Made by a program: the position numbers and the translations under genes. A stretch of DNA of 64,000 nucleotides from contig NZ_BHWB01000002.1 in NCBI RefSeq assembly GCF_003865075.1, forward strand, positions 372,001 to 436,000, in the 5' to 3' direction. The notes under the pieces are model-generated. The model was not told the origin of the DNA and did no database searches. It saw only the letters and a program-made list of their open reading frames with translations. This document shows, piece after piece, positions 1 to 64,000 of this stretch (position 1 is its first letter; each line of letters opens with the position of its first letter). The DNA comes from Bacteroides faecalis (GTDB taxonomy: Bacteria > Bacteroidota > Bacteroidia > Bacteroidales > Bacteroidaceae).

Positions 1-1032
1 AACATTTACATATGCCAATACATTCTTATGCAAATTCTTATCACGATTTAAACGGTTCAATGACTCCAAAAACACATCAATACCTTTATTTTTGAATTCA
101 TATCGTCCACTGGTTCCGACAATTAACGTATCGTCATCCAGCTTTGTTCCCAATAATTTATTGGCTACATTCAACAGCAAAGCGCGTGCACGTTTGCGTT
201 TACCCGTAAACGTAGAACCATTTGGCACAAAATCATCCTCAAAACCATTCATCAGAATAACATCTGCCGGTTTATCAAGTAGTTCTCTACACTCGTTGTT
301 CGTAATCTCGCTAACTGTAGTAAAACAGTCCACATAATGAGCCGTCTGCTTTTCTATAGAATGCTTGGATTGCATGTTCAGTTCCTGAGCCATCTGATCA
401 CCATTATAAGCAAACAGATAGTCATACAACGGCTTGTTGTTACCAGCTATCGAACGTCCGATAGAAGTAGCATGGGTCGTAAAAATAGTACCAATCTCCG
501 GCACAGCTTCTTGTACGTAAAGTGCTCCCATTCCTGTCATCCACTCATGTGCCTGATATACCACTTTATCTGTTTCAGTCAGATTATAGCGATAGAAACT
601 CTCCACCACTCTACCTGCTGCATAAGAGAACATAGAAGCTTCATCGTAATCACCATAAGCATGTAACGAATCCACTTGAAAACGATTCCACATTTCTGTG
701 TATATTTCGTCTTTCTTCTCAAAAAAAGGTTGGAAATCGACTAGAATGACAATTGGTTCACCTGGAATATTCCATCGTCCTATACGGACGGAAAGATCAT
801 CTTTCTCCTGTGCATGTTTTTTCCATGCAGCACAAAGATTTTCTGATTCGGTGAACAGAGGGTTTTCTTTGCCTTGCCATACATCAGGACCGATAAAAAA
901 TATTCTATCACGAAACTTCTCCTGCAACGTATTTGCCCTTGTAGACAAGACGGTGTATATCCCTCCCACTTTATTACATACTTCCCAGCTGGCTTCGAAG
1001 ATATAATCGGGGGTTAAAAAATCTTTTACCAT
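1..1032 (-). CDS. Glycogen synthase, GT3 type (5' part only)
   Basis: The first 344 codons of a minus-strand gene that runs off the left edge; the start codon is at 1032-1030. The N-terminus contains the run EVCNKVGGIYTVLSTRA near residue 17, the nucleotide-sugar-binding signature of family GT3 glycogen synthases, which are eukaryote-like and differ from the bacterial GT5 GlgA type. Family GT3 enzymes transfer glucose from UDP- or ADP-glucose to the non-reducing end of glycogen in the cytoplasm. Further on, VYQAHEWMTG and FTTHATSIGR also fit a glycosyltransferase with the GT-B fold. The C-terminal half is outside the window, so completeness cannot be judged. The gene lies downstream of the V-ATPase operon on the same strand but is separated from it by a strong terminator. 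Confidence 0.9.
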   Translation of the reverse strand, partial: MVKDFLTPDYIFEASWEVCNKVGGIYTVLSTRANTLQEKFRDRIFFIGPDVWQGKENPLFTESENLCAAWKKHAQEKDDLSVRIGRWNIPGEPIVILVDFQPFFEKKDEIYTEMWNRFQVDSLHAYGDYDEASMFSYAAGRVVESFYRYNLTETDKVVYQAHEWMTGMGALYVQEAVPEIGTIFTTHATSIGRSIAGNNKPLYDYLFAYNGDQMAQELNMQSKHSIEKQTAHYVDCFTTVSEITNNECRELLDKPADVILMNGFEDDFVPNGSTFTGKRKRARALLLNVANKLLGTKLDDDTLIVGTSGRYEFKNKGIDVFLESLNRLNRDKNLHKNVLAYVNV

Positions 1033-1066
1033 ATAATATATTAAAACTCTTTTTAGTATGCGAGTG

Positions 1067-1074
1067 CAAAAATA
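1067..1074 (-). promoter_or_regulatory. Candidate -7 box for the glycogen synthase gene
   Basis: On the minus strand this reads TATTTTTG, matching the Bacteroides -7 consensus TAnnTTTG. It lies 35 bases before the start codon and downstream of the V-ATPase terminator. No clear TTTG is seen at the -33 position, so the call rests on the -7 box and its location. Confidence 0.4.
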
Positions 1075-1156
1075 CACATTATTCTTTGAAAAATAATACT
1101 TTATACAAAAAATATGAAGTAGAAAATAGAAAGAAGCAGAGCTAAAGTATGAAAAA

Positions 1157-1200
1157 GATAATCCCCTTGTGAATGCAAAGGTGCATCCACAAGGGGATAG
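1157..1200 (-). terminator. Terminator after the V-ATPase operon
   Basis: Perfect 11-bp inverted repeats at 1161-1171 and 1188-1198 form a GC-rich hairpin, followed on the minus strand by ATCTTTTTC. It lies 37 bases beyond the stop of the K subunit gene and separates the ATPase operon from the glycogen synthase gene. Confidence 0.8.
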
Positions 1201-1234
1201 AAAGTTCTTTATTAAAAAATATTCTTAGGAAAAA

Positions 1235-1705
<471 letters not shown>

Positions 1706-1778
1706 CTATTTTTTATTGTTTAATTCTAATTCTATTTTTATTCTTTAATTATAAGCAATCAATGATTAATACCAATGA

Positions 1779-3596
1779 TCAATTTCTAAAAGGTTTGTAC
1801 TCCTTACCGCCTCCTTCATAACCTGAATTCTTGAAGAACTCTACAAATGTAAGACGCATCGGATGAACCATTGCCCCAAGCACATTCATAAAGATATTGA
1901 TCGCATGACCGATAACGAAAATCAGTACCATTACGATAGGACCTGCAATGACATTATCCGGGCTCATACCTACTGCAAGGCTATTGAATACTCCGGCAAG
2001 AATACCCCCGGATAGTCCAAGAGCAAACAGACGAACGTAAGACAACACATCACCTAACAAGCCCGTAACCATATTGTAAGAATCCCATAATCCCAAACCA
2101 ATATTCAGGAAAATATTCTTTCCCGGACTATTGAAGAGGAAGATCATTACACCACAGATTCCCAGAATAACTAAATGTACAGTTCCTCCCATCGACATGA
2201 CATTGGGTAATAAAGCAGACACAGCCATAGATACCAACAGAATAATCCAGCCTATTGTAGCGATCGCATATTTGAATCCAAACTGAATCGTTTGGTTTAC
2301 CGCTTTCAATATCATACCGAATATAATCTGAATAGCTCCCAAGATAAGAGATAATTGGAACATATCATTATTATCCATAAAGACTGCATGTTTCAACCGC
2401 TGCACAATAGGCCAATCCAAATCATAGATATTAGCACCGAAGAATGTTCCCGTCAGCAAACCACAGAAAAAGGTCGAAGTCGCCAATATCTGTATCAGTG
2501 ACAAGATCGATTTCATATTCGGACTTATTTTTTTTGCAATCATCCGATATGCCGTTGCTCCAACAAACAGGAACAAGCCATAGCCCGAGTCTCCCAAACA
2601 AAGTCCGAAGAAAATCATAAAGAATGGAGCAAAGAATGGGGTCAAATCCAATTCATTATACTTCGGAAGCATATACAATTTACAGATAGGTTCGAACCAC
2701 GCAAAAAAGCCTCTATTATTCAGTTCGATCGGAACATTATCTCCCGGAACCGGATCTGTAATTTCATAATAGACATGTGCATCATTTAGAAAAGCTTCGA
2801 TTTCCAGCTTACTGGAAGCAGGCGCCCACCCTTCTAATAGCATCAGTTTATCACCAACTGTTTGCTCAGTACTCAATACAACTTTAGAAAACTCAATCTT
2901 TCCTTGTATCTCTTGCAAAGCTTTTTTCAAAGAAGGTATTTCTGTTTCAGAGAGTGCTACCAATTTCTTTTCATTCTCTTCAATAGCTTGTTCAGTTGTA
3001 TTATACAACATTTCTAGATGTGCCAAAGAATAAACAGGAAGTTTAGCCTGCTCTACATCCAAATCTACCTCTTGCTCGGCTTTAGTTATAGTTACGAAGA
3101 ATATTTTTGAAGAAATACGATTCACAATCATAGCATTGTATTCCGTCTCCCATTCTTCTTTGTAATTTCCCTCCGAACAACTATAGAAACCGATCACATA
3201 TCCGGCCTCTTTCAGCTTTTGCACATTCGCAGGTTCAAAATTACCCCAAACCTGTAGTGCTTCTTTCTCTTTGGCGTAACTTTGCAGCTGTTGTAATAGT
3301 TTACCATGCTCTATCTGCAAAGCATCTACTTCGTCTAATACCTGCAATCCATGAGTAGCCGTACCACCTTCTTTTACAATGACTGCATCCTTCGCATGTT
3401 TCTGATTCTGAAGCAGTTTTAAAGAAGCCATCAAACGATTTGAAAGTCGTATGTTCTCTTGCAATTCTGTATTGTCAGCAGCTCCTTGTTGTTTTTCCAC
3501 AATGTGGACTACACCAAGTTCGCGCAGACTATTCAGGAATTGTTCGTACTCTTTGTGATAAACCAGGAACGTAAGTTTCTTCATTTTTGTAATCAT
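1779..3596 (-). CDS. ntpI: V-type ATPase subunit I (membrane stator)
   Basis: A 605-residue protein with a long, charged, coiled-coil-rich cytoplasmic half (about residues 1-320) and a membrane half with about seven or eight hydrophobic spans (about 325-600), the layout of subunit I/a. This subunit is the static membrane partner of the K ring and carries the conserved arginine that lets the ring rotate. An arginine inside the hydrophobic run LSYVRLFALGLSGG near residue 520 fits that role. The start codon overlaps the stop of subunit D by four bases (ATGA), which points to translational coupling. The length is slightly short of the usual 640-660 residues. Confidence 0.96.
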   Translation of the reverse strand: MITKMKKLTFLVYHKEYEQFLNSLRELGVVHIVEKQQGAADNTELQENIRLSNRLMASLKLLQNQKHAKDAVIVKEGGTATHGLQVLDEVDALQIEHGKLLQQLQSYAKEKEALQVWGNFEPANVQKLKEAGYVIGFYSCSEGNYKEEWETEYNAMIVNRISSKIFFVTITKAEQEVDLDVEQAKLPVYSLAHLEMLYNTTEQAIEENEKKLVALSETEIPSLKKALQEIQGKIEFSKVVLSTEQTVGDKLMLLEGWAPASSKLEIEAFLNDAHVYYEITDPVPGDNVPIELNNRGFFAWFEPICKLYMLPKYNELDLTPFFAPFFMIFFGLCLGDSGYGLFLFVGATAYRMIAKKISPNMKSILSLIQILATSTFFCGLLTGTFFGANIYDLDWPIVQRLKHAVFMDNNDMFQLSLILGAIQIIFGMILKAVNQTIQFGFKYAIATIGWIILLVSMAVSALLPNVMSMGGTVHLVILGICGVMIFLFNSPGKNIFLNIGLGLWDSYNMVTGLLGDVLSYVRLFALGLSGGILAGVFNSLAVGMSPDNVIAGPIVMVLIFVIGHAINIFMNVLGAMVHPMRLTFVEFFKNSGYEGGGKEYKPFRN

Positions 3597-4198
3597 GCCT
3601 CTACCTCCTTCCTTTTTTCTTGATGGGATTTCATGATCTTTTGCGATGACTTCGACAGATTTTCTTCATCTTCCATAAATCGTTTAATCTTTCGCAATGC
3701 ATCCTGATAGCCCGGTATCTGTACTTTCTCAAAAAGATTCACTTTTTGAGTAGTCTTTTTCCTTGCATGTTCTAACAAATTCAGCTTGGCAAGTATAAAT
3801 TCACGTTCAATAGCTGTATGAGCAAGCTCTTTCAACAAATGAATGCCATCGGCATACCACTTGGGAGCATTGAACAAGCTGTACGGACGTATCTCGAAAT
3901 CTATATTCTCGAGCAACGGTACACGTACACCCGCAATCTTTTTCACGCCAAGATGAACATCATTCACCTTTATCAATGAAGCATCAAATTCATTCCAAAG
4001 GGCGAACATGGCTTCATAGGCTTGAATTTGTTGTTCGAGCCTATCCTCCAGATCGGCAGCTTCCGTTTTACAGCGTTTCACTTCCATGCGGAGGGCACTT
4101 TCCTTATTCTTAATGATAGGAAGAGTACGTACCCGCACTTTCAGTTGCTTTTCGAGCTGCTGAAGAGAGGTTTTGTTATATTGAAACTTTATAGCCAC
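3593..4198 (-). CDS. ntpD: V-type ATPase subunit D (central stalk)
   Basis: A 201-residue protein rich in charged helices, with N-terminal and C-terminal coiled-coil stretches (YNKTSLQQLEKQLKVRVRTL at the start, KIKRFMEDEENLSKSSQKIM near the end). This is the arrangement of subunit D, which is the rotating axle inside the A3B3 head. It lies 37 bases after subunit B and overlaps subunit I. The length is typical. In other V-type ATPases subunit F binds D; no F gene is visible in this operon. Confidence 0.93.
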   Translation of the reverse strand: MAIKFQYNKTSLQQLEKQLKVRVRTLPIIKNKESALRMEVKRCKTEAADLEDRLEQQIQAYEAMFALWNEFDASLIKVNDVHLGVKKIAGVRVPLLENIDFEIRPYSLFNAPKWYADGIHLLKELAHTAIEREFILAKLNLLEHARKKTTQKVNLFEKVQIPGYQDALRKIKRFMEDEENLSKSSQKIMKSHQEKRKEVEA

Positions 4199-4235
4199 GT
4201 TATTAATTGCTAATTATTAATTACTAATCGCTCTT

Positions 4236-5561
4236 TTATTCACCTTTGGGCCAATATTGATCTAACAATTCCTTCTTGATATTTACTTCTTCCGGACGGA
4301 AATACTTACCAAATAAGCCCCAGGCTACATCAAGCATTTCTGTCGTATCAAGATTAACATCAATAGCCAACAACTGGTTAGAATAGTCTTTCGCAAACGC
4401 AAGTGTACGTTCGTCGTAGTTCGTCAAGTCAAAACCATTTTCCATTTTTGTTTTGGCATTAGCAGCATCAGCATACAAACGTACGGCAGCATTCATCACT
4501 TGTGGATGGTCTTTACGTGTCTTTTTACCGGTTACTAACTGTTTCAAACGAGACAATGAACGGAACGGATCGACAATAACTTTACCAATATCACTATCAC
4601 GACGAAGGAACAACTGTCCTTCAGTAATATAACCAGTATTATCAGGCACAGCATGCGTAATATCTCCACCGGACAAAGTAGTTACCGCAATAATAGTGAT
4701 AGAACCTCCTGAAGGGAATTGTACCGCTTTCTCGTAAATCTTTGCCAAATCCGAATAAAGTGAACCCGGCATTGAGTCTTTTGATGGAATCTGGTCCATA
4801 CGGTTAGATACAATTGCCAGCGCATCAGCATAACTAGTCATATCTGTCAATAATACAAGGACTTTCTCATTATTATTCACAGCAAAATATTCAGCAGCAG
4901 TCAGTGCCATATCCGGAATTAACAGACGTTCTACCGGAGGATTTTCTGTGGTATTCATAAAACTGACGATACGGTCGAGAGCACCTGCATTAGAGAACAC
5001 ATTCTTGAAATATAGGTAATCATCATTAGTCATCCCCATACCACCCAAAATAATCTTATCAGTTTCCGCACGTAATGCTACATTCGCCATTACTTGATTG
5101 AAAGGCTGGTCAGGGTCTGCAAAAAATGGAATTTTCTGACCTGAAACTAAAGTATTATTCAAGTCAATACCTGCAATACCCGTCGCAATAAGCTCCGAAG
5201 GCTGTTTACGCCGTACAGGATTTACTGACGGACCACCGATTTCAACTTCTTGTCCTTCAATTTCCGGTCCTCCGTCAATTGGATCACCGAAAGCATTAAA
5301 GAAACGTCCTGCCAATTGTTCGCTCACTTTCAATGTAGGCGATTTACCAAGAAATACCACTTCCGCATTGGTCGGAATACCTTCCGTACCTTCAAATACC
5401 TGCAAAGTGACATCATCACCGGCAATCTTTACCACCTGTGCCAGTTTACCATTCACAGTGGCAAGCTCGTCATACCCCACTCCTGTTGCTTTCAACGAAC
5501 AGGTAGCCTTAGTAATCTGAGTAATTTTGGTATATATCTTTTGAAAAGCTTTTGTTGCCAT
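4236..5561 (-). CDS. ntpB: V-type ATPase subunit B (regulatory head subunit)
   Basis: A 441-residue subunit B homologue, one of the two alternating subunits of the ATPase head. It has the typical opening KIYTKITQITKATCSLKATG, the run IPFFADPDQPFNQVMANVAL where the catalytic subunit has its Walker A loop (no intact GxxGxGKT is present, as expected for B), and the B-type motif VVLLTDMTSYADAL. The subunit contributes an arginine to the nucleotide sites at the A-B interface (family knowledge). It lies 43 bases after subunit A and before subunit D. Confidence 0.97.
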   Translation of the reverse strand: MATKAFQKIYTKITQITKATCSLKATGVGYDELATVNGKLAQVVKIAGDDVTLQVFEGTEGIPTNAEVVFLGKSPTLKVSEQLAGRFFNAFGDPIDGGPEIEGQEVEIGGPSVNPVRRKQPSELIATGIAGIDLNNTLVSGQKIPFFADPDQPFNQVMANVALRAETDKIILGGMGMTNDDYLYFKNVFSNAGALDRIVSFMNTTENPPVERLLIPDMALTAAEYFAVNNNEKVLVLLTDMTSYADALAIVSNRMDQIPSKDSMPGSLYSDLAKIYEKAVQFPSGGSITIIAVTTLSGGDITHAVPDNTGYITEGQLFLRRDSDIGKVIVDPFRSLSRLKQLVTGKKTRKDHPQVMNAAVRLYADAANAKTKMENGFDLTNYDERTLAFAKDYSNQLLAIDVNLDTTEMLDVAWGLFGKYFRPEEVNIKKELLDQYWPKGE

Positions 5562-5604
5562 CTTTAATATTTATGAATTATAAATTTTGAATTGTGATTA
5601 CTGA

Positions 5605-7359
5605 TCAAACACTTCTTTCAGCAATCAATTCCTTCAACTGTTGTTTGAATCCTTCATATTGTTCAGACTGATACTTCGAGTAGTTCATCTGCTTACAAAT
5701 ATTAATCATCTTCTTGAAGAAGTCCATAACTTCATTGAAGTTATCAAACTCAAACTCCGTATGACAAATATCAATTATCATATTCAAAATAGCCTCCTGA
5801 CGTTCCATCGGAGTTACCGCATCAATCTCATCGAAAGCATCCTGTTGCAGGATTACGAAGTCGATCAACTCAGACTTCCAGAAAATGACATGATATTCCA
5901 CAGGTACACCATCATCACCTAAGATATTAATCTGCTCAGCGATTTCCTTACCACGTTGCAAACGAGTTTTGAGTTCGTTCACTTTACCAATCCACTCATC
6001 ATTGATGTGATCTTTGATGTATTCTTCAAATTCAGGATATTCAATATATTTGGAATAAGAATCAATCGGATTCACAGCCGGATAACGCTTCTTGTCAGCA
6101 CGATCCTGTTCAAGGGCATAGAAGCAACGGGCTACTTTCTTGGTATTCTCGGTTACAGGCTCTTTCAAATTACCGCCAGCAGGAGATACTGTACCGATAA
6201 ATGTAATGGAACCTGTTTCATCATTAGCCAGCTTCACATAACCGGCACGACCATAGAAGTTGGAAATAATAGCAGAAATATCCATCGGGAAAGCATCAGG
6301 TCCAGGCAACTCTTCCATACGGTTGGACATTTCACGCAGAGCCTGGGCCCAACGAGAAGTAGAGTCTGCCATCAACAATACTTTTAATCCCATAGAACGG
6401 TAATATTCAGCTAAAGTCATCGCTGTATATACAGATGCTTCACGAGCAGCTACCGGCATATTTGAAGTATTTGCAATAATAATAGTACGTTCCATCAATT
6501 TACGTCCGGTATGTGGATCTACCAATTCCGGAAATTCCGTAAAGATTTCCACAACCTCATTTGCACGTTCACCACAAGCTGCAATGATTACAATATCCGC
6601 TTCCGCTTGTTTTGAAATAGCATGCTGCAGCACCGTTTTACCCGTACCGAACGGACCGGGAATAAATCCCGTACCACCTTCTACAATAGGATTTAAGGTA
6701 TCTATAACACGTACACCCGTTTCCAATAATTTGAAAGGACGTGGTTTCTCTTTATAATTTGTCATAGCTCGTTTTACCGGCCACTTCTGAATCATTGTTA
6801 CGGAAATATCATTTCCTTCTTCATCCGTCAAAATAGCAACGACATCTTCAATCTTATAATCTCCCTCAGGTACAATTGACTTCACCGTTGCAGTTCCTTC
6901 CATGGTAAACGGAGCCATAATTTTCAACGGCTGGAAGTTCTCGTCTACCTGACCTAACCATGCAGAAGATTGCACCTTATCACCGACATTCACCATCGGG
7001 ACAAAATGCCATATACGCTCTTTATCCAACGGATAAGTATACTGTCCTCTTTTCAGAAAAACACCATCCATCTTATCAAGGTCATTTTGTAGACCATCAT
7101 AATTCTTTGATAACATACCCGGACCTAAAGTAACTTCGAGCATGTGTCCTGTAAATTCGGCTTCAGCACCCACTTTCAATCCACGTGTACTTTCGAACAC
7201 CTGAACATATACATGCGAACCTACAACCTTAATCACCTCCGCCATCAACTTATCTCCACCGGTAGAGATATAACAAATCTCATTTTGAGCTACCGGTCCA
7301 TCAACGACGAGGGTCACCATGTTGGCAATAACGCCACTAACAGTTCCTTTTGTTGCCAT
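5605..7359 (-). CDS. ntpA: V-type ATPase catalytic subunit A
   Basis: A 584-residue catalytic subunit. Walker A is GPFGTGKT at residues 235-242, followed by the AACGERANEVVEIFTEFPEL segment typical of subunit A. The bulge domain specific to A subunits lies between the N-terminal barrel and the P-loop (about residues 110-200). Subunit A hydrolyses or makes ATP while the central stalk turns. It follows the DUF2764 gene by 17 bases and precedes subunit B by 43, so it lies in the middle of the operon. The length fits the family. Confidence 0.98.
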   Translation of the reverse strand: MATKGTVSGVIANMVTLVVDGPVAQNEICYISTGGDKLMAEVIKVVGSHVYVQVFESTRGLKVGAEAEFTGHMLEVTLGPGMLSKNYDGLQNDLDKMDGVFLKRGQYTYPLDKERIWHFVPMVNVGDKVQSSAWLGQVDENFQPLKIMAPFTMEGTATVKSIVPEGDYKIEDVVAILTDEEGNDISVTMIQKWPVKRAMTNYKEKPRPFKLLETGVRVIDTLNPIVEGGTGFIPGPFGTGKTVLQHAISKQAEADIVIIAACGERANEVVEIFTEFPELVDPHTGRKLMERTIIIANTSNMPVAAREASVYTAMTLAEYYRSMGLKVLLMADSTSRWAQALREMSNRMEELPGPDAFPMDISAIISNFYGRAGYVKLANDETGSITFIGTVSPAGGNLKEPVTENTKKVARCFYALEQDRADKKRYPAVNPIDSYSKYIEYPEFEEYIKDHINDEWIGKVNELKTRLQRGKEIAEQINILGDDGVPVEYHVIFWKSELIDFVILQQDAFDEIDAVTPMERQEAILNMIIDICHTEFEFDNFNEVMDFFKKMINICKQMNYSKYQSEQYEGFKQQLKELIAERSV

Positions 7360-7376
7360 ATATTTTTTTAATTTTA

Positions 7377-8219
7377 TTATCTAAATTCTGCGGGAATCTG
7401 TACTTCGTTCTTCAGTGATTCAATTATGCTGCGGAATAACTGATTTCCCTTCTCTTTATCCAATGAAATCCAACGCTCTATCATTTCCAATTTCAGCAAG
7501 AAAGCGAAAATACGTTCAATAGTGAAATAATCAAAGAAAATAGCATCTTCCATCCAATTCCACCGCAAAGCATCCAATTTCTTTTCACGTTCCACCAATT
7601 CTGCAATTTCATTGATTTTCACCAATGATTCCCAAAAATCGACTTCACCGGACAAACCGAAATCACGAGCACTAGATGTACGCAAAGCTTCACATACATC
7701 TGTATTACCCACAATATTACCAGCAATATCCCATTTAAATTTACGAGCTGTAAAAGCGACAAGAATATTATTGATATTCAAATTGAATTCAAACCAAGAA
7801 GAAACAAATTTATTTCCACACTTCATTGCATACTCATAATACAGAGTGGCTAAATGATCTTCATATAACACAATACTTTCTACAGGTGTATTCAAATAAT
7901 CAAGAATGAAGACAGAAAGATAAGCAGGAAATTCTTTCGAACTAATTTCTCCTCCCTCTTTCAATGTAGAAATATATTCAGTAAGTTCAGCGGCAGAATA
8001 ATTTCCTCGTGTGTCTATTTCTGCATCCTTATCCTTTAAAAGTTTCAACACATTCGCATTATCGAACTTTAAATAAAATAAGTCAATCAATTTTTGATCT
8101 GAAGTAGATAACCCACTGTAAATTTCTGTTTTAAAATCGGCTACTGTATAGCTTAGTTTACTATCTTCCAATGAAAGTTCTGGTAAACCAGCTACTAAGT
8201 AATAGTATTTACTACTCAT
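7377..8219 (-). CDS. DUF2764 family protein of the V-ATPase operon
   Basis: A 280-residue, mostly helical soluble protein. The opening KYYYLVAGLPELSLED matches the DUF2764 family found in Bacteroidetes V-ATPase operons. It has no signal peptide or membrane span. It lies between subunits E and A, the place that subunit C occupies in other archaeal-type operons, and no recognizable C or F gene is present. A role as a diverged C-like connector between head and membrane part is an inference from position and helical content only. The function is otherwise unknown. Confidence 0.8.
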   Translation of the reverse strand: MSSKYYYLVAGLPELSLEDSKLSYTVADFKTEIYSGLSTSDQKLIDLFYLKFDNANVLKLLKDKDAEIDTRGNYSAAELTEYISTLKEGGEISSKEFPAYLSVFILDYLNTPVESIVLYEDHLATLYYEYAMKCGNKFVSSWFEFNLNINNILVAFTARKFKWDIAGNIVGNTDVCEALRTSSARDFGLSGEVDFWESLVKINEIAELVEREKKLDALRWNWMEDAIFFDYFTIERIFAFLLKLEMIERWISLDKEKGNQLFRSIIESLKNEVQIPAEFR

Positions 8220-8230
8220 AGTCGCTCCTT

Positions 8231-8821
8231 TTAAAATAGCATTTCTACTAATTGAGGACGCAAGAATGCTTTGAAATAATTCATGAATTCCTCTTCTCCG
8301 AAGTTCACTTTATAAGAACCATCAACAGGAGAAACAGTAAATAAGGTTTTGATACCGTTTACTTGTTGAATCGTTACACTCTTATCCAACAAAGATTTTG
8401 CATGTACTGCAAAATACTTCTTCAAAGAATCAGCATCAGTAGCCGAAATAACAATTGGCTCGTCTGCACTCCACTTGGACGCTAATGCCACAATAAAAGC
8501 ATTTAAAAAGTCCTTATTCTGAGTGAAATCTTTCACCGAATCCGTTACTAACTTGTCAGTAACAATAGTTGCAATCTCTGATTTGAGTGCATTAACCGCC
8601 TGACCTGCAAACAATTTCAATTCTGATTTTGTGTTTTCTGCTAGTTCATCAGCAGATTTACGAGAGGATGCTACAATTGACTCAGCTTCTTTACGAGCAT
8701 CCTCAATGATCTTTTTTGCTTCTTCCTGAGCGTTCACGATAAGTCTCTGCGCTTCTTCGTTTCCTTTTTCCACGCCTTCACGATAAATCTTATCGGTCAA
8801 CTCTTGAATTTTGTTTTCCAT
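8231..8821 (-). CDS. ntpE: V-type ATPase subunit E (peripheral stalk)
   Basis: A 196-residue protein. The N-terminal half is a long charged coiled coil rich in E, K, A and Q (EEAQRLIVNAQEEAKKIIED); the C-terminal half is globular. This is the layout of subunit E, half of the peripheral stalk that holds the ATPase head still. The partner subunit G/H is not visible next to it. It is the first gene of the operon, with a candidate promoter about 60 bases upstream. Confidence 0.9.
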   Translation of the reverse strand: MENKIQELTDKIYREGVEKGNEEAQRLIVNAQEEAKKIIEDARKEAESIVASSRKSADELAENTKSELKLFAGQAVNALKSEIATIVTDKLVTDSVKDFTQNKDFLNAFIVALASKWSADEPIVISATDADSLKKYFAVHAKSLLDKSVTIQQVNGIKTLFTVSPVDGSYKVNFGEEEFMNYFKAFLRPQLVEMLF

Positions 8822-8880
8822 ATAAACAGGAGTATTTAGTATTATTACTATATTAATTATGTTCCTTATCAGATTCCCGC

Positions 8881-8888
8881 CAAATTTA
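8881..8888 (-). promoter_or_regulatory. Candidate -7 box for the V-ATPase operon
   Basis: The minus strand reads TAAATTTG, matching TAnnTTTG, 60 bases upstream of the ntpE start codon. The upstream stretch is AT-rich but has no exact TTTG at the -33 distance. Position and match are the only support. Confidence 0.45.
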
Positions 8889-9306
8889 CAAAAATCAATT
8901 TGATAAAAAAGAGAAAGATGAAAAGAAAACGGTTCACTTCTTAAAAAATCACAGAATTATACTATTTTTATTCCGTTTTTTCCGCATTATTATTACTAAA
9001 TAACAATATTAGCCTTAATTAAAAGAACAGAACAAATATAACCAAAAGGCAGAAAACAAAAAACAAACAAATTCTGAAAAAGTAAAAAAGAAGAAGAAAA
9101 ACGAATATATCAAGTACTGAAAACACCTATTTTACAATGCTGATCTCTAACATATTCCAAATGCTTGTTTTGACTACTTAAAATATACTAGAATAATTCT
9201 TTAGTCATATATAAACACAATTTCCAGATTTCCTAACCGATACATTCATAAGTACGTAGGTATCACAAGAATTGTACACATAAGCACTCTCTTAATCAGA
9301 GCGGAT
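8889..9306. other. AT-rich intergenic stretch with no gene seen
   Basis: About 420 very A/T-rich bases between the V-ATPase promoter and the terminator of the rRNA operon. No open frame with protein-like content and no strong hairpin was seen. Confidence 0.6.
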
Positions 9307-9350
9307 AAAAAACAGAAAGCCCCTCCGGTCAATCGACTGAAGGGGCTTCT
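9307..9350 (-). terminator. Terminator of the rRNA operon
   Basis: The inverted repeats AAGCCCCT (9318-9325) and AGGGGCTT (9341-9348) form a hairpin followed on the minus strand by a T run (the A run at 9307-9312). It comes right after the 5S gene. Confidence 0.85.
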
Positions 9351-9355
9351 TCAAA

Positions 9356-9466
<111 letters not shown>

Positions 9467-9572
9467 AAAGGTTATGACATGATGAAAAGTAAAATTACAG
9501 TAATCATTATTATCAATAGTATTTATTATATTAATAATCATAATACGCTAAACGTATATAACAAACAAAACC

Positions 9573-12458
<2,886 letters not shown>

Positions 12459-12613
12459 AAACTGACTTCTTCATGGTTGGCATGGGAATCGTTGTATTGC
12501 TACGAAGATACCAATTGATCCAATGAAGAGTGTGCGGCTTGATATATACTTTTAGCTCTTTACTAAATTTTACTTTTTGTTTCATCATGTCAAAGATCGT
12601 TTCTCTTGCGAGA

Positions 12614-12690
12614 TGGTGGAGAATAACGGATTCGAACCGTTGACCCTCTGCGTGCAAGGCAGATGCTCTAGCCAGCTGAGCTAATCCCCC
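12614..12690 (-). tRNA. tRNA-Ala (TGC anticodon)
   Basis: A 77-base tRNA with the CCA end encoded. The anticodon loop reads CTTGCAC on the minus strand (anticodon TGC) within the stem TCTGC/GCAGA. The TTCGAATCC T-arm and the GGGGGAT acceptor start are intact. It lies in the 16S-23S spacer. Confidence 0.96.
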
Positions 12691-12764
12691 GAAGATTATG
12701 AAGAATAAGGAGGGAGGTATTGTTTTTATTCATACCATTCGTGTTCCTTTTTGCTTCTTCGAAG

Positions 12765-12838
12765 TAGTCCCAGGCAGAGTTGAACTGCCGACCTCTACAT
12801 TATCAGTGTAGCGCTCTAACCAACTGAGCTATAGGACT
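12765..12838 (-). tRNA. tRNA-Ile (GAT anticodon)
   Basis: A 74-base tRNA without an encoded CCA. The anticodon loop reads CTGATAA (anticodon GAT) within the stem CTACA/TGTAG. The acceptor stem AGTCCTA pairs with TGGGACT, including one G-T pair. It lies in the 16S-23S spacer directly upstream of tRNA-Ala. Confidence 0.96.
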
Positions 12839-13143
12839 GTGTTCTACGCATTATCGGCTGCTTTCGGCATAATCGATGCAAGCATCGCTTATGCTATCTC
12901 TTGCTCGATAATTCAACCTTGTCTACCATCGTTAGACTCGGCTTCTGTTTTCTCTTGTTTATCTCTATCTATACTTCTATAGATTTGATCTATATGTTAT
13001 AAATAAACAAGTACTAGTAGTACATTAAATAGAACCTTGATAGTCTATATGTTGGATGGTTGAGGTAGAATGATAATCATTTCTATTTATAGAATAGGAG
13101 TGAGAAGCTATCTACGGCCATGCAACGGTAACGACATCGCTCC
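12839..13143 (-). other. Spacer between 16S rRNA and tRNA-Ile
   Basis: About 300 bases of transcribed spacer in the rRNA operon. It is AT-rich in its middle and contains no open frame of note. It should hold the processing stems for the 16S 3' end; these were not resolved. Confidence 0.6.
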
Positions 13144-14671
<1,528 letters not shown>

Positions 14672-14852
14672 AAAAGTATTTTTGAATATCCAAAAAGGAT
14701 ATCTGTGATCTCTGCCGGATGCCGTACGTTTTATTGACTTCAATCTAATACCTATTTAAAAGGTATTGACGGTTCTATTTTTTTTCTTGTACTACTTGTA
14801 TTGTTTATCAATATGTCAAAGAACTTAATTGCTTTGGTTTCAAAAGCGGGTG

Positions 14853-14884
14853 CAAAGGTAAGGGGTTTATTTGAAACTACCAAA
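14853..14884 (-). promoter_or_regulatory. rRNA operon promoter P1
   Basis: On the minus strand, TTTG (complement at 14881-14884) and TACCTTTG (complement at 14853-14860) are separated by exactly 20 bases. This matches the Bacteroides sigma-ABfr consensus of TTTG at -33 and TAnnTTTG at -7. Transcription should begin about 180 bases before the 16S gene. Confidence 0.85.
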
Positions 14885-15006
14885 TGTTTGGAAAAGTTTT
14901 TTTTCAGCTTTTCTCTTGGCTCTTTCTAAGGCTCTCTTATCGAAAGGGAAAGAAGGGACAAGATGAAGGAACTGGGGATAAACCGGTTTCTTTGCGAATC
15001 GGAGTG

Positions 15007-15039
15007 CAAAGATAAGAACTTTATGCTATTGCTTCCAAA
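15007..15039 (-). promoter_or_regulatory. rRNA operon promoter P2
   Basis: A second minus-strand pair: TTTG (complement at 15036-15039) and TATCTTTG (complement at 15007-15014), spaced 21 bases. It lies about 155 bases upstream of P1, in tandem. A third -7-like box, TACTTTTG, is at 15134-15141 but has no clear -33 partner. Confidence 0.75.
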
Positions 15040-15560
15040 ACTTTTTGGAAGTTTTTTTGTTCTTTGTCTTAACCTGATTTACGCTTTTGCAGTTTGTCAA
15101 GTAACTAAGGCTTTCTTCTCTTGGAAAGCGGGTGCAAAAGTAGGGGATTTTAAGATATGATCCTAATTTTAGAGTACTTTTTATGCAAGTTTTTTTAAGA
15201 TTGGGGATAAATGGCTGAGGGAGAGGGATGTTGTATAACATAATTTGGAGAGGGGAAGGAAGGAGGGGAATAGGGGGACTCATTATTATATTTAAAGCGA
15301 GAGAGATTCGAGAGAGAGAGAGAGTTGAGGGGATAAAATTGAATGAACGAAAAACGAATTATCCAAAAAAGGGAGAAGAGAACTAAGAACTAGAATAGAA
15401 ACCACATTACAAGGAGTGAGAAAACGGATGCATTTATAAAAAGCATCAGGTATAAAATAAGGTGAAACGTGAATTCAGCTTCAGTACACATATAGAATTA
15501 AAAATGTTTTTTTGCCATAACAGTCACTTTTTAACAGATAAGAATCTGGATAACAATAAA
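15040..15560. other. Noncoding region upstream of the rRNA promoters
   Basis: No supported gene. It contains a purine-rich stretch with several G runs near 15250-15277 and a GA microsatellite near 15299-15330. Short open frames across the rRNA promoters lack protein-like composition. Confidence 0.6.
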
Positions 15561-15567
15561 CTATAAG

Positions 15568-15614
15568 GTGACGGTAATAGGTGACGGCAGTGTGATGGAA
15601 TAATTTGCTGTCAC
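15568..15614. repeat. GTGACGG repeat module, left copy
   Basis: GTGACGG at 15568, GTGACGG at 15581 and GTGATGG at 15592 (spacings 13 and 11), followed by the inverted form CTGTCAC at 15608. The same arrangement recurs in reverse orientation at 16267-16312. No gene overlaps it and its function is unknown. Confidence 0.7.
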
Positions 15615-15886
15615 ACTAATTAGAAGTAGTAAAAACAATTATAAGGGGGAAAGGATTGGGTTCTTCTTCTCTATTTTGTGCAGGATAGTAGTTGACTTGA
15701 AAATCGTTTTTTGCTTTCCTCAATCAGAGGTTTGCCGGCAGAGATATTACTAAGCTATTTATGATGTAATAATATGGCTGTGCAAAAAGTGAAAAAACAA
15801 GATATTTAATTGGAGTGCACTAACAAAATTGCAAGCTTAATGTCTTGGCTTAATACTGATTTACTTTACACTAAATCGCCATTGAG

Positions 15887-15994
15887 GTTTCATTCGGATG
15901 AAACTAGCAGTTTCAAGCAATGAAACCTTTAGTTTCAATAAGATGAAACTTATAGTTTCATGCGGTGAAACTATTGGTTTCAAGGGATGAAACC
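15887..15994. repeat. Array of GAAAC-N5-GTTTC palindromes, 22-23 bp period
   Basis: Four 15-bp imperfect palindromes with arms GAAAC and GTTTC start at 15900, 15922, 15945 and 15967. A fifth left arm is at 15989 and a free GTTTC lies just before the array. The spacers between the arms differ in sequence while the arms are exact. The period is close to two DNA helical turns, so a dimeric protein could bind all sites on the same face. No open frame runs through it. Confidence 0.75.
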
Positions 15995-16116
15995 GTCAAA
16001 AGATATAGATGTGGGAATGAAGTTTACCTAATACCATTAGTTTCAAAGGTGTGAATGTTATAAGTATTTTTTGTTATAAATGATTTATATTCATAATATT
16101 AGTCCTGAATTACAAG

Positions 16117-16204
16117 CTGTTAATAGTTGATTAATAGGCTATTAATGGCTGAGAAGTAGACTATTAATAGTTGGGACATAGACTATTAATACCCATCAAC
16201 TGAC
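16117..16204. repeat. Array of CTATTAAT motifs, exact 22-bp period
   Basis: CTGTTAAT at 16117, then CTATTAAT at 16139, 16161 and 16183, each 22 bases apart. The sequence between the cores is only partly conserved (AGTTG after two of them, AGA before two). It lies 120 bases beyond the GAAAC array. No gene overlaps it. Confidence 0.7.
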
Positions 16205-16266
16205 TTGATGATACTTTCCGTAACTTTAGAAAAACATTCGTGAAAGCTAGGGCCGTCATAGGTTTG

Positions 16267-16365
16267 GTGACGGTAATTTTGCCGTCACAGTGCCATCACA
16301 CATTTCCGTCACACGATTACACGCTCATTATCAATGATCCATCAACGCTCATGTGACGGTGACGG
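16267..16365. repeat. GTGACGG repeat module, right (inverted) copy
   Basis: GTGACGG at 16267, CCGTCAC at 16282, CCATCAC at 16293 and CCGTCAC at 16306 (spacings 11 and 13, the mirror of the left copy). A further overlapping pair GTGACGGTGACGG is at 16353-16365, and a related CCGTCAT lies at 16251. Confidence 0.7.
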
Positions 16366-16454
16366 AAAAAAATCAAAAAAAATATCCAAGAGAGAGTGAG
16401 TAGAATAAAAAAAGTTTTCTTAAATTCCTGCTGATTTCATATATTCCACAAAAA

Positions 16455-16486
16455 AGACCGTAGCTCTTTACAAAAGCAGACGGTCT
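16455..16486 (-). terminator. Hairpin terminator, minus strand
   Basis: AGACCGT (16455-16461) pairs with ACGGTCT (16480-16486), and the minus strand continues with a T run (the A run at 16449-16455). It lies 25 bases beyond a short minus-strand coding remnant, so it probably ended a gene that has since been lost. Confidence 0.55.
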
Positions 16487-16511
16487 TCCAGCAAGCTCTT
16501 CAACTATTCTT

Positions 16512-16559
16512 TTACTTCATCTTATACACCAAAGTTCCCCCTTTCAATATATCTTCGTG
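16512..16559 (-). pseudogene. Possible 3' remnant of a glycosidase gene
   Basis: On the minus strand the last 15 codons before a TAA read HEDILKGGTLVYKMK. This resembles the C-terminal end of GH92 alpha-mannosidases of Bacteroides, judged from memory of the family. An in-frame stop directly upstream closes the frame, so only a tail is left. A hairpin terminator follows it, as expected for a real gene end. The segment is very short, so the assignment is weak. Confidence 0.3.
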
Positions 16560-16822
16560 TTAAAATGGTAAAACAACTAGTAATATTTCTCAAAACAATC
16601 AGACTCATATTTAATTACATTAACACAAAACAAAATGCAATATTTCATTTTGGATTTACAAAGATGATAACTGTAAAATATTTAGGATAACATTTTGACT
16701 TTTCAGGTCCCCAAAAACTATCTTAAAAGAGTTCGGAACAACACTTTCATAAGTCGCCATACATGGTTCTCAAGAATCTGAATCTCTTTGTCTAGTAGGA
16801 ATAGCCATTACAAAATAATTAG
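16560..16822. other. Intergenic stretch before the insertion element
   Basis: About 260 AT-rich bases with no supported gene or strong repeat. The last bases, TAATTA (16816-16821), adjoin the left terminal repeat of the insertion element and match the bases beyond its right end. Confidence 0.5.
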
Positions 16823-16848
16823 GGTGATTATTTGCGACATTACCCTAA
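16823..16848 (+). repeat. Left terminal inverted repeat of the IS1595-like element
   Basis: 26 bases beginning GGTGATTATTTGCG and ending TACCCTAA, found inverted at 20228-20253 with one mismatch. A hairpin follows at 16862-16895 (AATACCG with CGGTATT arms) and may shield the element from outside transcription. Confidence 0.8.
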
Positions 16849-16978
16849 CTAACTTTGCTAATAATACCGTTCAAAACAAGAGTTTTGGGCGGTATTTCAA
16901 TATACACAGATAACTGTTTTCCCTAGCAACTTTTCTCACCAGAGTTATATATAGCAAGAAATATTAAACTTTGGTAAG

Positions 16979-17898
16979 ATGAATATCGGTAAATTCAACT
17001 CCTTATACGACCTTTTGGAAGCATTTTCTACGGAGGAAAGCTGCATCAAGTATTTGGAACAGCAACACTGGGCAAATGGTATTCCTGTTTCTCCTTATGA
17101 CCCTACATCCAAAGTATATAACCATAGCGATGAAATGTACCGCTGTAAGAATACGAGCAAGAATTTCAACGTCAGCATAGAAACTATGTTTGAAGGCTCT
17201 AAATTGTCGTTGAGAAAATGGTTCGTGGCTATCTATGAAATAACATCCCGCAAGAAAGGTATTTCATCAATCGAATTATCCAAGAGAATATCCGTTACCT
17301 ATAAAACTGTGTGGTTCATGAATCAGCGTATTCGTGAATGCTTCGGTATTGTAATGGAAGAGAAACTTGACGGAGAAGTCGAACTTGATGAAACTTTCGT
17401 GGGCGGAAAGAATAAAAATCGGCACTATAACAAGAAAGTAAAGAAATACCAAGGCAGGAGTTTCAAAGATAAAGTTCCCCTCATGGGTATGCTTTAGCGT
17501 GGCGGTAAGGTGGTTTGTAAAGTAATCCGTAACACTTCCTATAAATCATTGACAGTTCCTATTCTCAAAACTGTAAAACGCATGGCAACGTTATTCTCTG
17601 ATGAATGGTGCGGATATAAAACCGTTAGCAATTATATGAGCATTACGTAGTTGACCACGGTCACGGACAATACGTTGATGAAGACGCTTATACGAACAAT
17701 ATCGAAGGCTTTTGGAGTATTCTGAAACGTAGCTTGACGGGAATATATAACCATACGAGCAAGAAACACCTTGAACGATATGTTAATGAGTTCAGCTTCC
17801 GCTATAATACGAGAGGTTTTGATGACGTTTCACGATTTAATCTGTTACTATGCAATTCAGATTATCATCGTACAACTTTTCAAAGTCTGACAAAATGA
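16979..17898 (+). pseudogene. IS1595-family transposase, broken
   Basis: The first frame (172 codons) contains the N-terminal zinc-ribbon-like region and the first part of the DDE domain (DGEVELDETFVGGKNKNRH), as in ISXO2-like transposases. It stops at TAG (17495-17497), probably a mutated CAG, because the reading continues sensibly afterwards (RGGKVVCKVIRNTSYKS). Near 17635 a TA duplication shifts the frame by two bases. The rest (DHGHGQYVDEDAYTNNIEGF up to QSLTK) is in another frame and ends at 17898. About 305 codons would be full length, typical of the family. Two separate lesions make it inactive unless supplied in trans. Confidence 0.88.
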
Positions 17899-18065
17899 GT
17901 AAAAAGAAACAAGTAACAATAGAAGACATGGAAAAGGCAATGGCTATCGAACTTCTACCTGCAAAAGAATTAAAGAAGCAAGCAGAAGTTCCAGTGTTTT
18001 TTTCTGTTCTCATGCAGAAGGCTATGAAATACGATATTAAACCTAAAAAGAAAAGCAAGAAATAA
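17895..18065 (+). CDS. Small basic protein, IS cargo
   Basis: A 56-residue lysine-rich protein, beginning MSKKKQVTIEDMEKAMAIEL and ending KPKKKSKK. The ATG at 17895 overlaps the transposase stop codon (ATGA), suggesting translational coupling, so this start is preferred to the in-frame start 45 bases earlier that lies inside the transposase. It has no recognized domain. It could be a DNA- or RNA-binding accessory of the element; the function is unknown. Confidence 0.55.
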   Translation: MSKKKQVTIEDMEKAMAIELLPAKELKKQAEVPVFFSVLMQKAMKYDIKPKKKSKK

Positions 18066-18070
18066 CTCCT

Positions 18071-18660
18071 TCATCTAATTTTGACCTTGGGAGCTTGCTC
18101 TGCGGTTTTCTTTACTTTCTTAGCCCAGCATTGTTTTTGGTCGCTCCAATATATACCATTCTTTTTAAGGATTTTGTAAAAAGCCTTTTGGCTTTCTTCA
18201 TCTTCAAATCCTGCATAATTCCAATCCGTTTCATCATCTCAGCCAGTACTTGAATTGAAATAATCATTCAAATCTACTGTTCGTTCAATATAGTTATCGG
18301 AAAGTTCTATTTTGGGAGCAACTTCTTCAATTTGGTAATTCTTTCGGAACTCTCTTTGCTCTACTGTACGATTGTAGAAAAATACGGCAAATAATACAAG
18401 TAGTATAAGCACGATAGTCCATAATACCTTAACGAGGGTATCACTTTCTCCTTTTTCACGCTCTAAATGCTTGGAACATGCAATACAATCAATCCTACAA
18501 TACCCCAGAATAGAGATAAGAAGAACCAGTTTACAGAATTACGCCCTTTTCGAGAAGCTAATATGGTGGCAATAGAAATACCCAACGCAAACAGAATACA
18601 AAAGAAACCTACTATAAGTTCCATGGTGGCGAATTTTAACGAGTTCTCCACGACAGCCAT
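18071..18660 (-). pseudogene. Small membrane protein, IS cargo, broken
   Basis: The first 60 codons give a two-span membrane protein with the run SRKGRNSVNWFFLSLFWGIV, a pattern seen in small Bacteroidetes membrane proteins. After GLIVL the frame is lost by an apparent one-base deletion near 18478. The next frame continues plausibly (ACSKHLEREKGESDTLVKVL, then a further membrane span), meets an in-frame TGA near 18240, and goes on with DDETDWNYAGFEDEESQKAF to a final stop at 18071. The intact product would have been about 195 residues. The function is unknown. It converges on the preceding small gene with five bases between them. Confidence 0.6.
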
Positions 18661-18921
18661 AGGAGAAATTTAACAATGTTAGTTGTTAAAGAAAGTGGGC
18701 TGCCCCTGTGCATACTCGTTAGGTATCGCCAAACACCTATATATACACACAGTAAGGCAACCCACAAGTATGATCTGTCCTCTGTGCCTCGTATATACCT
18801 CTTGATAATTTGACGATTTCAACGAGTATAAGGCACTTTCCTTATTATATTCCAAAACTTTGTCCTGAAAGACACAGTAAAGATAGCGAGAAAAATCGTA
18901 TTTTTACTCAAAAATACAATC
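18661..18921. other. Intergenic stretch with an extended hairpin
   Basis: This separates two divergent cargo genes. GTGGGCTGCC (18695-18704) and GGCAACCCAC (18756-18765) can pair with one G-T, with further pairing inside. It probably holds the promoters of both genes, but no good TAnnTTTG was identified. Confidence 0.4.
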
Positions 18922-19320
18922 ATGAATTTGATAACTCCTAAACTAAAAGATTCAATTTTACGAGATTTTGTAATTTCGGAAGATGTTCCGATTGATATTG
19001 AATATGACGAATTTGCATCTAAGTATTCAACATCAAGTGATAGGTTATGCATGATATTAGAGCAGTTTGAAGCTATGAATTTAATTAAACTCACTCCTTG
19101 TATTGGAAGTTGCTTTATACAAGTCACAGCTTATGCTCACTATTATATATCACATGGAGGTTTTACCGCTCAAGAAGAAATTTTGAAAGCGAATATTGAG
19201 AAACTGGGATTGGAATTAGAAACTCTTTCTAAACAACTTGAACCAAATCTTCTTGATAAAGCTGAAAAAATTGTATCGTTGGGTAGTAATATTCTTAATG
19301 CTCTTAACCTGTTTCTCTGA
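18922..19320 (+). CDS. Hypothetical protein, IS cargo
   Basis: A 132-residue protein without a recognized domain. The first 75 residues (ILRDFVISEDVPIDIEYDEF and on) look like a compact helical fold, possibly winged-helix-like. The rest is helical with a coiled-coil stretch (residues 90-115) and a hydrophobic end (SNILNALNLFL). Its last 150 bases overlap an opposite-strand frame, so the two 3' ends cannot both be certain. Confidence 0.5.
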   Translation: MNLITPKLKDSILRDFVISEDVPIDIEYDEFASKYSTSSDRLCMILEQFEAMNLIKLTPCIGSCFIQVTAYAHYYISHGGFTAQEEILKANIEKLGLELETLSKQLEPNLLDKAEKIVSLGSNILNALNLFL

Positions 19321-19499
19321 AATATTATCGTCAATCCAATCTGTAAATGATTTAACGGAGATATTTCTTTGGAATAAAGAGTAATACTACAAGTGTTGTC
19401 AAAGATTTCTTTATTGTCGATTTTAATCAATCTGCGAATGAATGTTTTAGAATCAGCAATATTTGTTTCATATTCTATTGTTATTATTTTCTTTCTCAT
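19170..19499 (-). CDS. Hypothetical protein, IS cargo (3' end uncertain)
   Basis: The 109-residue frame opens with MRKKIITIEYETNIADSKTF, similar in style to the opening of the gene just upstream on the same strand, six bases away. That supports a two-gene unit. After about residue 55 the frame overlaps a plus-strand gene, and another minus-strand frame (SVKSFTDWIDDNISEKQVK) looks more protein-like, so a frameshift is possible. The function is unknown. Confidence 0.35.
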   Translation of the reverse strand: MRKKIITIEYETNIADSKTFIRRLIKIDNKEIFDNTCSITLYSKEISPLNHLQIGLTIIFQRNRLRALRILLPNDTIFSALSRRFGSSCLERVSNSNPSFSIFAFKISS

Positions 19500-19505
19500 A
19501 ACTTC

Positions 19506-19793
19506 TTATTTATCAAGTGTTCTATAATCAGGGTTGGCTTTCATTTTACTCCGTATCGTTATATCATTGAAGAGTTTACGAATACAAAGAAGAGCTAAAT
19601 TTTCGCCAAGTTTCGGAAACTTCTCCATAAACCGTCCTTTCAGAAGGTGAAGACGCAAAGAGTGCTTTTCTTCGTCCTTATAATCAAACTGCTCTTCAAA
19701 CATAATCTGATTGTTCCGTTCTCCTCTGACAATGATAGTGGTTTCCTTACCGCCATTGTCTTGTACTTCAATTGAAATAATTATCTTGTTCAT
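19506..19793 (-). CDS. Hypothetical protein, IS cargo
   Basis: A 95-residue soluble protein (MNKIIISIEVQDNGGKETTI at the start), beta-rich in its first half and basic in its second. It has no recognized family. It is the first gene of a two-gene minus-strand unit, ending six bases before the next start. Confidence 0.5.
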   Translation of the reverse strand: MNKIIISIEVQDNGGKETTIIVRGERNNQIMFEEQFDYKDEEKHSLRLHLLKGRFMEKFPKLGENLALLCIRKLFNDITIRSKMKANPDYRTLDK

Positions 19794-19939
19794 ATTTACA
19801 AATTTTCCTTATTCTATATCTGAAAACTTTGTAAGTATAAGTAAATGATTTATAGTAGCATTAGTAAAACGCTTATTCTATTGTACAGTCCAAAAACTTG
19901 CTTCAACTTTGCATATCGAAACTTCAAAATATACGTTTT

Positions 19940-20149
19940 ATGGACATTAAGAAAGGACAAAAATTAAGAGAAGAATGGGGCGATAAGCCATGCGACCATC
20001 CAAGTTTTGAAAAAGAAACTCAAGGAGCACCAATATCTGGGCTCGGATATGTTGAAAGCAAAACAGGTGATTACATTTGCACTCAATGCGGCGAAACATT
20101 TACAAAAGTCGAAAAAGATGAAATTGAAGCTAATAGAGCCCAAAAGTAA
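19940..20149 (+). CDS. Small zinc-ribbon-like protein, IS cargo
   Basis: A 69-residue protein from the ATG at 19940 (MDIKKGQKLREEWGDKPCDH); an in-frame start 42 bases earlier is possible but lacks coding character. C18 and H20 (CDH) with a later CTQC pair form a likely zinc site, and the end is charged. It is followed by a terminator hairpin and then the right end of the element. It could be a small nucleic-acid-binding protein; the exact role is unknown. Confidence 0.6.
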   Translation: MDIKKGQKLREEWGDKPCDHPSFEKETQGAPISGLGYVESKTGDYICTQCGETFTKVEKDEIEANRAQK

Positions 20150-20160
20150 TTGAAAAAACT

Positions 20161-20192
20161 AAGGGAATAGCCGTCAAGGTTATTCCCTTTAC
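20161..20192 (+). terminator. Terminator inside the right end of the IS element
   Basis: AAGGGAATA (20161-20169) pairs with TATTCCCTT (20181-20189). It directly follows the zinc-ribbon-like gene. Confidence 0.65.
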
Positions 20193-20227
20193 TGTTTAAT
20201 CAGTTATTATAAATCAGACAAGCCTAT

Positions 20228-20253
20228 TTAGGGTAATGTCGTAAATAATCACC
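20228..20253 (-). repeat. Right terminal inverted repeat of the IS1595-like element
   Basis: The inverse of 16823-16848 with one mismatch in 26 bases. Four bases separate it from the stop codon of the neighbouring minus-strand gene. Confidence 0.8.
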
Positions 20254-20257
20254 TTAA

Positions 20258-21526
20258 TTAATTATACTTTGACAATTTGTTTCGATAATAAGAGGAAACA
20301 TCCTTCCAATGATAATAAGGAGTCAAATCACTTTCCACCGGTAACTTCATTTCACGTTCATTCAGCAAGACTTTCACTAGAATGTCTGCATTACCTTTCT
20401 TATGAAAGAATACAAATTGCACATTGCAAGCCATCGGAAATACTTCGTAAGCTCGCCATTGCTCAGATAGTTTTTCGATATCGGGATAAGATTGTCCATA
20501 ATGGTTTAATTCCAGCAAAGCTACAAAAGGAAGTACACAGGATTCGTGCCCGAAACGCAAGGTAGCTCTTCGTTTTCCATCTTTTAAGGCATCATCAGCA
20601 GTATCCAGAATATTCCGCAGTAATTCGGCCTCCCGATAAGGCATCAGACACTGAGTCAGAGGAGAACAGCCGGAATTCAGGAACCAATTCACATTATTAC
20701 AGTTCCATAAATCATAGCATTCATCATCGTTGAACAAAGAATATAGCTCCATATCTGTGTCATGACTTTGCATATTAGCAGCTATATCAAACAAACGTCT
20801 CATCAGTCGTGCTGCATCTACATTGTTTCTTACATATTCCTCATCGGTAAACAATACTTTCATCAAACGGGACGGATGCACATGATTCGCCTCAAAATCA
20901 TTCATGATTTTCTTGACCTCTGCGGATTTAACCAGTTTCTCCAGATTCTTATCCTTATGATTCATATAAAACATATCATGATAGCTGGCGTCATTTTTAA
21001 TCCGAAGATTCGGATTCATAGCTTGCAACTGAAGACATTCGGCAGTCATGGACAAGATACAACGAATCACGACAGTAGAACGTGCATCTACCTCCGTACT
21101 ATCGGCAAAGATCTGAGGAAAGTTTGTAAACATACGCTTTGCAATACCTCTATGTTGGCGAGCTCCCAACGGAGTTAGCTCCCCTAATCTTTCATTTGCC
21201 ATTTCTGCCATTTTCAGCACAATATTCAGGGTACTTTTTCCTTTTGTAGTAAGTTTATTCAAAGAGTCTGCTTTTAATAGCACCTGTTTTGGAAAGAGAT
21301 AATCATTTGGATCGATCAGATAACGTGAGCCATGACGTGCATAAGTACTGATATAGAAGGGTTCATATCCTTTTGGGGCTGCTTGCTGTTTAACAGTAGG
21401 CGTAGGATAAGCATAATAATTGTTTGCAGAAAGTTGTCGGTTGGCTTTAATTTCTTCACGAGCTGTTTGCGCTTGCGCCACCAAGACTATCAGAATTAAC
21501 AAAATAACGGAAGCGAGTCTTTTCAT
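20258..21526 (-). CDS. Histidine-type (acid) phosphatase, secreted
   Basis: A 422-residue protein with an N-terminal signal peptide (about residues 1-20, ending AQAQ). The phosphate-binding motif RHGSR is at residues 64-68, and a GHESC segment in the C-terminal third fits the position of the second catalytic motif (HAE or HD in relatives). The family, branch 2 histidine phosphatases, includes acid phosphatases and the MINPP-type phytases known in Bacteroides; it cleaves phosphate esters outside the cytoplasm. The exact substrate is not clear from sequence. The last codons lie next to an insertion element, whose end is four bases beyond the stop codon, so the gene itself appears intact but its native terminator may have been displaced. 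Confidence 0.85.
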   Translation of the reverse strand: MKRLASVILLILIVLVAQAQTAREEIKANRQLSANNYYAYPTPTVKQQAAPKGYEPFYISTYARHGSRYLIDPNDYLFPKQVLLKADSLNKLTTKGKSTLNIVLKMAEMANERLGELTPLGARQHRGIAKRMFTNFPQIFADSTEVDARSTVVIRCILSMTAECLQLQAMNPNLRIKNDASYHDMFYMNHKDKNLEKLVKSAEVKKIMNDFEANHVHPSRLMKVLFTDEEYVRNNVDAARLMRRLFDIAANMQSHDTDMELYSLFNDDECYDLWNCNNVNWFLNSGCSPLTQCLMPYREAELLRNILDTADDALKDGKRRATLRFGHESCVLPFVALLELNHYGQSYPDIEKLSEQWRAYEVFPMACNVQFVFFHKKGNADILVKVLLNEREMKLPVESDLTPYYHWKDVSSYYRNKLSKYN

Positions 21527-21654
21527 AATATTTTTATTTGCAAATATACTTTTTTATTCCGAGATTGCTTCTTTTATCCAAAGGAATAGTATCCCTTCTC
21601 TATGACAATGCAAAATTTCATGTGACTTATGGGACAAATATCAACTCAATTATT

Positions 21655-21662
21655 TATCTTTG
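21655..21662 (+). promoter_or_regulatory. Candidate -7 box for the sppA operon
   Basis: TATCTTTG matches TAnnTTTG, 40 bases upstream of the sppA start codon. No exact -33 TTTG is seen. Confidence 0.5.
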
Positions 21663-21701
21663 TTAGCTTAAAGGTTAGTTGCCTCAAAAACAATAAGTAA
21701 A

Positions 21702-23480
21702 ATGAAAGATTTCTTAAAATTTACACTTGCTACCATGACCGGCATAATTCTGTCGGGCATTGTATTCTTTATAATCGGTATGGTGACGTTATTCAGTATC
21801 GTATTCGCCTCTGAAAGTGAAACTATAGTCAAACAGAATTCTGTGATGATGCTCGACTTAAACGGTACGCTTGTTGAACGTATACAGGAAAATCCGATTG
21901 ATCTGTTATCTCAATTATTTGATAATGATACCAATATATATGGTCTGGATGATATTCTTGCTTCTATCCAAAAAGCAAAGGAGAATGAGAACATCCAGGG
22001 AATCTATTTACAAGTCAGTTCCTTAGCCACTTCATACGCATCTCTGCAAGAGATCCGTAATGCACTGCTCGACTTCAAAGAAAGCGGAAAGTTCATCATA
22101 GCTTATGGTGATAACTATACACAGGGACTTTATTACTTATCAAGTGTAGCAGACAAAGTAATGCTTAACCCGAAAGGAATGATCGAATGGCGTGGTATTG
22201 CCTCCACCCCACTCTTCTATAAAGATTTGCTTCAAAAAATTGGAGTAGATATGCAAATATTTAAGGTAGGAACTTATAAATCGGCAGTTGAACCGTTTAT
22301 TTCTACGGAAATGAGTCCTGCCAATCGTGAACAGGTAACCGCTTTCATCAATTCTATCTGGGGACAAGTGCTTACAGGAGTTTCTGATTCCCGACAACTT
22401 TCCGTTGATAGTCTGAATGCTTATGCCGATCGTATGCTTATGTTCTATCCTGCCGAAGAAAGCGTAAAATATGGACTTGCTGATACTTTGATCTACCGGA
22501 ATGATGTACGCAATTATCTTAAAGAGCTAGTAAGTATTGATAAAGACGATAATCTTCCTACATTAAGTTTGAGTGAGATGATGAATATCAGGGAGAATAC
22601 GCCCAAAGATATAAGCAATGATATCGTTGCAGTGTATTATGCATCCGGCGAAATCACCGACACATCCGGATCGGCAGCTTCAGAAGAAGGTATTGTCGGA
22701 CCAAAAGTTATTCGGGATTTACGTAAACTAAAGGAAGACAATGATGTAAAAGCTGTCGTATTACGGGTTAATTCTCCGGGTGGCAGTGCGTTTGCCTCCG
22801 AACAAATATGGCATGCTGTAAAAGAGTTGAAGGAGGAGAAACCGGTTATTGTTTCTATGGGTGATTATGCTGCTTCCGGCGGTTATTACATTTCTTGTGT
22901 AGCCGATACTATCGTTGCAGAGCCAACGACACTCACCGGTTCTATCGGTATTTTCGGTATGGTTCCAAATGTAAAAGGATTGACTGAGAAGATCGGACTG
23001 ACTTATGATGTTGTAAAAACAAACAAGTTTGCTGACTTCGGAAATATCATGCGTCCTTTTAATGAAGAGGAGAAGTCGTTGATGCAAATGATGGTAACTC
23101 AAGGATATGATACGTTTATTACCCGCTGTGCCGAAGGACGTCACATGACGAAAGAAGCAATTGAAAAGATTGCCGAAGGACGTGTCTGGACAGGTGAAAC
23201 TGCTCAAGAACTCGGACTGGTAGACGTACTTGGAGGTATTGACGATGCATTGAAAATCGCAGTTAATAAAGCAGGAATTGAAAATTATACAGTTGTTTCT
23301 TATCCGTCTAAACTAGACTTCCTGTCTTCTCTACTTGGAGTAAAGCCTACGAATTATGTGGAATCACAAATATTAGAAAGTAATTTAGGAGAATATTATC
23401 AACAATTCGGTTTGCTGAGAAATCTGAAAGAGAAGTCCATGCTTCAGGCACGCATTCCGTTTGAATTGAATATTAAGTAA
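21702..23480 (+). CDS. sppA: Signal peptide peptidase SppA, 67-kDa type
   Basis: A 592-residue inner-membrane protease that degrades leftover signal peptides. It has one N-terminal membrane span (about residues 8-36) and two tandem peptidase domains. The catalytic lysine is in FKVGTYKSAVEPF (K193) of the first domain and the nucleophile serine in YAASGGYY (S392) of the second, the arrangement of the E. coli long form. The run VNSPGGSAFASEQIW is also typical. It is the first gene of a co-directional set with lpxK, purine nucleoside phosphorylase and thiL, and is followed by lpxK after 11 bases. Confidence 0.96.
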   Translation: MKDFLKFTLATMTGIILSGIVFFIIGMVTLFSIVFASESETIVKQNSVMMLDLNGTLVERIQENPIDLLSQLFDNDTNIYGLDDILASIQKAKENENIQGIYLQVSSLATSYASLQEIRNALLDFKESGKFIIAYGDNYTQGLYYLSSVADKVMLNPKGMIEWRGIASTPLFYKDLLQKIGVDMQIFKVGTYKSAVEPFISTEMSPANREQVTAFINSIWGQVLTGVSDSRQLSVDSLNAYADRMLMFYPAEESVKYGLADTLIYRNDVRNYLKELVSIDKDDNLPTLSLSEMMNIRENTPKDISNDIVAVYYASGEITDTSGSAASEEGIVGPKVIRDLRKLKEDNDVKAVVLRVNSPGGSAFASEQIWHAVKELKEEKPVIVSMGDYAASGGYYISCVADTIVAEPTTLTGSIGIFGMVPNVKGLTEKIGLTYDVVKTNKFADFGNIMRPFNEEEKSLMQMMVTQGYDTFITRCAEGRHMTKEAIEKIAEGRVWTGETAQELGLVDVLGGIDDALKIAVNKAGIENYTVVSYPSKLDFLSSLLGVKPTNYVESQILESNLGEYYQQFGLLRNLKEKSMLQARIPFELNIK

Positions 23481-23491
23481 CTGTATTTTAT

Positions 23492-24619
23492 ATGAGTGAG
23501 CACGTTGTCAAGATACATAAATGGCTCTATCCTGTCTCGTGGATTTACAAGACAGTGGTAGCAACGAGGAATAAACTGTTTGATTGGGGAGTATTCCAGT
23601 CGAAGAGTTTTAATATTCCTGTTATTTGCGTCGGCAATCTGGCCGTGGGCGGAACAGGGAAAACTCCTCATACCGAGTATTTGATAAAGTTGCTTCGTGA
23701 TCAATATCAAGTAGCGGTATTGAGCAGAGGATACAAACGGCGTACGAGTGGTTATGTGCTTGCCACTCCACAAAGTACGGTAAAGACAATTGGTGACGAA
23801 CCTTATCAGATGTATACCAAATTCCCGTCTGTCACACTAGCTGTTGATGAGAATCGCTGTCATGGCATTGAAAAATTGCTTCGTCTGAAAGAACCGACAA
23901 TAGATGTTATTCTGCTTGACGATGCTTTCCAACATCGTTATGCCAAACCCGGATTAAGTATTCTGCTAACAGACTATCATCGTCTATTCTGTGACGATAC
24001 TTTGCTCCCGGCGGGACGGCTACGGGAATCGATCAATGGAAAGAACCGAGCTCAGATTGTTATTGTCACTAAATGTCCGCGAGATATTAAACCTATTGAC
24101 TACAACATCATTACCAAACGGTTAAACCTGTATCCATATCAGCAATTATTCTTTTCATCGTTCTGTTATGGAAATTTACGACCTATATTCTCTCAGAATG
24201 ATTCAAATTCGATAACGGAAGATTCAGGAAACAAAGAGGTGCCTTTGTCTTCATTGACCGATGCAAACATATTACTGGTAACGGGCATTGCTTCCCCCGC
24301 CCCAATTCTTGAAAGATTAAAAGAGTATACGCAGAATATTGATCTCCTCTCATTTGGTGATCATCATGATTTCAGTCACCGAGATATACAGCTCGTCAAA
24401 GAAAGATTTAAAAAGCTGAAAGGTGATCAACGAATTATCATTACCACAGAAAAGGATGCAACCCGACTACTCCATCATCCGGCAGTGAATGAAGAACTAA
24501 AACCGTTCATCTACGCCTTGCCTATTGAAATTGAGATATTACAAAATCAACAAGATAAATTTAACCAACATATTATCAACTATGTTAGAGAAAATACAAG
24601 AAACCGCAGCTTATCTTAA
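23492..24619 (+). CDS. lpxK: Tetraacyldisaccharide 4'-kinase
   Basis: A 375-residue kinase that phosphorylates the 4' position of the lipid A disaccharide at the inner membrane. The Walker A motif is in GNLAVGGTGKTPHTEYL (about residues 47-63). LDDAFQHRYAKPGLSILLTD and PAGRLRESI are characteristic LpxK segments. The N-terminus has an amphipathic or membrane-associated helix (WLYPVSWIYKTVVATRNKLF). The end overlaps the start of the next gene by 38 bases, so the two are probably translated together. Confidence 0.96.
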   Translation: MSEHVVKIHKWLYPVSWIYKTVVATRNKLFDWGVFQSKSFNIPVICVGNLAVGGTGKTPHTEYLIKLLRDQYQVAVLSRGYKRRTSGYVLATPQSTVKTIGDEPYQMYTKFPSVTLAVDENRCHGIEKLLRLKEPTIDVILLDDAFQHRYAKPGLSILLTDYHRLFCDDTLLPAGRLRESINGKNRAQIVIVTKCPRDIKPIDYNIITKRLNLYPYQQLFFSSFCYGNLRPIFSQNDSNSITEDSGNKEVPLSSLTDANILLVTGIASPAPILERLKEYTQNIDLLSFGDHHDFSHRDIQLVKERFKKLKGDQRIIITTEKDATRLLHHPAVNEELKPFIYALPIEIEILQNQQDKFNQHIINYVRENTRNRSLS

Positions 24620-25391
24620 AGAGAGGATGCACACAAGTCCTGAAACCGCCATCATTTTGGGAACCGGACTTGGGAGTTTAGCAAACGAGATCACCGAGAA
24701 GTATGAAATAAAGTATTCGGATATTCCTAACTTTCCGATATCGACTGTCGAAGGCCATAGTGGTAAGCTGATTTTCGGAAAGTTGGGCAATAAGGACATT
24801 ATGGCAATGCAAGGTCGTTTCCATTATTACGAAGGATATTCAATGAAAGAAGTTACTTTTCCAGTGCGTGTAATGCGTGAATTGGGTATCAAGACGCTGT
24901 TTGTTTCTAACGCCAGCGGTGGAACGAATGCAGCTTTTGAGATCGGCGATCTAATGATTATTACCGATCATATCAATTACTTCCCCGAACATCCGTTACG
25001 TGGGAAAAATATCCCTTATGGTCCCCGTTTCCCGGATATGAGCGAGGCCTATGATAAGGAATTGATTCGTAAAGCGAACGAGATTGCCAAAGAAAAGGGA
25101 ATTAAAGTACAGCATGGCGTATATATAGGTACACAAGGTCCCACTTTTGAGACTCCGTCCGAATACAAGCTGTTCCATATTCTTGGTGCTGATGCAGTAG
25201 GTATGTCTACAGTCCCCGAAGTGATTGTCGCCAATCATTGCGGAATCAAGGTGTTCGGTATTTCTGTAATTACCGACTTGGGAGTGGAAGGAAAAATCGT
25301 AGAAGTAACGCACGAAGAGGTTCAGAAAGCTGCTGATGCCGCTCAACCGAAAATGACTACAATCATGCGTGAACTTATCAATCGTGCATAA
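24582..25391 (+). CDS. Purine nucleoside phosphorylase
   Basis: A 269-residue enzyme of the trimeric PNP family (type I), which splits inosine and guanosine with phosphate in purine salvage. Motifs seen: GTGLGSLA near the start, GRFHYYEGYS, SNASGGTN, GPTFETPSEY and VGMSTVPEVI. The start at 24582 (MLEKIQETAAYL) is chosen because it gives the normal family length; an earlier in-frame start lies deeper within lpxK and adds an atypical leader. It is followed by thiL after 17 bases. Confidence 0.95.
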   Translation: MLEKIQETAAYLKERMHTSPETAIILGTGLGSLANEITEKYEIKYSDIPNFPISTVEGHSGKLIFGKLGNKDIMAMQGRFHYYEGYSMKEVTFPVRVMRELGIKTLFVSNASGGTNAAFEIGDLMIITDHINYFPEHPLRGKNIPYGPRFPDMSEAYDKELIRKANEIAKEKGIKVQHGVYIGTQGPTFETPSEYKLFHILGADAVGMSTVPEVIVANHCGIKVFGISVITDLGVEGKIVEVTHEEVQKAADAAQPKMTTIMRELINRA

Positions 25392-25408
25392 AAAGCTAAA
25401 GAATATTT

Positions 25409-26443
25409 ATGAGAACTGAAATAGCCACTCTCGGAGAGTTTGGATTAATCAAACGTCTGACCGAGGGTATCAAACTGGAAAACAAATCAAGTAAATATGG
25501 TGTGGGCGACGATGCCGCCGTCCTCTCCTATCCTTCGGAAAAGGAAATTCTGGTGACTACGGACTTATTGATGGAAGGTGTGCACTTTGATCTCACTTAT
25601 GTTCCTCTGAAACATCTGGGATATAAGGCAGCAGTCGTCAACTTCTCTGATATTTATGCGATGAACGGCACGCCTCGTCAAATTACCGTATCTCTTGCTC
25701 TGTCTAAACGTTTCAGCGTAGAAGACATGGAAGAACTTTATGCAGGTATTCGCTTGGCTTGTCAGCAATATCATGTGGATGTAATAGGTGGAGACACGAG
25801 TTCTTCTCTTACGGGACTTGCCATCAGCATAACTTGTATCGGTGAAGCAGATAAAGATAAAGTTGTTTATCGCAATGGTGCTAAAGAGACAGATTTAATT
25901 TGTGTAAGCGGTGACTTGGGTGCTGCTTACATGGGACTGCAATTACTGGAACGTGAAAAAGTAGTTCTAAAAGGTGAGAAAGATGTCCAACCCGATTTTA
26001 CGGGCAAAGAATATCTTTTGGAACGCCAATTGAAACCGGAAGCCCGCAAAGACATTATCGAGAAATTAGCAGCCGCCAACATTGTGCCAACATCTATGAT
26101 GGATATTTCCGACGGGCTTTCTTCGGAATTGATGCATATCTGTACGCAAAGCAACGCCGGCTGTCGTGTGTACGAGGAACATATCCCTATCGACTACCAA
26201 ACTGCTGTTATGGCGGAAGAGTTTAACATGAACCTGACGACTTGCGCAATGAATGGTGGCGAAGATTACGAACTTCTCTTCACTGTTCCTATTGCCGATC
26301 ATGAAAAGGTATCACAAATGGAAGGTATCCGCCTCATCGGGCATATCACGAAACCGGAACTTGGTTGCGCACTAATTACCCGTGACGGACAAGAATTTGA
26401 GCTGAAAGCTCAAGGATGGAACCCTTTGAAAGAAGAAAAATAA
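25409..26443 (+). CDS. thiL: Thiamine-monophosphate kinase
   Basis: A 344-residue enzyme that makes thiamine pyrophosphate from thiamine monophosphate. The motifs GVGDDAAVL (about residues 31-39), TTDLLMEGVHFDL, VIGGDTSSS and MDISDGLSSEL are the metal- and nucleotide-binding segments of the ThiL/PurM fold. It is the last gene of the sppA operon and is followed by a strong terminator. Confidence 0.96.
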   Translation: MRTEIATLGEFGLIKRLTEGIKLENKSSKYGVGDDAAVLSYPSEKEILVTTDLLMEGVHFDLTYVPLKHLGYKAAVVNFSDIYAMNGTPRQITVSLALSKRFSVEDMEELYAGIRLACQQYHVDVIGGDTSSSLTGLAISITCIGEADKDKVVYRNGAKETDLICVSGDLGAAYMGLQLLEREKVVLKGEKDVQPDFTGKEYLLERQLKPEARKDIIEKLAAANIVPTSMMDISDGLSSELMHICTQSNAGCRVYEEHIPIDYQTAVMAEEFNMNLTTCAMNGGEDYELLFTVPIADHEKVSQMEGIRLIGHITKPELGCALITRDGQEFELKAQGWNPLKEEK

Positions 26444-26481
26444 ATTGTCATAGTAAATAACTAAAATATTTATTCGCATAT

Positions 26482-26524
26482 AACACTGATAATAAGCAAA
26501 CTAACTTTTTATCAGTGTTTTTTA
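26482..26524 (+). terminator. Terminator after thiL
   Basis: Perfect 11-bp arms at 26482-26492 and 26509-26519 (AACACTGATAA and its complement), followed by a T run. Confidence 0.85.
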
Positions 26525-26558
26525 TTTCCAGAATCCTTGCAGAATCCAAAAGTTTCAC

Positions 26559-26566
26559 TACCTTTG
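26559..26566 (+). promoter_or_regulatory. tRNA-Phe promoter -7 box
   Basis: TACCTTTG, an exact match to TAnnTTTG, 17 bases before the tRNA. A TTG lies about 20 bases upstream. Confidence 0.65.
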
Positions 26567-26583
26567 CAACCGCAAACAAGAAA

Positions 26584-26656
26584 GGTGCCATAGCTCAGTT
26601 GGTAGAGCAAAGGACTGAAAATCCTTGTGTCCCCGGTTCGATTCCTGGTGGCACCA
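26584..26656 (+). tRNA. tRNA-Phe (GAA anticodon)
   Basis: 73 bases, CCA not encoded. The anticodon arm reads AGGACTGAAAATCCT (anticodon GAA). The acceptor stem GGTGCCA/TGGCACC is perfect. The last 12 bases plus the next base form the left attachment site of the element to the right; the tRNA gene stays intact after integration. Confidence 0.97.
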
Positions 26657-26657
26657 C
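26645..26657 (+). repeat. Left attachment site (attL) in tRNA-Phe
   Basis: CTGGTGGCACCAC, the 3' end of the tRNA gene plus one base, repeated exactly at 40407-40419. The flanking sequences differ. Confidence 0.8.
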
Positions 26658-26680
26658 TTTTAAAAGACTTCAAAATTGGT

Positions 26681-26722
26681 AAATCCCTGAAAATTAAACA
26701 TTTCAGGGATTTTCTTTTTCTT
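26681..26722 (+). terminator. Terminator after tRNA-Phe
   Basis: Perfect 12-bp arms at 26681-26692 and 26701-26712 around an 8-base loop, followed by TTTCTTTTTCTT. It lies inside the integrated element, which may therefore supply the tRNA with a new terminator. Confidence 0.8.
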
Positions 26723-26892
26723 CTAATCCGCATATTTTGAGCAGAATTACGCACTTCCGTAGTGCTAAATCGTGGACAATTTTAGTCTCGAAAAAAATGT
26801 CCACGAATTGTACCGTAAGTCGTTGATTGTCTTATCGTTTGTTTCTTGCTATTCTGCACGATTCAGTAACTTTAAACATTAATTTTTAGAGT

Positions 26893-28119
26893 ATGAAACG
26901 ACAGACTTTTAATGTGCTGTTCTTCATCCGCAAAACAAGAACAGTAAAATCAGGTGAAACGCCTATCATGTTGCGGATAACAATTCAAGGTCAATTAGCT
27001 GAAATACAGCTAAAACGAACTATTAAGCCCGAACTTTGGTCGCAAGCCAAAGAATGGTGTACAGGCAAAGATTCTAAATCTGTAGAAGTAAACCGCTATT
27101 TAGAATCGGTAAAATTACGCTTGTATGAGATTCATCGAACTTTAGAAGATGAAAACAAACTAATTAATCCGATGGAGATTAAAAGGCGTTTTCTCGGACT
27201 GGATGAAAAGCATAAGATGTTCTTTGGAGTATTCCAAGAACACAACGACAAATGTCGGGAACTGATCGGCAAGGATTATGCAAAGGTCACTATCTCCCGT
27301 TTTGATACATGCTTGAAGTATTTTAAAGAAATGCTTCTAAAACAGTACCATCTAAAAGATATTCCGATGAAAGAAATAAATAATGCCATTATTCAGGACT
27401 ATATTCATTTCTTGAAATCAAAAAAGAATCTGCAAGAAAATACAGTTATCCGCTACATGAAAGTAGTCAAGAAGATTACTAACATGGCTCTTGCAAACGA
27501 CTGGTTAGATAAAAATCCGTTTATGAATATCCACTTCCATGAGCAAGAAGTGCATAAGGAGTTTCTAACCAAAGAAGAATTAGAAATTTTACGAACTAAA
27601 GTTTTCAATGTACCACGCTTGGAATTGGTACGTGATATTTTCTTATTCCAGTGTTGGACTGGATTAGCGTTCATAGATGTATCGGAATTGAAACCCGAAC
27701 ATTTGGTAACAGATAATGAAGGTAACATCTGGATAAGAAAGGCTCGCCAAAAGACAAAAATCATGTGTAACATTCCACTTTTGGATATTCCGTTAGCTAT
27801 ATTGGATAAATACAAGGGCTATCCGCTTTGCGAAAAGAAAGGTACATTATTACCCGTTCCATGCAACCAAAAGGCAAACAGTTATTTGAAGGAAATAGCT
27901 GATTTCTGCGGAATTAAGAAGAACCTGACCACTCATACAGGGCGTCATACTTTTTCGACTGTCGTTACGCTAGCTAACAATGTTTCATTGGAAAATGTAT
28001 CTAAGATGCTCGGTCATACCAATACGAAGATGACACAACGGTACGCAAAAGTATTAGATCAGAGTATTCTCCGAGATATGCAGAATGTACGAGAAAATTT
28101 CTCTCCTAAAACCACCTAA
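26893..28119 (+). CDS. Tyrosine recombinase (integrase) of the element
   Basis: A 408-residue site-specific recombinase. It has an N-terminal arm-binding region (about 1-105), a core-binding SAM-like domain (about 110-215) and a C-terminal catalytic domain. The catalytic residues seen are H348 and R351 (HTGRHTFS), H375 (LGHTN) and Y384 (RYAKV). The first catalytic arginine, normally in TGLR, is replaced: TGLAFIDV has A259. The integrase of CTnDOT also lacks this arginine, so the change need not inactivate the enzyme. It lies 236 bases after tRNA-Phe and points into the element, and probably integrates it at the tRNA 3' end. Confidence 0.94.
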   Translation: MKRQTFNVLFFIRKTRTVKSGETPIMLRITIQGQLAEIQLKRTIKPELWSQAKEWCTGKDSKSVEVNRYLESVKLRLYEIHRTLEDENKLINPMEIKRRFLGLDEKHKMFFGVFQEHNDKCRELIGKDYAKVTISRFDTCLKYFKEMLLKQYHLKDIPMKEINNAIIQDYIHFLKSKKNLQENTVIRYMKVVKKITNMALANDWLDKNPFMNIHFHEQEVHKEFLTKEELEILRTKVFNVPRLELVRDIFLFQCWTGLAFIDVSELKPEHLVTDNEGNIWIRKARQKTKIMCNIPLLDIPLAILDKYKGYPLCEKKGTLLPVPCNQKANSYLKEIADFCGIKKNLTTHTGRHTFSTVVTLANNVSLENVSKMLGHTNTKMTQRYAKVLDQSILRDMQNVRENFSPKTT

Positions 28120-28125
28120 AGATAA

Positions 28126-28162
28126 AAACGGCTACCCAATCCATTCGGACGGTAGCCGTTTC
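28126..28162. terminator. Bidirectional terminator between integrase and HTH genes
   Basis: AACGGCTACC and GGTAGCCGTT form a GC-rich hairpin with A runs on one side and T-rich sequence on the other. It lies between the convergent integrase gene and the minus-strand HTH genes. Confidence 0.75.
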
Positions 28163-28184
28163 TCTATCTTCATTATATTAAAGG

Positions 28185-28487
28185 CTAAAGAGAATAATCT
28201 CCTATATTATAGGCAGAACGAAACCTATCTTCCAAAACCTTCCTAATATCCGATTCACGAAACAGCACTTTGCCCGGAAGTTGGATAAAAGGGAAAATGC
28301 CATCATCCCGATAATACTGCAAAGTTCTACGGCTGATTTTGAGAATAGAACAAAGTTCTTCACTTGTCAGATACCGTTCACCCTCAAACATGGGCTTATT
28401 ATTCTTCAATGCATATTCTATATAAGGTAAAACCCTATCTAACGATTGCAATAATTCTTGGCTATCCTCATTCGTATATAAGTCCAT
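28185..28487 (-). CDS. Helix-turn-helix protein, excisionase-like
   Basis: A 100-residue protein from the ATG at 28487 (a TTG two codons earlier is less likely). The C-terminal half is a MerR/excisionase-type winged helix: LTSEELCSILKISRRTLQYY, then GIFPFIQLPGKVLFRESDIRKV. Proteins of this type accompany integrases on Bacteroides mobile elements and act in excision or gene control. It lies seven bases after the upstream HTH gene, forming a pair. Confidence 0.8.
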   Translation of the reverse strand: MDLYTNEDSQELLQSLDRVLPYIEYALKNNKPMFEGERYLTSEELCSILKISRRTLQYYRDDGIFPFIQLPGKVLFRESDIRKVLEDRFRSAYNIGDYSL

Positions 28488-28493
28488 AAGCAA

Positions 28494-28808
28494 TTATTCT
28501 TTAGTGGTTACTTTTATTCTACCTGAATCCAATAGTTTTTGTACTTCGGCAACCTTATAATATACCTTCTTGCCAACAGTCGAAAAAGAAAGTTTGCCAC
28601 TCTCACGTAAAGACTGTAATGTTCGTAAAGGAATATTTAAGGAAGCTGCCAATGCCCTACCCTCTATCCATTCTTTCTCAATACGCATATCAGAGGGAGA
28701 TAAAGAAGTATTATCTGCCCATGATACAATCTGTTCCAGCTTCTTTCTAAAAAAATCGAAGGAAAACCTTTCTATTGCTACTATATCCATATATAAATTA
28801 CTTTTCAA
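28494..28808 (-). CDS. Helix-turn-helix protein, excisionase-like
   Basis: 104 residues from 28808, or 98 from the ATG at 28790, which gives a start more typical of the group (MDIVAIERFSFDFFRKK). It contains the recognition segment LAASLNIPLRTLQSLRESGK and the wing GKKVYYKVAEVQKLLDSG. It is the first gene of a two-gene unit with the excisionase-like gene that follows. It may act in excision or regulation of the element; this is inferred from the fold and the setting. Confidence 0.78.
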   Translation of the reverse strand: MKSNLYMDIVAIERFSFDFFRKKLEQIVSWADNTSLSPSDMRIEKEWIEGRALAASLNIPLRTLQSLRESGKLSFSTVGKKVYYKVAEVQKLLDSGRIKVTTKE

Positions 28809-28873
28809 AATTCATTTTCTTTTAAAGTAAGTTTTCCAGAACTCAATATGAAGCATTGACAAAGGTAAGTTCC

Positions 28874-28975
28874 GTATTTAGCCTGTTCAAGTCCAAGCCT
28901 TCGGTTTAGATAAAAATCTTCCTCTCATTGCATTTCGAGCGTATTTTTATCTAAAGACTTGCACAGACTAAATAC
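28874..28975. repeat. Large compound palindrome, about 102 bp
   Basis: Three nested pairs of exact arms share one centre near 28925-28930: GTATTTAG (28874-28881) with CTAAATAC (28968-28975), CAAGTC (28888-28893) with GACTTG (28956-28961), and a 13-bp arm at 28905-28917 with its complement at 28943-28955. It lies in the 230-base gap between two HTH units. It may be a protein-binding site or a structured RNA leader; no gene overlaps it. Confidence 0.65.
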
Positions 28976-29038
28976 TTCACTGAAAAAGTCAATGATTCAA
29001 ATTAAATTCCGAAAAACAATATTTTTGAGGGTGGCAGA

Positions 29039-29332
29039 TTATTCTTTCCAGCTTTCGAAGTAATGCTTTTGCAGGAGTTTATCAATATCACTTTGACGAT
29101 ATATGATTTTCCCTTTTATCTGGATGAAGGGGATTAATCCCGTATCCCGCCATTCTTGCAGAGTTCGTAGACTGACATTCAGTTTTTTAGAAACCTCATG
29201 ATTAGAAAGAAATCGTTCTCCGTTTAGGTGGGGCTTATAGTGCTTGACAATCGATTCAATACCGTTCAGCATTCAATCGAGCGAAGAAATAAATTCTTTG
29301 ACTTGTGGGGTATCTTTATTTATTAGTTCCAT
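29039..29332 (-). pseudogene. Helix-turn-helix protein with an early nonsense codon
   Basis: The frame starts at 29332 (MELINKDTPQVKEFISSLD), meets TGA at codon 20, and continues in the same frame with MLNGIESIVKHYKPHLNGER and a complete excisionase-type HTH (LNVSLRTLQEWRDTGLIPFI, then the wing with IIYRQSDIDKLL). The neighbouring relative at 28185 has SLDRVL where this one has SLD-stop-ML, so a CGA to TGA change fits. The ATG directly after the stop (29272) could still give a 77-residue protein with the whole DNA-binding part, so it may remain partly functional. Confidence 0.7.
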
Positions 29333-29413
29333 GATTGAAAGATTGTTTTATTGAAATATTGATTTCAAGATTGCTGGATGGCTAATCAGTTGAATAATTA
29401 GCTGATTGATTAA

Positions 29414-29707
29414 TTAGTTTCGCAGATAGTCACCCAGTGATGAAAGATTAAGCACATCTTTCACTGGATCATAATCTATGTAAATCCGTTTAGGAGCAGG
29501 AGCAATAAAATACAGGCTACCTTCTTTTTGTATTTCATATGTGGCGGGTGAAGCCTGTTTGGTAGTTTCCGATACATATATAATAGAAAGAAGATAGTCT
29601 TTATCATTACGGTAGATGATAACCGTAGGATTCAGATTAACGCTTTCCCATGTGCCGACAATAGAAAACAGATTAAAGGATGGATAATCTTCTTTAGTTC
29701 TTTTCAT
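29414..29707 (-). CDS. DUF3876 family protein
   Basis: A 97-residue protein from the ATG at 29707 (MKRTKEDYPSFNLFSIVGTW); the longer reading to 29767 lies within the upstream gene. It contains the beta-rich pattern IVGTWESVNLNPTVIIYRND and IYIDYDPVKDVLNLSSLGDY typical of DUF3876, a family common on Bacteroides mobile elements. The function is unknown. Its start overlaps the end of the upstream HTH gene by 14 bases, so the two form an operon. Confidence 0.75.
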   Translation of the reverse strand: MKRTKEDYPSFNLFSIVGTWESVNLNPTVIIYRNDKDYLLSIIYVSETTKQASPATYEIQKEGSLYFIAPAPKRIYIDYDPVKDVLNLSSLGDYLRN

Positions 29708-30008
29708 AAGGCGTAATTTGTTTGAGTGATTGATTTTGTGTTTCACTGTCCGCAATAAATCTTTCAATATCGGAAGACTTATAATAAATCTTGTTCCCTA
29801 TTTGGGAATAAGCCAGCCGTCCACTACTTCGGTAATATTGCAGCGTTCGTTTACTAAAACCTAACAGCAGGCACACTTCCTGACCATCCAGCCAGTTTTC
29901 AACTTTTTGAGTATGAGTGCTGCACAAACTCTCTATCCGTTTGGCAAACTCCGTGAACCGTTCGCAGACATACGAAAAGGTTCTCTTTTCAATGGTTACT
30001 ACTTCCAT
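29694..30008 (-). CDS. Helix-turn-helix protein, excisionase-like
   Basis: A 104-residue protein from the ATG at 30008 (MEVVTIEKRTFSYVCERFTE); a longer frame exists but its leader looks noncoding. An N-terminal helix is followed by the HTH segment VCLLLGFSKRTLQYYRSSGR and the wing GNKIYYKSSDIERFI. It resembles the HTH proteins at 28185 and 33263. It is first in a two-gene unit with the DUF3876 gene. Confidence 0.82.
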   Translation of the reverse strand: MEVVTIEKRTFSYVCERFTEFAKRIESLCSTHTQKVENWLDGQEVCLLLGFSKRTLQYYRSSGRLAYSQIGNKIYYKSSDIERFIADSETQNQSLKQITPYEKN

Positions 30009-30190
30009 ACTTTTAATTTTTAATGGTTTATAAAACGTGTTGATTCTATTTTCACCAGCAAATGAAAGAAGAATCAAGAGCCGTTTTCTAAACTGTCTGA
30101 AAGTGGTATGAAGTGGTTATAACTGGCTGGATAAATGAAAATAGAAATTATACACTGTGAACATACAAGATGTTAAAATCGAAGATTTTA

Positions 30191-30221
30191 TACTTACTAC
30201 TAAGTAAATTGTATATATTTG
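30191..30221 (+). promoter_or_regulatory. Promoter with TetR operator upstream of the first tetR gene
   Basis: The 16-bp palindrome TACTTA-N4-TAAGTA (30191-30206) is followed by the -7 box TATATTTG (30214-30221), five bases before the start codon. The same palindrome recurs at 30793-30808. This fits an autoregulated TetR repressor. Confidence 0.7.
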
Positions 30222-30225
30222 CGTC

Positions 30226-30771
30226 ATGAATGATACAAGAAGTGAAATAATACGTATAGGAAGTGAATTAATTCGCTCTATTGGTTACAATTCTTTTAGC
30301 TATGCAGACATATCTAAGGCATTGAATATAAAGAATGCAGCTATTCATTATTATTTCCCTTCAAAGTCGGATCTGGGAGTAGAGATAATAAGAGAAAATC
30401 TGAATGCTTTCAACGAACTAACTAAGACATGGGAAAGTTTGGATTATAAATCGCAGTTTTCCAATTACATTCATATGCATGATAGTTTTATCAATAATCA
30501 TTGGGTTTGTATAGTTGGCTCACTTTCACCATCTTATGACACTTTACCTGAAAACATGCAGAAAGAGTTGCAGGGATTGGTAAACACGATTCTGAAATGG
30601 CTTACAGCTTTATTAGATAAAGGTTTAAAAAACAATGCTTTTTCATTTGCGGAAACACCAAGAACAAAGGCTTTTATGGTTCATTCTGCATTACTATCTT
30701 CTTTGCAAATGAATAAAGTATTAAGAAATGATGTGTATAAATCAATACAGGAAGGATTATTAAATATCTAA
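30226..30771 (+). CDS. TetR/AcrR family transcriptional regulator
   Basis: A 181-residue regulator. The N-terminal HTH (about residues 5-50) contains GYNSFSYADISKALNIKNAA followed by IHYYFPSKSDLGVEII, the classic TetR signature. The C-terminal helical region is the ligand-binding part; its ligand is unknown. A palindrome overlaps its promoter and a second copy precedes the DinB-like gene downstream, so it probably represses itself and that gene. The leader is very short (about five bases after the -7 box), which is unusual and leaves the start codon slightly uncertain. Confidence 0.9.
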   Translation: MNDTRSEIIRIGSELIRSIGYNSFSYADISKALNIKNAAIHYYFPSKSDLGVEIIRENLNAFNELTKTWESLDYKSQFSNYIHMHDSFINNHWVCIVGSLSPSYDTLPENMQKELQGLVNTILKWLTALLDKGLKNNAFSFAETPRTKAFMVHSALLSSLQMNKVLRNDVYKSIQEGLLNI

Positions 30772-30792
30772 TATTTTTTTGCCCCAAGTACT

Positions 30793-30808
30793 TACTTACT
30801 AATAAGTA
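30793..30808 (+). promoter_or_regulatory. Second copy of the TetR operator
   Basis: TACTTA-N4-TAAGTA with the same arms as 30191-30206, 15 bases before the DinB-like start codon. Confidence 0.7.
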
Positions 30809-30823
30809 TATAAATTTATAGAA

Positions 30824-31342
30824 ATGAAAAGAATTGATTTTTTAAGAGAACAGATTATTGAATCGAGGAATTTTGTAAATCGTTTGATTTCCGAAATACC
30901 ACAAGATTTGTGGTACACAATTCCTCAAAACACAGATTCAAATTTTGCTTGGCAAGTTGGACATTTAATGATTAGCCAAAACTTCCATGCTATCACATGT
31001 ATCACAGGAAGAAATACTAAAGTCGCAGAATTGATACCTATTGTTGATTATGTGAAAATCTTCAATGGTATGGGAACCCTACATAGGTCAGTAGAAAAAA
31101 ACTTGATACCAGCATATGAGCTAAAAGATCAGTTTGATGCCATTCACGAAATATGCATAGATAATTTATCCCAATTAAATGATGATATATTATTTGAGCA
31201 ATTAGAACCTATTCCGTTTAAGCATCCAGTAGCTAATAATAAATATGAAGCATTATCTTGGTGTTTCAAACATGAAATGTGGCATAGTGCGGAAATGGAA
31301 GAATTAAAGCGTATGCTAGGTTATCCTATCAAATGGCTTTAA
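30824..31342 (+). CDS. DinB-like superfamily protein
   Basis: A 172-residue protein with the four-helix-bundle pattern of the DinB/YfiT superfamily. Candidate metal-ligand histidines lie in WQVGHLMISQNFHAITC near residue 48 and in the C-terminal FKHEMWHSAEMEELKRML. Members are metal-dependent hydrolases or thiol transferases acting on small molecules. The palindrome upstream suggests control by the TetR protein next to it. The substrate is unknown. Confidence 0.82.
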   Translation: MKRIDFLREQIIESRNFVNRLISEIPQDLWYTIPQNTDSNFAWQVGHLMISQNFHAITCITGRNTKVAELIPIVDYVKIFNGMGTLHRSVEKNLIPAYELKDQFDAIHEICIDNLSQLNDDILFEQLEPIPFKHPVANNKYEALSWCFKHEMWHSAEMEELKRMLGYPIKWL

Positions 31343-31430
31343 AGATAGCTGCGTCTTAAATACAGGAAATGATAATAAAAGAGACAGGCAAGCTATTGTT
31401 TATTCTAATAAAGTGATTACATTTGCATAC

Positions 31431-31446
31431 CATACCATATGGTATG
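31431..31446 (+). promoter_or_regulatory. Operator palindrome of the second tetR gene
   Basis: A perfect 16-bp palindrome, CATACCATATGGTATG, ending nine bases before the start codon. A -7 box TACATTTG lies at 31418-31425, just upstream, so a bound repressor would cover the start of transcription. Confidence 0.72.
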
Positions 31447-31454
31447 TTTGAGTT

Positions 31455-31991
31455 ATGAAGAAAGTAGATAAAAATCAATGGTTCGTAATAGGACTAAACG
31501 TTTTAGAAAATGATGGATATTCTAAGATTACAATAGACAACTTATGTGCCTTACTGAAAATTACAAAGGGAGCATTCTATCATCATTTTAAGAATATTGA
31601 TGGGTATGTTGATGCTCTCATGAAGTATTGGTTGGAGGTAAACACATTTGAGTTTATTCGTGAAGTGGACAAATTGAGCACTCCCAAAGAGCAACAGCAG
31701 AAATTAGCTGATATGGCAGCATACGCTTCTATCCGAAACGAAAGTGTAATACGGGCATGGGGATATTCCAATCCAATTGTGGAAAATTATGTAGCGCAAG
31801 CGGATAGTATCAGGTTGGAATATGCAAGCAAACTAAATGAAGCAACCGGATTGGATGCTAAACAAGCAATGGATTTGGCGATAATACAATACTCCATGCT
31901 GATTGGCATGCAGCAAGTTTGTTCGGCTCTACCAGCGGAACAGTTCAAAGAGTTGCAGGATATGGTTATCAATAAATTTAAAGAGCAGTAA
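31455..31991 (+). CDS. TetR/AcrR family transcriptional regulator
   Basis: A 178-residue regulator with the HTH signature GYSKITIDNLCALLKITKGA followed by FYHHFKNIDGYVDALM (about residues 17-55). The rest is a helical ligand-binding domain. A perfect palindrome overlaps its own promoter region, so autoregulation is likely. It is followed by the DUF2867-like gene one base later, so the two are probably co-transcribed. Confidence 0.9.
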   Translation: MKKVDKNQWFVIGLNVLENDGYSKITIDNLCALLKITKGAFYHHFKNIDGYVDALMKYWLEVNTFEFIREVDKLSTPKEQQQKLADMAAYASIRNESVIRAWGYSNPIVENYVAQADSIRLEYASKLNEATGLDAKQAMDLAIIQYSMLIGMQQVCSALPAEQFKELQDMVINKFKEQ

Positions 31992-31992
31992 A

Positions 31993-32451
31993 ATGAAAAA
32001 CATACCAATAAGTGGCTTGATTGAAAAGTATCTTCCTGCCGATTATGTAGATTCCTATTCAAGAGAAATAGTTTGTAATCAGAAAATAACACCTGAAAAA
32101 TTTCACAATCTTGCTTTTAACCAACTTCCTAAATGGATAAATTGGTTAATGAATTTACGAAACGCTATCGTAAAGCCATTGGGATTGGATACAAAAAGTA
32201 AATTTACAGATAAGGTGTCTGATAAAAATGAGCATGAAGAGATTTTTGGAATGACTGACAGCCACTTGGATTTTCATGTTTCAATGTGGTGTGGTGAGTA
32301 TAAAAATGGCAAACAGGAACTTAGGATTACAACTATTGTCAAATATAACAATAGGCTTGGACGAATATATTTTTTCTTTATTAGACCATTTCACAGAATA
32401 ATCATTTACTTTCTATTGAAACGAATAAAGAATAAATATGAAAGGCAATAA
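31993..32451 (+). CDS. DUF2867-like protein
   Basis: A 152-residue protein from the ATG at 31993; a longer frame enters the tetR gene. The opening PISGLIEKYLPADYVDSYSR and the later KFTDKVSDKNEHEEIFGMTD, LDFHVSMWCGEYKNG pattern resemble the DUF2867 family of uncharacterized proteins. A C-terminal run FFIRPFHRIIIYFLL may touch the membrane. Its job is unknown; its place after a tetR gene suggests it is the regulated product. Confidence 0.7.
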   Translation: MKNIPISGLIEKYLPADYVDSYSREIVCNQKITPEKFHNLAFNQLPKWINWLMNLRNAIVKPLGLDTKSKFTDKVSDKNEHEEIFGMTDSHLDFHVSMWCGEYKNGKQELRITTIVKYNNRLGRIYFFFIRPFHRIIIYFLLKRIKNKYERQ

Positions 32452-32481
32452 ACAAGAAATATAACGCGTGTTCGATTACTT

Positions 32482-33117
32482 ATGCCAAAATGGAATCTTT
32501 CAGATCAGAATATATATAGTCTTCTCAACTCTTCTTGCACAAAAGAGAATTTTGATGAAGCCCAATTACTTATGGCATATAGAGAATTTGTAAAATCCGT
32601 GATTGCCTTTTTGAATAATGAATCAGATTACAAAACTTTAATTAGAGAACTAAATCTTACCTACATAGAATTTGAAGCACTAAAAAATAGTTTAGAAATC
32701 AGAAGAGATTTCTGTTACGAAGCAAAAAGTATAACATGTAATAAGATACTTTCATTTATTAATAAAGAACTAGATCTACTTCATCATCAAATGGAATTTC
32801 CCAAATTCTTTATTAACATTGAAGCTGGATGGAAATCTACCTTACACCTAAATAAAGATATTGCAAAGTACATCGACATAATGGAAATCGTATGTGGACT
32901 TTATTATCTAAAATGTATTACAACAGTTGATGGGAAGGAAATACATTTTAGTGATTTAGCCAATGCTTTTGAAAAGCTGTTTAACATAAAATTCAGTGAT
33001 ATTTATAAAAAAGAAGAAGAAGTAATCAAACGCAAGCCAGATAAACGGACAGCCTTTTTGGATAAACTGAGAGCTGCAATCATTGAAAAGTGTAAGGAAG
33101 AGGGATATTTTCCATAG
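32482..33117 (+). CDS. RteC-like protein
   Basis: A 211-residue helical protein. The C-terminal half (WKSTLHLNKDIAKYIDIMEI and the following region to KLFNIKFSDIYKKEEEVIKR) matches RteC, a regulator first described on CTnDOT-type elements, where it promotes excision of the element. Here it lies upstream of the excisionase-like HTH gene and the mobilization genes, a fitting place for such a role. It is followed by a terminator. Confidence 0.78.
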   Translation: MPKWNLSDQNIYSLLNSSCTKENFDEAQLLMAYREFVKSVIAFLNNESDYKTLIRELNLTYIEFEALKNSLEIRRDFCYEAKSITCNKILSFINKELDLLHHQMEFPKFFINIEAGWKSTLHLNKDIAKYIDIMEIVCGLYYLKCITTVDGKEIHFSDLANAFEKLFNIKFSDIYKKEEEVIKRKPDKRTAFLDKLRAAIIEKCKEEGYFP

Positions 33118-33156
33118 GAATTCAATACAGATATTCAGGGTATTAAGTATTATTTA

Positions 33157-33183
33157 TCGGGGAATAGGTGATCTATTCCCCGA
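33157..33183 (+). terminator. Terminator after the RteC-like gene
   Basis: CGGGGAATAG and CTATTCCCCG form a hairpin with a short loop, followed by AATTTATTT. Confidence 0.75.
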
Positions 33184-33262
33184 ATTTATTTGCATCCATT
33201 TTCAGAACTTTGCTTCATCAATCGATTGAAAATCATGAATGTTCAACTTAAAATGAAGCAAA

Positions 33263-33595
33263 ATGTATATAGACAACGAAAACTTTGAGAAATGGATGGA
33301 GAAGCTATCCAAAAAACTCACTGAAATAGGGCAAGACTTAAAATCCCTAATCAATACCGATAAAGTATTAGATGATAATGAAAAGATACTCGATAATCAG
33401 GATTTAGCCTTTCTTCTGAAAGTATCTTTCCGAACGCTTCAACGTTACAGGGTAAGCGGACAACTACCCTACTTTACCATCGGAAAGAAAACCTACTATC
33501 GAGCGAATGATATTCGGGCTTTCGTTCGTGAACGTGCCGACTTTCAAACCTACAAACAGTTTGAAAAAGCTAATCAATTAGAGAATCAACCGTGA
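33263..33595 (+). CDS. Helix-turn-helix protein, excisionase-like
   Basis: A 110-residue protein with a helical N-terminus and the recognition segment LAFLLKVSFRTLQRYRVSGQ followed by the wing GKKTYYRANDIRAFV (about residues 47-90). It belongs to the same group as the minus-strand HTH genes. It directly precedes the hairpin region and the mobilization genes; an excisionase role or control of mobilization is likely but not shown. Confidence 0.82.
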   Translation: MYIDNENFEKWMEKLSKKLTEIGQDLKSLINTDKVLDDNEKILDNQDLAFLLKVSFRTLQRYRVSGQLPYFTIGKKTYYRANDIRAFVRERADFQTYKQFEKANQLENQP

Positions 33596-33603
33596 AAGCA
33601 AAA

Positions 33604-33749
33604 GGTAGCAAATTTAGGAATGAAGCAGTGCTGTTCCTTCCTTGTGCTACCACCCTAATTTAGCTGAAACAGCTACGCCTTTCGGCTTTGCTCGTTTCGC
33701 TAAATTGAGCAAGAGGGAACTGGACAAGTCCTGTTCTTCCCTCTTGCTC
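33604..33749. other. Candidate oriT: three consecutive hairpins
   Basis: GGTAGCA (33604-33610) pairs with TGCTACC (33645-33651). AATTTAGC (33657-33664) pairs with GCTAAATT (33699-33706), with GAAAC/GTTTC inside. A perfect 13-bp arm at 33707-33719 pairs with 33737-33749. The block lies 130 bases upstream of the mobilization genes, where oriT is usual in Bacteroides mobilizable elements. No nic site was identified. Confidence 0.55.
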
Positions 33750-33879
33750 TGCGAGGCAAAGCCTTAAGCTTTAGTGTGTTACAAGAACACGCTGTAATGA
33801 CACCTGTAATAATCATTTCCTTTTCAATGCTTATTGTCAGGTATTTATCTATTCATATTTCTATAAAAAAGTAATTACC

Positions 33880-34464
33880 ATGCCAAACAGCAGTCGAAAA
33901 ACAATATTTACTACCATTTCCATAGACAAGGAAACGGCAGCTTTGGTAGAGAAGATATGCAAACGCTATTCACTGAAAAAGAGTGAAGTTGTAAAGTTGG
34001 CGTTTGGGTATATTAATAAGGCACATATCAACCCATCCGAAGCACCTGAATCCGTAAAATTGGAACTGGCGAAAATAAATAAGAGACAAGATGATATAAT
34101 CCGTTTCATCCGTCATTATGAAGAAGAACAACTGAATCCCATGATACGGGCAACAAATTCTATTGCTTTGCGCTTCAATGCTATCGGTAAAACTTTGGAA
34201 ACTCTTATTCTCTCTCAATTGGAAGCCAATCAGGAGGGACAAACAGCCGTGCTTAAAAAGCTAAGTGAACAGTTCTGTAATCACGCTGATGTGATAAACA
34301 ATCAGTCGAAGCAAATTAACGCACTCTACCAGATACACCAACGGGATTATAAAAAGTTACTTCACCTGATACAACTATATTTGGAACTTTCTGCTTGTGG
34401 TGTAATGGATAGCAAAAGGAAAGAGAATCTGAAAACCGAAATTGGTAATCTGATAAACACATAG
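33880..34464 (+). CDS. BfmA/BtgA-type mobilization protein
   Basis: A 194-residue protein. The N-terminal part (ISIDKETAALVEKICKRYSL and KSEVVKLAFGYINK) is a ribbon-helix-helix-like DNA-binding region; the rest is helical and coiled-coil-like, typical of the BfmA/BtgA family. Such proteins bind oriT and help the relaxase. It lies 130 bases after the hairpin block and four bases before the relaxase gene. Confidence 0.85.
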   Translation: MPNSSRKTIFTTISIDKETAALVEKICKRYSLKKSEVVKLAFGYINKAHINPSEAPESVKLELAKINKRQDDIIRFIRHYEEEQLNPMIRATNSIALRFNAIGKTLETLILSQLEANQEGQTAVLKKLSEQFCNHADVINNQSKQINALYQIHQRDYKKLLHLIQLYLELSACGVMDSKRKENLKTEIGNLINT

Positions 34465-34468
34465 AGTT

Positions 34469-35434
34469 ATGCACATAGATTTTGCCCCGCCATCAAATGG
34501 AACATATAATAATTCTGGGAGTTGCCGACAGCTAGCAAATTATCTGGAACATGAGGATTTAGAAAGGATGGAAAAAGGTATTTATACCGAAGGCTTTTTC
34601 AATCAGACAAAGGACAATATCTATAAATCAAAAGTTATAAAAGATATAGATAGTAATATCGGGCAACTGCTGAAAACGGATGCTAAGTTTTATGCTATTC
34701 ATGTCAGCCCATCGGAAAAAGAACTCCGAGCGATGGGTAATACACAACAGGAACAAGCCGAAGCAATGAAACACTATATCCGTGAAGTGTTTGTTCCTGA
34801 ATATGCTAAGAACTTTAATAAAAAACTATCTGAAGCAGATATAAGGTTTTACGGGAAGATACATTTTGACCGTAGCCGTTCCAACAACGAACTGAATATG
34901 CACTGTCATTTGATCATTAGCCGGAAAGACCAAGCCAATAAAAAGAAGCTATCCCCGCTTATTAATCACAAGAACACCAAGAACGGAGTAATCAAAGGTG
35001 GCTTCAATCGTGTGAATCTGTTCCAACAAGTGGAACAGGGTTTTGATAGACTGTTTGGCTACAACCGCCAAGAATTAGAATCGTTTGATTACCGCAACAC
35101 TATGAAGAACGGTTCTATCTCCGAACAGCTTAGACAGCAAGAGCAAGAACTTCAATCCAATGACAGAAAAATAGGAATCAATCAAAAAAACTTGTTTCTT
35201 ACCAATCTTGAAACTTTGGAAGCTAGAAATCAAACTCTCAATACAGATACTTATATTACTACTAACCAAAAGATAAACAATTCTGACGAACAATCATCCC
35301 ATCAAGCTAACAGTCAATTGCTTAACTCGTCAATATCCTTTTTTTCTACCAAAAGTGATTTATTATCATCTTCTAGCATATCGGAAGAGGAAAAAGCAAA
35401 ACATAAAAAGAGAAGAAAATATAAGCGAAGATGA
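34469..35434 (+). CDS. BtgB-type relaxase (DUF5712)
   Basis: A 321-residue mobilization protein. The histidine motif is seen in HCHLIISRK (H145, H147) with a further histidine in GKIHFDRSRS, the HUH-type metal site of relaxases. The opening IDFAPPSNGTYNNSGSCRQL is typical of the BtgB/DUF5712 group. It should nick oriT and carry the strand into the recipient through a helper element's secretion system. The C-terminal 80 residues are polar and end in KHKKRRKYKRR. It follows its partner by four bases. Confidence 0.86.
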   Translation: MHIDFAPPSNGTYNNSGSCRQLANYLEHEDLERMEKGIYTEGFFNQTKDNIYKSKVIKDIDSNIGQLLKTDAKFYAIHVSPSEKELRAMGNTQQEQAEAMKHYIREVFVPEYAKNFNKKLSEADIRFYGKIHFDRSRSNNELNMHCHLIISRKDQANKKKLSPLINHKNTKNGVIKGGFNRVNLFQQVEQGFDRLFGYNRQELESFDYRNTMKNGSISEQLRQQEQELQSNDRKIGINQKNLFLTNLETLEARNQTLNTDTYITTNQKINNSDEQSSHQANSQLLNSSISFFSTKSDLLSSSSISEEEKAKHKKRRKYKRR

Positions 35435-35504
35435 TGAAATCAATCAAAATTACTTTTATTCAAAAAAAACACTCCTATAGAGCTTATAAGTTAATCTTAT
35501 TTTA

Positions 35505-35512
35505 TAAATTTG
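35505..35512 (+). promoter_or_regulatory. Candidate -7 box for the Qat operon
   Basis: TAAATTTG matches TAnnTTTG, 45 bases upstream of the qatA start codon. No exact -33 TTTG is seen. Confidence 0.45.
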
Positions 35513-35556
35513 TAAAAGTGACATTAAACTAAGGCAAATATAGAACATCTACGACT

Positions 35557-37338
35557 ATGTGGCAAGATAATATTTCAAAGAACGATATGCTTGGATTCGA
35601 TTTACATGCTCGAATCATAATTGCCCTTTTACAAGAGCAAAAAATGTTACCACTAACTTTGGGCGTTTTTGGAGACTGGGGAAGTGGAAAATCCAGTATT
35701 CTTGAAAAAATATATGAAGAATTAAAAACAAAGTCTTTCCAAGACAAAGGAATCTTTACAATTCAGTTTAACGGATGGACTTTTGAAGGCTATGATGACG
35801 CAAAAGCCGCCTTAATGGAAGCAATAGTAAAAAAGATAGAAGACGAATTTAAAACTATTGAGGAGGTAAAATCTGTTGCTAAAAGACTATACAAGTCAAT
35901 AAACTGGATGCGTGTAGCAAAGGTAACAGTTCCTATGGCTACCGCATATTTTACAGGTGGAGCTTCTATCATTCCTCAGATAATATCTAATTTAAAAGAA
36001 TTTAAAGATGCTCCTCAAAAAATAATAGACTTACTTTGTAGTGATAAAGCTGAGGATAAAATAAAGGGATTTATAAAAGAGAACCCAGACACTCCTAGTC
36101 AAGAAAGTCAATCCATACGCGAATTCAGAAAAGATATGACGGAATTATTAGCCAAATCAAATATAAAAGAATTAGTCGTTATAATTGATGATTTAGATCG
36201 CTGTCTGCCAGAAAGAATTATAGATAATTTAGAAGCTATAAAATTATTCTTAAACGTTGATAATACAGCATTCATAATAGGAGCTGATCCTAGAATAGTA
36301 GAAAGTGCAATAACACATCGATACAAAGATAAGTTTCCACTAAACCCTAGTATGTCAGATGGAGAAGATGCTATGGACAAAAAAATTGTTAGAGATTATT
36401 TGGAAAAACTGATACAAATTCCTTACAATCTTCCTAAATTATCTGATACAGAAGTAAATACTTATATTACTCTACTTTTCTGCGAGAATGCATTTTCGCA
36501 TGAAGAATTTGAATCAGTTTACCTTGATTTTTTGAATTTTAAAGAAAAAAAGAGATACTCTGCTTATGATATTAAAATAATAAAAAGTCGATTAGGTGAG
36601 GAAATTATAAAAAAGTTAGATGATGATTGCTTGCTAATCTGCCAATTATCAGGTTTAATTGCAACTTGTTTAAAAGGAAATCCAAGACAAATAAAGCGTT
36701 TTCTAAACATGTATATGTTAAGAAAGAAAATTAAAGATGCTGCACAAATGAAAGATATAAATGAAACTGTGCTAGCTAAACTAATGATATTGGAATATAA
36801 ATCTCCATCACTATTTGGAGAAATATATCAGGACTTAAATCCTAAAACTGGTAAATCTTCAAAAATCAAGAAATATGAAAAAGCAGAAACTAAAGATTTG
36901 CCGCAAAATTGGAAGGACGAATCTACAATACAATGGTTACAGTCAAGTCCCAAATTAGCAGAATTTAATTTATTGGATTATTTTTGGTTATCAAGAGATA
37001 AACTAAGTTCTTTATCTTCCTTGTATATGACTGATCCTGAAATTAGAAGTTTGTTTATTGAACTATCAGCTCCAGAACTTCCAGAACCTGTCATAAAAAA
37101 AATAGTAGATGAAAAACTCAGAATTTTAGATAAAGAGAAACAACTTTCCTTTTACACACTTCTATCGAATAAAATAATAGAAGATCCTAGTAAAAGAGGG
37201 TTGTATCATTTATTTGAATATACAATAGATCTTGAAACCTGTAAATCATCCTATCAAACAACAATATCAACATGTGGATCAAAAGTTCCACCTGCAGCAA
37301 AAAAAGCATATGAACGTCTTTTAAATCCTAAAAAATAA
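35557..37338 (+). CDS. qatA: QatA, KAP-family P-loop NTPase
   Basis: A 593-residue ATPase of the KAP family. Walker A is GDWGSGKS (residues 39-46) and Walker B is VVIIDDLDRC with D212 and D213. Between them the run MATAYFTGGASIIPQIISNL is hydrophobic, in the place where KAP ATPases carry a membrane insert. QatA is the ATPase of the four-gene QatABCD anti-phage system described in 2020. All four genes follow in order without gaps, which settles the assignment. The stop codon overlaps the qatB start (TAATG). Confidence 0.92.
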   Translation: MWQDNISKNDMLGFDLHARIIIALLQEQKMLPLTLGVFGDWGSGKSSILEKIYEELKTKSFQDKGIFTIQFNGWTFEGYDDAKAALMEAIVKKIEDEFKTIEEVKSVAKRLYKSINWMRVAKVTVPMATAYFTGGASIIPQIISNLKEFKDAPQKIIDLLCSDKAEDKIKGFIKENPDTPSQESQSIREFRKDMTELLAKSNIKELVVIIDDLDRCLPERIIDNLEAIKLFLNVDNTAFIIGADPRIVESAITHRYKDKFPLNPSMSDGEDAMDKKIVRDYLEKLIQIPYNLPKLSDTEVNTYITLLFCENAFSHEEFESVYLDFLNFKEKKRYSAYDIKIIKSRLGEEIIKKLDDDCLLICQLSGLIATCLKGNPRQIKRFLNMYMLRKKIKDAAQMKDINETVLAKLMILEYKSPSLFGEIYQDLNPKTGKSSKIKKYEKAETKDLPQNWKDESTIQWLQSSPKLAEFNLLDYFWLSRDKLSSLSSLYMTDPEIRSLFIELSAPELPEPVIKKIVDEKLRILDKEKQLSFYTLLSNKIIEDPSKRGLYHLFEYTIDLETCKSSYQTTISTCGSKVPPAAKKAYERLLNPKK

Positions 37339-38072
37339 TGGGAACATCAACTAGTTACAAAGGCTTGAAAGGAACTCCCGGATGGAGAGAATTAAGTACT
37401 ACTGTTACATCTTCGTGTGGAAGCAGTAAAGATAATGCAGCTCAAAGAGCTTTCTGTAAACATGCGAGCTTTGTCAGAGAGAATAGAAGGGGAAATCATG
37501 GAGGGGGAAGTGGAGTAGGACATGCAGGAACTAAAGCTGCCAAGAAACTACAATCTACATTTTCTTCAATTCGCCAAACAGGGCTAAGTCAATCATTAGC
37601 CTCATGGGGAATGCTTCTAAACGAACATTCTCAGCCCAAAGATGTCATTAACTTTCTACTTGAACATGTATGTGGTAGTGCTTCTTCTTTAGACGAAGTT
37701 GCTGCAAAACAAGCTGAAAAAATGTTATTAGAAGAAATTTGTCTTGATGCCGAGTCAATCCAAGATCTACAAGACAAGTTTCAAGAAACACTTCAACAGT
37801 ATTCAGATATTCAGTTACTTGTAAGATATTTCACATATTATCTCTTCACGCATTTAAGCCAAAGGTTCTATGAAAGTTTGGTAAGAAAAAAGGGAAAAGA
37901 CAATGCCGGAAGACTATTTCAAGATATAAAAGATTATATTAAAGAATGTGTCATAGATGTTTCCGCTCAACATGATTTACAAAGAGTTAATTGGAATAAT
38001 GCTGAGGGGCTTGATATAGAAGAACGTATATTTAATGAAACTTTAAATGCATTTGCAGATTATGAGAATTAA
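37338..38072 (+). CDS. qatB: QatB
   Basis: A 244-residue protein with no known enzyme motif. It opens with MGTSTSYKGLKGTPGWREL, a pattern seen in QatB proteins, followed by a Gly/His-rich segment (NHGGGSGVGHAG near residue 55) and a helical C-terminal half. It is part of the QatABCD system; its biochemical job is not known from sequence. It overlaps both neighbours, qatA by one base and qatC by 11 bases, so translation is coupled. Confidence 0.88.
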   Translation: MGTSTSYKGLKGTPGWRELSTTVTSSCGSSKDNAAQRAFCKHASFVRENRRGNHGGGSGVGHAGTKAAKKLQSTFSSIRQTGLSQSLASWGMLLNEHSQPKDVINFLLEHVCGSASSLDEVAAKQAEKMLLEEICLDAESIQDLQDKFQETLQQYSDIQLLVRYFTYYLFTHLSQRFYESLVRKKGKDNAGRLFQDIKDYIKECVIDVSAQHDLQRVNWNNAEGLDIEERIFNETLNAFADYEN

Positions 38073-39393
38073 TATAGAAAACATTGAATCATACAATGGT
38101 AAAATCCAATTTCGACTTTCAGCAATAAATGAAAATCGTTCTTTTAATGGTCTTTTAACAATTGCGTTGAAAGATTTATATGCATATGCAGGTAGTATTG
38201 AAGGAGAAGCATTCGATTTGCTTTTACTCGCATCGACAGTTTATGGAATTGATATACTTGTAAAAAGAGAATATATTGCTTCTGATAAATGGAGTAGAGA
38301 TTTAGAGTTTACGCTTCCTGTAGCAGACCCCGATAAATGGGAAAATGTGCATGATAAAGTAAATCAATTATTACATTTTCTAACAGCTGACTATTGGAAT
38401 GTTGATTTTGTAAAACGAGAACAAGAACTTAATATACCGAATTATGAAATAAAAAATATATCCGTAGATTCTTATAAAAAAGTATGCTTATTTTCTGGTG
38501 GTATGGATTCTTTAATAGGAGCTATTGACTTGCTACATGATAATGAAGATAAAATTTTGTTTATATCTCATTATGACAGTATTTTTAAAGGAGCAAAATC
38601 TGACCAAGACAAAATTATTCCTATTTTAAAAGAAAAATTCCCGGAATCATTTGATCATATACAGACCCGAATAGATATTAAAGGAAGTTCTAGAGAAACT
38701 ACATTAAGAAGCCGTTCTTTTATGTTTTTAAGTCAGGCTATATATGTAGCTAGTAATCTAGCCCCCGATATAGAAATTATACTACCAGAAAATGGAACAA
38801 TTGCACTAAACCATCCTTTAACAGCATCTAGATATAGCACTTGTAGTACTCGTACAGCTCATCCTTATGTTATAAAAGAATTGAATGAGATAGCTCAAAT
38901 ATTAAGTTTACCTAATAATATAATGAATCCATATGAGTTTAAAACAAAAGGCGAGATGGTGGAAGAGTGTGCAGATAGAGAATTATTTAAAATAACATAT
39001 CCTTTATCTTGTTCATGTGCAAAAAGGGGGACAAGAAAGGATATTCGTGAAAATCGTCATGCTATTAACTGTGGAATATGTATGCCTTGTATATATCGAA
39101 GAGCAGCTCTACATAAAATTGGGCTAGACACCGAAGATATAGGTACAAATGCTTTAAATCCAAATGACTTAATAAGGGATTTAATGCACATACCTGATAT
39201 GCCTGCTTTCTTGGACTTTTTAGCACATGATCTTTCAAAAAAAGAGATAGAAGCTAATCTGCTTTGTAATGGTTCACTTCCTTTGAATGAGCTTTCAAAT
39301 TATGCAGATGTTGTAGTTAGAGTAAGAGAAGAGCTAAAAAAATGGATTGAAGATAAGGGAAATGAAGAAATAAAACATAGAATTCATATATGA
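38062..39393 (+). CDS. qatC: QatC, QueC-like enzyme
   Basis: 443 residues from the ATG at 38062 (MRINIENIES), which overlaps the qatB end; an ATG 15 bases earlier is possible. It contains the PP-loop SGGMDS (residues 145-150) and a cysteine-rich zinc segment near the C-terminus (CSCAKRG and INCGICMPC), both features of QueC, the 7-cyano-7-deazaguanine synthase. The N-terminal 130 residues have no counterpart in QueC. In the Qat system it probably modifies a base or protein; the product is not established. The stop overlaps the qatD start (ATGA). Confidence 0.9.
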   Translation: MRINIENIESYNGKIQFRLSAINENRSFNGLLTIALKDLYAYAGSIEGEAFDLLLLASTVYGIDILVKREYIASDKWSRDLEFTLPVADPDKWENVHDKVNQLLHFLTADYWNVDFVKREQELNIPNYEIKNISVDSYKKVCLFSGGMDSLIGAIDLLHDNEDKILFISHYDSIFKGAKSDQDKIIPILKEKFPESFDHIQTRIDIKGSSRETTLRSRSFMFLSQAIYVASNLAPDIEIILPENGTIALNHPLTASRYSTCSTRTAHPYVIKELNEIAQILSLPNNIMNPYEFKTKGEMVEECADRELFKITYPLSCSCAKRGTRKDIRENRHAINCGICMPCIYRRAALHKIGLDTEDIGTNALNPNDLIRDLMHIPDMPAFLDFLAHDLSKKEIEANLLCNGSLPLNELSNYADVVVRVREELKKWIEDKGNEEIKHRIHI

Positions 39394-40100
39394 TTATTGA
39401 TACTCATTGCCATTTTGATATGATGAAGTCCCCTGAATCATATATTCAAGAAATAGAGAATAAAGGGGACATAGTTATTGGCATGACTAATATGCCAAGT
39501 CATTTTAAGATGGGAGTTCCTTTTGTTAAGAAATACAAGCATGTCAGACTTGCTTTAGGATTACACCCTTTATTAGCAACTGAACAAGATAATGAGTTGG
39601 AGCTTTTTAAGCGACTATTACCACAAACATCATATATAGGAGAAGTTGGGCTTGACTTTTCTAGAGATGGTTATTCAACAAAAGAAAAGCAGATTAAAAA
39701 TTTTGAATTTGTTCTTCAATGTATAGTTAACAAAAACAAGCTGCTCAGTATCCATTCCAAAAGAGCAGAAGAGACTGTTTTAGAATTATTGAAAAGATAC
39801 CATATCTCAAATGCAATATTTCATTGGTACAGTGGAAATCTATCTACGCTAAACAAAATATTAGAATGTAATTATTACTTTTCCTTAAATGAAGCTATGA
39901 TCGAAAGTAGTAATGGTAAAAAGCTAATATCATATATGCCATTGAATAGAATCTTAACAGAAACAGACGCTCCATTCAATAAAAAATGTAATATTAATAA
40001 CGTAATTGCTTATTTGGCAAAAGAACACAATCTAAGTATAGTGGAAATTGAAAGTACAATTAAAACAAACTTCTATTCATTAATCGATAATGTACAATAA
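39390..40100 (+). CDS. qatD: QatD, TatD-family nuclease
   Basis: A 236-residue metal-dependent hydrolase. It has the TatD motifs DTHCHF (HxH metal pair), GLHP, GEVGLDFSR, IHSKRAEE, FHWYSG and TETDAP, so all expected metal ligands appear present. TatD proteins are DNases; here it is the fourth gene of the QatABCD system. It is slightly shorter than housekeeping TatD (about 260). It ends 300 bases before the right end of the mobile element. Confidence 0.92.
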   Translation: MIIDTHCHFDMMKSPESYIQEIENKGDIVIGMTNMPSHFKMGVPFVKKYKHVRLALGLHPLLATEQDNELELFKRLLPQTSYIGEVGLDFSRDGYSTKEKQIKNFEFVLQCIVNKNKLLSIHSKRAEETVLELLKRYHISNAIFHWYSGNLSTLNKILECNYYFSLNEAMIESSNGKKLISYMPLNRILTETDAPFNKKCNINNVIAYLAKEHNLSIVEIESTIKTNFYSLIDNVQ

Positions 40101-40251
40101 AATAAAATCATTATCTTTGCCCTCAGTATTCTCCATGAGCAAACTACCGCAAAAGCACGTAGCAAATTAGTAGGATGATTCATGAGATATGCTTGAAGCA
40201 AAAAATATAAAATTTTAAATATCAGCGTGATTAATCCATTAGGAGACTTCA

Positions 40252-40374
40252 ATGCGATATATAAACAATGAGATATTTGAAGAAAGAATTGTTCTTATAG
40301 CGAGCAAAACGATAAAACATAATCGTGTGCTAAATCATGTGGATTTCCAAATGGAAGAAACTATAAAACGGTGA
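40252..40374 (+). CDS. Possible 40-residue protein near the element's right end
   Basis: A short frame beginning MRYINNEIFEERIVLIASKT, preceded by AGGAGA at a suitable distance. It has no recognized family. It lies between qatD and attR. It may be chance. Confidence 0.25.
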   Translation: MRYINNEIFEERIVLIASKTIKHNRVLNHVDFQMEETIKR

Positions 40375-40406
40375 TAATCAACAGAGAGAAGATAATAGTT
40401 CTCTTG

Positions 40407-40419
40407 CTGGTGGCACCAC
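40407..40419 (+). repeat. Right attachment site (attR)
   Basis: CTGGTGGCACCAC, identical to 26645-26657 at the tRNA-Phe 3' end. What follows is chromosomal: a hairpin terminator that probably once served tRNA-Phe. Confidence 0.8.
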
Positions 40420-40434
40420 AAAAATTAATATATT

Positions 40435-40468
40435 TTCCCCTTGAAATAAGTATATTTCAAGGGGAATT
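40435..40468. terminator. Hairpin terminator beside attR
   Basis: Perfect 14-bp arms at 40435-40448 and 40453-40466 (TTCCCCTTGAAATA and its complement) around a 4-base loop, with T-rich sequence after. It lies 16 bases past the attR core, so before integration it would have followed tRNA-Phe directly. Confidence 0.85.
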
Positions 40469-40552
40469 TGTTTTATCCCCCCTATTACGTAAATTATCAC
40501 AGATTCTACAGCACAACTAATTAATGCGAATACAATCAATAGCCAATTTAGT

Positions 40553-40582
40553 TTTGTCAATAAGTAAAAAGTAGTATTTTTG
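40553..40582 (+). promoter_or_regulatory. Promoter of the lipoprotein operon
   Basis: TTTG (40553-40556) and TATTTTTG (40575-40582) with 18 bases between, close to the Bacteroides consensus. Transcription should begin about 55 bases before the first start codon. Confidence 0.7.
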
Positions 40583-40644
40583 TCGCCGCTTTCAGAAAAC
40601 GCACCCAATATAGCTTTCTATCATTTAATATTATATATAAAGAC

Positions 40645-42531
40645 ATGAATAATTCTAGCATAAAAACCATCATTCCCATTCTATTGGGAACATTACTTTC
40701 AGGCGCCTGTTCGAACGATGAGCAAATAGGAAGGGAAGTTGTTCAACAAACTTATTCAGTTGTATTAAAAAGTATTACGATGTCAGGAGAGGAATCTTCT
40801 GAAGAACTCAAGGATGTATCTGTTTTCCAGTTCAGTGACGGAGAGCTTTACAAAACAGATTTGTTGAATCCAGGAAAAAATGAACAATCTGAAATTTCTG
40901 CGATTAGCGGATCACAACTCTACTTCCTAACCGGATTGGATATACCAGTTAAAGAAAAGGCTACCACTGAAGAAGAATTTCTTAATACTTTCATTGGTGA
41001 AGGATTGCATGACAATTCCGCACCGAACTTTATGACTGCGGTTACTGAACTAGAAAGTGGAGTTGTAACACGCGGAAGTGCCAATGTAGATGTAGTCATG
41101 AAACATGGTGTGGCTCGCATCGACCTAAATACAACAGCCGACAGCAAGACGAAAATCAAGGAAATTATCGTAGAAGATGCTCCTGCCGAAACTTTTCTGT
41201 TCATTGAAAACAAACAGGCATCGAATAAAACGGTAAACTATCGGAAAGAGTTAGCTTCCGACTTCAACGGTGAGCAAAAAGAAATTTTTCGCATTTTTGA
41301 GAGCACACGCCCTGTCCATATCATTTTACGTGGAACGTATGACGAAATTCCCATCAGACTGAAAGTGGAATTACCTGTTGTTAAACGCAATAAAGTATAC
41401 GAATTAACGGTACTCAATGTAGGCGCTACAATAGAAGGAAGTTTTAAGATCAAGCCATGGGAAGAAGGAGAAACAATTATTGGAAAACCCGATACAAATA
41501 ACCGTATCCTGCTCAATGCATCATATTCAAAGATTCCAGAAGGAGTAAAAGTGGATTATGAAAATAATATTCTGGAAGTACCCGCTACAGGTGTAGATAA
41601 CATGACATTAGCATTTATGACCGATACTCGTATCGACATATCTTATACGGAAGGTGACGGCAACGGGGCAAAAATAGGAAGTATGTCTACATCGGAAGAA
41701 GAAGAAGGTATCATGTCAGCATTCAATGTATCAGTGGATGCACAAGGTAATGGACGTCTGGGTTATACAGTCTTGGTACACCTGAAAAATTCCTTACTCC
41801 AGGGGACGTATGACTATGTGGAAATTCGTATAGCTCCGAGCGACAAGCAGATTGAAACCGTAGAAATCGGCGGAAATGTATGGATGGCATTCAATGCACG
41901 TAGCCGCAACCTTGATGACCAAATTTATCCATTGGATGGAAGTACAGTTGAAGACATGTATCGCACAAGTTGGATTAACACTGTGGGTGGTTTGTTCCAA
42001 TCAGGACGTTTATATATGTACATACCATGGCAAGGATATAAGCCCTCTAACAATCTAGGTAATCAGACTGCAGATACTCCTTGGATACACGATACTCACA
42101 TGCCATGTCCAGAAGGATATCGAGTACCAACTATTGCCGAAATACATTCTCTACTTCCCTCAGAACAGGAAATTCCCGGAATATACAAGGCAGGAAATGG
42201 GGAAACAATTATCGCTACTCTCCATGAAGGAGAAGGAAAATTATTAACACCAACTGGTATAACGGGAACTCAACACTATGTGAAATTTACTTCGGAAGAC
42301 ACTAAACGTTATCTAATAATTCCTTTAGCCGGTCAGAAAGGAGATAAAAGTACATCCAACAATCCTAATTTTGGGAAAAGGGCCGTTTTATGGACAAGTG
42401 AGCGCAACGGCTGTCCGGGTGGATATGCATGGGCTTACTGGTTGCCCTTTGAAGGAAAAGAGACGACTCATATTAAAAAGCAACAATTACAAATGGAAGC
42501 ATTTGCCTCTGTACGTTGCGTAAAGAAATAA
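40645..42531 (+). CDS. Surface lipoprotein, fimbrial FimB/Mfa2-like with FISUMP-like end
   Basis: A 628-residue lipoprotein. The signal peptide ends in a lipobox with the cysteine in LSGACSNDEQ; the following acidic residues fit a surface-export signal. Residues about 30-290 resemble the Mfa2/FimB-type fimbrial accessory fold (VVMKHGVARIDLNTTADSK, ELTVLNVGATIEGSFKIKPW). The last 220 residues (GGNVWMAFNARSRNLDDQIY, CPEGYRVPTIAEI, FASVRCVK) resemble the FISUMP domain. This suggests a tip or anchor component of a surface fibre or an adhesin. It is followed by a second lipoprotein after 12 bases, in one operon. The ligand is unknown. Confidence 0.78.
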   Translation: MNNSSIKTIIPILLGTLLSGACSNDEQIGREVVQQTYSVVLKSITMSGEESSEELKDVSVFQFSDGELYKTDLLNPGKNEQSEISAISGSQLYFLTGLDIPVKEKATTEEEFLNTFIGEGLHDNSAPNFMTAVTELESGVVTRGSANVDVVMKHGVARIDLNTTADSKTKIKEIIVEDAPAETFLFIENKQASNKTVNYRKELASDFNGEQKEIFRIFESTRPVHIILRGTYDEIPIRLKVELPVVKRNKVYELTVLNVGATIEGSFKIKPWEEGETIIGKPDTNNRILLNASYSKIPEGVKVDYENNILEVPATGVDNMTLAFMTDTRIDISYTEGDGNGAKIGSMSTSEEEEGIMSAFNVSVDAQGNGRLGYTVLVHLKNSLLQGTYDYVEIRIAPSDKQIETVEIGGNVWMAFNARSRNLDDQIYPLDGSTVEDMYRTSWINTVGGLFQSGRLYMYIPWQGYKPSNNLGNQTADTPWIHDTHMPCPEGYRVPTIAEIHSLLPSEQEIPGIYKAGNGETIIATLHEGEGKLLTPTGITGTQHYVKFTSEDTKRYLIIPLAGQKGDKSTSNNPNFGKRAVLWTSERNGCPGGYAWAYWLPFEGKETTHIKKQQLQMEAFASVRCVKK

Positions 42532-42543
42532 AGAAGACTAAGT

Positions 42544-44358
42544 ATGAAGATTGCACAAATCACAATGTTATTACTTTGGGTATTCACACTTGCTTCCTGT
42601 TCGAGCGATTTCGAACAGGAGGTTGATAATGTATCTCCCTGTACCGGACAAGTAACGTTCTTGTTTGATTTACAAAAAAATGATGTTTTTGCAGTACAAT
42701 CACGCGGAAGTAAGCCAGAACGAATTACCCATATGTGGTATGCCGTTGCCAACAAAGAAGGAAAGATAATAAAACCCTTATATCAGAAACTGGAGAATGA
42801 CTTCTCAAAACTAACCATCGAAGGATTGGAACAGGGTGACTATACACTCGTATTCCTTGCCACTACCAGTACGGAAGAAAATGCAATGGAGACAGTTAAT
42901 ACTCCCACACTCTTATCCGATGATTGGTTGATGAACTCAACAGAAAAAATGCCTTTAGATGCTCTTTACTTTTACAAGAAAATAGAACTCCATATCGACA
43001 GAGAGCAAACTGGAGTATCAGAATGCGTAACTTTGGAGCGTTGTGTAGGAAGAGTGGATATCGATTTGAAACTGTCATCCGACTATATGTGGAGATTTAT
43101 CCGCAAAATTGATGTTACGTTCGATGATACTGAAGGGATATATACCACTTTAAATGCAGATGGGCAATATACTGGAGGGAAGAAAGTAGATTCTTATGAC
43201 ATCACTGAGAAATGTTCATTCTATTCGCTGCCGAGTAAGGATGCTCTTTCCGGCTTTGTAACCATCGAGTCAGAGCGCAGTGACGGGATGCTATTCGAGC
43301 GTAAATACCGTTTTACCAATTGTAAAATTGAAGCCGGACGAGTAACGCATATCAGTATTGACTATCTTCACCCGGAAAATCAAGAAGGTTTCCTTTATAT
43401 ACGTGAGAAAGATTTCGAACGTTTCCAAACTGATACCATGTTTCTTGCCGACGAGCCACGTGAGATTTTCTATAACAGTGAACGTCGTTCTTTTTATGCA
43501 AATGCTCCGTTGCAATTATCCATCTCAAATGAACATAAGCTCCTGGTTAAATTCTTTTCTCCTGTCAGCATCCAGAATGTAACGGTCATGTGCCGTTTTA
43601 ATAAAATCAGTACGGAATTTTTCAAATTGGCACATTTTGAACAGATATATCCTTTCATGGAAGCTTCGTTTCCCTTGCCTGTAGTTGACTCAGAACGAAC
43701 ATTCACCACTAGTAATGGCCGGAAAGTGGTAGTGCCTGCACAACCCGAACTCTCTAATGATGACGTAACACTTGTAATCCAAACAGATGACCCATTTATA
43801 AAAAAAATGGAACAGATAGACAGTCATTGGTTTATACGTTTTTCTTCTTATTCGGCCGATGCCGGCCATGCATACTGGCGGCACATGAATCCACTATTGT
43901 GCCGACATGGAGTAGCACTAGCTATCAATATGGCCTTTATGTTCTCTTCTGAAGAATTTAATACAGAAATGAACACTTATGAAGGAAAACTGAAAGATAA
44001 TGGTGGAAATCCGATCAATTTAGATGTTTTGCGTCAAAAAATCCGCAATCATGGCGGGCTTGTTCTCGGGTGCGTTTCTGGTGTTGGTGGACTTGGTGGT
44101 GGTACTACGTATGGATTGGCAAATTATTGTTATACCGGAGTTTATTTTGATGCAACTCCTCCCAATGCTCATCCACACAATTATCCACGCCAAGCCATGT
44201 TTCACGAATATGGACATTGCCTAGGCTATAATCATAATAGTACAATGACTTATGGTGATCAATGGACCGTATTATGTGCCACAGTTTTTGTAAATATGGG
44301 CAAAGAAGGTAAATTACCTATATGCTCAAAAGAAATAATAGCACAATTACCAATGTAG
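42544..44358 (+). CDS. Lipoprotein with fimbrial-like N-terminus and metzincin-like protease motif
   Basis: A 604-residue lipoprotein; the lipobox is in LASCSSDFEQE. Residues about 25-290 look like a FimB/Mfa2-type beta-sandwich region (YAVANKEGKIIKPLYQKLEN, CVTLERCVGRVDIDLKLS). The C-terminus has HEYGHCLGYNH (H554, E555, H558, H564), the zinc signature HExxHxxGxxH of metzincin peptidases, followed closely by STMTYG that may be the Met-turn. A surface zinc protease joined to an adhesin-like part is therefore likely. The motif is near the very end and the Met follows after only four residues, so it may be an unusual member. A terminator follows. Confidence 0.75.
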   Translation: MKIAQITMLLLWVFTLASCSSDFEQEVDNVSPCTGQVTFLFDLQKNDVFAVQSRGSKPERITHMWYAVANKEGKIIKPLYQKLENDFSKLTIEGLEQGDYTLVFLATTSTEENAMETVNTPTLLSDDWLMNSTEKMPLDALYFYKKIELHIDREQTGVSECVTLERCVGRVDIDLKLSSDYMWRFIRKIDVTFDDTEGIYTTLNADGQYTGGKKVDSYDITEKCSFYSLPSKDALSGFVTIESERSDGMLFERKYRFTNCKIEAGRVTHISIDYLHPENQEGFLYIREKDFERFQTDTMFLADEPREIFYNSERRSFYANAPLQLSISNEHKLLVKFFSPVSIQNVTVMCRFNKISTEFFKLAHFEQIYPFMEASFPLPVVDSERTFTTSNGRKVVVPAQPELSNDDVTLVIQTDDPFIKKMEQIDSHWFIRFSSYSADAGHAYWRHMNPLLCRHGVALAINMAFMFSSEEFNTEMNTYEGKLKDNGGNPINLDVLRQKIRNHGGLVLGCVSGVGGLGGGTTYGLANYCYTGVYFDATPPNAHPHNYPRQAMFHEYGHCLGYNHNSTMTYGDQWTVLCATVFVNMGKEGKLPICSKEIIAQLPM

Positions 44359-44415
44359 AATTGATAGTATGTCTACTGCCTTAATAAAACCGTTCAATCT
44401 GAACAGATAAACCAA

Positions 44416-44445
44416 GAACGTCTTTAGGTAATACTAAAGATGTTC
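44416..44445 (+). terminator. Terminator after the lipoprotein operon
   Basis: GAACGTCTTTAG (44416-44427) pairs with CTAAAGATGTTC (44434-44445) with one G-T mismatch, and T-rich sequence follows. Confidence 0.65.
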
Positions 44446-44586
44446 TCTTCATATATACACTATACATTTATACTATTTTTTAGTCCTCTGAAATCTTATC
44501 CTGTACTACTTATCCAAGAAATCAAACTTTTTTCATATCCTCACACCGTCAAGAATGATCTTTTTCATAATACGTGATTCTCCCAA

Positions 44587-46647
44587 TCAGTAACTTGACA
44601 CCGTATTTCCAACATAATCACCCGCCGGAAAAGTCAGCAATATATCTTTACCGTTTAATGTGAGTGTGACTTCCTTCTGACTATATAATGGATCAGCAGC
44701 CCACACTTTAAATTTCTCACCTTGCTTTTCAATATATACGACCGCTTTCTTATCAGAGCAAAGCGTTATCCCATCATCCAGCACAACCGTTCCCGGCGTA
44801 TAAAATACAGCCGCATAGATTTGTTCCTTTTTCAATCTTACAGCTTGTAAGAAACTAGTATTCGATATAATCTCATATGTATGTTTCTTCACAAAAGAAC
44901 GGAAGTTTTTCAATGTGCAATCAGGAACAAGCATATATGCGTAATGCCCGTCGCTAGCTTTAGTTCCATGATCGACCCACAAATTGAAAATATCCCCTGA
45001 TAATCTTTCTGAACTACCTGAAAGATCTATTTCATTCCAAGCTCCTGTCTGTATCCGGCTACATACATTCCGTTTCGTTTCATCCAAAAACAAATAACCG
45101 ATCCGGTCATGATAAACCCATTTAGGATTATTCATCTCCTGCCCACTTTTATATTTCCACTCCTTGCTGCCATCATTCACCGTCATACTACCTGTGAAAA
45201 AGCACTGATTGACCGTAGTAAAAACCTCTTCAGGTGCTTTAGAGTTAATATCGGCTCCTAAACAAAGTACTACATCATTCATGAAAAAATAAGCTTTCTT
45301 AGCCTTTCCCCCCCGATAATCATGTTCATAAGCAATCACTCCATTCTTCCCGTTACTGACTCCACCTGCAAATTCATTCGTTCCAAACAAATATCCTCTT
45401 AGTATAGCAGAATCTGCTTGCTGTATAGCCGTTGTACCCGGAAGCATACACCAATTCCACAAAGGATATATATTCTTATATTCCTCACTGGAAGTAAGAA
45501 TCTGCATTGCCCCTAAAGGTAGATTGTATCCCTTAAGATTCTCATCATTAATCATTTCCGTACCGTTTGTCCGTTTGGAAACGACCTTAGCCGAAAGATA
45601 ATAATTCTTTCCATGCTGAACCATAATATCCGATTTCCAGAAAAACTTATTCCCCGGAACAGGAAAAGGGCTACCTTTCAAATGCTTTTGCCATAACCGA
45701 TATTCTTTGGCATATGACGGATCTATCAGAACCATCTTATCCAAAGTACTGGCAGAGATATTAAATATTCCATTTTTACGAGTGATCCCCCGCCCATTAG
45801 CACCATGTTCAAAGGTGCTACGATAACCAAAAAGACGTTCTCCATTAAGCATCAGTTCCCTAACAATTTTCAATTTATCAGCATCAAAAAGTTCCTCAAA
45901 AGAAGTCCCTCTAGCCAATAAAAAGAAATCGGTCAAATCATTGACATAAGACATTCCATAACCTCCCGAGTATAATTGCGGACGGTGTTGGTGAAAGCTT
46001 CCATCAATTTTTATTCCTTCGTCACCTTGACGGGAGACAATCTGAATTGTAGATGCGATAGAATGAAAACCTATGCGAATTAATTCAATGTTATCCTCAA
46101 TACAACCTTTGTGAATAGTTATATTAGATACCCATGTACGGTTCTTTCCCCGATGCGCTTTATTCCCCGTTTTATCTTCTAAATAGGAAGAATAATACAA
46201 AAGCTTATCCTTACTCATTTCATCTTTCAATAAAATTAATGGAACCATATAATCTTGTGGAGCCCCTATATCATTGAACCACCAGTTTTTAGAAACAGGA
46301 CGCATTTTCAACCAATAATCAAGTCCGGATAAAATCTTACGGTATAATTCTTTAGAACCGGTATATCCACTTCCCTTCTTTCGATAAGCTACGGCCATAG
46401 CTTTAAGATACTTAAGATGCGGACCGGCTCTAAAGTTATTTGTAACTGTTACATAATCAATTCCAATAAAACTACCATCCGGCTGCATCATATCCAGGTA
46501 ACGCGCAATTGCCTTTTTATCAACTTTCACCTCCAACTGTTTCTCCACCAGCCTGAAAGTCAATTTTTCTATTTCTTTCTGAACTTCTGATCCTTTCAGA
46601 CTAACGCAAAAAAGTATAACCGGAACAAACAGAATTAATCTTCTCAT
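44587..46647 (-). CDS. Polysaccharide lyase family 8
   Basis: A 686-residue secreted enzyme with a signal peptide (about residues 1-18). It shows the PL8 layout: an alpha/alpha toroid domain with NWWFNDIGAPQ, then GSFHQHRPQLYSGGYG with the His and Tyr of the active site, HGANGRGITRKNG, and a C-terminal beta-sandwich region. PL8 enzymes break uronic-acid polysaccharides (hyaluronan, chondroitin, xanthan, glucuronans) by beta-elimination and leave unsaturated uronic acids. It is the last gene of the polysaccharide locus, 13 bases after GH28. Which polymer it cuts is not clear from the sequence. Confidence 0.9.
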   Translation of the reverse strand: MRRLILFVPVILFCVSLKGSEVQKEIEKLTFRLVEKQLEVKVDKKAIARYLDMMQPDGSFIGIDYVTVTNNFRAGPHLKYLKAMAVAYRKKGSGYTGSKELYRKILSGLDYWLKMRPVSKNWWFNDIGAPQDYMVPLILLKDEMSKDKLLYYSSYLEDKTGNKAHRGKNRTWVSNITIHKGCIEDNIELIRIGFHSIASTIQIVSRQGDEGIKIDGSFHQHRPQLYSGGYGMSYVNDLTDFFLLARGTSFEELFDADKLKIVRELMLNGERLFGYRSTFEHGANGRGITRKNGIFNISASTLDKMVLIDPSYAKEYRLWQKHLKGSPFPVPGNKFFWKSDIMVQHGKNYYLSAKVVSKRTNGTEMINDENLKGYNLPLGAMQILTSSEEYKNIYPLWNWCMLPGTTAIQQADSAILRGYLFGTNEFAGGVSNGKNGVIAYEHDYRGGKAKKAYFFMNDVVLCLGADINSKAPEEVFTTVNQCFFTGSMTVNDGSKEWKYKSGQEMNNPKWVYHDRIGYLFLDETKRNVCSRIQTGAWNEIDLSGSSERLSGDIFNLWVDHGTKASDGHYAYMLVPDCTLKNFRSFVKKHTYEIISNTSFLQAVRLKKEQIYAAVFYTPGTVVLDDGITLCSDKKAVVYIEKQGEKFKVWAADPLYSQKEVTLTLNGKDILLTFPAGDYVGNTVSSY

Positions 46648-46660
46648 TTCAATAATAGGT

Positions 46661-48124
46661 TCACTGATTCAACCATTTTCCATCTGCCGAAATACCGGAA
46701 CTATTTATGGTACGAATAAATTTCGCATCTGTCGGCTTCATACCTTTACATTCGTTCAATTCGGCTCCTACCACATCATCAAAGAAAAACAAAGGACGTT
46801 CATCAGAAACAGGACTAGAAAAACGCACATTATTAAAATAGATATTTTTTGCATGGCGAACATAAAAACCGGCACCGGGTAGTGTATGACCAAACATTCT
46901 ATTTTCCGGATATGATTGCTCCACTTCCGGTACAGTTCGGGTTATCATATCCCTTGTTCCACCTCCCGGATATGTAATCTGTACATTATTGATAGACACA
47001 TTTTCCACTTTAGCTCCTTTCACTCCTGTGATAGAACAGGCAATCAAACTCTCGGCAGTAGCAACAATGTTACTGATATTAATATTTTTCAATGACCCGA
47101 TCTGTTTGCTAAAAGTACGTCTCCGGTCTCCCAGACGAATAAAAATCGGAGTCTGCACATCTCTCATGGAAATATTGGAAATTGTTATTCCGTCAATAAT
47201 ACCCCCGTCTACCATTTCAATGGCAATCCCTGAAATAACCGTTATGTCCGCAGTGATATGCTTCAACTGTTTGCTCCAATGACGAATATTATCTTCCTTG
47301 GCATGACGGACAACACAATTGGACACCGAAATATTACGGAATCCTCCTAAAGAAGAGGTTCCAAATTTTATAGCATTACAATTGCTGGCAGTCACGCAAT
47401 TCGTAACTGTAATATCTTCACAAAGTTCCGGATGATCACTTTTAAAACAAATGGCATCATCTTCCACATCAATATAACAGTCGGATATAACCGCATTCTT
47501 TGCATCAATATCCAGCCCGTCATTATTATAGTTACAATGGCTGAATACTTTCAAACCACGAATAACAACATCCTCACATTTCTCATAATGTTGTACCCAA
47601 TATGCCGAGTTACGTAAAGTAATATCAGTCACCTGTATTGTTTTACATTCCACAAAGTAAATCAATTTAGGCCGCTTAGGACCTCCGTCAGCGTCATTAC
47701 CGAATTGAAAAGTAGAACTTCCCCCCTGTCCATCGATAATACCAGTTCCTGTAACAGCAACATTCTCCTGACCACGAGCATAGATCAAGCCGGACGACTG
47801 ATTCATTGTACCGCCCTCCATAGGAAATGCAGAATCATAATCCGCCAAACGGGTACTTCCTAACAACAATGCTCCCTGTTCCAGATGTAAATTGACATTT
47901 GACTTCAGTTCAACCGGACGAATCAAATAAATGCCGGAAGGCACAGAAACAATACCGCCCCCTTCTGTAAAGCACTCGTCAATTGCTTTCTGCAAAAACT
48001 CTGTATTATCAGTTTTTCCATCTCCCTTAGCTCCAATTTTCGTTATATCTATTGTCTTTGCACTTAGAATAACAGGTAATAACCCTAGTATGACCAACAA
48101 TCTTTTCACTTTACTTTTGTTCAT
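46661..48124 (-). CDS. GH28 glycoside hydrolase (polygalacturonase-like)
   Basis: A 487-residue secreted beta-helix protein with a signal peptide and a pectate-lyase-superfamily N-terminus (IGAKGDGKTDNTEFLQKAID). The GH28 acid residues are seen in YNNDGLDID and VEDDAICFKSD. Where classical polygalacturonases have GHG with a catalytic histidine, this protein has SNCNAIKFGTSSLGG, so its mechanism or substrate may differ. It probably removes galacturonic acid or a related uronic acid. The start overlaps the stop of GH88 by four bases. Confidence 0.85.
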   Translation of the reverse strand: MNKSKVKRLLVILGLLPVILSAKTIDITKIGAKGDGKTDNTEFLQKAIDECFTEGGGIVSVPSGIYLIRPVELKSNVNLHLEQGALLLGSTRLADYDSAFPMEGGTMNQSSGLIYARGQENVAVTGTGIIDGQGGSSTFQFGNDADGGPKRPKLIYFVECKTIQVTDITLRNSAYWVQHYEKCEDVVIRGLKVFSHCNYNNDGLDIDAKNAVISDCYIDVEDDAICFKSDHPELCEDITVTNCVTASNCNAIKFGTSSLGGFRNISVSNCVVRHAKEDNIRHWSKQLKHITADITVISGIAIEMVDGGIIDGITISNISMRDVQTPIFIRLGDRRRTFSKQIGSLKNINISNIVATAESLIACSITGVKGAKVENVSINNVQITYPGGGTRDMITRTVPEVEQSYPENRMFGHTLPGAGFYVRHAKNIYFNNVRFSSPVSDERPLFFFDDVVGAELNECKGMKPTDAKFIRTINSSGISADGKWLNQ

Positions 48125-49362
48125 AATCCATTCTTTTTATCATCTTGTAATGCTTTATATCTACACAATGCCTCCACATAATAATAATCTGTATAGCTCA
48201 ATGGAACATCTATCTCTTTCTTAGCCGGCATATTACCAACCGAGTGTTTCAAAATAAATCCACCATTTGTATTCTCAGGAGCCGTATACGCCGGTGAAGC
48301 AAGGACCTTCAATATATTTTCGGCAGCATTCAAATAAGTCTGTTGTTTTTCTCCTTTCACATATAAACATAATTCAAGCAATCCGGAACTAGTTATTGCT
48401 GCCGCAGATGCATCACGCAGAGCTTTAGGAATATTCGGAGCATTGAAATCCCAATAAGGAATCAAATCTTTTGGCATACTGGGATGGTTCAGCATAAAAT
48501 CAGCGACTTTCATTGCCTGATCCAAATATTTTTCATCCTTCGTAAAGCGATACATCATTGTAAAACCATAAAGTCCCCATGCTTGTCCACGTGCCCAAGC
48601 CGACTTATCGGAAGCTCCTTGTCCAGCCTGATACTGTTTGATTTTCCCCGTCTTGGGATCATAATTCAATCCATGGTAGAGACTGTTATCCGGTCGAAAA
48701 TGATTCTTTATAGTAGTATCTGCATGTTTCACTGCTACGTCATAGAATGACGAATCTCCAGTCGTTTCAGCCGCCCAAAACAATAGTTCCAGATTCATTA
48801 TATTGTCTATTATTACAATATAATCATTCGGTTTACGATTATGAGATTTAATACATCCGACAATCGGACTAAAACGCGTCATCAGTGATCGGGCGCTATT
48901 TACTAGAATATCTTTATAATCAGTTTGAGGAGCAATACGATTTGCATTCCCAAAACTACAATACATCATAAAACCGACATCATGGGTATCTGAATTATAC
49001 TGTTCAGACTCCAACAATTTCAGCATCCGGACACCCTCTCGATACAAATCGTCATTACCGGTTGCCTCATAAAGATAAAATAATGTTCCGGGATAAAAAC
49101 CACTACACCACCATTCGGAATCACTAGTTTCCAACAGTTTTTTATTGGCATCATAAGTCTTTGGGAAAGCAGCCGACCCACTCAGTTTATCCCTCATATA
49201 GAGATATTGATGTACAGCATTCTTCAATGCCAACTCCACATTTATTTTACCTTTCGGCTTTACCGGTAAATTCTGCTTCGTATAAAGAGTTTCCGCTTTT
49301 GCACACGAAATACAAAAGAGAGAAAATACAAATATTAAAATATTCCTACACATAATCATCAT
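48121..49362 (-). CDS. GH88 unsaturated glucuronyl hydrolase
   Basis: A 413-residue enzyme with an N-terminal signal peptide. The family aspartates fit D128 (HDVGFMMYCSFG) and D186 (VIIDNIMNLELLFWAAE). GH88 enzymes remove the unsaturated uronic acids left by polysaccharide lyases, so this enzyme is the natural partner of the PL8 lyase at the end of the operon. It overlaps GH28 and lies two bases after the beta-mannosidase-like GH2. Confidence 0.93.
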   Translation of the reverse strand: MMIMCRNILIFVFSLFCISCAKAETLYTKQNLPVKPKGKINVELALKNAVHQYLYMRDKLSGSAAFPKTYDANKKLLETSDSEWWCSGFYPGTLFYLYEATGNDDLYREGVRMLKLLESEQYNSDTHDVGFMMYCSFGNANRIAPQTDYKDILVNSARSLMTRFSPIVGCIKSHNRKPNDYIVIIDNIMNLELLFWAAETTGDSSFYDVAVKHADTTIKNHFRPDNSLYHGLNYDPKTGKIKQYQAGQGASDKSAWARGQAWGLYGFTMMYRFTKDEKYLDQAMKVADFMLNHPSMPKDLIPYWDFNAPNIPKALRDASAAAITSSGLLELCLYVKGEKQQTYLNAAENILKVLASPAYTAPENTNGGFILKHSVGNMPAKKEIDVPLSYTDYYYVEALCRYKALQDDKKNGL

Positions 49363-49364
49363 TT

Positions 49365-51944
49365 CTAATTATACATATCTGAGAAAGAAGCTACTTTCAA
49401 ATTCTGTTCAAATTCAGACAAGCTCAACTTTGTATCAACTTTAAGCTTGACATCTTCCTGAGGCATTAAATCAAAATAGTTGTCTGAAATAAAATGATCC
49501 GTATCCCCTTCTATAGTCAAATAGACCCCTCTGGCAAAAACATCGGAACGCAATGTTACTTCATAACCACCTTCCATAGGAACTATTTCAGTTGAAAAAA
49601 CAACCTTCGGATAACACATCTGTTGTTGTTTTGCCGGAAAATAAATATTAGTGTATTTCTTGCCTAACTTATCCTGATAAGTCATATAAACAACCGCACT
49701 TTCCTCCTCTACATTACCTAATAAAGTAGCCAGATCTGCTTCCCAAACTACCTTACTGGTATTAGCCTGTATATTAATTTTTTGTTGTTTCTCTTCTATT
49801 ATCTGCCCATCCAACCGGATACTTTTAACAGTCAATGCTCCCGAAGTACGCTGTAGACGATCAGAAACGGCATAGATCTTCAATCTGTTTTCATCCATCA
49901 CAGGAGAAATCAAGATATCATCAAAAGACTTCACAGTGAAATAATGTTGTGCTTTCCAACGTCCATAATAGTCACGACTCGACCAGGAAGCCACAGGCCA
50001 ACAATCATTATGCTGCCATACCAATGATCCCATGCAATACGGCATATCTCTACGGTGTGCCTCCATTGCCATTTTAATCGCATCTGCTTGCAAAAGCTGG
50101 CTCATGTAAACAAAAGTACGAAAATCTTTCGGTACTCTGTATTCTTTTAGTAAGAAATCATTAATACGTTTATTGGCTGATACTCCTCCGCGCTGGTGCG
50201 ACATCATTACTTCCGAGGTAAGTTCCCAATCTTCCTGTTTTGGCGCATATCTTTTAATTGATTCAAAATCCGGAAACGATTGAAAACCGTACTCACTGAA
50301 AAAACGGCTTCGTTCTTTCATAAAATGAGAAAGAGGTTTTAAACCTTGCCAAACTTCCCAATAATGCATATCTCCGACGTTATGATTCCGAGTCCCTTCA
50401 TCATCTGAATAAGGAGACGACTTCCGATAACAAGCTCCCGGATGATACTCTTGCACCACCTTTGGTAAAGTTACAAAATACAACTCCTTAAATTGATTCC
50501 AAATAATCTTAGACCATTCTGGGTTTTGCTTGTCATAAGTATGTTTCCAGTTCCAGTTGAACCAAGCATCCAAACATTCGTTATTTCCACACCACAATGC
50601 TATACAACTATGGTTTCTCAAACGGCGGACATTATCAATCGCCTCTTGGCGTATATTCTCTAACAGCTCTCCTTCCGAAGGATAGACGCTGCACGCAAAC
50701 ATAAAATCCTGCCATACAAGAATACCATATTTATCACATAAGTCATAGAAAATATCATTCTCATAGATACCTCCTCCCCATACACGAAGCATATTCATAT
50801 TTGCTTTTACTGCATCCTGAATCGTTTTATCATAAATAGAGTCTGTCACCCGCGTCAGGAAATTATCACATGGAATATAATTTGCACCTTTAGCAAAAAT
50901 CGGCTGACCATTCAATTCAATATAAAAACTTTCTCCATGTTCGTCAGGCTTTGTGACTACTTTCAATGAACGAAGTCCGATCTTTCTGTCTAATCGGTCT
51001 ATCTCATGTCCATCAGCATTAAGCACTACGGAAAAAGAATATAAAAAGGCTTCCCCCAGCCCATTTGTCCACCATAATTTCGGTTGTTTGATAGTAAAGG
51101 ACAAAGGAACTTTATTTACTCCTTTTTGCACTTTGACAACCTTTTGGTCTAATTGATAATTGTCCGTACAATTATCAATAGCCACTACTACTTGCATATC
51201 TTTATCAGCATATATTTCTACTGTAGCATGAACCGTTGCAGACCGACTTGTTACTTCCTGTTGTTCATAGAAGACATCAGTAATACATGCATCCTCCCAA
51301 GCTTCCAAAACCACAGAACGCCAAATGCCGGAAGTTACTAACCGAGGTCCCCAATCCCAACCGAAATGATAACCAGCTTTACGTACAAATACTCCAACCT
51401 TCCTGTCAAACAATCCACCGTTTTCAGACTGATCGTTCGAACTACGATATTGAAACGGAACAGCTTCCCATTTCGGCATTGCTATTTTTATCGGAGAATG
51501 GAAATAGATTTGCAATTGATTGCCCTGCGATTTTAATAATTCTTTTACATCCACTTTCCATTCACGAAACATATTATCGGCAGTAAGTATCCTTTTACCA
51601 TTTAACGTTACATCTGCATACGTATCCAATCCTTCAAAATCAAAAATAATGTTTTTCTTGGACATCATAGCCGGGTCTATATCAAATGAAGTACGATATA
51701 TCCAATCTTCTTTATCAATCCATTGCATTCCACGTTCATTCAAACGGAAAAAAGGATCATCAATCAGTTGGTTATCCATCAAATCTGTATGAACACCTCC
51801 GGGAACGGTTGCAGGATACCAATTTACTCCTCTTGCCTGTCGAAATTCCCATCCTTCATGAAGATATTTTCTTAAAGGGATTGCCTGAGTTGCCACTGCC
51901 TGTAATACCATAAGCGAAAAAATTATATATTTATTTATCCTCAT
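49365..51944 (-). CDS. GH2 glycoside hydrolase, beta-mannosidase-like
   Basis: An 859-residue secreted enzyme. It has an N-terminal sugar-binding domain, an immunoglobulin-like domain, a TIM-barrel catalytic domain and C-terminal beta domains. The acid/base is E456 in LWCGNNECLDA and the nucleophile E551 in FFSEYGFQSFP, a pattern of the beta-mannosidase branch of GH2. The length and spacing agree with the Bacteroides Man2A-type enzyme. The specificity is predicted from the motif, so beta-mannoside is likely but other beta-linked sugars are possible. It follows the other GH2 by 14 bases. Confidence 0.88.
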   Translation of the reverse strand: MRINKYIIFSLMVLQAVATQAIPLRKYLHEGWEFRQARGVNWYPATVPGGVHTDLMDNQLIDDPFFRLNERGMQWIDKEDWIYRTSFDIDPAMMSKKNIIFDFEGLDTYADVTLNGKRILTADNMFREWKVDVKELLKSQGNQLQIYFHSPIKIAMPKWEAVPFQYRSSNDQSENGGLFDRKVGVFVRKAGYHFGWDWGPRLVTSGIWRSVVLEAWEDACITDVFYEQQEVTSRSATVHATVEIYADKDMQVVVAIDNCTDNYQLDQKVVKVQKGVNKVPLSFTIKQPKLWWTNGLGEAFLYSFSVVLNADGHEIDRLDRKIGLRSLKVVTKPDEHGESFYIELNGQPIFAKGANYIPCDNFLTRVTDSIYDKTIQDAVKANMNMLRVWGGGIYENDIFYDLCDKYGILVWQDFMFACSVYPSEGELLENIRQEAIDNVRRLRNHSCIALWCGNNECLDAWFNWNWKHTYDKQNPEWSKIIWNQFKELYFVTLPKVVQEYHPGACYRKSSPYSDDEGTRNHNVGDMHYWEVWQGLKPLSHFMKERSRFFSEYGFQSFPDFESIKRYAPKQEDWELTSEVMMSHQRGGVSANKRINDFLLKEYRVPKDFRTFVYMSQLLQADAIKMAMEAHRRDMPYCMGSLVWQHNDCWPVASWSSRDYYGRWKAQHYFTVKSFDDILISPVMDENRLKIYAVSDRLQRTSGALTVKSIRLDGQIIEEKQQKINIQANTSKVVWEADLATLLGNVEEESAVVYMTYQDKLGKKYTNIYFPAKQQQMCYPKVVFSTEIVPMEGGYEVTLRSDVFARGVYLTIEGDTDHFISDNYFDLMPQEDVKLKVDTKLSLSEFEQNLKVASFSDMYN

Positions 51945-51958
51945 ACCTATTTAGTTTA

Positions 51959-54670
51959 TCATTTCAACATAAACTCTCTTCTAACGATATTCCAACCTCT
52001 GACTACTAAAACCGGATCTTCTAACACATGCTCCTTTGATGTCTCAATGGTGATACTTTTACTTTCTCCCGGCAATAAAGAAAAGAAATTATCCGTATAA
52101 AACGAAGGGCGAACAGGTTTCTGTTGCCTGTCAAGCAATTGAAGTTGATTGAAAAAAGCGATTGAACCGGATACATTCTTCAACTTTATATCGACATAAT
52201 AATTGTCAGCATCCTTCCTTATTTTATAAGATGTTTGTAATTTCGCTTGTTTCAAATTCTTCAGTTCCTCAAAACCCGAAGTTGCAGGTCCTGTCAATGT
52301 CTTTTTACCTTTATATTCATCATTTGACCGCCAATAAAAATTAGACGAAACTTCTTTTCCCTTGTTATCTAATAACCTCAAATTAATAAAATGCACCTGA
52401 GAAATGTCCACAGGAAAATCAATTACCAATGCGTCGTTTACCACTCCATCCGCAGGAATATCAATCGAAACTGATTTCTCCCATACCTTTTTACTCTGTA
52501 TATTGTAAATTTGTGTTGTGACAGTATACCCGTTAAAACCCTCATAATAGTCGTTTACTACTGAAACTGTATTCTTTAAATAATCAAACTGTGCGTGAAG
52601 TGGTTGTAAAGCATTAGCGGTGTGATAAAGCGAGGCGGTGGGTTCCAAAGACCAATCCCACATACGGGCACTTACCTGCCGCATCGAACAATTATGATAC
52701 CAAAACAGTAATCCTGAACAGAAACGATCTCCATAGTCCAATTTATTATAATTCCACACTTCCCAAATGCTCTTTGAATTAATCGCTCCGACAAACTGTC
52801 CCTTTTCTGCAAATTCCTCGATAGACGAAGAGGTTCCATAATTATTTACCAGATCAGTATACATGGTAGACATTAGATGAAAGCCATTTCCATCCAAATA
52901 ATCCCAGACCTCTTTATTGATTGGCCATAAATCTTTCTCATCCATCATTTCACGTAATATCTCCACTGTAGGTAATGTAGGCGCACCATATTCCGGATTA
53001 AAACCATCCACACGACTTCCTCTATCCGAAGCTGTATTTTCATAATGTTGCATCGGATTAACTTGCTTATACGGACTACCGTCATGTACCCCATTACACT
53101 CCGATTGCATTTGATATCCACGTGTTCCGTCAAGTTTCATAAGTGACTCATAGATTCCTGTTACTTCAGAACTTTCGTTCGAGCATACATAATAAGCTAT
53201 AGATGGATGATTTCGAATACGCTTCACCGTCGATTCTACATTATTCAAATATGTCTTTTTATCCTGAGGATGTTTGGTATCTCCTGTCATCCAGAACTCT
53301 TGCCAAACCAATAAGCCCAATTCATCACATAATTGATAGAAATAGTCGGATTCCGCAATACCACCACCCCAGAAACGAATTAAATTAATTCCTGACTGAC
53401 GGGTATATCTCAGTTCTGCATAAGTACGTTCATCTGATGTACGTAGCATTGCCTCAGGAATCCAGTTTGTTCCACGAATAAAAATCCTTTTTCCGTTAAT
53501 ATAAAACACACGTGACTTATCCGGTGTATTTGTATCGGAAGTAATCTCACGAATACCAAATCGTGTTGTGACAGAATCGCATACAACTCCTTTCACCGAA
53601 ACGGTCATTTTTAATTGATATAAGTTCTGCGGTCCTTTATTGACAGGCCACCATAAACGGGGATTGGACATAATCAACTGTGGAAATTCTTCGGAAGAAA
53701 ACGTAACGGTTTTCTCTTCACCACGTAAAATACGCAACGTTTTTTCTACTACAATATTTTCTCCAACAATTTCTCCTCTAACCACACACTTTACAGTGTC
53801 CATAGAGTTGGTTGGATTGACAACCTCTACCGATATGGATTCACGAGACACATCGTATCCCGGTTTACTTAGTTCAGACTTAATAAACGGGTGTCTTATA
53901 GCCAATTTACCCGTAGTATATAAGGAAATACTTTTCCAAATACCTGTATTACGGTCACGAATGCCATCCATGAAAGTAAAGTCCCATCCTACTGTCATCA
54001 ACATCGTAGTATTAAGGCCGATATTCCCATTCCCCCCATTATGAAACTCACCTACTGCTCCCCAGTTCTTTGGTTTGGCAGACCCAGGCATATCTACAGG
54101 GTATACTTTAATAGCTAAAACATTCTTTTGTCCCACCTTTACGAAATCTGTCACATTGATATAATCATTCGTAAACATTCCCTTCATTGTACTCAACAAA
54201 TTTCCGTTTACCCAAATCTCTGCTCTATAATTTATCCCTTCCGGCTGAAGCCAAATCGTTCTTTTTGCAAAAGACTCCGGTACATCAAACTCAGTACGAA
54301 ACCAATAAGTATAAAACTCACGCCCCACTTTTGATATATCCGGAATTTTACCGGACTCAATCTTATTGTTCACTCCGTAATAAGGTTCCGGATAGACTTT
54401 GTTATAAACTAAGGAATTCAATACGGTTCCGGGTACAATGGCTGTTATCCAGTCATGAGTATCATACCCCAATGACGAAATCTCGTCAGCAGTCGATTTA
54501 ACATCACCGGCCTTTATCATTTTCCAACAAAATTCTCCTTGATGAAATTCCTTCGAATCCAGCCAGATTCTGTTTCCATCTCTGACATCATTACGAATAC
54601 TATCCCCCCATATAGGAAATGAGACGAACAAGAGTGCAAAAAATAAACTTATTAGCTTCTTCATTATCAA
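51959..54670 (-). CDS. GH2 glycoside hydrolase, exo-glucosaminidase-like branch
   Basis: A 903-residue secreted enzyme with a signal peptide. The GH2 domain order is present. The acid/base is E499 in YVCSNESSEVTG and the nucleophile candidate E560 in FNPEYGAPTLPTVEILREM. These segments resemble the exo-beta-D-glucosaminidase branch of GH2 more than beta-galactosidases. That branch also contains enzymes with other activities, so the substrate stays open. It lies between the DUF4998 lipoprotein and the other GH2 in the operon. Confidence 0.85.
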   Translation of the reverse strand: MIMKKLISLFFALLFVSFPIWGDSIRNDVRDGNRIWLDSKEFHQGEFCWKMIKAGDVKSTADEISSLGYDTHDWITAIVPGTVLNSLVYNKVYPEPYYGVNNKIESGKIPDISKVGREFYTYWFRTEFDVPESFAKRTIWLQPEGINYRAEIWVNGNLLSTMKGMFTNDYINVTDFVKVGQKNVLAIKVYPVDMPGSAKPKNWGAVGEFHNGGNGNIGLNTTMLMTVGWDFTFMDGIRDRNTGIWKSISLYTTGKLAIRHPFIKSELSKPGYDVSRESISVEVVNPTNSMDTVKCVVRGEIVGENIVVEKTLRILRGEEKTVTFSSEEFPQLIMSNPRLWWPVNKGPQNLYQLKMTVSVKGVVCDSVTTRFGIREITSDTNTPDKSRVFYINGKRIFIRGTNWIPEAMLRTSDERTYAELRYTRQSGINLIRFWGGGIAESDYFYQLCDELGLLVWQEFWMTGDTKHPQDKKTYLNNVESTVKRIRNHPSIAYYVCSNESSEVTGIYESLMKLDGTRGYQMQSECNGVHDGSPYKQVNPMQHYENTASDRGSRVDGFNPEYGAPTLPTVEILREMMDEKDLWPINKEVWDYLDGNGFHLMSTMYTDLVNNYGTSSSIEEFAEKGQFVGAINSKSIWEVWNYNKLDYGDRFCSGLLFWYHNCSMRQVSARMWDWSLEPTASLYHTANALQPLHAQFDYLKNTVSVVNDYYEGFNGYTVTTQIYNIQSKKVWEKSVSIDIPADGVVNDALVIDFPVDISQVHFINLRLLDNKGKEVSSNFYWRSNDEYKGKKTLTGPATSGFEELKNLKQAKLQTSYKIRKDADNYYVDIKLKNVSGSIAFFNQLQLLDRQQKPVRPSFYTDNFFSLLPGESKSITIETSKEHVLEDPVLVVRGWNIVRREFMLK

Positions 54671-54754
54671 TCATTACATCTTTCGATAAGAGAGGAAAAA
54701 GGGATCCTACACAGAAGGAATTTTTTCCTCTCTTACTATATCAATACTATTTTA

Positions 54755-55465
54755 TTAATTCTCCGCAGGTTTCACAAAGTAGGTGTAATCTGTCCAGAAA
54801 TCATCAATCGCATTTTCTTGTGGACTAAAACAACTTCTGTATTTCACCATATTACCTTCTACATAATCTTCCAGCACAAGAGATTTCTGTGATTTCTCGC
54901 TCCATGAAACGGTCTGTTCGTTTCCATTTTTATCTACATAAACAACTTCTGTATTTATCATGGTATCATCCCGGATAGCATTCAACGTCACCACCCACTT
55001 ATTCAGAGTTTTGTCGATATAAACCTGTTTACCACTATACTTGTAGCAACTACGCGGATAAAGATAACTCTCATAGACTTCTCCGTATACTTCCGCTGTA
55101 ACCTCTGCTGCCAGAGAAGAATTTCCATATTTATCATAAATAACCACCTCAAATACATAGGTTGATTCGTCCAGATCATTAATAACGTATTCAAACTCCT
55201 TTTTTGAACGGTCTAAAGTAATTTCTTCCGATTCAGTACGATCTCTCCAGAATATTTTAGCTTTTACTCCCCGAGGATCATTTCGCATTTGCCATGCCAA
55301 CTTCACCCGTTCTCTACCCGAAAAAGCCTTCAACGAATCAGCCTTGCCGATATAAACGATTGGACCGTCTTTTATAAAATCAGCGTATGGGGCATCCATC
55401 CCGTCGCAACTGCACAGAAGTGTTACGATTGCTGCAAGTATCGTATATATATAATTTTTTCTCAT
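54755..55465 (-). CDS. DUF4998 surface lipoprotein of the polysaccharide locus
   Basis: A 236-residue lipoprotein from the ATG at 55465 (MRKNYIYTILAAIVTLLCSC), with the lipobox in LLCSC followed by DGMD; the longer frame reaches into the preceding gene. Its beta-rich domain matches the DUF4998 group. Proteins in this place of a Sus-type locus bind glycan on the cell surface. It lies 34 bases after the DUF5000 lipoprotein gene. Confidence 0.82.
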   Translation of the reverse strand: MRKNYIYTILAAIVTLLCSCDGMDAPYADFIKDGPIVYIGKADSLKAFSGRERVKLAWQMRNDPRGVKAKIFWRDRTESEEITLDRSKKEFEYVINDLDESTYVFEVVIYDKYGNSSLAAEVTAEVYGEVYESYLYPRSCYKYSGKQVYIDKTLNKWVVTLNAIRDDTMINTEVVYVDKNGNEQTVSWSEKSQKSLVLEDYVEGNMVKYRSCFSPQENAIDDFWTDYTYFVKPAEN

Positions 55466-55499
55466 ATCTGTTCTTTTTATAAATTTCAATGAATTCCGT

Positions 55500-56744
55500 T
55501 TATTCAGCTTCCGTTCCATAGAAAGTCAGCTCATTTATATAGATAAAGCTACTAGCCTCATATTCGCCCCAAGAACCATATACACCCCATGTTTCCAATA
55601 CACGCAAACGAATGTAACGGTAAGCAGCGGTTGTCTCCGGTACTTCAAATTCTTCACCTGCCATGACTTTCTTACGGTCATCCTCTGTTACCGGATCATT
55701 CAGACCTCCTCCTGATGCTTTCACTGTTTCATAATCATTGATTAGTGTCCAGCTTTCATCAAATGAACCATCCGGATTCGGATTATTACTACCATACATT
55801 TCAAATAAATGAATATGTCCTTTCTGATAGGCCTCCGGATTATTCTGTGTATCACAACGTCCATAATATACGAAACGACTAAATTGATATTTCTTACCTA
55901 AATCAATGGTAATATGCCGCGGCATCGTTACATTCTTTGAGTGATACATCGGCAGTCCCACTGTACGGCCATCCCAGATACACTCTATTGCATTCAGTTT
56001 CATCGAAGCCCAAGCATGACATTCCCACTCATCACCCGGCAATTTAGCATTCTTGAACAGGGATTTATCACATTCTATTTCCATAATAGGAACAGTAACA
56101 AATGAAATCGTATCAGAAAGATTTCCCCATCGGTCACGCACATAGAAGCCAAATTCCGTTTCAACAGCATCCTGACCATGAACGGAGAAGTTACCGCTGA
56201 CAGCTTCAGTATAATGCATATAAAGTTGTTCCCACTTTCCTTCAGTATTCTTTTTAACAATACCAATAGCAACTTTAGCTTTTGTCTCGTTCTCAAATTC
56301 AACCTTTACCCCAGAGAATGTCTTATCATATTTCAGTGTATGACAGATCTCCTGATAAGCCGGAGTTTTTGCATCGATTTCTACTATAACAGGTTTTGAA
56401 GCAACTTCCCCATAACTTACAGAATACAACTTCACTTCATGTTTTCCTCCTTCTTGCATACCTTCCACAACAAGGGAATCTACATAGTAAGAAGCTCTGG
56501 CGTCCGACTCAACTCCGGGCTTTACATCATAGACAGCACGTACATATTTCAAGTTCGGATCATCGGGAAGTGTATAGTATATAATAGCCCCACCATTCAG
56601 GTTCTTAACTTCCCTGACCGTCACTTGCTGAGGAGCAACTTTCTTTCCGGAAGCTTCGTTCAAATCAGCATCTCCGCAACTTGTCAGGAAAGGAGTACAA
56701 ATAACCAGCAAGCCCACTAAATAAGTATATATTTTCGTTTTCAT
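55500..56744 (-). CDS. DUF4959/DUF5000 surface glycan-binding lipoprotein
   Basis: A 414-residue lipoprotein with the lipobox in FLTSCGDADL. The N-terminal part (VTVREVKNLNGGAIIYYTLP) is the DUF4959 domain. The C-terminal 150 residues (IDLGKKYQFSRFVYYGRCDT, YRYIRLRVLETWG) form a discoidin-like (F5/8 type C) DUF5000 domain that may bind sugar. It probably is the surface glycan-binding protein of the locus and works next to SusD. It lies 29 bases after susD. Confidence 0.88.
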   Translation of the reverse strand: MKTKIYTYLVGLLVICTPFLTSCGDADLNEASGKKVAPQQVTVREVKNLNGGAIIYYTLPDDPNLKYVRAVYDVKPGVESDARASYYVDSLVVEGMQEGGKHEVKLYSVSYGEVASKPVIVEIDAKTPAYQEICHTLKYDKTFSGVKVEFENETKAKVAIGIVKKNTEGKWEQLYMHYTEAVSGNFSVHGQDAVETEFGFYVRDRWGNLSDTISFVTVPIMEIECDKSLFKNAKLPGDEWECHAWASMKLNAIECIWDGRTVGLPMYHSKNVTMPRHITIDLGKKYQFSRFVYYGRCDTQNNPEAYQKGHIHLFEMYGSNNPNPDGSFDESWTLINDYETVKASGGGLNDPVTEDDRKKVMAGEEFEVPETTAAYRYIRLRVLETWGVYGSWGEYEASSFIYINELTFYGTEAE

Positions 56745-56773
56745 AATTATTTCATTTTATATCATTTATTCAA

Positions 56774-58693
56774 TTACCAACCATAGTTTTGCTTCAAGTT
56801 TTTATTCCGCCACAATTCAGCATCCTGTATCGGCCAAAAATAATCACGCACATTGAATGCCCTACTGAAAACAAACGTTTCTTTATAATAATCATCAGCA
56901 GAATTATACAATAAATTCCATCCAGTAATCGGTTGATTAAATACTTTCAAAGCTTCTTTCCAACGACGGAGATCCCAAAAGCGCTGGCTCTCCAATGTCA
57001 ATTCAATTAATCGCTCATTATGAATGATCTCACGTAAACCTTTCTGGTCTTTAAACTTCATCGGATCAGTAGAATAATTGGTCCACGACTCTTCGACTCC
57101 TTTCAAACCTGCCCGATTACGTACTTTATCAATCCAAGGCAATACATTTTCATAAGAAGTGTTTATCTCATTCAAAGCTTCTGCATAAAGAAGATAAAGG
57201 CTTGCCATACGAATCACCGGGAATGGGTATTTTTCATAAGTAACACTATTCTTTGTAACCACCGTTCCGTCATGAGTTAATTTCTTAGGCCAAAATCCCG
57301 TAAGATTCCAACTTGGTTCAAATGAATTGGCAGCTGATTCTCCAGCTCGTGCCTTCAAATAATTAGATTTACTCACATCCTTCGTTCCCTGTCCCATCCA
57401 GATACCACGATCAAATCCCAAAGAAGCATAATAACGAGCTTCACGATTCAAATTAAATTTAGCTGTCCACTGATCTTTTGCCATAAAAGCAGCATTGTCA
57501 GCACCCACTTTCGCAGCTCCATAACGTTCTTCATATTTCCACTCTTTATCTTCTTCCATAGGAACTCCATTTTTCGTATAAAAGAGTTCCGCAATCCTCA
57601 AAGGTACTGCATAATTACCACTAGTACCACTGGTATTATTAACTGTTTCTGAAGTCCACCCACGAGGAATACAATGTCCCTGATAATTAGTAAACCAAGC
57701 ATTTGAATTTGCCCAGATTATTTCATTATTCCATCTTTCCGCCATAATCTTACGCAAGGCCATAACTTGTTTTGATCCATCTGTCATATTGGTATAATCA
57801 AAATATTCCGGTTTATACAAGTCATAGTTTACTCCTACACAAAATTCAACTGCCAAACGGCACGCTTCAGCAGCATCTTCCCACTTCTTCAACTTTTCTG
57901 TTTCAGATTTCTGTGGATTAAAAATCTCAATACCTCTGTTATCAGTAAGTCCCGCATAATCCATATTACCATTGAATAGTGGGCTGGCCGCTGTTACCAT
58001 CACTTCCGCTTTTAAAGCATAAGCAACAGCTTTAGAAACCCGACCTAATTCTTCTGTCTCATTTTCGATTCTGTCAGGTAAACCCTCACTGGCAATTGCC
58101 TCATCGAGTAACTCAGCAATATAATCAAAACACTCATCCAACGTATTTCTGTAAACTCTGGCTTCGGAAGAACCTGATTCAATAGGAAGATTTTCCTTCA
58201 CCAGAGGAATCGGACCATACATGCGTACCAGCCAATAATGATAATAAGCTTTTAAAAACTTGACTTCTGCTATCCATCTATCCTTTTCCACATGAGTCAT
58301 ATCAGGGACCTTTTGAATATTTTCTAGAAAGATATTGCAATCCCGCAATGCCTGATACATATCTCTGGCCTGCTGTTGCCCATTCCAATAATTGAAATAA
58401 GGATCACTGGAACGCTGCATACCACGACTTACATACCAGCCAGACTGATAAGAAGCACTCTCACGAAAATAATTAGTAACAACAATCTCGTCACCACCAA
58501 ACATGGCCGGGTCTTCTTTTGTACCGATTGCCGGTCTGTAAGAATAACAGGTAAAAAGGAATTTCTCTGCTTCAGTACGCATCGTAAATGCATTATCAAT
58601 AGTAGCAATATTATCAGGAATTATATCCAGATAATTGTTGCAAGAACCCAATGATAAAGATGCTGCTAATAAAAGTATATGTATTTTTTTCAT
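56774..58693 (-). CDS. SusD/RagB-family glycan-binding lipoprotein
   Basis: A 639-residue lipoprotein; the lipobox is in LGSCNNYLDI. The helical tetratricopeptide-like core and the segments DRWIAEVKFLKAYYHYWLVR and RNRAGLKGVEESW are typical of SusD. The C-terminus (LTLESQRFWDLRRWKEALKV, FWPIQDAELWRN) is also characteristic. It captures oligosaccharide on the cell surface and delivers it to the SusC channel. It follows susC by 13 bases. Confidence 0.96.
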   Translation of the reverse strand: MKKIHILLLAASLSLGSCNNYLDIIPDNIATIDNAFTMRTEAEKFLFTCYSYRPAIGTKEDPAMFGGDEIVVTNYFRESASYQSGWYVSRGMQRSSDPYFNYWNGQQQARDMYQALRDCNIFLENIQKVPDMTHVEKDRWIAEVKFLKAYYHYWLVRMYGPIPLVKENLPIESGSSEARVYRNTLDECFDYIAELLDEAIASEGLPDRIENETEELGRVSKAVAYALKAEVMVTAASPLFNGNMDYAGLTDNRGIEIFNPQKSETEKLKKWEDAAEACRLAVEFCVGVNYDLYKPEYFDYTNMTDGSKQVMALRKIMAERWNNEIIWANSNAWFTNYQGHCIPRGWTSETVNNTSGTSGNYAVPLRIAELFYTKNGVPMEEDKEWKYEERYGAAKVGADNAAFMAKDQWTAKFNLNREARYYASLGFDRGIWMGQGTKDVSKSNYLKARAGESAANSFEPSWNLTGFWPKKLTHDGTVVTKNSVTYEKYPFPVIRMASLYLLYAEALNEINTSYENVLPWIDKVRNRAGLKGVEESWTNYSTDPMKFKDQKGLREIIHNERLIELTLESQRFWDLRRWKEALKVFNQPITGWNLLYNSADDYYKETFVFSRAFNVRDYFWPIQDAELWRNKNLKQNYGW

Positions 58694-58706
58694 CGCTCTT
58701 CTTTAT

Positions 58707-61700
58707 TTAGAAAGTTAAATTCAAACCAATATTATAAATTCTCTGCAACGGATATTTCAAACCGTCACCCGCCTGCTCTACATCCCATTCTTTGAACTTA
58801 CTAAAACAGAATAGATTATTACCGGTGAAATATACGCGGAGATTTTTCAATCCGGCTTTCTGAATAATACGTTGTGGCAATGTGTAACCTATTTCTAATT
58901 GTTTCAAACGTAAGAAAGAACCGTCACGCATAAACCATGTGCTCTTCTTGGCATTATTTTCAATAGAAGAATCACTCAAACGAGGCCATACCGCATAAAT
59001 ATTACGGTTCGTTTCCGACCAATGATCATCTGCAATAAACTTAGCTAACTGGTTATTTTCACGAACATCCGTACTTGAATTATCAAAGAAAGGTGAAACT
59101 CTGCCATAATCTATCCAGAATGACTCTCTTGCCAACCCTTGGAAGAATACAGAAACATCAAAATTCTTAAATCCGTAAGAAGCCCCAAAGCCATATACGA
59201 TTTCAGGATCTTTCGAATAACCAATAGGTACCATGTCCAACTCTGAAATAACACCGTCACGATTTACATCACGATATTTAATGTCACCGGCTCCATATTC
59301 TCCAAATTGTACAGGAGAGTTTCTCACTTCTTCATCATCAACAAATAAACCTTCGGCTATATATCCATATTCTTGAGTAATCGGATTGCCGACCCGGCTT
59401 TTCCAAGGTGCTCCCGGATATTCCACTTCTTCATATTCCACATATTGATTGGCAGCATAAGTAAAATTACCACGTAACTGCAACCACGTATCATTCGTAA
59501 AATACTTATTATAATCCAAAGACAAATCTACACCATGAGATTTCGCTTTACCTAAGTTAGCATTAGGAGTTTTCCATAATCCCATTGTATTCGGAATATC
59601 AGCTCTCGACTGTAAGATGTGGTCACGACTTTCTTTATAATATTCAGCTGTAATATTCAAGGCATCCATAAATGTCATTTCAACGGCAAAGTTCATTTTC
59701 TTAGCCACTTCCCAGCCGATGGAAGGATCCGCATAACGATTAATAGCTATACCATTCTTCTTATAGGCACCTTCATTATATCCAAAGCTAGCTCCGGTTC
59801 CTCCATTATTCATATTGATTTCCGATAAATATAGAAAACGGGCGTTGGAATCACCAATATTGTCATTACCTACCAAACCATAAGAAGCACGCAATTTCAA
59901 CTTTTGCACATAAGGAAGAAGGTTCTTAAAATACTTTTCATTAGAAATCATATATGCCAGACCTGCCGATGGAAAAAAGCCCCATCTATGATCTTTATCG
60001 AAACGTTCCGAACCATTATAACCAAAGTTCCCTTCAACAAAATAACGACTATCATAAGCGTATGTGAAACGTCCCGATAAACCGACATTACGTTTCGGCA
60101 AAGAAGTCTGCAAAGAACTGGCATTCGGCTGATGATTATTACGTAATTGCATTACCAACAACCCTCCAACACCATGTTTACCAAAGTCGCGATCATAATT
60201 TACTGCCGCTTCCAAATAAGTATTGGCCGTAATTGTCTTATCTCCTTCATTATAGTCCAGATATTCAGTACCGCCATTAGGATTTATAATATCAACAGCA
60301 TATGTGTTATTCATATAATTATATTCACCCAATGCATAGTAAAAAGGTTTATATTGACGAGAAGTCGAATAATAAGACAAACGAGAGGTATTAAACAATG
60401 CACGCACTTTCAATCCTTTTGTTACAAAGTCCAAATCCTGATTCAATTCAAACTGCGATTCCAATTTGGCACGTCCCGTTTCTTTGTATCCTTTTACCAT
60501 TTCAGCATATGGATTTATATATTTTCCATCTCCTGAATTACCAAACATAATATGTTTCACATAAGCATGTTCTTCATCTTTCGGATAAGTAGCCGGAAAC
60601 AATACCGGATTACTTTGCATTATTTTGTAATAAAGATCAGAACCACCACTTAACGGCCCATTGTAATCCTCAAAAGCGCCATTCATACGTACCATCAATT
60701 TAGTCGTCTTTGACAGTTTTATATTGATGTTCGACCTTACCGAATAATTGCGATTCTTAATATTATTATTGAAATTGTTCGCTTTATCAACATTCAATAT
60801 GCCATTATCCTGCATAAAAGAACCGGCTACATAATAATTCACCATACTACCACCGCCGCTAATATTCAGATTAACACGTTGATTCATCGTATAATCTTTC
60901 AACAGTTCATTACGCCAATCCGTTACAGGATAAATTACGCTTGAATGTCCCGGTACCGTATTATCTATTTTGTCTTCCGAGTACATTAACGCATGCAGCG
61001 GATCACGAGTTAAAATGGCCTCATTATGCAATTTCATATAAGTAATGGGATCAGCCAATTCCAACATTTTCGTAGGAGTAGAAATTGAATTCTCTACCCG
61101 AAGATTTAATTTCATAGATCCGGTTTGTCCTTCTTTGGTTTTCACCAAAATAACACCATTTGCACCACGCGAGCCATATAAAGCAGTAGCAGTAGCATCT
61201 TTCATGATAGAAAAGCTTTCAATATCATCCGGTTGCAGACGAGACAAGTCTTTCGTATCTACTTCAATATTATCAATCAATATCAACGGAGATTTTGCAT
61301 AACCAAAGGAAGTTACCCCACGAATAAAGAAATTTGAATCATCAACTCCCGGTTCACCGGTACGCTGGTAGGCAATAACACCTGCGATACGTCCTGCCAA
61401 AGCATTTGTCAGATTACTGGTAGGCACTTTCAATTCCGCGGGTTTCAACGTTGAAATCGAACCGATAACACTTTCCTTCTTTTGTGTACCGAAAGCAACA
61501 ATCTCAACTTCATCCAGCGATTTGGTATCTTCCAGAAGGATAGCATTCAATGTTTCTCCTTTCACTTTCTTTTCAAGTGTGGCAAAACCTATAAAAGAAA
61601 ATTCAATCACTGCATCTTCTGTTACATCGGAAAGTTTATAGTTACCATTCAAATCACTAATAGTACCTGTATTCTGTCCTTTAAGTCTGATATTAACACC

Positions 61701-61913
61701 GGGAATTGGAACACCCTCTGCATCCATAACCTGCCCCTGAACGGTTATGGAGTTTGTTGTACTTGCATTTTGTCCATAAGTGTTTGTTGTCACAATAGAT
61801 GCTAACAATAGCACCACAATCATAAGAATTGGTTTCTTAGGAAAAACTGACATACTTTGCAGCCAACTTATCCAAGACATCCTCCTACCATGAAAAATGT
61901 GTCTTTCTTGCAT
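58707..61913 (-). CDS. SusC/RagA-family TonB-dependent transporter
   Basis: A 1068-residue outer-membrane transporter. After a signal sequence with an unusually long, charged leader (about 30 residues before the hydrophobic core) comes a carboxypeptidase-regulatory-like domain (VQGQVMDAEGVPIPGVNIRL), then the plug domain (LKVPTSNLTNALAGRIAGVI) and a beta-barrel ending in NIGLNLTF. It imports oligosaccharide with energy from TonB. It is the first gene of the locus operon, which runs from here to PL8. An internal ATG at codon 12 is an alternative start. Confidence 0.96.
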   Translation of the reverse strand: MQERHIFHGRRMSWISWLQSMSVFPKKPILMIVVLLLASIVTTNTYGQNASTTNSITVQGQVMDAEGVPIPGVNIRLKGQNTGTISDLNGNYKLSDVTEDAVIEFSFIGFATLEKKVKGETLNAILLEDTKSLDEVEIVAFGTQKKESVIGSISTLKPAELKVPTSNLTNALAGRIAGVIAYQRTGEPGVDDSNFFIRGVTSFGYAKSPLILIDNIEVDTKDLSRLQPDDIESFSIMKDATATALYGSRGANGVILVKTKEGQTGSMKLNLRVENSISTPTKMLELADPITYMKLHNEAILTRDPLHALMYSEDKIDNTVPGHSSVIYPVTDWRNELLKDYTMNQRVNLNISGGGSMVNYYVAGSFMQDNGILNVDKANNFNNNIKNRNYSVRSNINIKLSKTTKLMVRMNGAFEDYNGPLSGGSDLYYKIMQSNPVLFPATYPKDEEHAYVKHIMFGNSGDGKYINPYAEMVKGYKETGRAKLESQFELNQDLDFVTKGLKVRALFNTSRLSYYSTSRQYKPFYYALGEYNYMNNTYAVDIINPNGGTEYLDYNEGDKTITANTYLEAAVNYDRDFGKHGVGGLLVMQLRNNHQPNASSLQTSLPKRNVGLSGRFTYAYDSRYFVEGNFGYNGSERFDKDHRWGFFPSAGLAYMISNEKYFKNLLPYVQKLKLRASYGLVGNDNIGDSNARFLYLSEINMNNGGTGASFGYNEGAYKKNGIAINRYADPSIGWEVAKKMNFAVEMTFMDALNITAEYYKESRDHILQSRADIPNTMGLWKTPNANLGKAKSHGVDLSLDYNKYFTNDTWLQLRGNFTYAANQYVEYEEVEYPGAPWKSRVGNPITQEYGYIAEGLFVDDEEVRNSPVQFGEYGAGDIKYRDVNRDGVISELDMVPIGYSKDPEIVYGFGASYGFKNFDVSVFFQGLARESFWIDYGRVSPFFDNSSTDVRENNQLAKFIADDHWSETNRNIYAVWPRLSDSSIENNAKKSTWFMRDGSFLRLKQLEIGYTLPQRIIQKAGLKNLRVYFTGNNLFCFSKFKEWDVEQAGDGLKYPLQRIYNIGLNLTF

Positions 61914-62005
61914 AACTTTTAATTTAATATTAGATAATAATAGTAATTGTTTTCTCTTATATGATAATATACCTATTGAAAACCTACATCGTGTTGTATC
62001 CTCGA

Positions 62006-62013
62006 CAAATATA
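62006..62013 (-). promoter_or_regulatory. Candidate -7 box for the susC operon
   Basis: The minus strand reads TATATTTG, matching TAnnTTTG, 93 bases upstream of the susC start. No exact -33 TTTG is seen, as often when an activator such as a hybrid two-component regulator is needed. Confidence 0.5.
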
Positions 62014-62117
62014 GAAGGAAGTAAGAGTATAAGATATGCCGAATCTCGCCAATTCTATATGAAAAGAAACTAATAATACGGAAAAATACACTTTTGGCGA
62101 AATTGAATACATCTGTT

Positions 62118-62151
62118 TTTGCAAAGATCAAACGATTCATTTATATATTTG
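62118..62151 (+). promoter_or_regulatory. Promoter of the hybrid two-component regulator gene
   Basis: TTTG (62118-62121) and TATATTTG (62144-62151) spaced 22 bases, followed by the start codon at 62181. Confidence 0.65.
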
Positions 62152-62180
62152 TGAAGTTTATATTTTAAGCAACACGCAAA

Positions 62181-64000
62181 ATGAAAAAGGCTATCATATA
62201 TATAATCTATATTTTTTGTTCAATAACTACTTATGCATACAATCTCAGGCAAATCAGCAGCAGAGACGGACTATCCAACAGCTCTGTAACCTGTCTGTTT
62301 CAGGATGATAAACGCTTTCTGTGGATAGGGACCTATGACGGACTAAATATGTATAATAGCCGCAAAATACATATTTATAAACCTGACATTAAGAACCAGA
62401 ATACTCTTTCTAGCAATATCATAAAAGATATTATAGAAACTGATAGTATTTATCTCTGGATTAATACAAAATGGGGACTCAACAAGCTTTCCCAACTAAC
62501 CAACAAGATTGAAGAAACATACGATGAATTCGGTGAAAATTCTCATATGGCAAAAGATAGTCATGATAATTTCTACATTTCCGGAAAACCGGATGTTTTG
62601 TCTTTCTACTCCAAAACTCAAAAGAAATTTATAAATCTGCCTACTCATCCCGGAATGGTACATGACAATGTTTCTAACCTTATTATTGATTCACATGACA
62701 CGATCTGGATTCATAATCAAGGAAAATTAGAAAAATATACTCTAACTTTCAATCAGAAAGAAGTACCTCAGCTCATCCGGCACAAAAACTTTAAATATCC
62801 TTATTCTATTCGTGCTTCATTTTATAGCGAAGAAAAAATTATCATTGTTGACAACAGAGGCAATATTTCTTATATTGACTCCACCGGTACTCACTTCATA
62901 ACGAATCCAGGCACATTAATCAATGAAAATGGGAAAATAGGTTCGATTATATTTGATAATAAAGACCTTCTGATAGGATTTAAAACAAATGGTTTGATAC
63001 GACTCGATGCTTCACGCAATTACAAAGTAGAATGGATGGAAATCGATTGCGGCGTATTCTCCTTATACAAAGATACCCAACAGGATATTGTATGGATTGG
63101 AACAGACGGACAAGGGGTATATGCCTGGACTAAAGATGAATACACTTATAACAATATCACTCTTAACCAGTTACCTGTTTCCAAAAAACGTCCGATTCGT
63201 GCTATCTATACTGATTCACAAAATACATTATGGCTGGGTACAAAAGAAAACGGCATCATCAAAATTAAAGATTACGACCAAGCTGCAATTAATTATTCAG
63301 CAACTAATGTCAAGCACCTCACAACTAAAGATGGATTAACCAATAATGCAATATTTGCCTTTACACCCGGAAGTTCTTCTGCAATCTTATGGATAGGTTC
63401 CGACGGCCCCGAACTAAATTATTATTCCTACAAAGATGACAGAATACACACAATAAAAAATTCTACGCGTATAAAAATCGCAGGAGTACATTCCATTCTC
63501 GAAAAGGGAGACTCTTTGCTATGGGTCGGATCAGGAAGTAGCTTGTTAAAAATTGCCATACAGTCTCACAATAATGATGTTAGCATAAAAAACATCCGTC
63601 CTTATAATTTCCATATCCCCAATAAGGTGCAATACAACCAGATATATTCCATATGTGCCGAAAATGATTCAATCCTATGGATAGGTATGCGTGGTAATGG
63701 TTTGATCAGGCTGAACACAATTACAGAAAACTATCGCCTCATCAATTTTACCGAAAAAGACGGAATTGTTCCCATGAACGATATTCTATGTATTCATCAA
63801 GATAGAAACCATCAATTCTGGCTAGGTACTAGTTATGGACTGACAAAGATTACTATACTACCCGATGGAGAAATCGAATATAAAAATTATAGTGAAAATG
63901 AAGGGCTGCCTAACAATACCATACATGGAATTTTAGAGGATGATCTAGGCAATTTATGGCTTAGCAGCAATACCGGCATTATTCTTTTTAATCCATATCA
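62181..64000 (+). CDS. Hybrid two-component system regulator (5' part only)
   Basis: The first 606 codons of a plus-strand gene that runs off the right edge. A signal peptide (MKKAIIYIIYIFCSITTYAY) is followed by a periplasmic sensor made of repeated blades with the pattern LWIGTxxGL: LWIGTYDGLN, LWINTKWGLN, VWIGTDGQGV, LWLGTKENGI, LWIGSDGPEL, LWVGSGSSLL, LWIGMRGNGL, FWLGTSYGLT, LWLSSNTGII. This is the reg_prop beta-propeller sensor of Bacteroides hybrid regulators, which bind oligosaccharide and then activate the neighbouring susC operon. The kinase, receiver and AraC-type parts should follow beyond the window. It is divergent from susC, which supports local control. Confidence 0.93.
   Translation, partial: MKKAIIYIIYIFCSITTYAYNLRQISSRDGLSNSSVTCLFQDDKRFLWIGTYDGLNMYNSRKIHIYKPDIKNQNTLSSNIIKDIIETDSIYLWINTKWGLNKLSQLTNKIEETYDEFGENSHMAKDSHDNFYISGKPDVLSFYSKTQKKFINLPTHPGMVHDNVSNLIIDSHDTIWIHNQGKLEKYTLTFNQKEVPQLIRHKNFKYPYSIRASFYSEEKIIIVDNRGNISYIDSTGTHFITNPGTLINENGKIGSIIFDNKDLLIGFKTNGLIRLDASRNYKVEWMEIDCGVFSLYKDTQQDIVWIGTDGQGVYAWTKDEYTYNNITLNQLPVSKKRPIRAIYTDSQNTLWLGTKENGIIKIKDYDQAAINYSATNVKHLTTKDGLTNNAIFAFTPGSSSAILWIGSDGPELNYYSYKDDRIHTIKNSTRIKIAGVHSILEKGDSLLWVGSGSSLLKIAIQSHNNDVSIKNIRPYNFHIPNKVQYNQIYSICAENDSILWIGMRGNGLIRLNTITENYRLINFTEKDGIVPMNDILCIHQDRNHQFWLGTSYGLTKITILPDGEIEYKNYSENEGLPNNTIHGILEDDLGNLWLSSNTGIILFNPY

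What the first reader, a model, noticed from the sequence alone, without database searches (positions are those of the whole stretch)
35557..40100. Complete QatABCD anti-phage system on a mobilizable element
All four genes are present, intact and overlapping: KAP ATPase, QatB, QueC-like enzyme and TatD nuclease. The set matches the known Qat defence system. Its place as the last cargo before attR suggests it moves among Bacteroides strains together with the element. QatC has a 130-residue N-terminal part not found in QueC, and the role of QatB is unknown.
Basis: partly seen in the sequence, partly recalled or inferred. Interest (0 to 1): 0.6.

Follow-up and report, generated by a model that had tools for sequence, protein, structure and literature searches.

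The report
Qat phage-defence operon as swappable cargo
A complete set of four known phage-defence genes sits in a gut bacterium's mobile DNA element, in a slot where related elements carry other defence genes, and sequence comparison suggests it was swapped in from another type of element.

Summary
Window 35557-40100 carries four overlapping open genes matching QatA, QatB, QatC and QatD. QatC keeps its ATP loop, paired threonines and zinc cysteines; QatD keeps the TatD metal ligands; QatB starts MGTS, a motif shown in print to be essential. "Role of QatB unknown" is out of date: published work makes QatBC the minimal unit and QatB the likely substrate of QatC, though the reaction is unsolved.

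New here is the slot. The element (13-bp repeats at 26645 and 40407, tRNA-Phe) has relatives at tRNA-Phe and tRNA-Lys. Of 14 examined, all share mobilization genes and 12 a ~130-nt right-end block (40097-40229), with differing cargo. In 9 of 14 the cargo strongly matches defence models (Septu, type I R-M, Nsn, PDC-M37, PD-Lambda-4 and others); in 5 weakly or not. The qat genes are 95-99% identical to those in Parabacteroides gordonii, while DNA on either side is closer to other tRNA-Phe elements, as a double crossover would leave. Qat is known; slot and swap are the new part. Function is untested.

The parts
26584..26657 (+). tRNA-Phe (gaa), insertion site; its 3' end is attL (core 26645-26657)
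26893..28119 (+). tyrosine integrase, 408 aa (Phage_int_SAM_5, Arm-DNA-bind_5, Phage_integrase)
   Evidence: 49% identical to the tRNA-Lys-type integrase
32482..33117 (+). RteC-like protein, 211 aa
   Evidence: Pfam RteC 8.6e-10
33263..33595 (+). helix-turn-helix protein of the mobilization module
   Evidence: Pfam HTH_17; shared by the element family
33880..34464 (+). BfmA/BtgA-family mobilization protein; with the relaxase gene the left shared arm of the cargo slot
   Evidence: NCBIfam mob_BfmA_Nterm above cut-off
34469..35434 (+). DUF5712/MobB-type relaxase; the window turns clearly P. gordonii-like from about 34985
35505..35512 (+). TAAATTTG, fits the Bacteroides -7 promoter box TAnnTTTG (motif recalled), 44 nt before qatA; present in 493 of 10000 shuffles, so weak
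35557..37338 (+). qatA: KAP P-loop NTPase, 593 aa, Walker A GDWGSGKSS (39), Walker B VVIIDDLDR (207)
37338..38072 (+). qatB: 244 aa, N-terminus MGTS, P14 and W16 conserved, confident helical domain from about residue 62
38047..39393 (+). qatC: QueC-like, 448 aa; SGGMDS 150-155, T268/T270, Zn cysteines C324/C342/C345/C348
39390..40100 (+). qatD: TatD-family nuclease, 236 aa; H6, H8, E85, H122, H145, D193 present
40097..40229 (.). right-end block found in tRNA-Phe- and tRNA-Lys-type elements; right shared arm of the cargo slot
40407..40419 (+). attR core CTGGTGGCACCAC

Best explanation
An intact QatABCD anti-phage operon carried as exchangeable cargo by a 13.8-kb integrated mobilizable element at tRNA-Phe. 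Likely action (inferred from published work on P. aeruginosa and E. coli Qat): QatC binds QatB and, using ATP, modifies the glycine exposed after the start methionine of QatB is removed. The QatBC complex is the core of the defence; the DNA-binding ATPase QatA and the nuclease QatD affect the range of phages stopped. Likely spread (inferred from sequence mosaics): the element moves with help from a resident conjugative system, and its cargo is swapped between elements by one crossover in the mobilization genes and one in or near the conserved ~130-nt right-end block. Shown here: gene identities, key residues, element ends, different cargo in the same slot, and the mosaic. Not shown: defence, the QatC reaction, transfer.
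For: Family, fold and residue matches for the four genes. Published need for the QatB N-terminal glycine, the QatC ATP loop and the QatC threonines, all present here. Same qat cassette in P. gordonii: qatA 1754/1782, qatB 726/735 (protein 244/244), qatC 1285/1347, qatD 694/711 identical bases, against relaxase 866/966 and bfmA 526/585. Mosaic: at 33185-33384 the window is 200/200 to the tRNA-Phe element L080 and 155/200 to P. gordonii; at 34985-35184 it is 150/200 and 188/200. Right block: 63/64 to P. gordonii at 40101-40164 (G866 58, G869 56); at 40291-40419 the tRNA-Phe-type elements match at 119 to 128 of 129 and P. gordonii at 53 of 129, its BLAST match ending at 40229. Other cargo at the same place in other elements; 0 of 10 chromosomal control genes hit PADLOC.
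Against: No phage test. QatA, QatB and QatD score below NCBIfam's curated cut-offs. The QatC reaction is unresolved in print, and the queE survey decides nothing because queE is near universal in this class (381 of 396). No empty tRNA-Phe site was found. The left end of the P. gordonii element was not located. Between 33785 and 34984 no donor is clearly closest, so the left crossover is only placed within that 1.2 kb; in the second half of the right block G866 is slightly closer than P. gordonii (62 against 60 of 65). The element L080 lacks the right block. The swap rests on one traced case.
Confidence: 0.84

Rival explanations
1. The operon is a Qat relative that no longer defends (a decaying island).
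For: Three of four proteins fall below NCBIfam cut-offs; the P. gordonii copy has a frameshifted qatA; of the codons that differ from P. gordonii, 19 of 61 in qatC and 6 of 15 in qatD change the residue, which is not strong constraint.
Against: All four frames are open here and key residues are kept; in qatB 9 of 9 differing codons are synonymous. Published qatBC alone protect against some phages.
Confidence: 0.08
2. QatC deazaguanylates QatB with host CDG, exactly as Cap9 does in type IV CBASS.
For: MGTS tail, ATP loop and zinc site kept; the host has queD and queE (adjacent on contig C5) and queC; Libby et al. report it as proposed.
Against: The CDG-binding Tyr/Asp are replaced by threonines in QatC, here T268/T270. 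Host co-occurrence cannot decide: queE in 27 of 29 QatC-matching genomes at E<=1e-10 against 381 of 396 in the class.
Confidence: 0.35
3. The recurring cargo is ordinary gene turnover, and the right-end block is conserved only because the integrase needs it; no cassette exchange between element types.
For: The block lies beside the att site in the eight tRNA-Lys-type copies fetched, as expected for integrase arm sites; the traced mosaic is a single case.
Against: The window is nearer to P. gordonii from 34985 through 40164 and nearer to tRNA-Phe-type elements at 33185-33784 and from 40291. Needing the block for integration does not exclude its use as a homology arm.
Confidence: 0.2

Closest known systems
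QatABCD defence system (P. aeruginosa and E. coli examples; Gao, Wassarman and Kranzusch 2026, PMC13279940: abstract, Introduction, Results, Discussion and part of Methods read)
   Same: Four genes in the same order; QatB MGTS tail with conserved Pro and Trp; QatC ATP loop, threonine pair and Zn cysteines.
   Different: Divergent: three of the four proteins score below NCBIfam cut-offs; carried by a Bacteroidales mobilizable element.
Type IV CBASS Cap9 (QueC-like protein modifier; described in PMC13279940 and in passages of PMC13329287)
   Same: QueC-fold enzyme paired with a protein that bears an N-terminal glycine motif.
   Different: Different partner (CD-NTase), CDG-binding Tyr/Asp kept; no QatA or QatD is described for it in what I read.
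[quoted passage not shown] 2022, PMC9122126: abstract start and passages seen)
   Same: A fixed slot in a mobile element holding different anti-phage systems; the authors speculate on exchange by recombination.
   Different: Here the slot is in mobilizable elements of Bacteroidales, lies between relaxase gene and right end, and shows a mosaic between two element types.
BfmA/BtgA-type mobilization genes of Bacteroides (B. fragilis plasmid record NZ_OR675140)
   Same: The three mobilization genes (HTH, BfmA/BtgA, DUF5712) at 74% DNA identity.
   Different: The match covers 23% of the 7249-base query, within the mobilization module; no qat match was reported in that record.

Membership tests
QatABCD system | Four genes A-B-C-D in order, KAP ATPase / QatB / QueC-like / TatD | tested here: met
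QatABCD system | QatC ATP loop SGGxDS, threonine pair, Zn cysteines, N-terminal extension | tested here: met
   SGGMDS 150-155, so about 145 residues precede the core; T268/T270 align with Pa T278/T280; C324/C342/C345/C348
QatABCD system | QatB N-terminal MGTS motif and QatB fold | tested here: met
   MGTS at 1-4; model matches 9y02_A/9y01_A first, with modest TM 0.42-0.45
QatABCD system | QatD metal-binding residues of TatD | tested here: met
   H6, H8, E85, H122, H145, D193 aligned with 9xsn_A and 3gg7_A; the ligand set is recalled
QatABCD system | Scores above NCBIfam equivalog cut-offs | tested here: inconclusive
   QatC above; QatA, QatB, QatD below. An annotation threshold, not a biological feature
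QatABCD system | QatB-QatC complex and anti-phage activity | not testable with these tools
   needs protein work and plaque assays
Integrative mobilizable element | Integrase and flanking att repeats at a tRNA gene | tested here: met
Integrative mobilizable element | Relaxase / mobilization genes | tested here: met
   DUF5712 above cut-off; BfmA N-terminal domain above cut-off; MobB_relaxase below cut-off (152 of 200 bits)
Integrative mobilizable element | oriT and actual transfer | not tested
   no oriT model or mating assay used
Type IV CBASS | CD-NTase partner and CDG-binding Tyr/Asp in the QueC-like protein | tested here: not met
   QatB in place of a CD-NTase; threonines in place of Tyr/Asp

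The most novel reading that the evidence does not exclude
A family of Bacteroidales mobilizable elements, inserted at tRNA-Phe or tRNA-Lys, works as a defence-cassette exchange platform: the mobilization genes and a ~130-nt right-end block are two homology arms, systems placed between them are traded by double crossover between co-resident elements, and the five cargo sets without strong matches (L075, L076, L078, L079 and the element of G869) include undescribed defence systems.
Probability: 0.5. Interest if true: 0.6.

Novelty: new member of a known kind. Interest (0 to 1): 0.45.

Why it matters
Qat is known, so the operon alone adds a divergent example that keeps the QatB N-terminal motif and QatC active-site residues that published mutants showed to be needed. 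The slot is more useful: an addressable place in Bacteroidales where defence systems sit between two conserved stretches. It gives a way to list systems, known and unknown, and makes the route by which whole defence systems pass between species testable.

Tried and rejected
Host-pathway test for the QatC substrate: in 29 QatC-matching genomes (14; two of them, those of L015 and L023, without a QatB found) queD was found in 26 at E<=0.001 (not G836, G841, G842), queC above cut-off in 13, and queE at E<=1e-10 in 27 (not G552, 94% complete, and not G836, a MAG). The background for queE is 381 of 396, so the test is uninformative and was dropped.

First reading of the right-end block as a decayed tRNA-Lys end brought in with qat: rejected, because the elements of G866 and G869 carry the same block and the Phe-type attR with other cargo.

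A count for P. gordonii beyond about 40275 used a cut fragment; it was redone with a longer one, and only the figures are used there.

Empty-site search: right-flank homologues in 4 other genomes (about 72%) showed no tRNA gene in the stretches fetched (three of the four extended).

Integrase arm sites: no shared 9-mer between right-end block and left end in the window or L072, one in L074.

Plasmid search: 6 of 72,556 records match and none covers 80% of the query; one Aliarcobacter plasmid has an annotated qatC with a P-loop NTPase and a TatD hydrolase beside it.

Literature: searches were for Qat; some searches were aimed at the slot or at qat in gut Bacteroidales. No listed title or abstract start described the slot, but searches listed 12 of 37 and 12 of 24 papers, and the library lacks most subscription journals. 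Passages only were read in PMC10333322, PMC11066082, PMC13329287 (abstract) and PMC9122126. The 2020 paper that described Qat is known to me by recall and citation only.
Full report
1. The observation. Four ORFs at 35557-40100 overlap by 1, 26 and 4 nt. PADLOC and NCBIfam name them QatA, QatB, QatC and QatD. Only QatC passes NCBIfam's curated cut-off, so this is a divergent member. QatC's nearest solved relatives are the QatC chains 9zee_B (3.3e-60) and 9vlk_A (1.7e-58). QatB is weak by sequence (9zee_A, 1.5e-4), so I predicted its structure from an alignment of 15 QatB proteins. Residues 1-60 and 241-244 are unconfident (pLDDT under 50); the rest is mainly helical. The two best PDB matches of the model are the QatB-QatC complexes 9y02_A and 9y01_A, Foldseek probability 1.00, TM 0.42-0.45, E 0.009 and 0.019; the third match has probability 0.21.

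2. Residues. Of the window and 28 loci examined, 27 QatC proteins were aligned (L015 and L023 left out as cut or fused). They were picked by the presence of the SGGxDS loop, so its conservation is selected. Not selected and the same in all 27: R221, R223, E248-G250, S267, T270, T300, K301, C324, C342, C345, C348; T268 in 26. The phmmer alignment places T268/T270 on T278/T280 of P. aeruginosa QatC. Published mutants of that pair and of the ATP loop lose defence. In 27 of 29 an ORF beginning M-G and ending at the qatC start was found. The pattern required G at position 2, T, S or A at 3 and S, G or T at 4, so those positions are partly selected; Pro14 and Trp16, not selected, are the same in 26 of 27. 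They appear to correspond to Pro16 and Trp18 of the published protein, where deletion of residues 16-22 abolishes defence. QatD keeps H6, H8, E85, H122, H145 and D193, and QatA keeps Walker A and B.

3. How it likely works. Gao et al. [quoted passage not shown] They could not reconstitute the reaction. I infer the same scheme here. Libby et al. 2026 (PMC13329287, abstract and passages) describe carboxydeazaguanylation as the proposed reaction. The genome of this window has queD and queE side by side and queC, so CDG could be made. But queE is present in 381 of 396 genomes of the class, so its presence in 27 of 29 QatC-matching genomes decides nothing.

4. The element. tRNA-Phe 26584-26657, integrase 26893-28119, HTH, BfmA/BtgA protein, DUF5712/MobB-type relaxase 34469-35434, qat, then attR. 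The 13-bp core occurs only twice in the window. The element spans 26658-40419, 13.8 kb.

5. The slot. A search of 60 genomes of the genus with 33171-40229 found matches in 19, the window's own included. In eight further places of seven genomes (two in G772, one in the window's own genome) the mobilization module is followed by other DNA and then by the conserved right-end block. I fetched these eight (L072-L079) and six more places where the mobilization module matched (L080-L085), then 15 stretches of context. The right-end block is followed in all eight by CCCAGGCGGATCAC or a form with at most two changes. For six of them a tRNA-Lys(ttt) gene bearing the matching repeat lies upstream; for L077 the upstream repeat has no tRNA, and for L078 none was found. 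L080, in G785, is a tRNA-Phe element at the same chromosomal site as the window (89% over 25001-35256, flank included); it lacks the block. Searching 133 genomes of the genus for the integrase gave 63 with some match, three of them further good relatives, G866, G869 and G885 (73-82%), which I fetched. G866 and G885 start at tRNA-Phe. G869 has the repeat on both sides (one change on the right) but no intact tRNA-Phe in the stretch fetched. G866 and G869 carry the block; for G885 neither block nor attR was found in the stretch.

6. Cargo in 14 slots (window, L002, L072-L080, G866, G869, G885). Most, not all, cargo ORFs were scanned; left out were five ORFs of 71 to 231 aa in L072, L074, L076 and L077 and several in G885. 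At least one cargo gene has PADLOC E<=1e-20 in 9 of 14: window and L002, Qat (L002 by its 94% identity, not scanned); L072, HerA 5.7e-21, with a Shedu-like gene at 3.4e-20; L073, PDC-S31 7.1e-50 and PD-Lambda-4 1.8e-60, with a weak JetD match 7.9e-6; L074, type II methyltransferase 8e-83, Septu PtuA 3e-257 and PtuB 2.1e-114; L077, type I R-M and NsnA/B/C; L080, PDC-M37A 1.9e-112 and M37B 1.3e-147; G866, methyltransferase 1.1e-48; G885, type I R-M. HerA and methyltransferase models are broad, so L072 and G866 are the weakest. The other 5 had weak or no hits: L075, L076, L078, L079 and G869 (best DrmC 1.1e-8). Pfam shows two NA37 proteins in L076, a transglycosylase in L078 and an nSTAND3 match in the 1243-aa protein of L079. 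Control: 0 of 10 chromosomal genes of the window gave a PADLOC hit at 0.001. In L081-L085 no match to the block was found; of these only L085 was scanned, two genes, SIR2 2.2e-127 and HerA 9.9e-253.

7. The swap. P. gordonii (L002) shares 33171-40229 at 93.9%, while its 16S is 88-89% identical to that of the window (16S confirmed). Its right end is of the tRNA-Lys type. The qat genes are closer (A 1754/1782, B 726/735, C 1285/1347, D 694/711) than the mobilization genes (866/966, 526/585). In 200-nt steps the window equals L080 at 33185-33584 (200/200 twice; P. gordonii 155, 146), the four relatives compared are about equally close at 33785-34984, and from 34985 the window is closest to P. gordonii (188, 189; L080 150, 107; G866 156, 91; G869 151, 72). 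In the right block the first half is closest to P. gordonii (63/64, against 58 and 56); in the second half G866 is slightly closer (62/65, against 60 and 57). From 40291 to 40419 the tRNA-Phe-type elements match at 119 (G866), 127 (L080) and 128 (G869) of 129, and P. gordonii at 53 of 129, about what I would expect from aligning unrelated DNA. This is what a double crossover would leave, one exchange at 33.8-35.0 kb in the bfmA-relaxase stretch and one in or just after the right block. It rests on one traced case, and the recipient is not L080 itself.

8. Novelty. The system is known. I found no description of this slot in the open-access searches listed under Tried and rejected, two of which showed only part of their hits. 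[quoted passage not shown] I therefore file the finding as a new member of a known kind, with the slot as the novel case.

Noticed in passing
L079 (G000:C7:78500-89500), 1794-5525 minus strand: The window's own genome holds a second element of the family, tRNA-Lys type, with a single 1243-aa protein (nSTAND3 match) as cargo; no PADLOC hit.
   Followed up: partly
L076, 386-3886 minus strand: Two 37-kDa nucleoid-associated (NA37) proteins around a 468-aa protein without a Pfam or PADLOC hit; candidate undescribed defence set by location.
   Followed up: partly
L075, 4648-8553: Four-gene cargo without a clear family match, filling the defence slot.
   Followed up: partly
L109-L110 (G866:C5) and L111-L112 (G869:C1): The Phe-type integrase gene is interrupted in both genomes: about 18 kb of other DNA with 17 bp of overlap at the break in G866, about 11 kb with 5 bp of overlap in G869; the G869 insert has ORFs that look resolvase-like by eye (no family search).
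   Followed up: no
L002, 4512-6292: qatA of the P. gordonii copy is frameshifted (ORFs of 387 and 236 aa); could be real or an assembly error. An intact copy exists in the window.
   Followed up: no
L002, 9461-14144: Directly after the P. gordonii qat element's right end lies another integrase (61% to the tRNA-Lys type) and a P-loop protein that looks KAP-like by eye: elements stacked end to end.
   Followed up: no
genomes: 16 of 29 QatC-matching genomes lack a QueC above cut-off, although most have queD and queE; may be a trait of these groups.
   Followed up: no
L023 (G365:C86), 397-2766: A 789-aa ORF with a weaker QatC match (127 bits), possibly a fusion; no QatB found beside it on a short contig.
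   Followed up: no
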